Below are positions 1-64,000 of a stretch of 64,000 nucleotides of DNA, piece by piece. The DNA lies in the NCBI RefSeq assembly GCF_029873635.1, contig NC_080423.1, forward strand, positions 102,796,991-102,860,990, read 5' to 3'. The notes under the pieces are model-generated. The model was not told where the DNA came from, ran no database searches, and worked only from the letters and a program-made list of their open reading frames with translations. This DNA comes from Malania oleifera. Taxonomy: Eukaryota; Streptophyta; Magnoliopsida; Santalales; Ximeniaceae. Positions within the stretch are counted from its first letter, which is position 1; each line of letters starts with the position of its first letter. A program made the position numbers and the translations under genes.

Positions 1-559
1 CTCTCGGGTTGCTCAATTTTGAACTGTAGTAAAATGGGGTTATTTGGGTTAAACTTGTTTAAAACATTTTTAATTATTCCCACCATATCCCAACGGTCAT
101 TTTTTTTTTTTGTCAAATACTATATATATGCATTCATTTGGACAAATTAGTGGTGATTAGGAAAATCATTAGTCATAAAATTCTATGAAATACTTTTTGC
201 TCATACTCATTTTGAACAAATTATTTCAATCTTTCAAATTATATTTGCTTACTCTCCTCACTCTTTGATTTAAAAAACTATTCTTGAGGAGAATCATTTG
301 TTCATACTCCTTGTTTTGCAAATAAATTTCAACTTGAAAAGGAGTTTGAACTTTTGAGTATTGTGCATATTTCCATCCATTTTCAAGCATACAACTCTCA
401 TCTTGCATAATCTTTCGAAAATTATTTTTGAGAGTTAGCTTAAAGAGTTTTTCCCATAGTATTTTATATTTATAAATATTGATTGGGAAAACTCTAGATT
501 TGCTTAAGGTCTTGCATCTTCATTGCAAGTATCTAAAGCTTGCATATTTTTATTGGTAT
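1..559 (+). mobile_element. Left part of an outer copia-type LTR, split by a younger solo LTR
   Basis: The first ~115 bases align with the interior of the solo LTR at 1407-1525: both start CTCTCGGGTTGCTC and both have CCCAACGGTCAT about 100 bases later. This is therefore the middle of a related LTR whose 5' end lies before the window. It breaks at the GGTAT target site (555-559) and resumes at 2848. Orientation is that of the inner LTR. The short ORFs here look non-coding. Confidence 0.75.
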
Positions 560-2846
560 TGTTGACCCTATGGGTCATACCCTGTTTTGATTATGACAAA
601 TACTCAGGTATTTAATGATTGTCAAGTTGATGTGCAGGTTTATCTTGGCAGTATCCTATGATGGCACTCGGAGACCCGGAGGAAAACGAAGACTCTGAAG
701 ACCCTTGATATAATTGATTTGTTGTAGTAATTTATATTCGGGTCTGTAATATTTAAGTAGGAAAGGTCTGTAATAGTAAATAGGTCTTTGGTTTGTAATA
801 AGCTCACACACATCACATGCATGATGATACGTAAGCTCAAACAAACCATGAATGACAATGGACTTTAGAAAGACCTTAGGGTTTTTGGTCGACCGACATC
901 AGACTTTTTCGGTGTCTCTAAATTTGACCCCAAGTGACCTTAGGACACACACATATGTTTATTAGACACTTAAAATAGACTTATTTGGGTCAATTCGGGA
1001 CCGAAATGCACACTTGGTGCACTTTCGGTCGACCGGCCAATTCAGTTCAATTTGGCCCGGTCGACCGAAACCGGTCCGGGTCAACTATTTGACCCAGGCC
1101 CGGTCGACCGAGCCTTTATAGGTCATTTGACCTCGGTCGACCGAACCACCTGGGAGTCAACAGTTTGACCTCCCGGTCGACCGACTAGATTTGTACTCCA
1201 ACTACCTGGTCGATCGAGGGGTCTTGGGAGGATTCCCAACGGTCTGGTCGACCGAGCCACTCAGTTCAAAATAGCCCCGGTCGACCGAACCTCGGAGTTT
1301 TGGAAAATAGCCCTTGCCCGGTCGACCGACCACTCAGTTCAAAATACCCCTGGTCGACCGAGCCACTTAAGTCCTGGTCGACCAAACCATTTCTGGTCGA
1401 CCGGACCTCTCGGGTTGCTCCTATTTTTTTACTGCAATTAAATGGTTTAAGCAGGGTTAAAATATTTGAAAGGTCATTAAACTTTTCTAATAATACCCAA
1501 TAGGTCCCCAACGGTCATATTTTCTCCCTTGCCTATATAGATGAGTTTATTTAGGATAATTAGCGAGGGGATTAAAAATATTAATTAAGAGAAATTCTCT
1601 GAAAATCCCAAATCCTATAATACTCATATCCAATCCCCATTCACTCATGCTTACCTTCTTCGATCTCTTAAATCCTCTGTAAGTCGATTGAGTGTTTATA
1701 TTTAATAGGTTTGCTCTCCCATTCATATTTGATTGATTTATTTTCATTGAGAGCTAAACCTAAGTATTCTTAGGAGACTTTGTTAATAAGTCTATCCTAA
1801 GAAAACTTTGATAGAGCTTCTAAGATTTGCACCTTCATTGCAACATCTTAAGAAGATTGTATTTGTTTTTGGTTGCAAAACATTTTCAAAATACATACAA
1901 ATATCTAGTGTGCTTTGTCTTGATAAATCTTTAAAGAGATATTTGTTTGTGTGAGAAAAATCTTTGTTACAATATTCATTGATTTATATCCATAGTTGAA
2001 TACAAAGATTAAACTCTTTTTGCAAACCAAATTTATACATTGCTAAAGCTTCATATACATATATATATTGAGAAAACTTGTTGATTGAAATATATGAAGT
2101 TTGGATAATATCTTTGTTTGAGCACTTAGATTGAATAGCCTGTGATACAAAGATCATTTAGGTTTGCACTCTCACGTACTCATTACAACGATAGTAAATC
2201 TATTTGAGAGTTGACATCTTAGACCACATTGAGCTTACATATTGAATCATACTGTGGTGTTTGTAATTGCACGTATTTGGGTACACATCCACTTTACTTG
2301 AAAGCCTATTCATTGTACCATTTGATTGTATTTCAAATACTGTTGTATTTCCAGGCACGGGCCTGTAGAGGGAGACTAGCCCTGGAATAGTCCCGGATTG
2401 GCTTAGACCCGGTTAGGAAAGCTAGGTGCGTCGTCCTGTTAAGGCGTGTAGGTTGAGGTCAGCCCCGCTAATTGACCTGGTTAAGGTTGAGGTCAGCCCT
2501 GTGTTAATTTGACCTGATTGTAAACGGTGCCGCTCCACCCTTAAGTGAGCTATTAGTGGAATCCTCTAGCTTGCGAGCTTGAGGCGGGGACGTAGGCACA
2601 GTTGACCGAACCCCGATAACATATCGTTTGTTTGCTTATATCTCTCATTTTATATTTACCGCACGTGTATGTTATGGGTGAATGATGCGTATGACTTAAT
2701 TTTCACAGTATATTTATCTACGCGTTTGGAAATTGCATAGACTGATCCTAGGTTGTGTACATACCATGTTTGCATAGATCAACCTAGGTGAAAAAGTTTA
2801 AAAAATTCCAATTCACCCCCCCTCTTGGCAATACACCAATTCTAAC

Positions 2847-2847
<1 letters not shown>
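560..2847 (+). mobile_element. Solo LTR of a Ty1/copia-type retrotransposon, 2288 bp, TSD GGTAT
   Basis: It begins TGTTGACC and ends CTAACA, with perfect 5-bp duplications GGTAT at 555-559 and 2848-2852. There is no internal gag-pol region, so this is one LTR left by LTR-LTR recombination. A TATA box (CTATATAG, about 1532-1539) follows an array of GTCGACCG palindromes. Near the 3' end (about 2588-2635) is a GGACGTAGGC...GACCGAACC block, also seen at 3405-3450 and 39829-39872, and then a C-rich stretch before CTAACA, as in many plant copia LTRs. Assignment to copia rests on this 3' architecture, not on protein evidence. Confidence 0.88.
887..1404 (+). repeat. Array of 13 GGTCGACCGA-like palindromes inside the solo LTR
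   Basis: Copies start near 887, 1027, 1059, 1102, 1135, 1175, 1208, 1246, 1279, 1320, 1352, 1376 and 1395. Most contain the exact 8-bp palindrome CGGTCGACCG or its core GGTCGACC. The 1208 copy (GGTCGATCGA) and the 1376 copy (GGTCGACCAA) differ by single C/T or G/A changes. Spacing is 20-45 bp except for the first interval. The array lies 130-650 bp upstream of the LTR TATA box, so it is probably in U3. Confidence 0.9.
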
Positions 2848-2882
<35 letters not shown>

Positions 2883-3663
2883 TATTTTTGCAAGCTTTTA
2901 TCCTAATCTTTATTGGGCATTATATTGAAAAATATTTGTTGAGAATATTTGATTAGGTTTCCCAAATTCCTTTGATTATTTGTTAATTATAATATCTTGA
3001 ATCAAAGGTCTTACTTACACATACATTGAGATACACAAATTGTTGTGAGTTGTTATTTTCACTTGACCAATCTCACCTGGGCATAAATACTATTATCTGT
3101 GAGTGCATTGGTTATTGTTTGAGTGCATCGGTATATATCTACTTATTATAGAAGTACTGTAATTGTACATGTTGATTGTACTCAAATTGTTATATCTGTT
3201 TGTATTCCCGACGTATGGTCGTAAGAGGGAGATTTGTCATGTGAAAAGTCCTAGAATTGCTCAGACTCGGTTAGGAGAGCACTGGATTGGTTCAGACCCG
3301 ATTAGAAGAACTAGGTGCACCAGCCTGTAAGTTGTTGTAAACGGTGTCGCTCCACCTGCAAGTGAGCAACTCAATGGAATCCTCTTGCTTGTTAGCTTGA
3401 GGCGAAGACGTAGGCAGTATTGGTCGAGCCCCGATAACATTTCTTGTGTTTGCTCTTAAATTCATGCACTTTAATTTCCTACACATGTATGCTTAGTTTT
3501 AATTAATTATGAATGTGTGCATGATTTAAATATTGTGAATGATTGGAAAATATTTAGACAGACCATAGGTTGTGGTATACTGTTGTTGGATTAGTTGAAT
3601 TTAGGAAAAAAATTTTAAATACCCAATTCACCTCCCTCTCTTAAGAATACACCAATTCCAACA
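2848..3663 (+). mobile_element. Right part of the outer copia-type LTR, ending in CCAACA
   Basis: It resumes at the second GGTAT and runs through a (TA)n tract (about 2850-2881). From about 3200 to 3663 it parallels 2345-2847: GTAAACGGTG...CGCTCCACC, GGAATCCTCT, GACGTAGGC and CCCCGATAACAT occur in the same order. It ends AATACACCAATTCCAACA at 3663, against AATACACCAATTCTAACA in the inner LTR. With 1-559 it forms an older family member into which the inner element inserted. Its own TSD cannot be tested because its left end is outside the window. Confidence 0.8.
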
Positions 3664-3869
3664 ATAGTTAAACATACAAGAATTATATATACAAGCAAAA
3701 TATTCACAAGTACACTAATTAGTCATGAATTATCCCTAAATTGAAACTAATAGTTTTTAACTAACCCTTTTGAAATAAATAAGCAAAAAAATAAACAAAT
3801 AAATAAACAAACAAACAAACAAATAAATAAATAAAGTAGATTTAAAAGGAAAATTAAAATCAAAGTGCG
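3664..3869. other. Short AT-rich spacer
   Basis: No coding signal. It holds an A-rich (AAAC/AAAT)n tract at about 3782-3835. Part of it may belong to the gypsy-type LTR that follows, whose left edge could not be fixed. Confidence 0.5.
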
Positions 3870-6500
3870 ATTAGAAATGTCTAATAAGACCTCTAAACGA
3901 GGGGATCTTGTTAGATAAACCCCCTCAGAGCTAATACATGTGAGGTCTAAAATACATTTTTACCCTTTTTCAAATCATTATGATACACATACACAAAAAG
4001 TGAGGTAAAATTATCAAATTTTAAACAAAAGAATCTTTAAAAACATCCTAGATTTTTCCAAAATTCCGTAAATTTTTTTTTTTGAAAATTTTCAACATTT
4101 TTCTTTTTTTTTAGATTTTAAAGACTTTTCCTTTTTTTTTTTTTGGTTTTTTTATTTTTATATTTTTTAAAAATTTGAGCCAAAATAACTCAAATATTTT
4201 TCCTGACTTCAAAATATTTTTCGTAATTTTTTTTTATTTTTCTTTTATTTTTAATTATTTTTCTCCAATTTCTAAAAATTAAAAACCAATTAAGATAAAA
4301 TAAATAATAAAGTAAATAATTATTAAAAAAAAAAAACAGTTCAGGAAAACGTATCAATTTAACTGGCCTGAACTAGGTCAACCGATTTAGTTTAGTGTGT
4401 CACGTGTCCACCTAGAGTGGTGACACATGACATGTTTATTCTCTGTTATTTATTTATTTTTTTAAAATTCACTTTAGTAGGGTGACATCAGCATGAAGTC
4501 ACCCTGCCACATGGCATCACCTCGAATTTTCCTTTTTTTTATTTTCTTTTTTTAAAAAATTATGCAACATGGTGCGTCAGCATGACGTCATCATGCCACG
4601 TGGCATCATCCGAGTGGTTAGGTACAAAAGACAGGAATTGCCAATGTGGCATCGATCCAACCATCTAGAGAAAACACTAATTGTAAAGTTGAGATTAAGC
4701 TACGTCGCTCATTAATACTTGGCTCATAACGTGACACATGTCACCATGTGGAGGTGACATGTGTCCCATTACTCTAAAATATACAAATTCATTTTTATCT
4801 CTCCTCTCTCATTTCTCTCTCTCTCTCTGTCTCTCTCTGGCTCTTCTTCTTCTCCATTCTTTCTCTCTCTCCCTTCTCTATGTTCCACCTCTCAACTTTC
4901 ACCCTCGCAGATCTACACTCTCTTTCTTTCTCTATTTTCTTTCTTTTCTTTCTTCCTTTTTATTGGTTTTCTTTCTTTGCTTTCTTCCATTTCTTTTTCA
5001 ATCCCATTTTTTCCCTCATTTTCTTGCATATTTAATACCCTTCTTTCTTTATTTCTCTTTCAAATTTTCATTCGTTTTTTTTTAATTTTGCAAGCTCGAT
5101 CTGTCACAAAGGAAATGGAGATCTTCAAATCTCCAATACCACACCAAAATCAAGATAAGTACCCTTTTATTCTTATTCTTCCTCTATTTTCTATCAAACC
5201 AAACAAAACTCGCTTGAGTTTTTAAGTTCTGTTTGGTTATGGATTGACCTTGGCCCTTTGTTTGGCCTTGAAGATGGATTTGGCCCTCTGAGTTAACTAA
5301 TGGGCTTGGAGCTCCAACCCACTGTTGGGCTTTCTTCAAATTTTTGGGCTCTAGCCCATTGTTGGGCTAAGCCAACTTGGGCTTTGGGCCTGACTTATCC
5401 AAAATTAATTTGGGCTCCGACCCACTATTAAGCTGGTCTAATCAGGCTTTGGGTTTGGTTTTTCCAAAACTAATTTTGGCTCTGACCCACTATTGGGCTT
5501 TGAATTTGAATTTGGGTCTAATCACTTTGGGTTTTGGGTTTTGGTTCCAATATTAGTGGACCCAAATCCAATTTGGATTTGGGTATTCGGTTTGTGGATC
5601 CTCCAGTCACATGGGTTGGGTCAACTCGCGTTCAATGGATCGGGTTAGTGGATCTGGTCTAACGGGTCAGATCCACCAATCAAATCAGAACCATCACTTC
5701 ATTTTTAAAACTAGATTAAGCATGATAAATAGAACAAAAACAAAAACACAAAAGTGTAAAACCAACCTTTGGCTCTCAACTCATTCAATCTTCAGTTCCC
5801 CTTTGGTTTGATTTGCAATTCTCTATGCCCTGAATTCTGACTTTTAAATCACCCCAAAAACCCGTGACCTCAATTTTCCCTTGGTTTGATTTGACCTCGA
5901 GGCTCAAATCCTCTATAATTTTTTCAAGACTTTCTCTTCGATCAGAATTTCTCAAAATCTCTTTACCAAATTTCCAGAACACCCTCCACAAATGTAAATG
6001 TTACTAAGCAAATCTCACTGTGTGAAAATTTCACTGTGTGCGAATCTCTCTATATGAATTTCTCACTATGTATCCTTATGCTCTTAGTATAAATTTTCCA
6101 CTGTGTGTCACTATCTGAATGTTCCTCTATTTATAGGACTTAAAGAATTATCTGCATTCAATTTGATTAACCAATCAAATTTGATTGCTCAATCAAATTT
6201 TAAAGTTAATCATCGATTTGCTCAATCAATCTTCCAATCATCTTTAACTCCAATTTCTTTACACATTTCTAATTTTCTCTTTTCTCTTTCTTTATAGGTT
6301 CAAATTTGCTCTAGATTGAAGATTTGCTGGCCCACTTCCATTTTCCTTTTTTTTTTTTTTTATTTTTTTTAATGTACAATTTGTTTCCTTGTATTTTCAT
6401 TTTCTTTGCATTTTTTTTTTTGCATTTATATTTTTATGAAATAAAAATTCTATTTTTTATTTTGGTTATATAAGATCCTGGGCAATTTGGGGTGTCTACA
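3870..6500 (+). mobile_element. 5'-truncated Ty3/gypsy-type LTR ending GGTGTCTACA
   Basis: No ORF encodes a recognisable protein. The right end GGGGTGTCTACA (6489-6500) matches the TGTCTACA end of the solo LTR at 29543-32621. Inside are paired TGACGTCA-like and CACGTGGCATCA motifs (4380-4640), a probable promoter ending in a CT-rich leader (4795-5080), GGGCT/CCCACT repeats (5281-5545) and AT-rich U5-like DNA. The right flank is TACTT, but no matching TACTT precedes a TG on the left, so the 5' end is probably lost. The long T/C-rich ORFs at 4738-5225 are low-complexity artefacts. Confidence 0.6.
5281..5545. repeat. Degenerate GGGCT/CCCACT repeats
   Basis: The pattern TTGGGCT-(C/T)-(A/G)CCCACT-TTGGGCT recurs about four times, at roughly 5300, 5330, 5410 and 5480. 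GGGCT and AGCCC elements can pair as short hairpins. It lies inside the gypsy-type LTR and is not coding. Confidence 0.5.
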
Positions 6501-8395
6501 TACTTTATTGATACATGGAGCATGAAACTCAAACTTTGAACTTTAATTTGTATTTATTATGCATAGAGCTAGAGTTTCTTATAAATTCACATGAATATAA
6601 ATAAGTTCATGTTCTGAAATCCATAATCATGAATATTACCTTATATAATTTTTAAAAAAACTAAAAAAAAGTTATCTTTTTTGTAATTAATTTAAATTAT
6701 AAAAGCAAAATATAAAAAAAATATTTTAAAAATTTTACACAAACTCTATATTTTCCATTTTTTAGTACAACTCTAAAACAAAAAAAAAAACAAAAAAACC
6801 ATTCACATGTTAATGCGTCAAAACATTGCATAAGATTAGCGTTGCCCGCCCATACCATTGACGTTGTTGTGATGGAGAAACGTACCACGTTAAAATTTTT
6901 CAGTCTTAAAATATGGAACACATGAAATTGTTGTGATGGAGAAACGTACGTTGAAATTTTTTAATCTTAAAATATGGAACACATGAAGTAGGTGGAAAAG
7001 ATGGAAGCAACCTCCAAAAATGTCACACAAATTATTGTCCCAAAGTCATGCCCTAACGGCCGAGACCACTCCTTAATTCGTGGGAGGCTTATGTGAAGTA
7101 ATAAAATGATGGGAGCCTACGTGTGGTGGGTGCAACTTCTACTTCTAGCCAAGATAGGATAAAATGGTTACCCTCTATTAAAACCATTTAAATATTTTAT
7201 TTAATATTTATTGAGTTTTGTATTCACTTAAAAGGCAAGGATCTAAAAACCTATAAGGCCCTTGAGCCATCCAACCACAAGATCTCCATGTCTACTTAAA
7301 ATAAGTTAATTTGTTTCAGTGGTATGTACGATACAATACGCTTGAGTTAGGGTACAATATAACTCTATATCATATGAGGGTATTTTGGGAATTTTGTATA
7401 GGGTTGATTGAAACTCTGAGGTAGTGTTTCGTTTGATAGTGAAAATCAGTAGGGACTCTATGGAGTTAGGTACATTGTTAAACGACATAAACTCGTGTTC
7501 TTCTTCTCTCTATTGGTTTTATCTAATTTTCGTATTTGCTCTGTGTATACGCACATAATCTTAGGATATAATTTCCCAGCAATATAATTTGTTCAAAAAT
7601 TGACGACTCCTTATAAATTTAAATTTAATTCAATTACATGATATTATATTATATTTAGCCTCCCTAACTAAATAGTATTTTAAGCCATTGTGGAGCATAA
7701 TATACTTTTTTATTAGATTAAGGGTCCCCCACTTTTGAGTTTGAAAGAAACTCTTTAAGAATTAGGACTCATAATAATAATAATAATTATTATTATTATA
7801 ATAACTCATGGGATGGTCTACATGATTCATAACTATTGCTCTTACTCCATACAGCTTTGATCGGTCAGGCTTTCGCCCATTGTGCTGTATGAGCTGAAAA
7901 TCTCATGTATAGTTTTTTAGTATGACAGGAAAGAAGATCTTTTGTCTCATGATAGTCTGTTTCAGTCCCCTTACGAAACTTTTATTCTCGTGATGCCCCT
8001 AATAACTAACGAATGGCAAGTACTTGCGGAGGATGAAGAAATCGCTTAATCTCGTAGAAAATATATATTATTATTGTCTTAACCTCGTAAAAACATATAT
8101 ATTATTATTGTGACAAAGTAATGAATAGGTCAAATCACTCCATGATTGATTTTTCTTGATTGGATCTCATGATATTATTATTATTATTATTTTTTTTTTT
8201 TTTTTTTTTTTTGTTGCCAAGTTGGCCTATGTGCCTTTTGAGGTTGGCCATTTTGCAAAGCGTTTTTAGCTGGGCCTAACTGCCTTATCCTTCAAGACAA
8301 CGGCAAGCCTCCTATTTGGCCTCCTACTTGATTACTTTACCAATTTAATCCATTTGACGTCATTTTGTCAAAAAAATTTTCGATGGACTTATGTT
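6501..8395. other. AT-rich intergenic spacer
   Basis: No supported gene. It contains an imperfect tandem duplication of period 64 (6864-6991, sharing TTGTTGTGATGGAGAAACGT), an (ATA/TTA) palindromic tract (7770-7805), a short repeat with TATATATTATTATTG (about 8062-8112) and a T-tract (8190-8212). Confidence 0.6.
6864..6991. repeat. Two-copy tandem duplication, period 64 bp
   Basis: Both copies contain TTGTTGTGATGGAGAAACGT followed by AAAATATGGAACACATGAA. They differ by a few substitutions and a small indel near CGTACCACGTT versus CGTACGTT. Confidence 0.8.
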
Positions 8396-8968
8396 GGGTT
8401 CGTTTAGTTATAAGAAACATTTTTCGTTTTTATTTTTAGTTTTCAAAGAATTATAAAACTTTTAATTTATTTTATAGTCTTCTAAGATTCGTATTAAAAC
8501 AGAAATATAGAGTTTGTTTAAATGTGCAAGGTAATTTTTATTTTGTATTTCTAAATTTTTAAATAATTACAAAAAATATGATTTGCTTTTCAAATTTTTT
8601 CAAATATTATATAAGGTAATATTTGAGATAATGGATTTTGGGACTTTAATTTTGGATTTGAGTGTATTTATATAAATTAAATTCCAAGATCCGGATTTCA
8701 AGCTCCCAAATGCAAAACAAGAGTTAGAAATCAAGAAAATAATAATAAAAATATTATTTTCTAACTTTTACATATAAATTTAGAAAATTAGAAAATAAGG
8801 TAAAATTTTCGTAACCATTTAAAAAAAAAAAAAAAAGTGCCGAAACTATTTATTATTATTCATTTATTTTGTATGAATGTTGTTAAAATGAAAACTTAGT
8901 TGATTTTTTATGCTTTTTTGGAAAACTAAAATGAAAATGAAAATTATTTTTTATAATTAAATGGATCC
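8396..8968. mobile_element. MITE-like element with ~45-bp imperfect terminal inverted repeats
   Basis: The left end GGGTTCGTTTAGTTATAAG, with AACATTTTTCGTTTTTATTTT further in, is mirrored at the right end, whose complement reads AGGATCCATTTAATTATAA and then TTTTCATTTTCATTTTAG. Length is about 573 bp and there is no coding capacity. A second weaker inverted repeat around 8612-8712 may be a nested MITE. No clean TSD was found, so superfamily and exact ends are uncertain. Confidence 0.45.
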
Positions 8969-11040
8969 TTAATCTTTCTAGCCTTTCTTTCGACGCTTAG
9001 GTTAATCGAAACCCTAAATCACACACCCTTTTGGACTAATAAAAAAAAATCTAATAGATGACTCGATAAAGTAAATCATAATATGAATCAACAAGACCCT
9101 TCAAGGCTTATCAAATTGAAATTTTTTCATTGAAAACTTGGGTGTTCAACACTCTACTCTTTCTCTCTCTCTCTCTCTCATCCAACTTGAACAATTTTCC
9201 CTAAATGGATCGTTGTTATTGTTGAAAATAGTTTGTAAATAAAGTTACTAATCTCAAGTAAGCACAATGGTCGTGGTTCAAATGTCAAAACTTGTTTTTT
9301 TTTTTATGTCTACTACAAGGATCGTCATGGTTATTTTGGGAAGGAACAATCGATGCGTAGACCACCAATCTATTGAGGCGAAAAATCATCATTTGATTTT
9401 CACGTCCACAAACTCTTGAAGATTATTGAGGGGAAAAAAAAGTTTGATAGACCCTTGGTGATATCTATGGCTTCCATGGACGTTCAAGTTAGAGTAAGTA
9501 TGGAATGCACATATATAATTGTGAGCACACATTTTAGAGAGTGTCATCTTAGAGTACCCTTCTCTTCATGTGCTGTTTATATATAGTTTCCCTCTCCCGA
9601 ATGAATTAAATGACCATAAGAAAAATGGTTATATAATCATAAGGAATCATTCCTTACAAATCTTTATTCGTGTTGTGAGCATGTACCTTCATAAATTAAC
9701 TTTTAAATTTTTTCTTAATTTGAGAAATGAATTTTGAGTTTTGAATTTAATTTTTTGCAATTTAAAGAAAATACAGTATAAAACTATATTAAATTCCTTC
9801 AAAATTTATACGGATTCAAAAAATCCAAAACCTCTTCTAAAAGTTTTTAAATGATTATATGAATAGTTTACTATTGTAAGAATCACTCGTGAATTCAAAT
9901 TACAGCTTGGAGGATGAGTAATATAAAACTAGAAAGACTACCCGCACTTCGCAGTGAGATAATATAAAAGAAAAAAAATAAAATACATATGAAATAAGTT
10001 AAAAATTAAATCCAAATATTAAAACCAATGTTAACAATACATAATTCTTTGCGCGAGATAATATAAAAGAAAAAAATACAAATGAAATAAGTTAAAAAAT
10101 CAATCTAAATATTAAGACCAATATTAACAAAAAAAAATTGCAACTATATGTAATTCTAGCATGGAGTTTGAATGTAAATACAACCTTACTATTAGCAAAA
10201 CTGTACAGGAAAAACATATCTAAAATAGATAATTTCACTAAACATACCTTCAAAACACATATACCATAAAAAATATTTAAGAATAAATTTTTTGTATGTT
10301 TTAATGAGATTAATTGTCAATTAAATCACATAAAAAATATATCAACCTAACTTCCTCAACTAGCAAAAAACTTGAAAAATACAAAATTACAACAATATAT
10401 TATTTTAGAATGAAACAAAACATTACGCTAAAGCACATAGAATAATTAAAATTAATTCTATACTTTTATTAGATGTAAATATAAACAAATAATAAAGAAA
10501 GTAAAAACTAATAATTTAAATTTTATAATATAAAAGCATTGAAAAAGAAAGTGATGGAAAATTGTTGAATTTGGATTATTTTTTAAAAATTATTTAGTGA
10601 AATTCATTAATGTTTAAATTTTGTCTATAAAAAGAGAAAATATTTTTAAAAATAATTTTTTAAAAAAAATAATGAAATCAATATACTGAGAGGAATATAG
10701 TGGGGCACGTATGGGATAAAAAAAAAAAAGGAAAAAGTTTAAAAATAAATTTTAAAACTAGTAAAAAATAATTGGGACTTGCATGACCCCATGTTGAGAG
10801 AGAAAGGAAGGGAAAAGAAATAAGAAAGGTTAATTTTATTAAAAAAAAAAATAGTGGGGCCAACATCCACCCCCCCCCCCCTCCCTTCAACTGTAAAAGA
10901 CATAAGAAAAAAGAAAGACTTAGCACCACTTGTCGATGCTAGGACCAAAAAAATGATTTTTTAAAAATAATGGGGCCTACATGGGCCCCCCTCTACTGTA
11001 AAAGGTAGAAGCAAAAGAAAAAAAGGGGTGGGGGGGGGGG
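8969..11040. other. AT-rich intergenic spacer with local repeats
   Basis: No supported gene. It holds a CT tract (9160-9180), a diverged tandem duplication of period ~99 (9956-10140, sharing GAGATAATATAAAAGAAAAA and GAAATAAGTTAAAAA), and three degenerate segments at 10690-11040 with AGTGGGGC or ATGGGGCC next to C or G homopolymers and CTGTAAAAG. ORFs here are low-complexity shadows. Confidence 0.55.
9956..10140. repeat. Two-copy AT-rich tandem duplication, period ~99 bp
   Basis: Both copies have GAGATAATATAAAAG, then GAAATAAGTTAAAAA, then CCAAT(G/A)TTAACAA, with scattered substitutions. Confidence 0.7.
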
Positions 11041-11199
11041 GAGACCTTACCTGAGGCTAGTCAAAAAGACAAGAACCTCCCGTGAGATTTGAAAAATACC
11101 ACAAACCTCCCATTACATTTGGATTCTTTGATACTCACACCCCTTTCGAATAAAAATGCTTAACACAATTAAAAAAATTAATAGTACAAATTTGCCCTT
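11041..11199 (+). repeat. Left terminal inverted repeat of the MULE
   Basis: Read on -, this stretch carries the same ordered blocks as 17375-17543. It includes AACCTCCC and CACACCCC on +, which appear as GGGAGGTT and GGGGTGTG on -. The outermost bases (GAGACCTTACC) are only weakly matched, so the end is placed approximately. Confidence 0.7.
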
Positions 11200-11203
11200 C
11201 AAC

Positions 11204-11249
11204 AACAACGGTACCCCTCCCCAAGCTTTCTAATGCTAAGTTTGACCCT
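11204..11249 (-). pseudogene. Distal piece of the captured UDP-glycosyltransferase fragment
   Basis: On - this continues the reading frame that is interrupted at 16396. After ...FLTHTG the sequence reads SNLALESLGRGTVVV, matching the end of the plant PSPG box (usually HCGWNSTLESLxxGVPV). The cysteine and tryptophan of that box have become T and S in FLTHTGSN. The copia element plus its duplicated ACCCT lies exactly between the two pieces. Confidence 0.75.
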
Positions 11250-11806
11250 TGTTGTAATAATGATCAGATAGAGGATGCACAACGGAATAAGTCAAACAAC
11301 AACAAGAAAATGAAACACAACTAGTAAATGAGAAACAATAAGAACAACAACATGAGAATTAACGTGATTCGATAAATTCTACATCCACGGAAGCAATCAG
11401 CACAATAATTTCAATAAGAAATGTCAAAGTACACAATACACTTCACAATGATCTCTCTTTCTGTTAATACACATCCAGAAGAACATAAATAATACTCCCT
11501 CGGAGGTTTCCCTCCAAACTCCCAACCACCCCAAAGTTCCAATTCAAAATTCAAATATTTTCTCGCAGCCCAGATACACTCGTCGACGAGAACAGGGCAC
11601 TTGTAAACTAGTACAGCCACTCGTCGATGACCCCTTTTTTCTGCTCTCGGTATCTTAGAAACTCTAAACTTTTGGGTCTCTCGATATCTACTCTTCGACG
11701 AGAACAGGACACTTGTCGACGAGTCCCTACTGTGAAGCACCCTTATGTTTTTCTTCCTTCCTTTGTTTATGAAACCCCAAGTATAAGAGTCACCCCATAA
11801 ACAACA
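11250..11806 (-). repeat. Downstream (3') LTR of the copia element
   Basis: 557 bp, aligned along its length with 15832-16395. It contains CTCGTCGACGAG-like palindromes at 11577-11590, 11619-11630, 11691-11702 and 11712-11723. Confidence 0.93.
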
Positions 11807-11865
11807 ATCTTTACCTTGGCGATTATACGCCCCTTAGGAGAACCTGAAAAATATATCTAACTACT

Positions 11866-14800
11866 CTACCTTGAACTTGAAACGCTCGGTTGGGTTTGTC
11901 TCCATTCTATCAATTGGAGACATGGAGTATTGGAGACATGGAGTAAGTTCAAGCAATGCTTGAACTTTTCACTAGTCACCGATTTTGTCAAAATATTTAC
12001 TGCATTTTTAGACGTATGAACCTTCTCCAATACAAGTTTACTCGAAGTAATCAATTCTTGAACCCTGTGGAACCTCACATCAATATGCTTGATTCTAGCA
12101 TGGTACACTTGATTCTTCGCCAAGTAAATAGCACTCTGACTATCACATTGCAGCACAATTCCATCTTGCTGTAATCCCAGCTCTTTGACCAAATCGGTAA
12201 GTCATAAGATTTCCTTTGCAGTTTTGGTAATTGCTATATACTTAGCTTCAGTTGTGAACATGCTACCAGAGATTAAACTATAGATCTCCAACATATAGGT
12301 CCTCTTACAAGGGTAAAAACATAACCCGTTGTAGACCTTTTGTCATCCATATCCCCTGCATAATCAGAATCAATGAACTCTATAACTAAAGAACAACCTT
12401 GTTGCTTGCTGAACATGATGTCATATCCCGATGTACCTCGTAAGTATCTGAATATCCATTTGACAGTTTCCCAATGCTGTCTTCTTGGATTAGAGAGAAA
12501 CTTACGTACCACGCTCACAGCATATACCAAGTCTGGCCTCGTACACATCATGACATACATTAAACTCTCCACAGCGCTAGCATAGGGGACCTTTGACATG
12601 TCCCGGATATCCTTATCTGTACTTGGGCAATCTGTAGTAGATAACTTATAATGACTTGCTAGAGGTGTACACACCGGTTTTGCATCAGCTATGTTGAACC
12701 TCTCTAGCATCTTCTCCACATAACCGCCTTAAGATAACCACAACCTCCCTGCAGTTTTGTCTTAGCAAATCTCCATCCCAAGTATTTTCTTGGTTGAACC
12801 AAGATTCTTCATGTCAAACTCCTTATGCAACAGTTCCTTTAACTGATTCACCTCAGTTAAATCTTTTGCAACTATCAACATGTCATAAATGTACAATAAT
12901 AAGAAAATAAGAGAACCATCATTAAGTTTGTTCACATATACACAACAATCATACTCACACCTCTTGTAACTAATCTTGATCATGTAGGAATCAAATCTTT
13001 TATACAACTACGTCGAAGACTATTTCAACCCGTAGAAAGATTTCTTCAACTTACAAACTAACTTTTCTTTCCCTAATTCACTGAATCCCTCTGGCTAAAC
13101 CATATAAATATGCTCCTCAAAGTCATTGTGAAGAAATGTTGTCTTCACATGCATTTGTTCCAAATGAAGATCATAATGGCCTACCAACACCAACACTATT
13201 CTGATCAAAGTGTGTCGGACTACAGGTGAAAAGATCTCATCATAATCTATTCCCTACTTCTGTGAGTACCTTTTTGCCACCAACCGTGCGTTGAATTTCT
13301 CTCACTCCTTTTCTGAAATTACCTCCTTCTTCTTATATACCCATTTGCAACCTATCAGTCTCTTCCCATCTAGAAGTTCCACCAAATCCCAAATTTGATT
13401 TTTATGTAGTGATTCCATCTCCTTAATCATCGCACCCATCCACCTACATTTCTCTTAGTCGTGCACTACCTCTTGAAATGTAGTTGGATCGTTGCAACTA
13501 GTAAGGAAAGCATAAGAAATTAACTCTTAAAATCCATACTTTGGTGGATGTCTAATAGTGCATCTGAATCTTCGTATAGGAATATCGTCGACTTGCTGGT
13601 TTTCCGAGCTAGAGCTCCCTACAACCATAGGACCATGATCATTGTCATTGTCCTGAGCTTCCAAATCCACCTGCACAACATGTTTCTCTCTGCCCTCTTA
13701 TTTTTGTTCATCACAATCTTGAGTACGCTTCACCATAGCCTTCTCATCAAAGACTACATTCCTACTAATCACCACCTTGTTTGCCATCGGGTCCCACAAC
13801 TTGTACCCCTTCACACCCTTTTGATATCCCAAAAAAATGCAACGACGAGACTTCGGATCAAGCTTAGACCTATCCTCACTAGAAACGTGAACATAGGCTA
13901 GACACCTGAATACTTTCAATCCGGAGTAGACTGCTGCATTTCTCATCCATACCTCTTCTACCACTTTACACTCTAGTGAGCCCTTGGTGATCAGTTTATC
14001 AGAAAACAAGTCATACTAACTACCTCGGCTTAGAAGTTCTTCAGTAGCCCTGCATTAAGCCTGAGACGCCGAGCTCTTTTAACTAGAGTTCGGTTCATCC
14101 TTTCAGCCACACCGTTTTTCTGAGGTGTCTGGCGAACGGTATAGTGTCTTTTAATGCCCTGCTGCTCACTAAACTCCATAAACCAAGAATCAGGGTACTC
14201 GATCCCATTGTCCGACCTTGGATATTTGATTCTCCTCCTCATCTGGTTTTCCACTTCTGCCTTCCACAACTTGAACCTGACAAACGTATTAGACTTATGC
14301 CGCATGAAGTATACCCAGACTTTTTGTGAGTAATCGTCAACAAAACTCACATAATACACATGTCCACCCTTTGATGCAACTCTAACCAGGCCCCAAACAT
14401 CGGAATGTACATAATCAAGAATACCTTTTGTCTTGTGTACAACTGATTTGAATTTTGCCCTGTTTTGTTTTCCAAGAACACAAATCCTGCAAAAGTCCAG
14501 CTGACATGATTTCAAACCCTTCAAAAGTTTCCTTTTGTTTAATTCCTTCATACCATGTTCCCCTATATGCCCAAGACGCATATGCCACAAGATGGTCTCA
14601 TTAGATTCAACATTTATGGCTGCTACTCTACATACAACAGTAGTCCCCTGCAATATGTAGATATTTCCATCTAATTTTTGGCCTTTCATTACCGTCATAT
14701 TTCCTTTCCATACTTTCATAACCTCACATTTGGACTTGTAATTGAAATCATTACAATCCAAGGTGCCAAGTGATATCAAACTCTTCCTTAACTTCAGTAT

Positions 14801-15806
14801 ATGTCTTACATTGATTAAGGTTCTCACAGCACCATCAAACATTTTTATCTTAACATTTCCTATACCAATGATTTTACAAGAAACATCATTACCCATAAGA
14901 ACTGAACCCGAGTTCATTAACCGTAAGTGCTGAACCACTCCTTGTTTCGAGTCATATGGTAAGAACATGCCAAGTCAAGTATCCAAGAGTCCGTAAGGTT
15001 ATCCGACCCCGAAGAAACTGAAAGAACATCACCATCACTACAAACTGAACCTCCTTATTGAACCACATTCACTGATTTCAAAATCTTCTCATGCTTTTCA
15101 ACATTCCCTTTCTTCCAATTCAAACACTCCAGTTTGACATGCCCTTTTTTACCACATTTATAACATCAGATTTCATTTTTCTTCTTTGATTGAGTACAAG
15201 ATTTCTGGTTTGACCCACTTTTAAACTTTCCTTTCCCACACTCGTTGTTACTTTTCACCACAAGTCCTTCTCCTTCATCACATATTTTCAGCATTTGATG
15301 AAAATTTAGTAAAGCACTTATTACCTTTTCTAGATCAAGAGTCTCTTTTCCCCACGTAAGAGTGGTAACTAGATTTTCATAGGTATGAATCGATGACAAG
15401 GAGTTTAGTAACATCAAAGCCTTATCATCTTCATCAAACTTAACATCAACTCTCATCAAATCACTTATGATTTGATTAAAGGCATTAATATGTTGATATG
15501 AGTTTGATCCTTCAACTATCTTAAGCCAATAAAAACGCTGCTTAAGAAAAAGTTTATTATTGAGTGATTTGGACATGTATCGACTTTCTAACTTTTGGCC
15601 AAACACAAGCGTATTGTAGAAGCGGCCTTTTCTTGCAATTCTCCCCATGTTGCCTCATCCATTCCATCCGGTTGGACACCAAGTAAAGCCTTAGTCATTC
15701 CTTGTTGTACAAGTATATCCTTAACTCTCCTCTGCCACAAATCAAAATTTCCAGTTCCATTGAATTTGACAATGTCAAATCTTGTAGAAGATGATCCCAA
15801 TGCCAT
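11866..15806 (-). pseudogene. Copia gag-pol polyprotein remnant
   Basis: Gag starts at 15806 (MALGSSSTRF...) and includes the UBN2-type region to about 15166. A TGA directly precedes the zinc knuckle CYKCGKKGHVKLEC (about 15115-15165). The protease site reads SWILDLACSYHM, so the usual D(S/T)(G/A) triad is altered. Integrase (14968-14030) keeps HSDVWG, RSDNG and NGVAERMNRT, the three acidic positions of the DDE core. Reverse transcriptase (13007-12762) has LLLYIYDML where YVDD is expected, so one catalytic aspartate is tyrosine. RNase H pieces (12719-12273 and 12192-11866) keep DSDYAGD and DSQSAIYLAKN. Several frameshifts separate these blocks; it cannot encode an active polyprotein. Confidence 0.93.
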
Positions 15807-15817
15807 GACAACAATCT

Positions 15818-15828
15818 CTCTGATACCA
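15818..15828 (-). other. Primer-binding site of the copia element
   Basis: TGGTATCAGAG on -, complementary to the 3' end of plant initiator methionine tRNA, 3 bp downstream of the upstream LTR end. Confidence 0.85.
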
Positions 15829-15831
15829 ATT

Positions 15832-16395
15832 TGTTATAATAATGATCAGATAAATGATGCACAGCGGAATAAGTAAAACAACAATAAGAAAAATGAAACA
15901 CAACTAGTAAATGAGAAACAACAAGAACAACAACAAGAGAATTAACGTGGTTCGACAAAGCCTACATCCACAAAAGTAATCGGCCCAATAATTTCACTAA
16001 GAAATATCAAAGTAGACAATACACTTTACAATGATCTCTTTCTTATGTTAATACACACCCAGAAGAGCATAAATAATACTCCCTTGGAGGTTTCCCTCCA
16101 AACTCCCAACCACCTCAACATTCTAATTCAAAATTCAAATATTTTCTTGCAGCCCAGATACATTCATCGATGAGAATAGGGCACTCATCGACCAGCTAGA
16201 GAGGACCACTCGTCGATGATCTCATTTTTCTGCTCTCGGTATCTCAGAAACTCTGAACTTTTGGGCCTCTCGCTATCTACTCATCGACGAGGACAGTGCA
16301 CTCATCGACGAGTCTTTGCTGTGAAGCACATTTATGTTTTTCTTCCTTCCTTTGTTTATGAAACCCCAAGTATAAGAGCCACACCCTAAACAACA
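15832..16395 (-). repeat. Upstream (5') LTR of the copia element
   Basis: 564 bp. Its palindromes at 16163-16174, 16209-16219, 16280-16291 and 16301-16312 read CATCGATGAG or CATCGACGAG where the other LTR has CGTCGACGAG, the pattern left by CpG deamination. Confidence 0.93.
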
Positions 16396-16725
16396 ACCCT
16401 GTATGTGTCAAAAACGCCCCCATCGCTAGGTGTAAACGCACTTTCTCCTACAGACACCACTTTGCTATTAGGACACTCTCCTTCACCTCTCGTGCAAAGT
16501 TCTCGAGCAGCGTCGTCGTCTTGTCTATCACCACATCTGATCGTAGGATCCATAAAAAAACGGTTGGCAATAGATCGCGAAGGAGGACTAGTGGGTTTCG
16601 AGCTAACTCTAGGTGATGAGGTTGAGGGGTCCGGTGGTGTAGATGCAAGGGAACTTGGCGGTGAGGGCACGTAGGACTTCTAACTCAAAGTCATCAAAGG
16701 TGTTGATGATGATGGTAGTTGGGAA
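16396..16725 (-). pseudogene. Captured UDP-glycosyltransferase fragment (UGT85-like)
   Basis: On - the segment reads INTFDDFELEVLRAL, then KFPCIYTTGPLNL, matching the mid-protein NTFDDLE...PIYTIGPL region of plant UGTs. After a deletion of several tens of codons it continues FLWILRSDVVIDK...ESVLIAKWCL, a stop codon, EKV...MGAFLTHTG, the FLWxxRPD...WCPQEQVL...FLTHCG core leading into the PSPG donor-sugar box. The blocks lie in different frames, include in-frame stops (TAG in place of the glutamine after WCL) and have lost the PSPG cysteine, so no enzyme is made. The frame continues at 11249 beyond the copia insertion. Family identity is strong; the UGT85 subfamily is my recollection of motif wording. 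Confidence 0.82.
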
Positions 16726-16739
16726 AGGCAAGATTCGAG

Positions 16740-17165
16740 GGGATGATCAACGAAAGGCTTCTGTAGCGAGGCAATGACGACAAGATAGATGGTTGAGTAG
16801 CCGATAGGGGGCATCAGCGACCAAAGATAACCGACCCCGCTTTCTGTCTTGATTCCTAAAGAGCTGTTGTTCCAAACGAGGGAGTAGTTGAGTGGCGGCT
16901 TTTAGAGTTTCGCCGCCAGGAGTGACGTCCTTGGCAATGAGAACCTACTTGGAAAAAGAGTTTTTGTTGGGTTGGGCATATGAGTAGAGCATGAAGAATT
17001 TGTCGATGGTCGGAATCGGCGACGAGTCGAAGAATGTGGTGCCAAGGTTGTTGGGACCACCTTCGAGAGCAGCCCCAACTTTAGTGAAAGATAAAATTTG
17101 ACGCACTTGCAGCCTTCCTTCAAAATCAATGGTTCCATTTGTAAAACCCCCCCTACTACTCAAAT
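16740..17165 (-). pseudogene. Captured VPS62/DUF946 gene fragment
   Basis: On - the first frame reads GGFTNGTIDFEGRLQVRQIL, then EGGPNNLGTTFFDSSPIP, FFMLYSYAQPNKN, a TAG stop where this family has tryptophan, and VLIAKDVTPGGETLK. A single-base frameshift then leads to PLNYSLVWNNSSLGIKTESG, GYLWSLMPPIGYSTIYLVVI and ASLQKPFVDHP. This order matches the N-terminal half of plant vacuolar sorting-associated protein 62 (DUF946), a family of unclear function. The fragment stops at about 16740, where the UGT piece begins. One nonsense codon and one frameshift make it a pseudogene. Confidence 0.85.
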
Positions 17166-17325
17166 CAGCAAGAACTTAATCATTTCAGTGCATGCAAAAT
17201 TTTAAAATTAGAAAGAAGCAAAGAGGAGAGAGAGAGAGAGAGGGAGAATATGGTTGCAGGATGCGTGGTGGTGGTACGAGGTGGTCATTTGGTAATAGAG
17301 AAGGAAGTTGGAATGGAACATCAAT
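17166..17325 (-). other. Probable captured leader of the VPS62 fragment
   Basis: On - this contains a (CT)n tract (complement of the (GA)n at 17224-17242), as in plant 5' leaders, between the MULE TIR and the VPS62 coding start. It has no coding signal of its own. It may be the 5' UTR of the captured gene or MULE-internal DNA. Confidence 0.4.
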
Positions 17326-17543
17326 GGGCAAATTTGCCCTATTAATTTTTGAACGAGCAACCTTGATTTTTGAAAGGCAAATTTATCCTATTAATTTTTT
17401 TAAACGATGTTAAACATTTGTTATTAGAAAAGGGTGTGAGTGTTTAAGGATCCAAATATGAGGAGAAATCTGTGTCATTTTTCAAACTTTATGAGATTCT
17501 CGTCTTTTCGACAAATTTTAAGAGAGGTGAGTGTCTTTTGTCC
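17326..17543 (+). repeat. Right terminal inverted repeat of the MULE
   Basis: Inverted match of 11041-11199. The innermost block GGCAAATTT...CCTATTAAT occurs twice (17326 and 17376), a local duplication of the inner TIR edge. The outer end near CTTTTGTCC is followed by an A-tract. Confidence 0.7.
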
Positions 17544-19735
17544 AAAAAAAAAAAAATACCTAACGTCATGTGTCAGTGCTGAGTTGAATCTTTGTGCTCA
17601 CAAATCAAGAAAGAGAGAAGAGAAATGTTAAAAAAGAAGAGATAAAAGAAAAGGAAAAAAAAGTTAAATTAGGTAAAAAAATTTGGTGGTGACATGTGTC
17701 CCACTAAGATTTAATTTTAATGTATAACTTACGTGTTGCATATATTATAGTGGAGATATTTGTCCTTGTCTTTCTTTTGTGTTCAAGGAGTAGGAGTTTG
17801 ACCTTTACAATTGGTAAAAGTATGCGGCTTTCAACGTGTCAGTCAGCAGGATATATATTTTTTGTCAGATTTCCATATATGCCCTTCTTTTTTTCTTTTC
17901 TAAACAAATTCTTTTTTCAATTGTTGTGTGTGACTTTTCCGAAGAAACAAAATTTTGATGACCCGAAATTGCAATTTGAGCAAGTTTTTCGGATCCACAC
18001 AACACAAAATGCCTCAAATTCTTATTCAAGATGCATACTAAAATAATGAATTTATTATTTAAACATCAGATTTCAAGCTCAATTTTTATATCTGCACAAA
18101 TTATCTTGAAGTAAGAAAAATAATAATTAAAATTTGAGACACGACACAAAAATTGAGCTCGAGTTTTTGACTTAAGCCTTTTATATATATATTGCTTCTT
18201 CTACACAAAGCAATAATCATGAAAGCAAATTCTTCTTCTTTAAAAATCGACAATCATGAAAACGGATTTATTATTTTACCTATTTAAAAGCAAGAGTTAT
18301 ACCAAAATTATATCTCGACTATTTATTCAACGATGATATTTATTGCGGTGTGGGCTGACATTTCGTGGAGAGAGTGGGAGGGGCATCGGAGCCGAACACG
18401 CATCCCTGATGCCCGTTCAGGAACAATTGACATAATTTTTTCTGTCCACGAAATTTCATTAGACATAATTTGTGTAGTGAGAGGTGACTCATTTTTCTCA
18501 TTCTTACTACTTTTAATCCATATTAACTTTAGAATTTGTGATGTCGTATAAAAGTTTCAAACTTAGACAGTGAATATCGACAAAATCTCCTATTTTTATA
18601 TTATGGATTATCTTCATTTGTAACGACCTATTCATCAATTTGATTTATTTCACTTCTCGACCTACTTTTATATATGTGTGTGTTTTAAGTAGTGGTTTGG
18701 ATATATTTTTGCTCTTCATTTAATGTATCATTATTAAGTAATTTATACTCTTCTCCATAGTATTTATTTCACATTTTGATTATTAATACTTTTGCCCAGA
18801 CTTGTACACATGTGATTTAGACACTTGCAATGAAGGCTATAGTCAGGAATAGTGAGTTAGTTACTGTGAGAGACAAATGAGATAAGAATATATATAAAAT
18901 AACTTAGAATGAGATACTAAGGATAGTAATCTTGAATTTGTCAAAAGAAATTATCTACGGCCGCATCAATGGACAGAAAATGATTTATATAGTAAACCCT
19001 TCTCAGTGGGACTTAAGACTTAGTTTGTCATTTGTTCTTGTTGTATGTTTTATTTTTACTTATTATTTATAATTTCAAAATTTTCAACAAACTATCCGCC
19101 TCTAATTTTATTTCTTAATAAAAACCCTTTTACTATTTACATATTGTACGGCAATTAAAAATATTTTAAAATTGTATTATATAAATTTTTAACAAATGAT
19201 ATTGTATTTTAGAATTTAGATTAGCTTAAATCTTAAATTTAAATATAAATTTGAATACAGTATAATACAAATTTATATAAAATTTAATTTAAATCTATAT
19301 AATGTCAACTCTAAAATTAATAATTCCAAACACAAGTATGTAATTTAATTTTTATCCATATTTTTTTTTACAAATGAAATATAATAATTATATTTTTAAA
19401 AAAGTATTAATCTTCTGAGGTTAAATTCACGAGACGTCTCAATATAACATCTTGTCAGACATCTCTTGAAATATTGCTTCAAATAAGATTAACATTTTAA
19501 CATATTTTCGTTATGTTTTTTTTAAAAAAATTGTTCTTTAATCCTTAATTAAAATTATGTACAATTGTTACAAAATTAAATAAAAGTCTTAATTTTGTGG
19601 TTTTTTAAAAGTTAGAACAAAGAATAAATATTATCTTTTACAATTAAACAATTAATAATAATATTTTTTCAAAATTTTAAATTAATCAATAATGCACTTT
19701 CCATAACAATTAATTCTTCGTTTTTTTTTAAAAAA
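17544..19735. other. AT-rich intergenic region upstream of the TMEM135-like gene
   Basis: No supported gene. Short ORFs at 17720-18046 and 18333-18551 lack recognisable motifs. The DNA nearest 19735 is very AT-rich and presumably holds the gene's promoter, but no single TATA box stands out. Confidence 0.5.
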
Positions 19736-22700
19736 ATGAAATCACTTCAGAGGTTACGCTCTCTCTCTCCCCTCCCCTCCTTTATTTCTCCCTCCCTTTT
19801 CTCTGATGCAGAAAGCGTCAGTTCTATCTCCAAAATGCCGTCCCTCTCGCCGCCGTCTCCTCAGGCGCACGACAACTCCGACGGCGCAGCGGAGCGCCGG
19901 CTCCAGGAAGCCGAGGAGCGGTTGCGAGAGGCGATAGAGGAGCTGCAGCGGCGGCAGCGGCTGGCGCGAGGCCTGCACCCGCCGTGCGGCCACGCTGACG
20001 AGTCGTCCTGCATCGCCAACGCGATCGGCAACCTCTGCCAGAGCTTCCTCCTATCCTACGGCGTCAGAGTCGGCATCGGAATACTCCTCCGCGCCTTCAA
20101 GCTTGTGCGGAGGCGGTCCTATTCCTCACTTATCGATCTCAAGGTTCGAATCGCGATGGTACCTTCGTAGTTAGTTGAATAGTTAATTGTCATTTTCTAT
20201 GTTTATTGGTTATGGAAAACGATGTTATCTGTGGATCTTTGTCACTGATGTGATTGTGAGTAGTGACGCTTTTGAAATTGATGGCGCATCATTATGGTCG
20301 ATTTTCTGTTTGTTGCTGGAGGAGACTCAAGTGCGGTCCTGTGCTGCTTAAATGTCTTTGACGGGGACAAATTTGAGGTTTGAGGGTTCGTTTAATTTTG
20401 AAATGAAAATAACTTTTACATTGGGAGCAGGAATTCGAGGACTCAAATTTGGATTTTTACGGTTAGGAAGGGAACTCAATATAATTTCAGATTACATTTT
20501 TATCTAAATCTAAGTGCGAACCCCAAGCTCCCATTCACAGGGTTAGTGTTGGTTTAATTTTCTGGAATTTCCTTGATCAGCAGTTCTGATAGTAGCGGCA
20601 ATATCATTGTGTCTCAAGAAAGGAAAAAATTATGGTTATTCAGAGTGGGGTGTGGGGATTGGAGATACAGAATGTACAGTGAAGTACGTTTTTCATTGCT
20701 AGGACTACTGTTGTCACCATTCACCATCACAATTACTATTTTATAGTGGGGATAAAGTTATTAAAAATTGATAAGTCAGCTGCTATTGTTCAAGCATTTT
20801 GGATCCTAGTTTGAATGTGAAGACTCTTTAAATGTAGTAGTCAAGAAAATAGAAATTGATGCGGATAGTTTATTAGTTGCTGTGCTTTTCATGATTGGTG
20901 TTTGGTGATGTTGTGGTATAAGTTCAGCCTTGAACATGAATTCGATGAGATGCTTGTTTATTAGAGATTGAATACCGATATTTCTAGGGATATTGATATT
21001 CAATTGTCTGCTTTTGACATACTTGTTTGCTTTTCTTGGTGGAGGAAAAATGGTGTAATGGCAATCAAGGTTGCAGTCTTGCGGATTTATGTTCATTATG
21101 ACAAAGCTTGCATAGGAATTTTGGACAAAAAAACTTATTATTTGGATGAAGAACAACATAGTTTTTGTTAAAGCGTGATATACATTGTTGGCCCACAACA
21201 GCTTTTAGGTTATTTGGTATTCTAATAGTTTTTATCTCAAGTGTGTTGTCATGGTTCTTCACTTATTTTAGAAATTTCATGCTTGGAATTGAAGTTCTTT
21301 TTGGCTATTTTCGTAGTATAGTTTATTTTTTAGCTGCTGGTCATATGATGATTGTTGAGGTAGTGAATGCTTCTTCTTTATGGGGGCTGTTGTTTGATCT
21401 AAATGGCCTTTGAATAGTGGTTATATTTAAACTGATTTACTAAACAAGTCAATTGGTGAGACATTAAATCATTTGGTGGCAGCTTTGAATTTTCTTAAAA
21501 TTCATCTGATAGAATCATGCTTGGAAACATGTCTAATTATGTAAGTGGGAAGTTTAGAGGTTTCTTTTTTCCAATTTTATCTCTTCTATAAATTGCAAAT
21601 GACAAAAACCTCAACACCCTAGTGGTTAATATTAAAGTAATAATTTTTTTTTATTTTTGTATAAATATAAATTATATTATTTTATTAATTTATTTATAAT
21701 TATTAATTAAGTATATGGCAAGAAAATAATTTTTTTATATTTATTTAAAAACTTTAATTTTGGTACTTGTTCGTTAATTTTATCAAATATTTATGCTACT
21801 AAGAGTTGAGAACGTTAAAATTTAAAAACAACACGTATTTAAATATTAAATATCAAATAGTAAAAATAATTCATTGTTTAGATTTAGTGACCAATTCAAA
21901 AAATGGTTCACAAAATCATATTTGAATTTTGTTTTCAGCACTTAACACATAATTTTACCAAATGCTCCCAAAATGTCATTTGATCCACTAGTATGTCTTC
22001 TATAAAGTGGGAACCACATGTTATTGCATTTCATTAGCTGTTGAGGTTTAATTTACCCATTTTGTTGCTAATAATATTCTTTTTTATCATTTTCTTTCTG
22101 CGCAAAGGGTGATGAACTTAGTTGCTGGTGGTGCCAGTTCATACCTTAAGTCTCACGAACTTCATGTGCAAGCTGGTTGAGAAGGTAGATTTTTCTTTGA
22201 GGATAAGAAAATTAATGATGGCATTCAGGGGATCACTAGTGCATTTGGAGAGGGTTTTAAAGGAAAACATCAAGAATGTCATGGCTCAATTTGTGGTACA
22301 TGATCGACCGTGACTACATCCAAATTCTGATGGAGGCATTAGGCCTAGTAATGAAATAGTTTTGCAAAAATCTTCCTTTTTAATTACAAATAATTATACA
22401 GGAGGAGAGAGCATTGGGTTAAAAATGCTAGATGAATACAAACTGTGTGTGTGCACATGTGCATGTATGTATATGTTCTATAATACAAACGAAAGAAGAT
22501 TTACATTCACTGGGCTCTTTTGTTCGGCTTTATTGACTTTATATACAACATCATTCCCACATGCCAAACTAGTTCTACTACATATGTTCACCATCAAATA
22601 CACATGCTTTGTGTCTTCATGCCAAATACTGTTCTTTTGGAAAACTCAATAAGTACAACTTTTCTTCAATACAATTGAACATGAAATTATTGAGGAAATA

Positions 22701-24894
22701 GGGTTAGTAACCACGAGCTTAGTAGACATCCTTAATCTACCCTTACTCCTAAGGACTCTTAATATGTGATTTTGCTATGCATGCATATGCACTATTGTCA
22801 TGAACATATTCCCTACTATAAGTAATCTCTTTATCTAGAGTAACCATCACAAGACACACCATTTCAACATCGTTTCAGCAAAGCAACTGCCAGTTTCCAG
22901 CTTGGCCAACCATTTCATAAAGCGGAGATACCCTGTAGAGGTTTAAGACCTTTCAGCCAAGGTAGTTGCAATCCCTATTTACTCAAATCTCACAATTTCA
23001 CAAGCACGAACAGCATCCATTGCTATGGCACCTCCCACTATGTCACATAATAGGAATTTGATAGATACACACTTAGGTTGTGCCGTAGCAAACAAGCAAC
23101 CATCTTCCTTACAGGACCAGTAGTTGCAACAAATAAATTTTCCAACTACTTAAATATGTAGCTATGAGAACCAAGGAGAACACATGTTCCAATATATTTT
23201 AATAAGCAAAAAATGCAAATTTTGAAATCCTTCCCTATTAGTATTTAAGTACATACAAGTGTCTATTTTCTTCCTTGAGAAACTCCATTTTTTAAACCCA
23301 AATTCCCTAGATGAATGAATAAATATTAAAATATCTACCTTGATTATTAGCTTCTCCAATATGTTTTGATGCTTCTATGAATTTTCTATTTTTTCCTAAT
23401 TTCGCCTGAATTTTCCTGATTTTTCTTAACTTTTTGCAGGATTTCCCCCCCTTCCTTCTCTTTTTCTCTATTTCTTCCCTCTCTTTATTTCTCTTGGACT
23501 AGGGTTCTCAACAATGGTAACCGTTATTTGTATTGTTGTGGCTGCAATTGTTATTGTTGGAAGCAGTAAAACAAGAAATCAACCACTTGTTGTTAGTGGG
23601 CTCTTAATGTGCTTCCAAGTGTGTCCTGTGTCCATTCCTGGCTTCAACAGTGTCCAACTCTTGTTTTCAACAGTGTTAAACTCATATACTATTCAAATTT
23701 AATACATACAGTTTCATCTCATCCAAGCCCCTCCCACCACTAATAAATTTAATTTGAGTCCCTAATATATTAACTTGAATGGTACATTCTAATTTACACA
23801 TAAATAATGCACAATATGCTTGATATAAATCCATTCAAGGCAAAAGGATGCAAAGAACTATGTAATTTAAGAAATTAAATTTAAGTTTACCGGCATTGAG
23901 TGAGTTTTGGGATTTTTGAAGATGTTAGGTGTTTTGGTTGTTCAATGAAAGAAAATGCAATTGATATTCTGGCAAGAACTTAAATCAAACACTCATCCTT
24001 TATGAAACGAAGTCTAGCATGTTCTAGAAACTTTATCTAATTTGGACAATTGAGTGCATAAAAGTCAACTTTTCTCCTCATTTTTTAACCACTTTGTTTA
24101 AGATGTTTTTTAACTTGGCAATTGATCTGAATTATTTATCTTGATGGTTTTGGTGATATATGGCCCTTGTTATTTGTTTGATATTCTTCACAGTTTTCTG
24201 GTTTTTTTAAGGTTAGTTTAATGTCATTTGGATTTTTCCATGAGAATTAAAAAGTGGCACCGAAGCTATTTGATGCATGGCGTTGCCTTTTTGGATCACC
24301 ATTGCTATGCTTGTTAGAATTTATAGGAGCATGCTATTTTTTGCAGGAGGCTACTGTTTTTGACTCCACTAATTTATTAAAATCTCACCTGCATGGGAAG
24401 AAACCACTTATGTAATTTAAATTTTTGGGGTCAAGTTTTTTTTAAGAGAAGGGTAGATAACAGGAAAAATTAAATTTGGGGCATTGTTGTGCTGCTGTAC
24501 AAATCCCTTTGTAATTAAATATTGTTGCTGATTATGCATTGATAAAATATATAAGAAAGAAAGCGATGCTTCTCAGCCAATCTCGTATTTGAAACTAAGT
24601 CCAAGCCAACTCAACCCCAATTGCTAGTCTGGGTTGGTTTGGTAAACACATTCTGATTCTGCCATAGTTTAGAAAATGAGTACCAAGCTCTGCTTTAGTG
24701 GCAGTATCAGGGTATATGCCAGCAGGTGGGAAAGATGCAGCAATTATGCTGCTAGATATGATTTCATTGATCAGTGCAGTGGAGTAGAGGTGGTAATTGT
24801 GGTTTTAGAATGCCATTTATTTTGGGTTTCTTTCATGATGTGTTAAGAGCGTACAGTAGGCCTTGAGAAGAGATTACAGAGTTTAAATTTTTTA

Positions 24895-24932
<38 letters not shown>

Positions 24933-27900
24933 CAAGTACCTTAAATGAGTGGTTTGGCATACATTATTGCATAAACAGAAGCTTGATTCATGGGAATCCA
25001 AGGAGTTTTCTGATTAATTAGTTGCATTGTTGGTCATCCTGCATTGATTGTTCATAAATAATAGGTTACAAGATCAGAATCATGATTGAGATCAACTAGT
25101 TTAAAATTGCAAAGTTAAGTTTACTCAGTCTTGAGTGCAATTATTTGGGGCTAATTAAGGTTACTTATAGACTTGCTACAGCTAGAGAAAGAAATTGCAA
25201 AGATTTAGGTAATATAAAATGTATAAAAAACGAGAATGATATGTCTTTATCAAAGGAGAAGACATAAAAGAAAGATGGTGAAGATACTTTAATAAATTGT
25301 TTAATGAAAATCAAACTAAAAGGTTGAGCTTGGAAGTGACAAATGAGGAAAACTAAAAATATGAGATTTATTTGCAAAATTAGAGTCCTTAAAATTAAGG
25401 TGACTTTAAAAAAGATGAAAAATGGGATATCTATAGGACCAGATAACATACCAATTGAAGTTTGGAAATTTTTAAGGGATAAAGGAAGCATATGATTAGC
25501 TAACCTATTCAAAATTATTATAAAAACCAAGAAAATACCGGAGGAATGGAGGAAAAGCGCGTTAATATTTTTATCTTATTACTTTTATACAAAAACAATG
25601 GCGATAGTCAAAATTATAATAACTATCGTGGAATTAAGATTATGAGTTAACTGATGAAATTATGGGAAAGGGTAATTGGACAAGAATAAGACAAGAAACA
25701 AGAGTTTAGCGAATGAATTTGGTTTTAAGCCTAAGAGATCAACAAGAGAAGTTATTTATCTTTAAGAAGATTAATGGAAAAAGTTTAGGGAAAAGAAGAG
25801 GGACTTGCATATGGTTTTTATTGAATTAGAGAAAGCCTATGATACTCATCTAGGGAAATTCTTTGGTGGAAAATGGGCTTTAGAAAACAAAGGGAGTTTG
25901 CTGCAAATATATTGAGGTCATTAAGGATATATATTATAGAGTAATGACTAGCTTTAGCATTGTAGGAGGGGAATCTAGAGAATCTCCAATCACTGTAAGT
26001 ATACATTAAGGTTCTAATTTGAGTTCTTATCTTTTTGTTTTAGCGATTGATGAATTCATTACAAATATCCAAAATGAGATCCCTTGTTGTATGTTGTTTG
26101 CAGATGATATTGTCTTAATTGATGAAAGTAGGAGTGTTGTAGAATCTAAGTTAGAACTTTGGAGAACCATTTTAGAGTCTTAAGGTTTTAGGACAAGTAG
26201 GTATAAGACAAAATATATGAAATGTAATCTCAATAACATAATGGGGAGTATCGGAGTGAAGATTAAACTCAATAATCAAAAAATTAATGGCATTAGTAGA
26301 TTTAGATATCTTGGATCTATTATGCAAGGGGAAGGAGAAATTGAAGAAGATTGGGTGAAATGGAGGAGTGTGTCAAGTGTGTTGTGTGATCGTAGAATTC
26401 CATTAAAATTAAAAGGAAAGTTCTATAGGAACGCTATAAGGCCAGCCATGCTTTATGGATTAGAATGTTGGATGACTAAGAAAGTACATGTACAAAAAGC
26501 AAAAGTTGCTAAAATGCAAATGTTAAGGTGGATGAGTGGTGTAACATTAAAAGATATTAATTAACAAACTATACGCAATAGTCTAGGCATATCACTAGTT
26601 GAAGACAAGATAAGGAGGGGCGGCTTAGATATGGTTTGGACATTTGAAACACAGGCCTAGTAGCACACTTGTAAGGAGGAGTGAATTAGTTATTGTTTCT
26701 GGTATTAAAAGGGGTAGGGTAGACCTAAAAATTACCTGGAATGAGGTAGTCAGGAAGGATTTAATAGCTCTTAAGTTAGAGTAGGAAAATGCTCTCAATC
26801 AGGTGAATTGGCGGAAAAGGATTCTTGTAGCCAACCCACCTAGTTGGACTTAAGGCTTGTTGTTGCTGTTGTTAAATTTGCTCACCTCTAGAGCAACCAT
26901 GACATTTATCCAATAATTGGAGGATTTAAAATTTTAATGTAAAAGCTATTTAATTGATTTTAACTTGCAACTCAAAAGCAGAAAATGTGCTGTTTTGGAT
27001 TGTATTTTCATCGATATACTGAACTCAAGTATTTAATTTGCTCCATGTGATGAAATTCACTTCACACGATTAATGCAGTAGCTAACCTTTCATGTGGAAG
27101 GAGTTTGTTTTTCTTGCTTCCTTGTGGGTTTATGCTTCTGAAGCTTTTAAGGGAGTGTCTTGCTGATTTCCATACTGTGTTGTTTTTGTTTATTTGTTTT
27201 TCTGTTTAATTAGTTTTTTTCAGTGAGTACAAGTACATCTTTTCCTACTTTTCTAATGTTATGTTGTATTTCTCTCTTTCTCTTTAGTAAAATTATTCTT
27301 TAAAAAAAAAAAAAAGAATCCATGTAAATTGTGTTGAGAAAAAAGAAATTACGATGTGGAGGGAACTTGATAGCTGGCAACACAAGTACCTTGCATTAAA
27401 TGCTGTTTTCTTTTTCTTAAATCTTAAAACTTTGAAATGCTTTTGCACACTGCCTTATAGTTACTGTTACTGCTGTGAGTTTCTTTGCTTTTGTGGACAT
27501 GCATGAGATACTATGTGCTTATTATGATGTGCATGGACAGATGTTCTTAAAAGTGAATCAAACAATTTTATTCTCTTCACAGCAACTTGTCTCGGAGAAA
27601 GATCTGATAGTAAGAGAAGAAGCATGCCGTATTGGTTTGCTTTTTGGTGGTTTCACTGGTTCTTATCATGGCCTTAGATGTCTATTGAGAAGGTTGAGAA
27701 AGAAAGAAACCCCAATGAATGCGTAAGTTAGCAATTTTTTTTTTTCAAAAGGCAATTTATATTTTGATTACTGGTAGAATTGTACATGTGGTTGCACACA
27801 ACTGTTAAGAACAAGAGGAGAAAAAGGTGGGCTGGGGTAGAAAAAAAAGTAGGGAAACATAAATGCTTAAATAGTATTATAATTTATTTAAGGGGCTATT

Positions 27901-30900
27901 GCAGGGCCATGAAACTTTTAAGATAAAGCAATTTAATAAAAAAATTTATTTTTATAAGTGCTCAAGTTTTTACATAAAAGAAGTAAATTTTATTTTGTTT
28001 TTGGTATCTTGTTGCATTTTTTGTGGCCGTCAATGTACAATAGAGCCCATTCATTTTATGACTTGTTGGAGCAGAATTTTAGCAGGTTCAGTTGCAGGTT
28101 TATGTATTTTAGCTTTAGATGATTCAAGCCGGAGGCGTACTCTCACTTTGTATTTGTCGGCCAGGCTTGCACAAGTACAGTAAACCTCCGCTTTTTTTTC
28201 CAAATAATTTTTATTGCTTTATTGTTCTTCCAAGATAGGTTAATTGTTATTACTTTTTCTGTCATTGTAATTTTTATTACTTTTGTTATCAGTGTGCTTA
28301 TAATTCTGCAAAATCTAAAAACAAGTTTCACCTCTGGGGAAGCCATTGGAGACATGGAGATTCTTTACTCTTTGCTTTAGCATGTGCACAGGTAACACAA
28401 ACTAGGAAGCTGGTTTGTCAGGCTGTATATTTACTGTCAACTTGATTTATAGGTCTGTCTGCACTGAATGCTGCTTTTTATTCATTTTCATTCTTAATTT
28501 TTCCTGTTGTATACTCCATCTGTCTATGCAGAAAAGATCAACCAAAGAAATGTTTTTGACAACTTCTAAGTTACTCTTAGTTTTGCAGAATAATTATGTA
28601 GATCATTTTGTTAGCTATTCAGCATTGCTTCAACATGATGGAAATGGTTTCATTTACATAATAGGGATGCTTTGTCTGGAGAATTCAGCTAGCATAATTT
28701 AACCGCTTTTGCTATCAAAAAATATTTTAACTTGCTTTACTTCTTTCCTATATTTTAGCTTAGTAATCTTCCACATTTTTATGCCATGTACCCTCTTCAA
28801 TTAGAATGGGCACATTATTTATTTATTTATTTGGTATTGATTTCAATTGGATTGTAGCATATATAGCCTTGAAGTCATATATTTGAAAAGACGTAAGAAA
28901 TGGTTATGATCTAAAAATGCAAAAAATTTCAATAAAAAATAATGTTGAGTTGAAGTCATATATTTTGAAAAATTACAGAATTAAATAAATTTGTATTAGG
29001 GTATTTTTGAAAAAATGCAAATATGACTTATTTTCGTTCCATTATAGCCACTAGAAGAATACCAAATGTTGGAAGGAATCAAAACCAAGATTTGTCATTC
29101 CATGTTACTAAATAAATGCAGTAATTGCATACTGAAAGCGAGTCTGTTCCTGCCTTGATTCCATTCCTCCTTCAATTCCTTACTTGCTTCAGTCCCATTC
29201 TGCAAACCAACAGGGGGTCATTTCTTGGTTGATCATCAATTACAGATTGGGTACTCTAGACAGGCTTGACAAACTGGTCCAAAGGATAATGATTGTTGCC
29301 CTTCGTGCCTGGAACTCTAGGAACCAAGGGATCTCTTTTTCTATTGCTGTTTTTCCCCCCTGCTTTTCGAGTGCTATTCTAGTAGTCTTCTTTTTCTTGG
29401 CAAAATGAACTTCTTTGGATTATTAATCTGATTTCACAGGACAAAACTTTTCCTTTAACATGCAGATTGGTTTGGACATCAGTTATCTCTACCATGTTTT
29501 CTGGTTTAGAAATCAAGCATGTGATCATTTTCTTATTGTTGATGTTGCAACATCCCGGAGCGCGTGTGCCCCAGGGTGGCGAAATAAAATTCATATGTTT
29601 AAATTTTCGGGAAAAAAAAAAAAAGGAATGGAGTTGCCACTAACCTTTTAGTGTGGTTAGAACACTTGATTACTACCCAATTAAGAATAGAATCGGTCTG
29701 TGTTACCAAAGCCAGGATCGGGAGTTTGGTTTATGCGAGGGGAAGGTACGAGCACCCCCTACGCGCCCGTTCTTACGAATGGTACCTAATTAATTATGAA
29801 ATTATCCCAAAATAAATTTAAAAAGTCTTTTAGGTTACTCCTTTTGTGAATTTACAAAATGCACATGTACGTGAATGCCTCACACAAATATTTACATAAT
29901 AAATATATATTCCCTTAGAAACGGGGTACGTGAAGTTCAAAGAGCTCATATCATTTCATTAAAATCATAGGGATAAAATCAAAAATATTTAATAACAAAA
30001 ATATAATAATACTTAAATAATAACAAGTTAATACAAATACTAAAAATAACACAATTGAATATACGTATACTTCAAAATAGAATAATGATAGTAATAATAA
30101 TAATAATGATAACAGATACAATAATAATATTAAGCATGATAATGATAACACTAATAATAATATACAATAATAATAATAATAATAAATAATAATAAATAAT
30201 AATAATAATAATAATGATAATAAGTAATAATGGTAATAATAATAAAGATCACAGTAATAATGATAATAGTAATAAATATAATAATGATAATAAATAATAA
30301 CAATAATAATGATAATATTAATAATAAAAAACACCATAATGATGATAATAATAATGATAATAAATAATAATAGTAATAATAATAATAATACTAGTAGTAA
30401 TAATAATAATACTAATAGTAATAATAAATAATACAATAACGATAATAATAATAATAATAAATAATAATAATAATAATAGTAATAATAATCATATTAATAA
30501 ATACAATAATGATAATAATAATAAATAATAATAGTGATAATAATAACCATATTAATAGTAAAAATAATAATATTATTTATAATAGTAATAAAGATAATAT
30601 GCGTATTTTAATAATATGACACTTGCCTTAATATGAACACACAATCAATGATTTACATAATACATATAAAAACAAAATTACCAAAACGAAAGAAACAATC
30701 TACTAATCAAATTATGGAAACCAAGTAAACCTAAGATTAGCGACTAATTATACAAGGGCAAGAAGGTAGTGAAATTATGGAAACGAATTCAAATTATTCC
30801 TAATATGTAGACAATCAATATGGTAACTAAATACGAAATTATGGTAATAAATCAAAACAAAAATCAATATACCATTCTAAATTTTTTGCATGTTAAATAT

Positions 30901-33052
30901 AATAATAAAACATGATAACCATCTTACACGTGATATGATAATAAAAACCCTAATATGAATAATACACATTTGAATCAAGACCACAATAGTAAAAATCTTA
31001 CACATAATAAACACAAAAAAATAATAACAAAACCCTAAGAATACATATTAAACATTAAAAACAATATAAACTTTACAATATGAATATTAACATTTTAATA
31101 AATACCATCATAATAAAATCTTACAATATGAATATTACCCAAATAAATACAACGAATAACCACCACACCCTAAAAATAGATACTAAACATTAAATGAATG
31201 CAATAATAACTAAAACCCTAAAATACATACCATAATGACAAATACCCTAAATATTAAACCTATAATATAACGAAGAAAACCCTAAAATATTTTAATAAGT
31301 ACAACAACAACAAAAAGAATAAACATGGATATTTAAATGTAAAAATAGTAGAATCCCACAACTATAATATTAACACTTTAATGTATACAATAAAAGCCTA
31401 AATATGAAAACTAAATATATATTACAATAAATAATGCATTATAAGAAGAAAACCTAAAAGTTAAATATTAAAAATACCTGCATATACAATGAAAACCCAA
31501 ACATTAGATATTAGAACAAACCAAAACAAGAAAAGAAAAAAAAAAAATGCATGCATGTGTGTGTGTTGACTGCATGTGTGGAGACTCAGTGTGTGTGTAT
31601 GTTGCTGTGTGCATGAGTTAGTGTGTGTGCAGGTGTGTGTGTGGGTGTGTGTAGCAGGTGTGTGTTTAGGATATGTATTAGGTGGTGTAAGGGAGCTTAC
31701 CATTTGTGGCCATGGGGGGATACGACGCCGGAGTTGGGTTAAGACGGAGCCGGGAGGCAGTGGCTGCTGTTGGAGAAGGGGCGATCACAGTGGTGATGGC
31801 AGTCGTGCGACGTTGCCGGCCGTGAGGCGTTTACAGCTGGTCTGGTATGACGGTGCTGGAGCTGCGTGCGACCAGGATGGTGCAGGTTCGTCGGAGACGA
31901 TGGAGAAACAAGTGGCCGTCGTATGCCGGTGAGGATGATCGGAGCTGGGAGTATGGCAGAAGGACTTCGCCGGTAAAGAGAAGGTTGCCGGTGATGGTGC
32001 GGAGAAAGGAGAGGGGCTGTGCGTGGGAGGTTGAGAATGGATGGTGCTGTGGAAGCAGTGGGTGACAGCTGGTGTGGTGTGGCTGTGGCTGGGTATTGCT
32101 GTGAGGTGGCTGGGCGGGGACTGCAAGGTTGAGAGAGAGATGGACCGTGTGTGAAGGAAGAGCAACAGCGCTGCGTGGGGGAGTAGGAAGAAGGCTGTGG
32201 CTCGAAGAAAGCAAGGAGGGTTTCTTTTTTGTTGTGTCTCCACCCCCCCCCCCCCCCGGCTCCATGAATGCCCATTGCAAACTTCCTATTTATAAAAGAA
32301 GAACAAACCCTAAATATCTAAAACCCTAAGCTCCTCCTCTTTTTTTCTTTTTTATTATTTTTATTTTCTTGCTAACATAAAGCCCAAAAATAAAAAATAA
32401 AAATAAAGACTCTATCTAAAAAATTCCACGACTCTCAATTTTAAAATATCGGGACTCGCTTTAAAATAACCGGGACTTGGGACTCAATAACTGGGACTCG
32501 GTTTTAAGAACTGGGACTCTATCAGGACTCAGTCGGGTCCTCTCATTCCCGGGATAAAAAGTTGACTTCTAAGTACACCGGGTTTTCTCAGAAAGGCCTG
32601 GTTAAAATTTTTATGTCTACAGTTGACTTTATAATTTTTCATTTGGATTATTTTTTTATGTTAAGAGGCAGGTCTGTAGCCTTGAATGACCTGTTCTCAG
32701 TTAGCCTTCTTTCCTTGTATTCATACTTGTGCTTAATTATTGATTTATGACCTTCTTCCAAAAAAAAAATTGCAGTAGTCTTTAATAATAATAATCATAA
32801 TGTAAAAAACTAATTAATTAATTAACTAACTAATAATAAAAATAATCAAGTAATTGTGTTATCAAAGAGAATCAGTTAATCATAATATACAAACAAAAAC
32901 AAAAAATATAATTATTTTTATGATGATAATCATAATAATGAAACCAAGCAAATAATAATATATTTTTTGATAGTACTTTTTCTATGATAGCAATCATAAT
33001 AAAGAAAATATCATAATAATATTGTTTTTTATTATTGGATTTTAATATTTTG

Positions 33053-33084
<32 letters not shown>

Positions 33085-36000
33085 TACTTACTGATGGAAG
33101 CTCAATGATAGGGACATTTTGTATGTAGAGAGAGGCAAGTTTTGAATACCCATGTTTATGACTTTAAGGTACATCTTGCTCTTTTGGGGACTCCAAGATG
33201 TATGTTTGTATGTCACATAGGATTCCCACAAAAATAGTATTGGGGATGTGGCTCATATTCAGAGCGGATCACATGTACCGGAGGAAGCTACATGAAGCGA
33301 GGGACAATTGCATGAGAGGAGTCTGCAGGTCTGAGGGTAAACCGTTGACGATTACTGTTGGTGCAGATTATGTGATTTCAAATCGGGGGCTTGTAGATTG
33401 GGCTAAACCGGAGGGATTTCTCCGGGGATTGACACAGATATGGTTTAGATATACTCATGGTTTTAAATAACGGCCGTTACGTAGCGTAACGGCCGATACG
33501 TAACGAAAATCGGAGGCCCCGAAACCGATACGGGCCGATAATGCGGTTCGGAAAAAATTCACGGCCGTAACGGCCGTTACGGAGGCGTAACAGCACGTAA
33601 CGGCCGATTCTCCAACGTTACACTTCGTAACGTCCGTTACGGACCGTTACATGGCCGACAGGTCGCAGATTTGCTGAAGGATTTCTGCTGCAGGCAGCAG
33701 GCAGCAGGCAACAGGCAGCAGCGCTGCTTTCCCCCTCTCCCCAGTCCCCACACTCATCTGCCATTCAAAGGGTAAAATGGAAAGTTACAAACTGACCTTG
33801 AAAATTTGTTGGCGCTTGGCGGAAGCAATAAGAAGGCTTCGAAGCCTGAGAATGAGCACACCGAGGCTACCGAGCAGATCTACTCATCTTGCAGTTCCAG
33901 CAACTTGGCGAGTCACCAGCGACGGCGAAAGGTCTGCAGCAGCTCCGCCAGTCGTCGTAATCGGCACCTTCCTCCGCCAGTCGTCGCAGTCGCCACCAGC
34001 CAGCCTCTCGTTTTAAGCTTCGGAGGCTCGGAGCTTGGAGTCATCGCTGCTTTGTGCTTCGCAGTTCGCAGCCTTCGCTCCTTCGAGTTCCCTCGAATCC
34101 CTCCCCTCTCTCGGTCTGACTCGACTACCAGGCCCAGCGTATGAGACACTCTAACACTAACACTCAACACCCACAGCACTTTTCATTATGTTTTTTTTTT
34201 TTTTAAATTATATTTTGTTGTTCACAGCACTTTTCATTATGTTTTTTTTTTTAAATTATATTTTGTTGTTCCCACAGCACTTTTCATTATGTTTTTTTTT
34301 TTTTTAAATTATATTTTGTTGTTCCCACAGCACTTTTCATTCTGTTTTTTTTTTAAATTATATTTTGTTGTAAAATAGGTTTGTTAAATTGAATTAAAAA
34401 AAAAAAGTAATTTAATAGAGTAAAAAATTAGAAATCATTAATAATTATGTAAAATAAAATTTTCTTAATTTATAAATATTTTAATTGTATTATATTTTTT
34501 GAAAGATAATTATGAAAATTAATTCCATGACATAGCAAGCAATTATTAATAGTATATAATTAATATTTTTTAAGGTTAGTAAATAATTAATATTTACCAA
34601 TAATAATTGAAGCCTTTTTTATAATAATATTTGAATATCAATAATCCACTACTGCATTCACCATCTAAACAAAGCATTAAAATAATGTATGTACACAAGA
34701 CATCCATGTGATGGCATTTTATATTATCTAGGCTTAATTGAGCTCTATTTTTCACCATTCTTAAAGAATTCTAAGGAATACTCTGCACAATTATTATAAT
34801 ATTTAGTCTTAGGATTTGCCAAATTCTAAGGAATACTCTGCACAATTATTATAATATTTAGTCTTAGGATTTGCCAAACTTACAGAAATAAAATTAATTC
34901 ATGGCACCAATTGGCTAACATACTATTTATGTCAGCTGGACAAAGTGGTTATTTTGATAAAGAAGATATCATATTCACTCCCATCTATTGAAAAAATATT
35001 AAATAATGTTCATATTATAAAATTAAATTAAATTAAATAACATCTGTCACCCATTTTATGTTACATGTGTATCTACTTGCCATTTCTTGAGTAGGGTGAC
35101 CCTGTTTATTAATATTTTTTAAGTTTTAAAACATTATTTTGACCTTAAATTTAAAATTAGGTAAAATAAATGTTTACATCTATTTTTTGTTTTTAGTTAT
35201 CAAATAAAGTAAAAATTGATAACTTAATAATAAAAAAATTAACCTAATAGTTAATACATTAATAAATCTGATTTTTACTAATTACTACTGGAATTTGTAG
35301 AAAAATTTAATTTTAATCCATATACTGAGAAAATGCTTAAAAAATTAAATAGTCAATTTGTAATGTATGGATCTCTATTTGTGATGCTATGATGTATATG
35401 AAAGTAGAGCAAAAATCTTTTTCACCTGTTAATTTCTTATAGTTATAAATGAAAATAAAATCAAGCTATGAAAAATAATGAAAATATCTTTTTAAAGATA
35501 AAGGAATATATTTTTTTTGTAATAAAATATCTAATATTTTATAATTTTGTTTATTTAAATATAAAAATAATAAACATTACTTATTATTTTTAATCAAATA
35601 TTATACTTTATTTTTACGTAATAAGTATTTAAAATTAGGACTATTTAGTACTTATTATTTAATATTTACTAAATTACTAATTATATTATTCCTGTCATTG
35701 TAGAAAGGTTGTAACTTTGTATTTTCTTTATATTTTGTGTAGAGATCATCAAATTAAGTCTATCAATATGTCACGTGATAGAGGAAATGAAAACTTACCT
35801 AGTGAGGATATTGGATGGCATTTTGGTTCTGCGGTAGACGGTAATAGACATGTTATTATGTGTAAGTTATGTGGGAAGATAATCAAAGGGGGCATTACAC
35901 GCTTGAAACAACACTTGGCACATAAAAAGGGTCAAGTAGCTGGATGCTCAAATGTGACCACACAAGTAAGAGAACAAATGATGAAACATCTACAACAGTA

Positions 36001-39000
36001 TGCTGAGAAGAAAAGAGATAAACAAAAAAGGCAAGAAGAAGCAGAAGCCCAAATTAGAGGAGATTTTGAGAATTTGAGCGATGAAGAAGACTTAGAAGAA
36101 GAAAGTATGAGATTTGCTCGACAAGAAAGCATGCGATCACAACAACAATGGGAAGAAAGACAAAGATTTCGAGCAAGAACAACTGGAAGGGGTAATATTT
36201 ATGAAGAGGGAGGTGGCTCTGGCAGTGGTGCTACCAGTGGTTTCAATAGAGCAGGAGTTCGATCTTATAGTGGTCGAGAAGCTGAAGGTAGTGGACGACA
36301 ATGGATCAATCCTGATGCCCCTGAAGCTAGACTAAAGGCAATGGATCCTATTTTAGAAAGAAGCAAGAGTGCGAAACAACCAAAACTCAACACAAAGTTA
36401 CTGAAAGGTTTAAGAAGTAAATTAGGAAAAGCGGTTGGAAAATTCCTAATTTATAATCGGATTCCAGCGAATGTAGCTGACTCTCCATTTATGCAGCCTA
36501 TGCTTGATATTGCTGCAGAGGTTGGAAAGGGGGTGAAGGGTCCATCACCCTATGAGATATCTGAAATTTATTTGGAGCAAGAGTATCAAGAAATGAAAAA
36601 TTATATAGCTTCTTTTGCTGGAATTTGGAAGGAAAGAGGTGTAACACTTATGTGTGATGGTTGGTCAGGACCAACTAGAAAACACATTATAAACTTTTTA
36701 GTTTATTGCGATAGAGGCACCGTGTTTCATAAATCAGTTGATACCTCTGATGTGCCAAGCAGAACAGCTGAATATTATTTCAGGTAATTTTCTAATTTTA
36801 ATTGTATATGCAAATAGTATTATGGACTTGCATGTTTTTAATTAAATAGTAGTAATTATTGAATCTATAATTTCATTTCAGATTAATGGACGAGGTGGTT
36901 GAAGAAATTGGAGAGGAGAATGTTGTTCAAGTAGTGACTGATAATGAAGCTGCAATGAAGGTAGGAGGAAAATTATTGATGCAGAAGAGGCCCAATCTCT
37001 ATTGGACAGCATGTGCAGCTCATTGCATAGACCTTATTCTTGAAGATATTGGTAAGAAAAGTAACGTGAAGAAGGTCTTAGAAGATGCAAGAACAATAAC
37101 CTCATTTATTTACAATCACACATGGACAGTGAATTTCATGAAGAAATTCACAAATAATAGAGAGTTACTTCGCCCTGCCATCACTCGATTTGCCACAAAT
37201 TTCATTGCTTTGGAGACTATTGTCAGGCATAAACAAGCACTAAGGGAAATGTTTACATCTGATGCTTGAAAAAACTCAAGGTTTGGAATGGCAAAATCAG
37301 GCCCAGCATATGATTCGAAGAAAATTATCTTAGGCAAAGAGTTTTGGCAAAAGGCCTCTGATATAATTAAAGTGCAAGAACCCTTGGTGAAAGTTCTTAA
37401 ATTGGTTGATGGTGATGAAAAACCAACCATGGGCTTCATATACGAGGCAATTGATAGGGCGAAGTTGGCCATTCAAAAAGATTGCCGGTTTTACAAAGAC
37501 TATTGGAAAATTATTGACAACCGGTGGAGTTTTCAGTTGCACCAAGATTTGCACGCTGCTGGTAAGTGTAAATCAAATACAATTTCTTATTATTTTAACT
37601 TTTAAATTATGCATAGTTGCATTAGAAAACTATTGATTAATATGTTTCTAAATTTAATTGTAGGGTATTTTTTGAACCCACAATTTCTTTATGGTGCCCC
37701 ACCCTCTCCTGAAGTTGCTAGAGAAGTCATGGATGGAGTTAAAAAAGTAATAACCAAGTTGGTACCCGATATAGATACTCAAATTCGGGCTATTAATCAA
37801 GTAAGTATTGGTTCCATTAAATTGAATAATGAATTGTTCTAGTATTCTGTAATACTTTCAAGAATAATTATTAATACATCTAATTAATTAATTATATTTC
37901 ACAATCATCCTTTTTTAGTTGTTGCTATATCGAGATAGGCAGGAGACTTTTGGAACCCTATTGGCTCAAAGGGCAGTGAAACAAACAAATCCTGGTAAAT
38001 ATGACTATATAGCTAAATAATGGAGAATTACTCTATTTTCTCTCTTTGTGTTTAAATTTGACTTTTGAAATACGCTATACTAATATAAAACTCTTTTTAA
38101 TTATTAATGCAGCTGAATGGTGGATTCATTATGGCTTGTGTGCCCCTGAACTCCAAAGAATAGCAATTAGAGTTCTTAGTCAGACCACATCAGCTTCGAA
38201 CTGTGAGCGTAATTGGAGCACCTTTAGCCTCATCCATACGAAAACAAGAAATAGATTAAAGTACATGAGACTACAAAAACTTTTTTTCGTACATTACAAC
38301 ATGAGGTTAAAGTTAAGACGTACAATGAGAAGAAGCCAACGAGAAATTGAAGAGGGTTTCAATCCTATCAATTTGGACTACATTTTCGAAGAAGATGATC
38401 CTTTAAGTCAATGGTTAGAGGAGAGAGAGACACCACTACTCGACGGTCAGGACAATTCAAATTGGTTAAATGAAGAGGTTGGTGGTACTACAGAAGGAGG
38501 TGATCAACTACCAATAAACGCGCATGATGATTCAAGTTCAAGCCCTGAACGTACACAAAGTGATGACAATCTTGGTTTGAGCCCACCAAGTGATGATGAT
38601 GGTAATAGTGGTGCTGGAGCTGGGGTTGGGGGGGGTGGCAGTGGTGGTGGTGGAGGCGGTGGTGTAGAATATAATTATGGATATGATACAGGGACATCAT
38701 TTGGAAGGGATATATATCCTTCTGATCCTTATGGACTACATGACATACCTGAAAATTATGACTTGGGTATTCCTCCAGGGAACCAATCTTCATAACCCAG
38801 GAGAAGGAGTGCTCGTGGTGACCCTAACGATTCTACTGAAGATTCATATGGTGTGGTTCGTAGTTTTGGCGACTTTGGTTTAAATGGTTCATCATCACAA
38901 TCATATGGATCTCATCCAGCATATCCACATTATGCATCTCGTGACTCACATTTTTATCCTAGTGGATCAGGAATCTCAGGATCTAGTGAGTCTTCTTCTA

Positions 39001-42000
39001 CACACTACCCAGAGCCAGCCCCTGCCCCAACTTATAGACATTATTCAGGAGAATTTTCATCACCAGTACATTTTCAAGAGCAACAACAAAATGACGTAAA
39101 CTTGGGTTCATTCAACTATGTATTTCCACAAGGATGGGGAGATAATTTCCCATCCCAATCCCAAGATACAGATGCAAATTATGAAGACCTTCCACGTCAT
39201 TCTTTTTGGTGGTGACATGTGTTATGTTATAAATTTGTAATATTGTATTCATGTATTTTCAACTATTTATTGATATTTGATATTAATCACTTTTTAAATT
39301 CATGTATGTGTAATGTGTATATTGAGTATTAAGTCTATTGAGTATTGATTCATTTTTAGTAACTTTATGACTTTAATTAATTGATTCTTACATTTCTACA
39401 TCTTTTTACTCATTAAAGTAATGTAAACTATAAAAAAAATATGCTTTTTTTTGTAAACAGCGCACTAAAATTAATATAAAAATCATAATGCCTATTAAAA
39501 AGCATTTGTAGGTTGAAAAAAAGCCTTCAAAATTCATTAAAAATCATGTATTAATGGATTTCATGTTTATTTTTTAATTTTGGCATGGTTGTGCATGCGT
39601 GAAAAAAATTCACGACCGTTACGCCCGCTTCCCGTTACGTAACACCCGCGTCTCCCGCGACCCGCGACACCCGCGACCGTTTCGCGACGTTACCCGCGAC
39701 CGCGATTTCGAACCATGGATATACTAGAACACTTCTGTGCGCATTGAGTTCATACTTAAACAATATTCTAACCCAAAGATTGTAGCTTTGACACTGTTCA
39801 TAGTGAAAGCCGAAGTGCTGCTCCTGTGGACGTAGGCTATTGCCGAACCACGTAAATATTGTGTGTTCTAGTTGTGTTTTTGCTTATTCTTATTATTGTT
39901 TTATTGCTTCTTGAGTATATTTCATCATTGAGTGATTGCATTAGTGGTTGTTGATTGTTTCGTGTTTGATTGTGTGCTTCCACTGCGCGTGTTCAAGTTG
40001 AACGAACATCAACAAATAGGCAACCAGAGGCAACAGTCCTGGGAATTGTCTGAGCTAAATGCCCCTTGATGTTAATTCTGTTAATACAGTTCAAGCAAAA
40101 GCCTTAACTTTGAGGAGGACCTTAGTACCTTTTCTTTCCAAATAGAAGTATTCAAAGGATCAGAATCAAGGACATGGACTATCTGAGGATTGAAAGAGCT
40201 GTGAGAAAACATTCTAGATATGTCTGTATTTTCCAACATGACTGTTTAATTACTGTTAGTATTTATGTTTATTATGCTGTTTGGTTACAGTTGATTTTAA
40301 CTTTCATCTTGTGCACTGGGTGATAATTAACATCATAAAATTTCAAAAGGTTTCTTTCCCTTTTTTTTAATATCTATTTCATTATTATTATTATTATTTT
40401 TAAATTTAGGTTATGTATGCCTTTGTTATGCGCCCTGAGAGCTTGCCAAAATCTTATCAAGATTTTATTCAGAAGACTGGACCAGTTGCACAGCCTGTAT
40501 ACAAGGCAGTGAGGGACTGCTGTAGAGGTGGCCCAGTGGATGTTGCATCACTGTCTACATACTTAACTGGCCGAAAGGGGTCCAGCCATGTTAAGTTAGA
40601 AGAGTGTCCTTCTATTATTCCTTGCTCAGTTATTCATCCAGATACGAATTCGTGTTTAGCTCACAATGCCAATGCAGCATCAGCTACATTCAGGAAAACA
40701 TTTCCACTTTACTTCTCTTTGACTTTGGTACCCGTTGTTGTTCTACACCTACAAAAGGTACAACATTTTTATGAACTTTATTTTTTGACTCTTGATTTTT
40801 CTTTTTGAAAGAGAAATCAATTATTATGCAGTGCATCTGTCTATATCATGGCTGGAAATTGTGATGGCTAAACAAGTAAACAGAACCTTAGCTCATCATG
40901 GAAAACTAGTTTTTTCAAGTAGCTGTATTGTTCTGGATATGGGTTTAACGTAGAATAGACATGAAATGCTTTGTAGTTAGAAGATTCCTGTACCTCTGTA
41001 TATTTTGGAAGAGCACATGTGCTTGTCACCTAATCACCTTTGCTATTGTGTAGCTTGTCCTCTGCAGCATGTGCCTATTACAGGATGCAATAATTCTGCT
41101 ATGGTCTTATGCTTTTGGTGAAAATTTGGCCATCTTGCTTTATAGCAATTGTCGGCCATGCAATGGCTGACCATTGTTGATTTTGAGTTGCGTTTGACTT
41201 GTATCATGGTCTTGTATCTTGTGTTGCACATGTTCTGACTTGGTCACCTGTCCTACCTTGAAGATTTGCAATAATTGTTCACATACAAAGATATTATTTA
41301 ATTTGTTGGTTCTTTTTTCTTTCCTGGTTTTTTTTTAGCACACCCCCTCACAGGAAGGCGATAAGATTTGAAATGATATCCTACATTCCTATGTGAATTA
41401 AGACATGAGAACGTTTGGGATAAAGCCCATTCTCAATTGTTTCCTTGCATGTATTACCTGATTTGTTATAAAGTTCATTGTGGCTTGTTTTGACCTTGTG
41501 TTATTATTGTCTTTTGTGATTCAACTAAATGACGACCAAACCTTTAGTTTGTGTTGCTTTGAAAGAAAAAGAAAAGAACGAAAAAAAGGGGATATCCCCA
41601 TAGCATTACATCACCATTACAATGGCCTTACGCCGCTTTTGGCACTGCAACCACCAGAATATCAGCCACACTGCCACCTTTATCGTTGACACCCGCATGC
41701 ATTTATTTATTTATGTTTTGCTTCATTCTTGATACTAATCATTAATGTAATGGGCTAATTTGCAATAAAATGGCTTTTTGTCACAATGTTCTGAAAGTTG
41801 TGATTTTCTAAGTGACGATGAGCTAATGTAATTTGTGTAGCTTAAAAAAAATTATTTGTATTCCTTATAGCTCTACTGTGACTATCACTAATAGAATTAT
41901 GTTGCAAGTGCCACACAAACTACCAAAACATCATCCTGTACTCCTCTAGTTTCATCATTTATAGCTACCGCCACCACTATCACCTCTGCAGCCACTGGTG

Positions 42001-45000
42001 CTGCCACCTTTACTGCATTTAGTCAGTCATTCATGCAGACACCATCACAGCATCCATCACTAGTGGTGTATGACAACAGCTGCTGCCAACAAAACCATCA
42101 CCAACCCACTGCCAACTCCAAAAACACAATTATCAACTCCTTCTCTACCATCGCCATTGTCACCACCTTGAATTTGATCAGAGTCATGATACTCACTGTT
42201 GAATAATTGAGTAAAACAGAAGACCTTACCAAAATGATAGGTCTCTTGAATAATTGAGTAAAATGAAAGACCTTATCACAATGATAGATCTCTCCCTCTT
42301 TTTATAGTATATTTCAAAGTGCATTCCAATGACCATAATGCCCTTACTTACTCTCACTTGTTAATATAACACACACACTAACAATGCTAAATGACTAAGA
42401 CAACCATCAACATTCCCCCTCAAGCTGGAGCATATATGTCAAATGCTCCTAGCTTCTTACAAATGAATTAAACACAAACACTCCCCAAGGCTTTAATAGA
42501 TAAATCAGCAGGCTGCAAATGAGACTTCTCATGAGTGGTGGTAATGAACTTTTGCACAAGTTCTCCTGAACAAAGTGACAATCAACTCCAATGTGTTTTG
42601 TCCGCTCATGGAAGACTTGGTTGGAGACAATATGAATGGCACCTTGATTATCTTGCATCATCTCCATATACTGAGAATGTGGAAAACCCAGTTCTTTGAA
42701 CATGTCCTTTAGCCAAACAAGTTTACATGTAGTGTGAGCCATGACCCCATACTCTGACTTAGCACTTGACCTGGCCATACTCCACAACAAAATGGAGTTA
42801 CAAAACAGAAAAACAGACATATTCTAGAAGCCAACCTGACTCAGGACTGTTGTGATTTACTGCTCCTATCCCCTTAATTGTAGTAGGTAGATTTTTAGAC
42901 TACTCAAGGGCAAAAAAGAAGTTGGTCACACTTGTCACATGGTTAGTAGCAGTAGAGTCGATAATCCAAGGACTAGTGAAAGAGATACCAAATGACAGAC
43001 AAACTATAGGATTACCCTTCTGAGCAAAAATGCAATATGATGAGATGCATGTTGGGATGTTTGGTACTTTCGGAACCTTGAATACTCTTCTATAATGCAT
43101 TGTTCACCTAAAAAAATGCCTAACGATGGAAACCCACTTTTGGGATTTGAGGACGCCATCCCAACACTCACACAACCTCGGTATAGCAGAAAATCAGAAA
43201 TACACAGCGAACAAAATGCTCTTGAGATTCCAAAAGTGAATTTCTGGACCAACCGAAACAACCACAAGTGAACTTCCAAACCAATCGAACCAAAGACAAA
43301 CGAGTCAACTGCTGATTCAACCACGAATGAGTCACCAACAACTGGATATAGCACTACCACGATCCTACAAAATCAATGTATAAATGCTGCCACTGCTCCA
43401 AGAGACTTAGCCCCAAGAAACCAACAGAGAGCTCTAACAGTACCAAACAGCCTCTATACAGTAGAAAATCAGAAGTACTCAGTGAATAAAGTCCTCCTGA
43501 AATTCATGAACACCATCCCAACACACAACATTCGACAATTGGAGCAAACCACAAGCACACAATGAACAAGAAAGATAAAACAAATCAAGAACAGAGTAAT
43601 ACCACTGTTTCAGACCTCAATGAACTCTATAAACGTTGACCAACAGCTTCAGGCTAAGCAATCATTCCTGGAATGCCACACAAGAACAACTAAAAATAGG
43701 TGATATCTTTGGACATAAAAGATGACAAACAACTTGGTATTATGGTGTGAGGAAGGATTCAAGACATTTGGGAGGAAATCAGAGCAACATTGTTGCTCAA
43801 AAGTGTCTCATGCACCGGCACATGTGTCCGGCACTGCCAGCTTTCATCCGGCACATGAAGGCTCCTCTAGCTGTGAAATTTTGATGGCTGGCAGATCGGC
43901 AGGTTCTGTGGCTTGCTATGTGGTTAGTTTTGTAAAATATGAGGTATTTCTTGAGGTTTTGAAGAGGACAGCAGTGTCCAGGATTTTTCCAGAAATTGCA
44001 GTTTTTTACAGCAACTGCTGAACCTGCTCCTGGACTTTACTGATGCTTATGACCCTTCTACAGCAGCAGGTTGTGTGCTATTATGATGTTTAGGGTTTGA
44101 TTTAGCTGCAGTCATGCAATTAGGGTTTAGGTCGGATCTTGCTCTAATACCATGTTAGATTATCACTTTACCTAAAAACTTAAGCTATTAGGTCGTGGAC
44201 CAACAACGTATATCAAATTGTAACACTCCCCCACACATGCAGCACAACAACATGTGAAGGGATAAACACATGGCAGATAACACCCATTACAAGGAATACA
44301 ATAATTTTTTTAAACACCACACAATAAACATAGGCAACAAGACTACAATCCAGGACCTCCTGGTAATCAGCTCTGATACATGTTGAATAATTGAGTAAAA
44401 TGGAAGACCTTATCAGAATATTAGGTCTCTCCCTCTATTTATAATATATGTCAAAGTACATACCAATGACCATAATGCCCTTATGAACTCTCACTTATTA
44501 ACGTAGCTCACACACTAAAAATGCTAAATGACTAGGATAACCATCAACACTCATGAATATCTTCCCAACCACCTCTGGAATCATTGATTACTGTTATGCA
44601 TTTTTCATTGTCTCTGTGGTGCCAATTAGTGGCAGCAACTGATGAATGTTGCATGATAGTGACACTAAGGGACAATTACGCTGCCTTAGTGTCACGAGCT
44701 AAAGCTTGTTCAGGGCATTATGGTTGCCTGTGACCGCTTGTCTCGTGTGCTTGGGATGGGTTTCCATCATGTAAATACTAGTGTAGGGTTATTTTCTGCT
44801 AGTAGTTTATTTGTATGCCAAATAAGGCAATATGATTCCTCGGTCACTTTGATGTTTCCTAGTGTTAGGATGATAATTACATAAAAACCTATTTAGGGGA
44901 GGTTGAGTGTTCATCAGTCATTGTAAAACTCGCTAGCTATTGTCAACGTGTTTAGCCTACGTGCCTCCCTCGTTAAACACACATTGTCAACGGAGGTGTT

Positions 45001-45678
45001 ATTAATGAATTGTGTAGATTCAATGTTTACTGCTAGCTTGCCACTGCTTTCATGATTGCTTATTGTTTTCATTGCCATTTGATTGAATGCTAATGAAAGT
45101 GTTTCATGGATGAATGTTGGTAAACGATAGGCTGGTTAGTTAAGCAAGAGTGCTTTAGCTAGTGCCGCACAGCCCTTTCACAAAGGTGTGAAAATAGTCG
45201 GCCCGTGACACTTGGAATCTGAGCAAAGGTTCAATTGCTACAGGAATTCAGTTACCTTCGTTGTGTGATTTGGATAGCTTTGGTAAGTGACCATGACACC
45301 AAACAATGCTGAGAGGTTCACAACTGCATTACCTCTGTGGTGTTTCTTCAGCTACATTACCACCATTTTTTTCAACCATCTTCATAATACTAAGACCCAA
45401 TACCACCTTCACCAGTTCACAACTGCAATCATGACTAGCTGCATTGACACCATGCCTACTTCTGTTTTAACGATATGTGGTAAAGATGCTGGTTTTTACA
45501 TGGCAAACTTTTGAATGTGCATTCTAGTTTTCTTTTCAGAAAAGGAAGATAAGACAAAAGCAAACAAAAAAATTGGCTTTGGGATTTTTTGTACCAACCA
45601 AATGTTTTTTGGTTTTGGGAAATTCTAGACCAAGCCAAAACAACACATGCCAAAGATAAAAACTTTAAAACTATGGTC

Positions 45679-45725
<47 letters not shown>

Positions 45726-47835
45726 ATATATATATATATATGTATGTATATAATTTGGGAGAAAATAGCTGACCACACCTATTGGGACTTAAGGCTTGGT
45801 TTTGTTGTTGTATAATTTGGAAGAAAAATGAGAAAAGTGCGGGGAGATGATATAGACAGAGTCTAAAACTGAAACATACTGAGAAAACTCTTGGTTTGGT
45901 TTTTTTCAGTTTTGCTTTGACCCATAACTTACAGTCTTCCCTCACCCTGAACTGAAGGAACCCCATACTTATCACCATCTTGTGGTGTAATTTGTTGTCG
46001 TCAATTATGTTTCCTTATTCTAATCCTTTTATAATTATTAAATCTATGTATTTCATAAGGTTTAATGAATGATAAATGATTATGAAATTTTAAAAGATTT
46101 CCTTGCAGTTCATATGTCCGAGAAAATTTAACCTTAGTTTCAGTTACTAGCATGTGTTGAAAATTAGAAGACCCTGGTCTGTTAATCTATTCTCCCATGG
46201 TTTTAAAATTCTATTACCCTTTGATGGCTAGTTCCATCTCTAGAGTGATGGATGTTTACCGCTCTGTGGTTGGGGAGAAGTGGAGAAAAGAAATGGATTT
46301 ATCATCACTTTTCTTGTTTGGTTGACAGAGTGGAGAGAAGAGAAAAGAAATGGAAGCAGTGGAGAGGGAAAGAAAAAAAAAAGGGGAGAGGGGGCAATTT
46401 TTTCAATTTTGGGAAGAAATGGACAGAAACTGCTCCAAAAGACGAACACAAACAATTCTAAAAAGTGGTCCGTAGGGGTATTGTTGCAAATATCTGTTGG
46501 CTTAATTTTCTTTTTCTAGGTTTTTGTCTGCTCTTTCCCATTTAACCAAATAGAATTTGCATCTCCTCTCCTATATAAGTTTCTTTTCCTCAAGTGAATT
46601 TGGAGTTTAGAGCATTTTATTTGACTCAAAGATGTTTTGATTTTCCAATAATTTATGGATTTCATCATAGCATAGCACGTGCAGGGTTTGAATCTATCCC
46701 TAGCCTAAGGTTACAAGAATCTCTAAACCTTGTTCCCTACAGCATGTCCAATGCTGCAACCTATAGCATTAATGGAACATCAAGTATGAATATATCAAAG
46801 AGAAAATGATTGTTAACTAAACTATTTCCATGCAATAAAAGGAGAACTTTGACTTTGGCCTTGATAAAATGAAGACAATTTGTCTTAATAACATAGGTGT
46901 TCTAATAAGATAATTGTCCCTTTTTATTCTAGGCAACAGGCAAAAATAATAATTATGCATGGTTTCTCAAGCTGATTTTCTTTGTATTGCAATGTCCTTG
47001 TAGTTCTTGGATTGTCCTGCCCGAACCTGTTGGCTTGCTTTAAAAGGGGCTGTTCGCTCAACTACATTTTTGTCTGCTTTTGTTGGGATCTTTCAGGTAG
47101 TTGTTTGCTTAAGTCATTCCTGTTGTCCTCTAAGATTCTGCATGATAGTTACTAACTATTCTTGGATAATGCAAGGGGGTTATATGTTTGCATAGAAAAG
47201 TGGCGTTGAAAGACCACAAGCTCATATATTGGCTGGCAGGTGGAATTTCTGCCCTATCTGTACTATTGGAGAAGAAAGGTAGACGCAGTGAACTTGCTTT
47301 ATATGTTCTTCCTCGAGCTGGCGATTCTTTGTGGTATATATTGGTGAATCGTCATCTGCTTCCAGACATCAAGAATGCTGAGGTATAAAGTTTTGATCAT
47401 CTTACTGTGTTGAATCCATTCCTCCATTGGATCTGGAAGCATCCATCTTAACACCTAGTCTGTGGAAAGTAGTGGCATCCATCTTATTTTCCCTGCTGGC
47501 TTGCTCAGCTTAATGAGTATTTTGAGTGCATGATCCAGAGAGCAACTTATAGCCTTTGTGGACTCTCACAGGTGGCTCTTTTCTGTGCGTGTATGGGAGG
47601 AATCATGTACTACCTAGAACATGAGCCAGACACCATGGCCCCATTGCTCAGGGGTCTGATCCGTCGCTTCCTCGCCAGCAGAATTAGCAATCCGGGCCCA
47701 TCATCAAATCATACCGCTTCGTGTGCATTACTTCAGGCCATTGATGCAATGAAGAAACCAAAATTGCAAGAGAACCCAGACTCCCAAGCTTTGGCCTCTG
47801 AGAAGTATGATCTTGAATCCATACCTGGACTCTGA
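19736..47835 (+). CDS. TMEM135-like multi-pass membrane protein, 8 exons
   Basis: Exons: 19736-20143, 27583-27722, 28075-28174, 28293-28391, 40410-40757, 47004-47096, 47176-47382, 47572-47835. All introns are GT-AG and the phases agree, giving 552 codons before TGA, or 519 from the second ATG at 19835. The second ATG may be preferred, because 19756-19800 looks like a CT-rich leader. Residues after the start form a charged helix (EAEERLREAIEELQRRQR). Then come a Cys-containing segment (HADESSC), membrane-type repeats GGFTGSYHGLRCLLRRL and AGSVAGLCILALDDSSRR, a second HPDTNSC, and FLSAFVGIFQGVICLHRK and AGGISALSVLLEKKGRR. This matches the TMEM135 family, which has been linked to mitochondrial and peroxisomal membranes in animals. 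The plant role is not shown here. All exons lack stops and frameshifts despite the transposons in the introns. Confidence 0.88.
24899..24930. repeat. (TA)n microsatellite
   Basis: About 15 TA units in intron 1, just upstream of the LINE. Confidence 0.9.
25150..26875 (+). mobile_element. 5'-truncated, decayed non-LTR retrotransposon (LINE) with reverse-transcriptase remnants
   Basis: Translation in shifting frames gives GPDNIPIEVWK (about 25438), PEEWRKS (25540), DLHMVFIELEKAYD (25805), CMLFADDIVLIDESRS (26088, with the RT catalytic ADD) and, in the longest open stretch 26217-26564, MKCNLNNIMGS, FRYLGSIMQGEGEIEEDW, LCDRRIPLKLKGKFYR and RPAMLYGLECW. These are ordered blocks of plant LINE RT and its C-terminal region. 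Stops and frameshifts are frequent. The 3' end GGACTTAAGGCTTGTTGTTG carries a TTG-type tail. Endonuclease and ORF1 are absent. Confidence 0.85.
29543..32621 (+). mobile_element. Solo LTR, Ty3/gypsy-type, 3079 bp, TSD GTTGA
   Basis: It begins TGTTGCAACATCCCGGAG, ends TTATGTCTACA, and has perfect GTTGA duplications at 29538-29542 and 32622-32626. No gag or pol is present. The order is a GC-rich start with GCGAGGGGAAGGTACGAGC (about 29730), a long (AAT)n region, a GT-rich stretch (31550-31680), a GC-rich block (31690-32270) and a TATA-like TTTATAAAAG (about 32290). The TGTCTACA end is shared with 3870-6500. The overlapping ORFs at 31461-32280 on both strands are proline/histidine-rich low-complexity reading and are not supported as genes. 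Confidence 0.88.
30060..30600. repeat. Long imperfect (AAT)n microsatellite inside the solo LTR
   Basis: About 540 bp of AAT/ATA units with GAT and AGT interruptions. The complementary frame gives a leucine/tyrosine/isoleucine-only ORF (29951-30436) that is a repeat artefact. Confidence 0.9.
33092..33447 (+). mobile_element. LTR-like sequence left of the hAT insertion
   Basis: Together with 39726-40014 this resembles a copia-type LTR. Its distal part has GGACGTAGGC...GCCGAACCACGTAA (39829-39872), as in the LTR ends at 2588-2635 and 3405-3450, and ends ACATCAACA at 40014. No TSD was found, so ends and family are tentative. The 90-codon ORF at 33198-33470 is an LTR ORF without motifs. Confidence 0.4.
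34171..34372. repeat. Four tandem copies of a ~50-bp unit inside the hAT element
   Basis: Each copy has CACAGCACTTTTCATTATG (or CATTCTG in the last), a T-tract of variable length and AAATTATATTTTGTTGT. Copies start near 34171, 34223, 34272 and 34326. The variable poly-T explains the length differences. Confidence 0.9.
34768..34877. repeat. Perfect two-copy tandem duplication, period 55 bp
   Basis: ATTCTAAGGAATACTCTGCA...AGGATTTGCCAA is repeated at 34768 and 34823 without visible differences, so the duplication is recent relative to the rest of the hAT interior. Confidence 0.9.
35768..39215 (+). pseudogene. hAT transposase with BED zinc finger, interrupted by two stop codons
   Basis: Exons: 35768-36783, 36882-37561, 37664-37800, 37919-37994, 38113-39215; all GT-AG, with phases joining cleanly. 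The start is MSRDRGNENLPSEDIGWHFG. The BED finger is CKLCGKIIKGGITRLKQHLA (about residues 33-52), with the distal CSNV after it. A DUF659-type region follows (GVTLMCDGWSGPTRKHIINF; VVTDNEAAM; CAAHCIDLIL), then a C-terminal dimerisation domain (WWIHYGLCAPELQRIAIRVL; SQTTSASNCERNWSTFSLIH). A TGA at 37267-37269 replaces the tryptophan expected after TSDA. A TAA at 38793-38795 lies in the Gly/Ser/Asp-rich tail, and the frame then stays open to 39215. No frameshift was seen. Confidence 0.9.
39726..40014 (+). mobile_element. LTR-like sequence right of the hAT insertion
   Basis: Continuation of 33092-33447. It carries the copia LTR block GGACGTAGGC...CCGAACCACGTAA at 39829-39872 and ends GAACATCAACA. 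The following bases (AATAG) do not match the left flank. Confidence 0.4.
42202..42293. repeat. 46-bp tandem duplication within the left LTR
   Basis: GAATAATTGAGTAAAA followed by GACCTTA(C/T)CA and ATGATAG(G/A)TCTCT occurs at 42202 and again at 42248. The other LTR has a single copy, and 215 minus 169 bp equals 46. Confidence 0.9.
42449..42820 (-). pseudogene. Copia RNase H remnant
   Basis: On - it reads ARSSAKSEYGVMAHTTCKLV, WLKDMFKELGF, DNQGAIHIVSNQVFHERTKH and IGVDCHFV, the conserved C-terminal RNase H block of copia Pol. It is fused by deletion to protease-side sequence near 42830-42890 and has no reverse transcriptase in front of it. Confidence 0.88.
44142..44235 (-). repeat. Polypurine tract, ~72-bp LTR-like unit and primer site in tandem
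   Basis: On - the order is GTGGGGGAG (44226-44234), then TGTTACAATTTG...AATCTAACA (44154-44225), then TGGTATTAGAGC (44142-44153), an initiator-tRNA primer site with one change. It lies inside the copia element, near that element's own primer site at 44370-44380. Confidence 0.5.
44647..45225 (+). mobile_element. LTR plus primer-site remnant
   Basis: From TGTTGCATGATAGTGACAC to GGCCCGTGACA (about 45210), followed by CTTGGAATCTGAGC, similar to TTGGTATCAGAGC with changes. This looks like an old 5' LTR and primer-binding site with nothing recognisable after it. Ends are approximate and there is no TSD. Confidence 0.4.
45680..45768. repeat. (TA)n tract with TATG interruptions
   Basis: About 38 bp of TA, GTATGTA, more TA, then GTATGTATATAA. 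ORFs on the other strand read isoleucine/tyrosine repeats and are artefacts. Confidence 0.9.
45769..45812 (+). mobile_element. LINE 3' terminus fragment
   Basis: ATTGGGACTTAAGGCTTGG followed by TTTTGTTGTTGT matches the 3' end of the LINE at 26840-26875 (TTGGACTTAAGGCTTGTTG). It is a severely 5'-truncated insertion or a deletion remnant of the same family. Confidence 0.6.
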
Positions 47836-48155
47836 AACACATTCCTGATAGCACACGGCATAGTTAGAAGAGTACAAGGCCGCCAATATTTCAAATTCAT
47901 TCCTTTTCATATTTTTGTTATTAGGGCAGTGAAGTTTGCCCTATTTATTGAATATATGGAGAATCAATGTTAGTTCCATTTCTTAGACAGTCTTGAGGAT
48001 TTGGGAGGAATGTGATTTGCAAGGTCTTGAGAATTGAGATTATTTTTAATGCCTATAGATTCTATATTTCTATTGATGCTGTGTTTTATGGAGCAAATAA
48101 AAAGGTGGAATTACTACAGCTTTCTGCATTTGGGAGGTTTCTCATGTAATAAAAG
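47836..48155 (+). other. Probable 3' UTR of the TMEM135-like gene
   Basis: It follows the TGA. AATAAA hexamers at 48097-48102 and 48148-48153 are candidate polyadenylation signals. Confidence 0.5.
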
Positions 48156-48567
48156 AAAACATATATTTTTAATAGATATGAAATTTGTTCAATCATTTAG
48201 TAATTTTTTCATTTGCTCTTTTATGTTGTGCACCAATTTTGTGCTTCATGGCTATTGCAATTGTTTTATTGTTTTTTGGCCCCTTCCCCCTTTTTGTGTA
48301 TGTTACAAGAAATTACAGAAACTATTTTGGTGACTATGAGCATTTCTTTTCTAACATTTGATAATATATTAATATCGACCCCTTTGACCAAGGTCTGGTG
48401 GCACTATTAGTCTATTACTTGCCTATCCATTTTGTTGATAGCCAAATTTGGTGAAAAAAATGTTTTGGTGTCAATAATATTATAACATAAGAGGCCAAAT
48501 ATGCAGCAAACTGTAATTTAAATTGATGACCTTCCCTAAAATTGTTACCCAGCTGCACATCAAGGTT

Positions 48568-48653
48568 GTACTTTTTACTATCCCATGCATAGCTTTCTTA
48601 CCATTTATATGTACTTTTTACTATCCCATGCATAGCTTTCTTACCATTTATAT
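48568..48653. repeat. Perfect tandem duplication, period 43 bp
   Basis: GTACTTTTTACTATCCCATG...TTACCATTTATAT is repeated at 48568 and 48611 with no visible differences. Confidence 0.9.
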
Positions 48654-48774
48654 GTCTCTACCGTAGTTGCACTTTTTGCATCTGGCATTGCTTCCAAGTT
48701 GAAGGGGTTCGTCACGGGAATTCTTACTGGAATCCCCCCTGCTTGAATTTATACAACCCACAATCGACTGATTC

Positions 48775-49143
48775 TTGACATTTTGTAGTTTTTTTATTTT
48801 TAGAATGAAACAATTGAGCATTTGTTTGGAACATTGTGAATGTGCTGGTGTTGCCTGTTTTGCATTGTTACCTCTTAGGACTTCATGTCTTTTGAACCAG
48901 TGTTTTGTGCAATGGTTACTTGCTTTGATCCCTCCTAAAAAGTTTGGCTTCTCACACTTGGATCACATTTTCCTTCTTGTTATATTTTTCCTTTGGCACA
49001 TATGGAAGTATAGTAATTCTTCTTGTTTTGAAGCAACACCTTACCCTATTCCTGTCACTGAAAAAATCAAACTCTATATCGCTCAAGTAAGGATAGAATT
49101 TATCCATCACAAATTAACAATCATCTTCTCATATTCTTGGTAG
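48775..49143 (+). pseudogene. Possible LINE C-terminal (post-zf-RVT) remnant
   Basis: An in-frame stretch has FSHLDHIFLLVIFFLWHIWK then EATPYPIPVTEKI, similar in order to the WHIWKARN... segment after the zf-RVT motif of many plant LINEs. In a neighbouring frame, NETIEHLF precedes it, as that motif often does. No catalytic motif is present. The call is tentative. Confidence 0.35.
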
Positions 49144-49313
49144 TGAGTTGTTTCAACGCCACCACTTTCAAAGTGAGGACATTAGTTTGTGCATTTTGTT
49201 TAAGGGTAGAGTACCACCGAGGGTTGGCATGGCTGTGCCTGTCCAAGGATGTCTTTGGATAATAAATTGTATGGCAATTTTCTACTCATCGTGTCAATAT
49301 TTCCCACACTTGT

Positions 49314-49488
49314 GTTCACCAATGTCATGTTCTGTTACCGCAACTTCGTCATATTGTTAATGCAAGTATAGATTTCTCTAGTTGCTGAGGTTCAATTTTT
49401 ATGCTCACCAATGTCAACTTTTGTTACCACAAACTTCATCATATAGCTTATACTAGTATCAATTTCTCTAGCTGCTAATGTTCAATTT
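49314..49488. repeat. Diverged two-copy tandem duplication (~90 bp)
   Basis: CTCACCAATGTCA...GTTACC(G/A)CAA...CTTC(G/A)TCATAT...ATTTCTCTAG(T/C)TGCT is repeated with clear divergence. Confidence 0.75.
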
Positions 49489-50619
49489 TGGCCATGTTCA
49501 ATGCTATGCAGGCTGCCCTCTGAGAATCCAAAATCCTTTCTCTAGGACTTCAAGAAATGTAGGATGGGTTAGTTCTACCGCTATGATATGGCTTCAAGTG
49601 GTAACTAGTGGGCTCTCTGTGATGCTTCTCAAGAGGTGCATATTTGAATTTACCAGATCTACATTTATGAAACTTTATATTTCCTTTCTGATGTATTTCT
49701 GTTAACTATTTTGTTCTACCTATGTTCTATGCTGCTGCATAAAACTTTGCTCACCCACACGAACACATAAAATGAAAGTTTATGTTGTTCGGTTCCATCA
49801 AGAAGCATTTTTCCTTGCTTCCTTGCTCTTGATTAATTGGTCAAGCTTTTCCATGACTTGCCTGCTAATGATCTGATTCTTAATTAAACAGGCCAACTGA
49901 AAACTAGTAATGATTTGGGACAAACGAAATTGGAATCTACATTTATTGCTAGGCAAGATCCCTTACAACTTGGGCCATTTTCTTGTGCTCTCTTTTGTTC
50001 AATTAGAGTTCATACTTTAAGGTTCCTTCTCACAGGCTCACAGCAAGACTCCATTCATCTCTTACTTCTTCAACCTATATATTTATGTTTGCATGTTTTC
50101 CATTTTTTTCCCCTGACGACTCTCTGCATCGATGTGTATAATCTTCAGTCAAAAGATGCAGCTCGAAATACCCCAATCTGCAACTGCAAATGGGAACACA
50201 CAGTAGGCTTCAAGAATAACAGATACCAATTCGTTGACTCATGATCCTGGCTCAATGTCTTCTCATAAACTAATGGAAAAATACGTAGATAAATAAAAAA
50301 AATTTCGTAGGTGATAAACTAATCCAATGAATTTATAAACTTAATCTCTCAAAGTTTCAAACACCTCCACTCAATTAAAAATTACATCTTGGTCAGCAAC
50401 CATCTAAACAAATGCCATCAAGATAACAATAACTAAAAACAAAAAAACAAAAAACAAAAAAATAAAAAATAGAAAAACCAAAAAAAACAAAAAACAAAAA
50501 CAAGAAGGCTTCATGTCTTCCAGAATTCTAACATGTTCTATTCTTCTGCATATAGATCAATCCATTCTACTGGAGTTGCAGAAGAAAAGACAATTCATAT
50601 CCCCAACTTCAGTGGTCTA

Positions 50620-52930
50620 ATTTATGTAAAAATCAATAGAGAAAATGCTGTAGAACAAAAGATGCTTCAAGGCACGTTGCAACGTCGTTTTCTTTAAAAC
50701 ATTATTTGCTCTCACCAGATCGGTGTGTATTGAGTCAGCAAATATGTTTTCAGGATACAATGAAACCCATAATATAATCTGATATCTATTTGCGTTATAT
50801 ACAAATGAAAAACTGATCACAAACACCCTTAGAAGAATATGAACAAATTTCCAGAGTTCAGTTTCTGCAGAAAACAGAATCCAAAATTGAAGAAGATATA
50901 ATTTGTGAAAACCTTATGAGAGAAAGAGAAGGAGAGAATGATTGAATATTTCTGTAGGATTCTCGGAATTAATTATGTCTTTAAATAGACAGAATTATGC
51001 CTATTTCCAATAGTTACAAATGTGGTTATTTGAATAAACAGTTACATCTGTTCAAATTTAAACAATTAGTTAAATAACTATTTTATTAACTACCACTTGG
51101 CAGATTAAAATTTGACCGTTAGATTATTTATATGGTTTAGATCGCACCACTTGATCTTATAAAAAATATAAAATTAATTTTAAACCAGATTGAACAGATT
51201 GTTTGACATTGAATTGCAAATGTGACCTTTGTATATATAATCATCTTGTTCCCATTTTAGCCTTGCACGTCCTTGATCCAAAGTCTCGTTCTCATTCACA
51301 GTAGGTTTGGGGGTGGTTAGAACATACACCACTTTGAGACCCGCAAGAAGAAAGTGCATCTTTTTCTACCAACGCAGAAAATTGCTTCCATCAAATAGTT
51401 TTAGTTTGACAAAATCCGCAGCGAATTCCCTCAAGGTTGAAGAACCAGCCATTTTGTAAATAACGTTTTAAGATTGTAAAAATCAATAAAGAAAATGTTG
51501 TATAACAGAAAACGTTTCAAGGCACATTACAATGTTATTTTCCTTAAAACATTATTTGCCCCCACCAGATCGGTATGTATTGAGTCAGCAAATACATTTG
51601 CAGGATACAATGAAACTCATAATATAATCTGATATCAGTCTGCATTATATACAAACGAACAATGATCACAAACGTCCTTAGAAGAATCTGAACAAAAAAA
51701 CTGATCACAAACACCCTTAAAAGAATCTGAACAAATTTTTGAAAATCCGTGTCTGCAGAAAACAGAACCCAGAATTGAAGAAGATATAATTTGTGAAAAC
51801 CTTATGAGAGAAAGAGAATGAGAGAATGATTGAATATTTATGTAGGATTCCTGGAGTTAATTATGTCTTTAAATAGACAGAATTATACCTATTTCCAATC
51901 ATTATAAAGGTGGTTATTTGAATAAATAGTTACATTTGTTCAAATTAAAACAATCAGTTAAATAACTTTTTTAATAACTACCACTTGCCAGATTGAAATC
52001 TGACCATTAGATTATTAATACGATTCAGATAGCACCACTTGATCTTATAAAAAAAAATATAAGATTAATTTTAAGACAGATCGAACAAATTGTCTGACAT
52101 TGAATTGCAAATGTGGCCTTTGTATATATAATCATCTTGTTCCCATTTTAGCCTTGCACGTCTTTGAGCCAAAGTCTCATTCTCATTCATAGCAAGTTTG
52201 GGGGTGGTCAGAACATACACCACTTTGAGACCCACAAGAAGAAAGTGCATCTTTTTCTGCCAGCGCCTAAAATTACTTCGATCAAATCGTTCAAGTTTGA
52301 CAAAATTAACTGTGAATTCCCTCAAGGTTGAAGAACCGGCCATTTTGTAAATAACGTTTTAAGATTGTAAAAATCAATTGAGAAAATGCTGTAGAATAGA
52401 AAACGCTTCAAGGCACGTTATAATGTCGTTTTTCTTAAAATGTTATTTTTCCCCACCAAATCGGTGTGTATTGAGTCGACAAATACATTTTCAGGATACA
52501 ATGAAGCCCATAATATAATCTGATATCAGTTTGCATTATATACAAACGAAAAACTGATCACAAACATCCTTAGAAGAATCTGAACAAAAAAACCGATCAC
52601 AAATACCCTTAGAAGAATTTGAACAAATTTCTGGAATTGTGTTTCTGCTGAAAATAGAACCCAGAATTGATGAAGATATAATTTGTGAAAACCTTATGAA
52701 AGAAAGAGAAGGAAAGAATGACTGAATATTTCTATAGGATTCTCGGAGTTAATTATGTCTTTAAATAGACAGAATTATGCCTATTCCCAGTAGTTACAAA
52801 GGTGTGTATTTGAATAAATAGTTACATCTGTTCAAATTTAAACAATCAGTTAAATACCTATTTTATTAAATGCCACTTGTCAGATTAAAATCTAACCGTT
52901 AGATTATTTATACAATTCAGATTGCACCAC
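50620..52930 (-). mobile_element. Tandem array of three copia LTR-leader-gag units
   Basis: Unit A 50626-51476 (851 bp), unit B 51477-52366 (890 bp) and partial unit C 52367-52930. On -, each has a promoter-like CTATTTAAAGACAT, a leader with TGATATCAGATT (a possible decayed tRNA primer site) and then, in A and B, ATGGC(T/C)GG(C/T)TC of gag. Both complete units cut gag at the same codon and rejoin the LTR at the same base. The extra 39 bp in B, also present in C, is a local duplication of GAAGAATCTGAACAAAAAA. Unit C ends abruptly at GCACCAC|GGGG. Family: copia, from gag. Confidence 0.75.
52071..52343 (-). pseudogene. N-terminal copia gag fragment (unit B side of the array)
   Basis: It reads MAGSSTLREFTVNFVKLERF, DRSNFRRWQKKMHFLLVGLK and ends SDNLFDLS just before the LTR junction. 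This is the first ~88 residues of a copia gag. The matching segment at 51243-51453 is frame-broken. No pol follows in either copy. Confidence 0.8.
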
Positions 52931-53419
52931 GGGGTAGTTTCAAGGGTATTGAGAAGAAAATAAGAAAAAAGGAGAAATCAAAAGAAAATGAAAAAAAAAA
53001 AAAAGAGTCAAAAGAAGATCGAAAAGATAGGATCAGAATGAAAGTGGGCAAACAAAAGAAGATGAATGAAAGTTCACTCACTTGTTCAAAGGAATGAAGC
53101 AAAAGAGAATGAAGTGCTAGGGGGAAAGTTAGAAAAATAATACTTCCAAAGGTGATTTTAACCATTGCAGAACCTTCAATTATAATAATTTTGAGCCTTA
53201 TAATCCCTTCCTTCTATAGCCCATAACCTAATCCTACATTACAGTTCTAATAGAAGTCCTGACCAGATTGATCTATTAATTTTCCATGTCTCAATTTAAT
53301 TGTCAAATCAAGACATCAAGTCCTGAATTATGTTATGACCTGATCCCATAATGGGTACCTAGGTAGCTTGTGGTGTCCAAACAGCAATTTCAATCAAAAT
53401 CTCAACATTAGACAAAATT
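52931..53419. other. Unassigned sequence between the copia array and the gypsy element
   Basis: An A/G-rich stretch (52931-53110) followed by AT-rich DNA. No coding signal is supported: the phenylalanine/serine-rich ORF at 52917-53165 on - reflects the purine tract. It may contain the missing 3' part of the gypsy element or its insertion flank. Confidence 0.4.
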
Positions 53420-53429
53420 TCTTAGCGCC

Positions 53430-54760
53430 AAGAAGGATCACGATTCTTTAACGGATGTAGGTGCTCGCCATTCATTGATGGTTTGTACTTTAACTGAATC
53501 CATCCGTATATGGCCCTCTTCAATAATATGCCCCAAGAATTTAATACACTTTTGAGTGAAAGCACACTTCTCCCCTTTTCAATATAATTGATTTTCTCAG
53601 AGTTTTTGAAAAACCTACTGAAGGTGATCTTTATGTTCTGCTAAGGATGCGCTGAAAACCATTATATCATCAAGGTAAACGATCACAAATTGATCAAGGT
53701 AGTCCCAAAAAACCTGATTCATTAAAGAACAAAAGGTAGCAGGTGCATTTGTTAGCCCAAAAGGCATGACAAGGAATTCAAATGCTTCATACCAGGTGAC
53801 ATAAGTAGTCCTAGGTTCATCTCCCTCTACAATGCGCACTTGATGATATCCCGATCTCAAGTCCAGTTGAGTGAAATATTTAGCTGTACTTAACTGGTCA
53901 AAAATATCGACAATTAGTGGAATGAGATACTTGTTGCGAACCGTCACCTTATTAAGAGCTCGATAATCTACACACAAACGCAAACTTCCATCTTGTTTCT
54001 TATGGAATAACACTAAGGCCCCAAAAGGTGTTTTTGATGGGCGGATGAATCCTGCTGCAATTAGATCATTTAGTTGCTTTCTAAGTTCAGCTAACTCAGG
54101 CGCGCCATTCGATAAGGAGCACGTACTGACGATTTTACCCTTGGCAAAAGCTCAATTTCGTGGTAAATCTGTCGTCGAGGTGGTAAAACCCTGGGTAGCT
54201 GTTCTGGGATTTACCTCCCTCAACTCTTCTAAAACTTCCTTAATTTCAACTAGACATTCACCTATTTCTTCATTTTCTGAAACTACCGGTAGAACCACGA
54301 AAGAAGGTTCTCCCCTTTTTACTCCCTTCTTGAATTGGAGGGCTGAAAGCAACTTCCTCTCATCGAAAGTGTTGTACGCTGTGGGAACCGCACAAGGTGT
54401 ATCTCCCATTATGACAAGGCAATTCGCAGCTGGGATCGGCATTGAGCATGTCACTTTAAGAAAATTCATCCCCAATACCACATCAAAGTCATTGTGGGGT
54501 GTCACGGTGAAATCAATTGTTCTAAACCACGATCCCATTTGGTAGGCTACTTTAGGTGCCACTCCCACCATGGTTAACGCTTGAGAATTCACTGCTTTCA
54601 ACTTCCCCACATCCTTATCTACTTATAATTCTAACTGTTGAGCTTCTGAATCAGTAATGAAATTATGGGTGGCCCCTGTATCAATCATGACCTTAATTTT
54701 CTTTCCGTTCACAAGTAGATCAACGTACATTAAACCCTTCTCCCCTTCTCCTGAGACTTG
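53430..54760 (-). pseudogene. Gypsy protease-reverse transcriptase remnant
   Basis: The protease starts with VMIDTGATHNFI (about 54695 on -; catalytic DTG intact) and includes VVLGMNFL (about 54470). RT 54013-53615 has [47 protein letters not shown] and the catalytic YLDD ([11 protein letters not shown]). It continues, after a stop, with FLGHIIEEG (about 53520). Stops and frameshifts separate the blocks (for example near 54020 and 53610), so it is not translated as one protein. Confidence 0.88.
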
Positions 54761-54908
54761 TTGGTAGCTACTTGGCACTTTAATGCCCCTAAAAATCTCA
54801 ATGCTCCCACCATATTCTGTTTTTTTCTAAGGTTGCTGTCGAGGTTTCGGTTTCCCCTCGAAGGGCCTTTAGAACATTCAAAGTCTTTCGTTCAGGGCAT
54901 TCCGCCAC

Positions 54909-55388
54909 TCAATGCGGTCCCATGCAAAGGAAACATGAGACTTGGCACTCGACGCTCCCCACCACCTGTTCGTCTGCCCCTCCACTCCCTAATCTTTTAT
55001 CTTTCCAAGAACTATTTATCTCCCTGTCCTTTCCCCCATTTGTAGGCTCATACACTTTATTGGGCCTAGAATCATTATTGGTGGACATGGGAAAATTTCG
55101 CTTCCCAGAATTGTTTGAAAAATCATCCAACTGTTCAGCAGTAGCGAAGGTGGCAGAGAGATCACTAGCACCTTGCCGGCGCAGTTCATTCTTCAGCCAT
55201 GTCTTCAAACCCCGAAGAAAATGAAATAACCTGTCTGATTCGGTTATGTCTATGATGTCCAACATCAAGGCCTGATATTCTCGAACATAACTCCTTATTG
55301 AGTCGGTCAGTTGCAATTCCATTACTTTGCACCGTGCTATGTACTCTACATTTTCTGGGTAGAATTGGGTCTTCAACGCTTGTTTCAA
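54909..55388 (-). pseudogene. Gypsy gag remnant
   Basis: It reads MKQALKTQFYPENVEYIARC, DSIRSYVREYQALMLDI, LFHFLRGLKTWLKNELRRQG and ends at the zinc-knuckle start CFLCMGPH, the retrotransposon gag domain of gypsy elements. Upstream sequence (55388-55614) is broken by stops. Confidence 0.85.
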
Positions 55389-56229
55389 CCCTTCCCAAGT
55401 GTTAATGACACACTTATTGTGCTGAATATCATTCTAATTAGTTCTCCACCACAATTTAGTATCCCCAACCAGGTATACAGTTGCCATATTTACCTAGTCC
55501 GCTTCTAGATCCACTTATAAGCACATGAAGTAGTGCTCCATACCAAAGAAGAAATTATCCAGTTCCTTTGCATCTTGCGTACCCCCAAAACTTTTAGGTT
55601 ATGGTACCTTTAATCAAAAACCCTCACTTGGATCTGCAATCGGCCTTTGGGCTATTTGTGCCACTGCATTCACTTTCACCGTCATCTCTTGTAAATCCCT
55701 CTGAACTTGGTCCACAACACTTTGGACATTGCCCATCTCCTTCAAATCTTCCTTCAAAGCAGTGATGGACTCCTTAACATCTTCTGCAAGGAAATCAAAA
55801 TTATCCTTTAGCTCCCATAAGGAGCCCTTAAGCTCTATTGGCTCTCCTCGTTGGGATGAAAGAGATGGCAATATGCCCTCAATATGTTCCAGCCTACTCT
55901 CAAAGGCTTCCAATTGCTCGATACTCCTCTAGAAGGCCTCAAGCTCTATTGGCCTTTTCTCCAAGGATCTTACACATGGAATGAATTTTTCAAGTTTCTT
56001 AAGTCTCTCTACAAATTTTGATACCTCATAGAGATTTCCCCTAGGGGTTTTCTTCAACGGCCTCAAGCTCCGTTGACACGCCTTTCTCCTTTATCAATGT
56101 TGCCACCAACCCTTGGAGTTCACAACACGTTGTCTCCAAGGTTACAAGTTTTGTCTCAAGTGCCTCAATGTGCTTAACTTTTCCTGACTTGTTTCTCATG
56201 TTACCACTCATGGTGCTCGCACATACTGT

Positions 56230-56623
56230 GCTCTGATACCAACTTTCACAGACCCCCAAAATGGGACTCAAGTAAGGGCCGTGCAACACTCGTTGAGAGC
56301 TCTCCCCCAACGAGTCAACCAAATCTCACACGTTCAAGCCTACAAGCACGAGCATCAGGTGAGTCTCAATACTCAAGAGAAATAAGGAACAATATGATAT
56401 CACACGAGCAATATATTTACATACACGGAATAAGGTTACAACAATCAGGTATATCACAATCTAAGGCAACAAAACACCATAATAAAAAGGACTACTTGTA
56501 TTATTCAAATCCAAGAGAATAACCATACAAACGTTAACACAAATAATCATATATTCATTCTAAATCCCTAGAGAATACAATTATAGTAGTATCTCTCTCC
56601 CCCTTTTTCCCATTACATTGTCA
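56230..56623 (-). repeat. Gypsy 5' LTR and primer-binding site
   Basis: The primer site TGGTATCAGAGC is at 56241-56230. The LTR on - begins near TGACAATGTAATGGG (56623) and ends near GGGGTCTGTGAAA (56244), probably a decayed TGTGACA end. Boundaries are good to a few bases only. The partner LTR is not in the window. Confidence 0.65.
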
Positions 56624-56626
56624 CTC

Positions 56627-57215
56627 CCTAGCACAGGACCTAACCAAAACAATAGTCCCAACACCAATGGAGCAAACTTTGCGGGGAAGTCCATCTTGGC
56701 CTCTTATAGCACTGTTTCATTCTGCTTCTTTGTGCTCTTCAATTCATTAGGGTTTTGTCTCTCTCTTCATGATCAAAATCCTCACAAGCAAATCCCCACT
56801 TCACTTGAGCTTCAAATCTGCATGGTAGCAATGTTCTTTACATATGGCATTGCCGTTGCTACCATTACCCCTAATGAAAACGGAGTAGGGACTTTTGTCA
56901 CTCTGCTTACATCTGTCTCTCCTTCAACCGTTTCTCTTGTTGTCAAGTTGGCAAGACTACACATCAGGAGGCTTCCTGAACTTGTCTCAAACATAAAATC
57001 ACTTGAAAGGATGGGGATGGATAGTTCACTAGAAGAGTACAATAACCAGAAGTATAATTGGTGCTCGATTTGTGATTGGGGCTATTATAATATACTTTTT
57101 TAAATCAGATGCCGTCAATGTGATCTCTCAAATGCTGCCTCAGCCAGAAAGAACCATTGCTCACAGATTTTGCAAGATAAAATGCCTGTGTGGAAACCCT
57201 GAAAAGGGGAAGTGA
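56627..57215 (+). pseudogene. 5'-truncated membrane-protein gene of PGG-like type
   Basis: The reading frame begins at or just inside the gypsy LTR edge. It reads AGKSILASYSTVSFCFFVLF and SLGFCLSL (first hydrophobic segment), LELQICMVAMFFTYGIAVAT (second), VGTFVTLLTSVSPSTVSLVV, then a basic region. A one-base frameshift near 57055-57062 restores GARFVIGAIIIYFFKSDAVN and runs to TGA at 57213-57215. The hydrophobic pattern recalls the PGG domain of plant ankyrin-type membrane proteins, but no ankyrin repeats are present. The 5' part is missing, probably because of the gypsy insertion. Identity is moderate; the frameshift is clear. Confidence 0.5.
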
Positions 57216-57696
57216 TGCAAAGGGTGGATGCTGTAGTTAAATAGTGTTGCAAACAGTTGTTGATCAATTTTTAATGTATGATGCCTGACACCCTAGATCT
57301 CGAACACATTATTTTGCAGACTCAGTAAGGATAGCAGTTCAAAATAGAAGCAACAATAGATTGAGATCTGTGTGTTACAAAACTTGTTGAGAAGCTCACC
57401 TTATGCCTCAGTTCAAGCTGCAAATAAATATCCCTCGCTGGCTTTCTTTCTATTTTTTGTTAATTAAGTATTCAAATCATTGCTTTTTACTTTTAATATC
57501 ATAGTTTACCCATCCATTATACACAAAGCAGTTTATCTCGCACAAGTTAGTGTTTGCAAATGTGAGCCATCATAAGAGTCAAATAAGCTAACAAAACCTT
57601 GGCGACAAAGTTTAGCAACTGAAATAAAAATCCCTACAATACAAATACTCCACTGCAAATTTTTGAAGTATATACTTGAGATGACTCCCCTGGAGA
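57216..57696. other. Spacer and probable USB1 3' UTR region
   Basis: No coding signal. On -, this follows the USB1 stop codon, so it presumably holds the 3' UTR. No canonical AATAAA was identified on -. Confidence 0.4.
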
Positions 57697-60600
57697 TCAA
57701 CATATTTTATAGGTTTTATTACCAATTTTACACTCAATGCCATTGAATTTGCAGGTAAAAATATGTTTTTGCAGTAATCCCTTCTTCAGTTCTTCGACCA
57801 CTCTCTTTAAACTAATGCTTATGTCACCCAATGCCCAAGCAATGGATATATGAGGGCGTGGATCCTACAATCAATAACCAATAAAGCACATTACTTATAT
57901 GAGGAATAATATGTCCTAGCAAAATTATTGCTCTAATTACCATAATAAAAGGTATCAACTGGCAAAATAACCATGAAAATAATCAGCCTCACCTTATAAA
58001 ATTCAGGAAGATTATGAAGTTTATAAACCTCATTAACCAGTCGAATTTGCTTCGTAATCTGAAATTAATTCAAAATTTCAGAATCATGTTGAGAGAGTGG
58101 AACTTCAAAAAAGAACAATTTCAGCATATAAAATTAATGAAATAATCTTGCCATTTAGACAAACCTCAGCACCCAATGGATCTAAACAATCTTCCATATA
58201 ACTAAAAAATAAATACCTGAATGAATAACTAAATGAAGGAAAAAATCCACAATTTGATTATGGCTTGATGCAATAATAAACAGGAAAGATAAAACTATCT
58301 CTGAGGCGCTGAAGAATACGGTATATTATTATATTGTGACAACCTTTGGATTTTAAATTTTTAAAGCCCTTAATTGCCTGATGGTGTGCTATATGCTTAT
58401 GCTTTCCTTAATCATGCATTTTGTATATTATTTGTTTAGGTCTCTATATTATTGTAGGACACAACCCTATGAAAATACCAGCCCCATGGCATAAATGATA
58501 TAACCCAAGTCCTTGTGGGTAATTCGGTAGACATTTTAGAATAAAAGAGGAGGGCTATTTATGAAAGAAATTTTATGGGAGAAAGGTTGAACTGCCATGT
58601 TGAAGACTTTAGATGCCTAAAATAGGAATAAGAATCAAAATAGTTACTTACTGATAAATTAACCAGGTGCTTAGATACGAATATTTGAAATTCCTCTGTA
58701 TATGTTTTAAAAAACTAGAGTCTTTTCCTTCTTTAACTATGAGTTTAGAATAGTCTTCTTGTTTTTGAGATGGAGTAGGATTCAGAAATTAAAGCCTCAT
58801 TGCCAAGTACAGCGAGTAAAAGTACCTACCATTGATGGATAAGAATTATTTGAATACACTTGCACAGTTGCATTCCGTTACTAAGCTTGTTACTTTCTTG
58901 TAGGCTGGACATCTAAATTGCCTTCTAGAGATTTTCATTCTTCCTCCTTATCACCCACCTTAATGACAAACTTTTTTTTTTTTCACATTTTTGTCACCTT
59001 ACCATCCTTTCAAACCAACTCTTCCCCCACCAAACCCTAACTCTATCATCTACAATGTGTCAAAGGAAAACCACCATTATAGTTGATTCTTGATAGCACA
59101 AAAGTTTTGCTCCCCATTTTTTTCCTTCATATTTAAGACCCAAACATTCTTTTGTTTTTTTCTAGCATCCATGCCAATCATATACCTAAATATTTTCCTA
59201 ACATTTTGACACTATGTTCACTTTTGCAAACATTTGCCCACCTTTGTGTATTGTAGGCAACCTTGTGCTTTCCTTTTTAATGGATGTACCAATTTAATAG
59301 CAAGGAAACCAACATGTCAACAATTACACCCAAAACTCACAGATACAATGACTTCTTATTTGGTGTTTGGAAGTATGGATTTTAAGCCATGGATTTGGAA
59401 TTGGAACTGTGTGAAATTTGACTAAATTCAATACAATTTTGTGTTATTTTCGTCAAAATCCACAAAATCCCAAATCCAAGACTCAAACCCCATGTTCGCA
59501 AATGTGGTGTTAATATATTGGCTTATGCTGATAATAATAATATTAAGAGGCAATTTCACAACATGAAATGGAAGAAACACAATCCATAAACTACTAAATA
59601 ATGCATTGATAACATCAAAAAGAAGACCTTAAAGAGCCCTTGCAAATGATTTTGCTAGGAGAGACCCTAACAAATTTACTTGAAAACAAACAAGACAAAA
59701 AGAGAAATTGTCAAAAGAAAGCTAGCCGGCATACCTCTACTAAGCCTCCTGCAATAACTTCAATTGATAGGAAGGACCGATTTTGCTCATCATTGACAAA
59801 AACCTCCCATCTACTAAAGTCAATCCAATAACTGTCTTACAATCACAAAAGAAAATATCTTAAATCCAACTGATGGAGAAATTGATCCAGCAGGCCAACT
59901 GTGCAATGCCTTACCACTGCACTAAAATGTACAAAGTAAAAGGCATTATAGAACTGACCGCTTCTGGAGCTGAAGCTTTTGGCGAAGCATTGTCACAACT
60001 GAGTCAATCTGGTGCACTCGGATTGGCACAGTTCTCCCCAAACTTATGTGAAATTCTCTTCCTAAGGCAACTTCATCAAGTTTGTGATCATCTTTACACA
60101 GAATGTTAAGTGGAATGTCAACATCAACAGCATGAAGACCAGGCATAAGTGATGTAACCTTCTTCAAAAACCTGGCCATCTCCCTCTTTGACGTAGATGG
60201 TATATGAACTACAAGCACACTATCTATTAAACTGCTGTATTAACTCCCAAACATTAAAGTTAAGTTGAAATTAGCCACAGAATAATATCCAAACTACGAG
60301 ATCCCAACAGAAAAATCGAGCTCTGAGATAGCCATGCAAAGGATATCAAACGAAACATTGCAGGTAACTGCATTATGTGTCTAATTTTTCAATGGCTTCT
60401 GACTAGTTCTTCCCTGATGGCAGAACAAAGCAAAAGCATGCGACTCCATTATCTTACTCACAAAAACCTCATATTGCTGCAAGTAATTCTGAATAATTCA
60501 TCAAGGAAAACCAAGGGAGTGCCAACCTAAACACAAAGCATATTTATATGATAAGAAAAACATCTATAACTGTCTGCATATCCATTTTGGCATGCCCGTG

Positions 60601-63600
60601 AAGCAGTCTAGTAGTGTTTTCAACATCTATCTTTAAGCTTTCAGATATCTCCTCACCCTAAAAAATTCTTCCATTTCTTTCCCTCATACAAACTAAAAAA
60701 AAATAGTGATAGGGATTAAGTTAGTAATTTTTCCTAACAGATTAATGACTTGAATCTAATATCTTAAGTTCTTGTAATGCCTGGGTTTATAGAAGTAACA
60801 ATTGAAAAATCCTAAATTTATCCTATCTAGAACGGTTGTTACTGGTTGTGATGTTCACTCTAGAAAGTAGCAATTCATTCACCTTGAACTCCTCATTCCA
60901 ATTCCTCTCCAATCTAAATTAGTTTCCATTTGCACAGCTAAATTATTGGTAAGGCTTATATGCTTGCCAGGGTCCAGAGTTTTTCCTTCAACCCAATATC
61001 AAATATGTTGAAATCAAGTTTTGTTATTGAAAAATTCTAGAGTCACAAACTTTATGAAATTCAGTTAAACATGACTCCTTCAGTGTTGGATTTACTAGGC
61101 GGTCCATTAATGTCCCATGTTTGTAAGATTGAAGGTAACTTCTAAAAAAAACTAAGAAGTATTTAGAAGCAACACCTTTGATCTTGACTATTGCTTATAA
61201 ATTTCTTCACCCCCACCCCACCCAAGCAGTCCCTTTTATTAGCTTTCTCACGAGTAAAAAAGGTCTCTTATGCCTAGAAAAAACCGCCCCGGAGGGGGGG
61301 GGGGGGGAGGATGAAGGTCTCTGCTTTTCAGGCATTTTTAAAAAAAAAGTTCAGTAGTGGTTAATAAGAACTGCAATTTATTTATTTATTTATTTTTCAA
61401 TTTTGGGAACCTAATGAAGTGTACTTTCAATCGAATGGTTGATATAGGTTAACTCTACCTACACAATTGATTATGGTGTTGACGGCACTACATACGATCA
61501 TCTTGTCACACTATTGGCAGCGTACATTGTGGTGATTTGCCATATTTTCACTAGAACAAAAGAAAAAGACCAATTGGAAAATCTAGAATTTCCACATTAT
61601 CAATTTTACTTTGAAAGGGATTTTATGCCACAAAAAATATTACCCAAAAACAAATAAAATCTTAAGCTTAGTATCCTCAGCACACAAAAAAATAAAGAAA
61701 AAAAGTCATGTGGTCCATTTCATTAGATGTGACAACAGCACAACTATAAAAAATGGATAACACAGGAAAGGCCCTTTAGGACAAATGAAGCGGCCCCAAA
61801 TACAAGGATGGCATCAAAGGTAGCATTGGTATTGTGAAGGTAGAAACTGCACAAATAAAGAGGAATGCCAGGAAAGTTAAAGTTCTAGGAAAATTTTTTA
61901 TTTCTCCTAAATGAGTCCCTCCCATGACAGGGGTGTCCCCAAACATGTTTCTCTACATAAACCATTATTTGCTTATAACTATTAACGTTACTAACACTCA
62001 GGATGGTTTATTGAGTACTGAGAGCTTTTCTTTTCACCTTTTTCTGCTAAGTTCATGTCACTCATTTATAAGTGACGACATCTAACAAATTTATTCCCCC
62101 TCCCCCTCCTCATGATAAATAAAGAAATTTATTAAGAGAGAAACAGAAATGCAGTATGTAGGACAAGGCATCCTCTAACTATTCCAGGAAACAACAAAAA
62201 GAAAAGAAAAAATTTCTATAAAACAATGGTATCAAAGCAATGCAATCCTATTCCACTATTAAAGAGAAGTCTTAGAATTTCTAGCATTCCTATCCACTCA
62301 AGGGCGCAAACAATGGCAAAAATTATATGTCTCCTCAAAGCTTTCCTGTCCTACTCATTCTCAAAATTCCCAAAATGAAAGAAGGTTAACAAAATCAATT
62401 CTCATCAAAACTACAAATTACTCCTCATACTCCATGAGAAAAGGGCAATGAATGACAAATGTGAACAGTCTCCAAACTCCTAAAGCAAAAGACACACATA
62501 TCTGATGACACAGTTTTCTTTGGTCTTTTCCGTTGAAGCACAAGTAAAAGGTATTGATATTTTATTTCATTCAGGATCACAATCCAAGAAAAATTCATTA
62601 GTTTTTTTAGGAAGTTTTTGCTTTTCAAAGAAATGAATGTATAATAAAATACTAGCACTAGGCGTGCAAATCATCTGAATTATAAAATAAAAAAGAAAAG
62701 AAAAAGAAGAACCCTTGCAAGAAAAGTTCCCAGAGGCATATAAACCCAATTTCTTTAGCCCCTCACCAAAGATGTAAAAAGAATCAGGCACGAACTTTAG
62801 AGGAATGAGATACATGCTCCTTGTTTTGACTCACTGATGTGTCATTCTACCATGGGTTGCCAAATTCTTGATATCAAGAAATTTTTTAAAAAAAAAAAGG
62901 ATCTTATTAACATGTGACAATACTTGTCGGTCATAATTTTGAGTAGGAAGAGTATGGCTAACATTTTCCAAAAGGTTATGAACAATTTTAAATTGATAAG
63001 CATTTTTTCCAAATACACGTAACCAAATTAAACAATTGATACACAATAGAATTGCGTTAGTATCCCTAATGAATCAGATAACTTATAAGTTCATTCAAGT
63101 TACGAAATTCACTGAAACAATGGATTACCCAGCGTAATCTCTCAATCTAAGCAGACTAAACAGGCAAGAACGCGCTGAAAACTATTCAAACAAGAAGTGA
63201 GACCAAAACCCAGAAAGGAATAAAGAACCTGGGATGAATACATGCAATGCGTAGTTCCCTTCAACATGAGGAAAGCTCCTGACCCGACTCGTCTGACCAC
63301 TTCGCAAGTAATCACTAGTCCCTTCGTTAACAAAAATATCAAACAGTTGGTGGCTAAATACAAATAAAGTAGCAGCATTTGAAAGTGTGTTTTCCAGTTT
63401 CTCGCAGCAAAAATCAAAGATAATTGTGTTTTTGAAAGCGATTGAAGCACCTTCCAAAAGCTAATTGTGCTTACCGAGGGAATTGGGGGGGTTGAGGAGT
63501 GAGAGAGGAGGCGGCGGCAGACAAGTTTGTGCTTCGGAATTGGATTTCTGCGCTGAATTTGGAGTGGGTGGTGGAGAAGGAGAATCGAAATTGGAATCGG

Positions 63601-63643
63601 AGTCGGAGGAAGCGTCTCCATAGGAAGCTCTCAGAGCCTCCAT
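57697..63643 (-). CDS. USB1: U6 snRNA phosphodiesterase USB1, 6 exons
   Basis: Exons on -: 63643-63475, 63321-63229, 60223-59959, 59831-59735, 58058-57993, 57864-57697. Every junction is GT-AG and lengths sum to 858 nt, 285 codons plus TGA. The N-terminus is low-complexity (DSDSNFDSPSPPPTP). Then come SGQTSRVRSFPHVEGNYALH, the first catalytic HxS motif FHISLGRT (exon 3), RYWIDFSRWEVFVND, and the second HxS motif DPRPHISIAWALGD (exon 6). The two HxS motifs define the 2H phosphoesterase fold. USB1 trims and end-modifies the U6 snRNA 3' oligo(U) tail in the nucleus, for spliceosome function. Length agrees with plant USB1. No inactivating change was seen; intron 2 is about 3 kb. Confidence 0.92.
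58059..59734 (-). other. USB1 intron 4, with a MITE-like insertion
   Basis: AT-rich, with no exon supported. It contains the inverted-repeat element at 59358-59512. A 38-bp stretch (58159-58197) bounded by AG and GT resembles a mini-exon but is rejected on phase. Confidence 0.6.
59358..59512. mobile_element. Small MITE-like inverted-repeat element
   Basis: The left arm TTGGTGTTTGGAAGTATGGA...CATGGATTTGGAATT is mirrored by the complement of the right arm CATTTGCGAACATGGGGTTT...CTTGGATTTGGGATT, joined by a short palindromic centre around CAATACAATTTTGTG. Length is about 155 bp. A similar inverted pattern occurs at 8612-8712. No clear TSD. Confidence 0.45.
60224..63228 (-). other. USB1 intron 2 (3 kb)
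   Basis: Donor CCAG|GTTCTT, acceptor AATAG|ATAGTG (on -). No gene or transposon was recognised. It contains a G-homopolymer (about 61292-61307) and a TTTA tract (about 61378-61396). The ORFs at 62425-63046 are not supported. Confidence 0.6.
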
Positions 63644-64000
63644 TTTCCTCTTCTCCCCGTTAACAGAGCCCCTTCTGTACAACGTCGTTCTAGGCACTCG
63701 CACTTCGCACCGGCACTGGCACATATGCTGCTGGCATGCGGGTCGGGTTAGGTTGGAACGGGTGGAACCAGCTCATGGTGGGCTTGATTGAATCCTGTTG
63801 TAAAACATGTATATGTATGTAGATGAATATGTAAATAATAGGTTAGAACTATGTGATTAATCTTTATATTATCAACTATATACGGACATGTTTTATAATA
63901 AAATGTGATAATAATAAGATTAGCAACATTTAGTTTCTGAAAAATTAGATTGTTGAATTTTTATAGTTTCAAATTTTTATTTTTCTTCTTTTATTTTATT
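63644..64000 (-). promoter_or_regulatory. USB1 5' leader and upstream region
   Basis: The ORF extends upstream in frame to 63724 (MCQCRCEVRV...). The ATG at 63643 is preferred because MEALRASYGDASSDSDSN resembles the low-complexity N-termini of USB1 proteins, with a G-rich context AAAATGGAG. Beyond 63780 the DNA becomes AT-rich. No TATA box is assigned. Confidence 0.4.

Follow-up and report, generated by a model that had tools for sequence, protein, structure and literature searches.

A decayed Pack-MULE-type element of Malania oleifera carrying VPS62 and UGT85-like fragments, probably captured one after the other

Results

The segment 11041..17543 of the window, by which we mean the whole 64,000-nucleotide stretch of Malania oleifera DNA that was analysed, is very probably a degenerate member of a non-autonomous Pack-MULE family of this plant genome, in which a UGT fragment was captured first, a VPS62 fragment was added in one sublineage, and a copia element was inserted later. 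The sequence-only reading of a gene-capturing MULE-type element with two unrelated loci in one orientation, now decayed, was confirmed by the match between its terminal inverted repeats (TIRs) and by VPS62 and UGT matches on the minus strand. Scans of the window with Rfam and for tRNAs gave no hits.

The left TIR extends over 11041..11205 and the right one over 17367..17543, with its outer end at about 17543. In an inverted alignment, positions 11060-11205 and 17512-17367 were 78% identical over 148 columns (E 2e-26), with a score of 161 versus a best score of 38 in 200 shuffles. In its outermost part the left TIR is degraded to a run of G at about 11025-11041. TIRs matching those of the window were found at both ends of other copies, for example L009, L010, L017, L018 and L020, and at one end only in L022, L023 and L025. 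Perfect target site duplications (TSDs) flanked four of the ten elements examined, with 9 bp in L009, L018 and L020 and 10 bp in L014. The other six had no perfect TSD: L010 matched at 7 of 9 positions, L016 at 8 of 9 only if shifted by one, L017 imperfectly, and none was seen when looked for at L019 and L021; the flanks of the window copy match at 8 of 9 positions but are A-rich and of low complexity. In an anchored 9-nt comparison of six copies, L010, L014, L016 and L017 scored 7, 6, 5 and 4 of 9, respectively; a score of 7 was also obtained for 1 of 30 mismatched control pairs.

In the contiguous copies L009 and L010 (about 1.4 kb), TIR, VPS62, spacer and UGT sequence take up the whole length, and there is no transposase of their own. 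The genome is rich in MULE transposase domains, at least 150 of which scored above the cut-off. When 100 of these 150 were compared with 40 scored TIR hits, both sets drawn from about 1000 first-look candidates each and therefore incomplete, no pair was found within 185 kb, and no transposase was evident among the open frames of 110 or more amino acids read by eye in four 4.8-kb TIR neighbourhoods.

Pfam Vps62 matched the window in two colinear stretches, both above the cut-off (E 9.8e-10 and 6.8e-8), and a search of the plant's own genome located an open VPS62 gene on contig C2. With this gene as query, all 14 candidates were scored; besides the gene itself they included seven TIR-element loci and two diverged matches at 71%. 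The captured piece is a contiguous 580-bp genomic stretch inside the terminal region of the element, containing the end of exon 1, with its internal Met codon, intron 1 and the start of exon 2. Over V5365-5941, with 3 nt at the end extrapolated, the window piece and the gene are 81% identical. The sequence-only reading was thus right in finding VPS62 but placed it at 17165-16740, while alignment to the gene extends it to about 17334-16752, with the end of exon 1 at about 17334-17278 and exon 2 sequence between about 17155 and 16752, the splice positions being predicted from sequence. Since the first part of the capture consists of the exon 1 end and intron 1, the CT-rich tract that had been taken for a leader is, at these predicted splice sites, intron 1, and its reading as a UTR leader was rejected. 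One VPS62 breakpoint lies at V5365 in six of seven loci (5381 in L014) and the other at V5943/5944 in five of seven, the window alignment ending at 5941 and L015 being cut at 5911. A match of the left piece to YabP (E 0.0026, below the cut-off) was taken as chance.

The two UGT pieces, searched apart, had UGT85H2 (2pq6) as top match, with E values of 8.2e-5 and 1.1e-3. Joined to each other and also across the copia element, they gave a colinear match with E 2.2e-17 through FLTHxG..N...ES, which agrees with the earlier claim that the frame, with one ACCCT removed, crosses the donor-sugar box. The Pfam UDPGT model remained sub-threshold for the joined sequence (15.3 versus 19.5 bits) and had no match on the separate pieces. 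An open UGT85-like gene was located on contig C7, and the capture corresponds to a 667-bp piece of its exon 2. The split across copia had been recognised, with limits given as 16725-16396 resuming at 11249-11204; the main part occupies 16401..16718 and the far part, which by translation and comparison with the gene continues the PSPG box, 11202..11249, both on the minus strand. Relative to the gene, the main part has an internal deletion of about 138 nt near 16578-16568, which keeps the frame. This deletion is present in five UGT-only loci and in all six UGT-carrying chimeras, and is absent from three UGT-only loci. The UGT piece starts at U2248/2249 in six of eight UGT-only loci and ends at U2911-2917 in five of these eight and in five of the six UGT-carrying chimeras, the window copy being cut at 2865.

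The junction between the two genes, which had been expected at 16725-16740, was placed near 16752, and 33 nt of element sequence (16719..16751, minus strand), left over from the subterminal region of the family, separate the genes. This spacer has the same length in all six measurable copies, and in each of them the UGT part does not continue the VPS62 frame. At the VPS62 ends there are microhomologies of 5 bp (TGCCC) and 6 bp (CCTCCC); in 100,000 random pairings, the chance of at least 5 bp was 0.006 and of at least 6 bp 0.002. Beside the VPS62 capture (16752..17334), an extra copy of an inner-TIR segment occupies 17335..17366, and the duplicated TIR piece was found in six of seven VPS62 loci, L010 being without it.

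The copia LTR retrotransposon (11250..16395, minus strand) splits the UGT donor-sugar box, confirming its predicted position inside the PSPG box. It is flanked by the TSD ACCCT at 11245..11249 and 16396..16400, and its LTRs (11250-11806 and 15832-16395) are 88.9% identical, with a K2P of 0.122; as a measure of relative age, four chimeras differ from each other by K 0.18-0.24. An LTR age of 4.7-15.3 My under three assumed rates was not relied on. The element carries Retrotran_gag_2, gag_pre-integrs and rve domains (GAG, GAG-pre-integrase and integrase; Pfam), and its frames are broken, the longest open pieces having 151-314 aa. The one ORF searched from its far end (12273-12728) had only a sub-cut-off, chance-like match (DUF5568, E 0.049). 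The primer site on the minus strand is presumably tRNA-iMet-like. In its 5-bp TSD, TG...CA LTRs and GAG and integrase domains it resembles other copia elements inserted in DNA transposons, and nothing unusual was seen.

The own-genome search gave 60 matches (40 of 114 candidates scored) and, as the earlier reading had proposed, recovered TIR-flanked copies together with the open VPS62 and UGT genes; L009 and L010 are two more chimeras in contiguous form. A real host gene with VPS62 and UGT side by side would have spoken against capture. Instead, the open genes lie on different contigs, and the fusion recurs within TIR-flanked copies. The VPS62 piece is present at seven TIR-element loci, six of which also carry UGT (none was found at L015), and eight loci carry UGT only; most share breakpoints. 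On the UGT tree the chimeras form one group with support 93/96, below the tree tool's starred level; nine of its 14 inner branches are left open, and UGT-only copies with the deletion do not come together (4 changes). The cargo of L069 looked P450-like, but it gave no Pfam or PDB match and this lead was dropped.

Discussion

The existence in one genome of UGT-only and VPS62-carrying loci with mostly common breakpoints indicates that the captures are stepwise, UGT first and VPS62 later in the terminal region, as judged from the compared copies. A piece of UGT exon 2 would have been taken into a TIR element, with about 138 nt lost in some copies, and in one sublineage the contiguous VPS62 piece would then have been inserted. 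That both genes were captured together and UGT-only copies later lost VPS62 is very improbable. The UGT tree alone leaves the groups unordered, but in six of the eight UGT-only loci the UGT piece is about 114 bp longer (from U2248), subterminal sequence absent from the chimera is still present in UGT-only copies, and three of the UGT-only loci lack the 138-nt deletion carried by the six measured chimeras. Since a loss of VPS62 would restore neither the extra UGT nor the subterminal sequence nor the deleted 138 nt, we rejected joint capture. We also rejected, as next to impossible, two processed or tandem pseudogenes between chance repeats, given the retained intron and the recurrence of TIR-flanked copies across several contigs, with perfect 9-10-bp TSDs in four of the ten elements examined.

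Because the VPS62 intron was kept, the stepwise capture was probably DNA-mediated, and template switching in the course of repair or replication may have produced it, with the 5- and 6-bp microhomologies as guides. We tentatively propose that, with UGT captured earlier, replicative copying could have proceeded to the inner end of the TIR, gone back into the TIR, switched at TGCCC into VPS62 and returned at CCTCCC into the element. The extra TIR segment next to the junction would fit template switching, without proving it. The element would have been moved by a transposase supplied in trans. Copia entered the window copy later.

The earlier view that such a layout is classic for a new chimeric transcript was not supported: the leader is an intron, none of the six measurable copies joins the genes in frame, and coding constraint is slight in the copies compared. 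It is highly unlikely that a VPS62-UGT transcript was under selection before this copy broke, although the fragments share one orientation, the exon 1 Met was captured and the 138-nt deletion is in frame. UGT chimera pairs differ more at third than at second codon positions (0.239 versus 0.167), which may reflect weak constraint or base composition; two UGT genes differ by 0.306/0.181/0.494 by codon position. For VPS62, however, the values were 0.218/0.155/0.217 between elements versus 0.202/0.153/0.315 between gene and paralogue, and three of four copies read had exon-2 stops, none shared, and three of four had indels. A 'stop' at V5534 shared by three of four copies was discounted, as this codon falls within the predicted intron. 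Given the unshared stops or indels in the four copies read and the near-even codon-position divergence, together with the frame, a selected fusion protein was rejected. The ancestral fusion was apparently out of frame and shows no clear coding constraint, and transcription from the TIRs is possible. We regard it as very unlikely that the copies regulate the VPS62 or UGT gene in trans through transcripts or siRNAs; a passage in a review describes how, in maize, captured sequences serve donor genes as reservoirs of siRNA (PMC13317346), but here the divergence between element and VPS62 gene has already reached K 0.18-0.20 in four copies.

Pack-MULEs are described in part of one paper as having TSDs of 9-11 bp and TIRs of 100-500 bp, with acquired sequence that can join extended TIRs, and a tomato family with 13+1 copies is given there (PMC3310237). 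Our family shares with them long TIRs, 9-10-bp TSDs, a size of about 1.4 kb, intron-bearing genomic fragments and more than one source locus. It differs in that UGT-only relatives and second-capture copies both survive, and therefore the order of capture can be read. Gene acquisition by Pack-MULEs was called not yet understood in 2012 in a passage of the same paper (PMC3310237); text from a later one says that a mechanism has been clarified for Pack-CACTA (PMC8903248). For the multicopy Pack-TIRs of animals (FoSTeST), breakpoint microhomology, microhomology-guided template switching and subsequent transposition are proposed in a portion of PMC8277862, whereas the present element is a plant MULE. 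Among open PMC papers, searched by titles and abstract starts, no literature on this element or gene pair was found. Pack-TYPE elements with multi-locus material, including rice Pack-MULEs, are already known (section of PMC8903248), and the VPS62-UGT family adds an unusually readable example. For the question of how genes arise, it counts as a negative example, a two-gene fusion with modest amplification and no evidence of a working product. With donors that can be identified, junctions placed exactly and surviving relatives from before and after the second capture, the family offers a test case for models of gene capture.

Structure of the window element

The sequence-only reading had placed fragments of VPS62 and a UDP-glycosyltransferase (UGT) between MULE-like TIRs in the window element (11041..17543, genes on the minus strand). 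The inverted repeats align with 78% identity over 148 columns, and Pfam matches the VPS62 part twice, in colinear order. For the UGT part, each of two pieces searched apart had the UGT85H2 structure as its top match, and the Pfam UDPGT model scored under the cut-off. The copia element said to split the PSPG box (11250-16395) has a perfect 5-bp TSD and LTRs of the form TG...CA; once the UGT pieces and copia flanks were joined, a colinear UGT85H2 match (E 2.2e-17) spanned the box, and these claims were thus borne out. The CT-rich leader proposed to precede the fusion was not, since the captured VPS62 is one contiguous genomic segment, running from the end of exon 1 through intron 1 into the first part of exon 2 (at inferred splice sites), and the CT-rich tract belongs to intron 1.

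The copia LTRs are 88.9% identical (K2P 0.122), and a primer-site-like stretch lies on the minus strand. Several TCGTCGACGAG-like inverted motifs were seen by eye within the LTRs (11570-11730 and 16160-16310). Elsewhere, the window holds hAT-type transposase remains (35681-38795, plus strand; BED zinc finger, DUF659, hAT dimerisation domain), those of a second, possibly gypsy-type LTR retrotransposon (53615-55433, minus strand; RVT_1, Retrotrans_gag), and a 180-aa open frame resembling a host-gene start (19628-20170, plus strand) without Pfam match.

Candidate donor genes and further copies

The window belongs to an assembly of 1.49 Gb, whose genes mark it as a plant's. When the element was searched against it, 40 of 114 candidates were scored and 60 matches obtained. 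The two parental loci anticipated, taking as parent the nearest open relative found, were recovered: a VPS62 gene on contig C2, with an open frame of 539 aa that matches Pfam at E 1.1e-219 and a first exon identified by eye, and a two-exon UGT85-like gene on contig C7, whose second exon matches Pfam UDPGT (E 5.5e-27) and whose first (204 aa) was recognised by eye, Pfam giving no match. Neither fetched gene stretch contained the element's TIRs. The VPS62-gene search (14 of 14 candidates scored) returned the gene itself, two matches at 71% and seven TIR-element loci. L009 and L010 are contiguous copies; in the other five loci, including the window, 2.5-8.5 kb of unrelated sequence breaks the element; no UGT was found within the stretch fetched for L015.

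Breakpoints and order of captures

Breakpoints, given on the gene strand (V, VPS62 stretch L013; U, UGT85-like stretch L024), probably record the family's history. Six of the seven loci have the VPS62 piece beginning at V5365 (L014, 5381), and in five it ends at V5943/5944 (window alignment, 5941; L015, cut at 5911). The UGT piece extends from U2248 to about U2914: among eight UGT-only loci, six start at 2248/2249 (L021, 2340; L025, 2291) and five end at 2911-2917 (L021, 2905; L022, 2862; L023, 2898). In all six UGT-carrying chimeras the piece begins at U2362-2365 and lacks about U2502-2648, a stretch retained in UGT-only L022, L023 and L025 and wholly or mostly missing from L017-L021. In UGT-only L017 (1418-2150) and L019 (7667-7987, 979-1378) the UGT piece is present twice, in part, and in L023, from about 2417, the UGT end adjoins copia-integrase-like sequence (by eye).

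UGT-only copies carry a subterminal stretch between TIR and UGT, which recurs in TIR-family elements L069, L071 and L073; these had no UGT match among those listed in the own-genome search (40 of 114 candidates scored). L069 has a different cargo (1037-1336, minus strand), P450-like by eye, without Pfam or PDB match. Because the 33 nt separating VPS62 from UGT in chimeras are a leftover of this stretch, VPS62 probably entered the terminal region of an element already holding UGT. Microhomologies read from the alignment, TGCCC at the VPS62-TIR junction and CCTCCC at the VPS62-subterminal junction, compare with random pairings of the two sequences, of which 0.6% reach 5 bp and 0.2% reach 6 bp. 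Ahead of the VPS62 junction an inner-TIR segment is duplicated in all loci except L010 (6/7).

Coding constraint and timing

V5944 and U2362 lie 34 nt apart in 6/6 copies (extrapolated 1-3 nt beyond alignment ends in the window, L010, L014 and L016), and by arithmetic on the gene exon frames UGT is therefore out of the VPS62 frame. Divergence by codon position was 0.218/0.155/0.217 among the VPS62 pieces of four element copies, compared pairwise over a stretch with about 28 nt of intron, 0.192/0.167/0.239 among UGT chimera pairs (six copies), 0.187/0.158/0.226 among UGT-only pairs, and 0.202/0.153/0.315 and 0.306/0.181/0.494 in genuine gene pairs. The UGT signal is present though weak, and equal with and without VPS62. 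Three of the four copies read have stops in exon 2, none in common, and three of four have indels.

K is 0.18-0.24 among four chimeras and 0.18-0.20 between them and the VPS62 gene; this similarity fits a spread soon after capture. The copia insertion (0.122) is later than this spread. The six chimeras cluster together on the UGT tree (support 93/96, under the tool's starred level), which is otherwise poorly resolved.

MULE membership

Assignment to the MULEs relies on the TIRs, on TSDs of 9-10 bp and on the Pack layout. Among ten elements examined, TSDs are perfect in L009, L018, L020 (9 bp) and L014 (10 bp), imperfect in L010, L016 and L017, A-rich in the window copy and not seen in L019 and L021. 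An anchored 9-nt test of six copies gave 9, 7, 6, 5, 4 and 9 matches (the 10-bp duplication of L014 being misaligned in it); 30 mismatched control pairs averaged 3.6, and one of them reached 7. An autonomous partner for the TIR family was sought in the same genome and not found among incomplete TIR and transposase hits. Pack-TYPE elements with multi-locus material and sequences acquired into extended TIRs are already in print, as described in PMC8903248 and PMC3310237, respectively, and therefore the VPS62-UGT Pack-MULE family is ordinary in kind and good in its detail.
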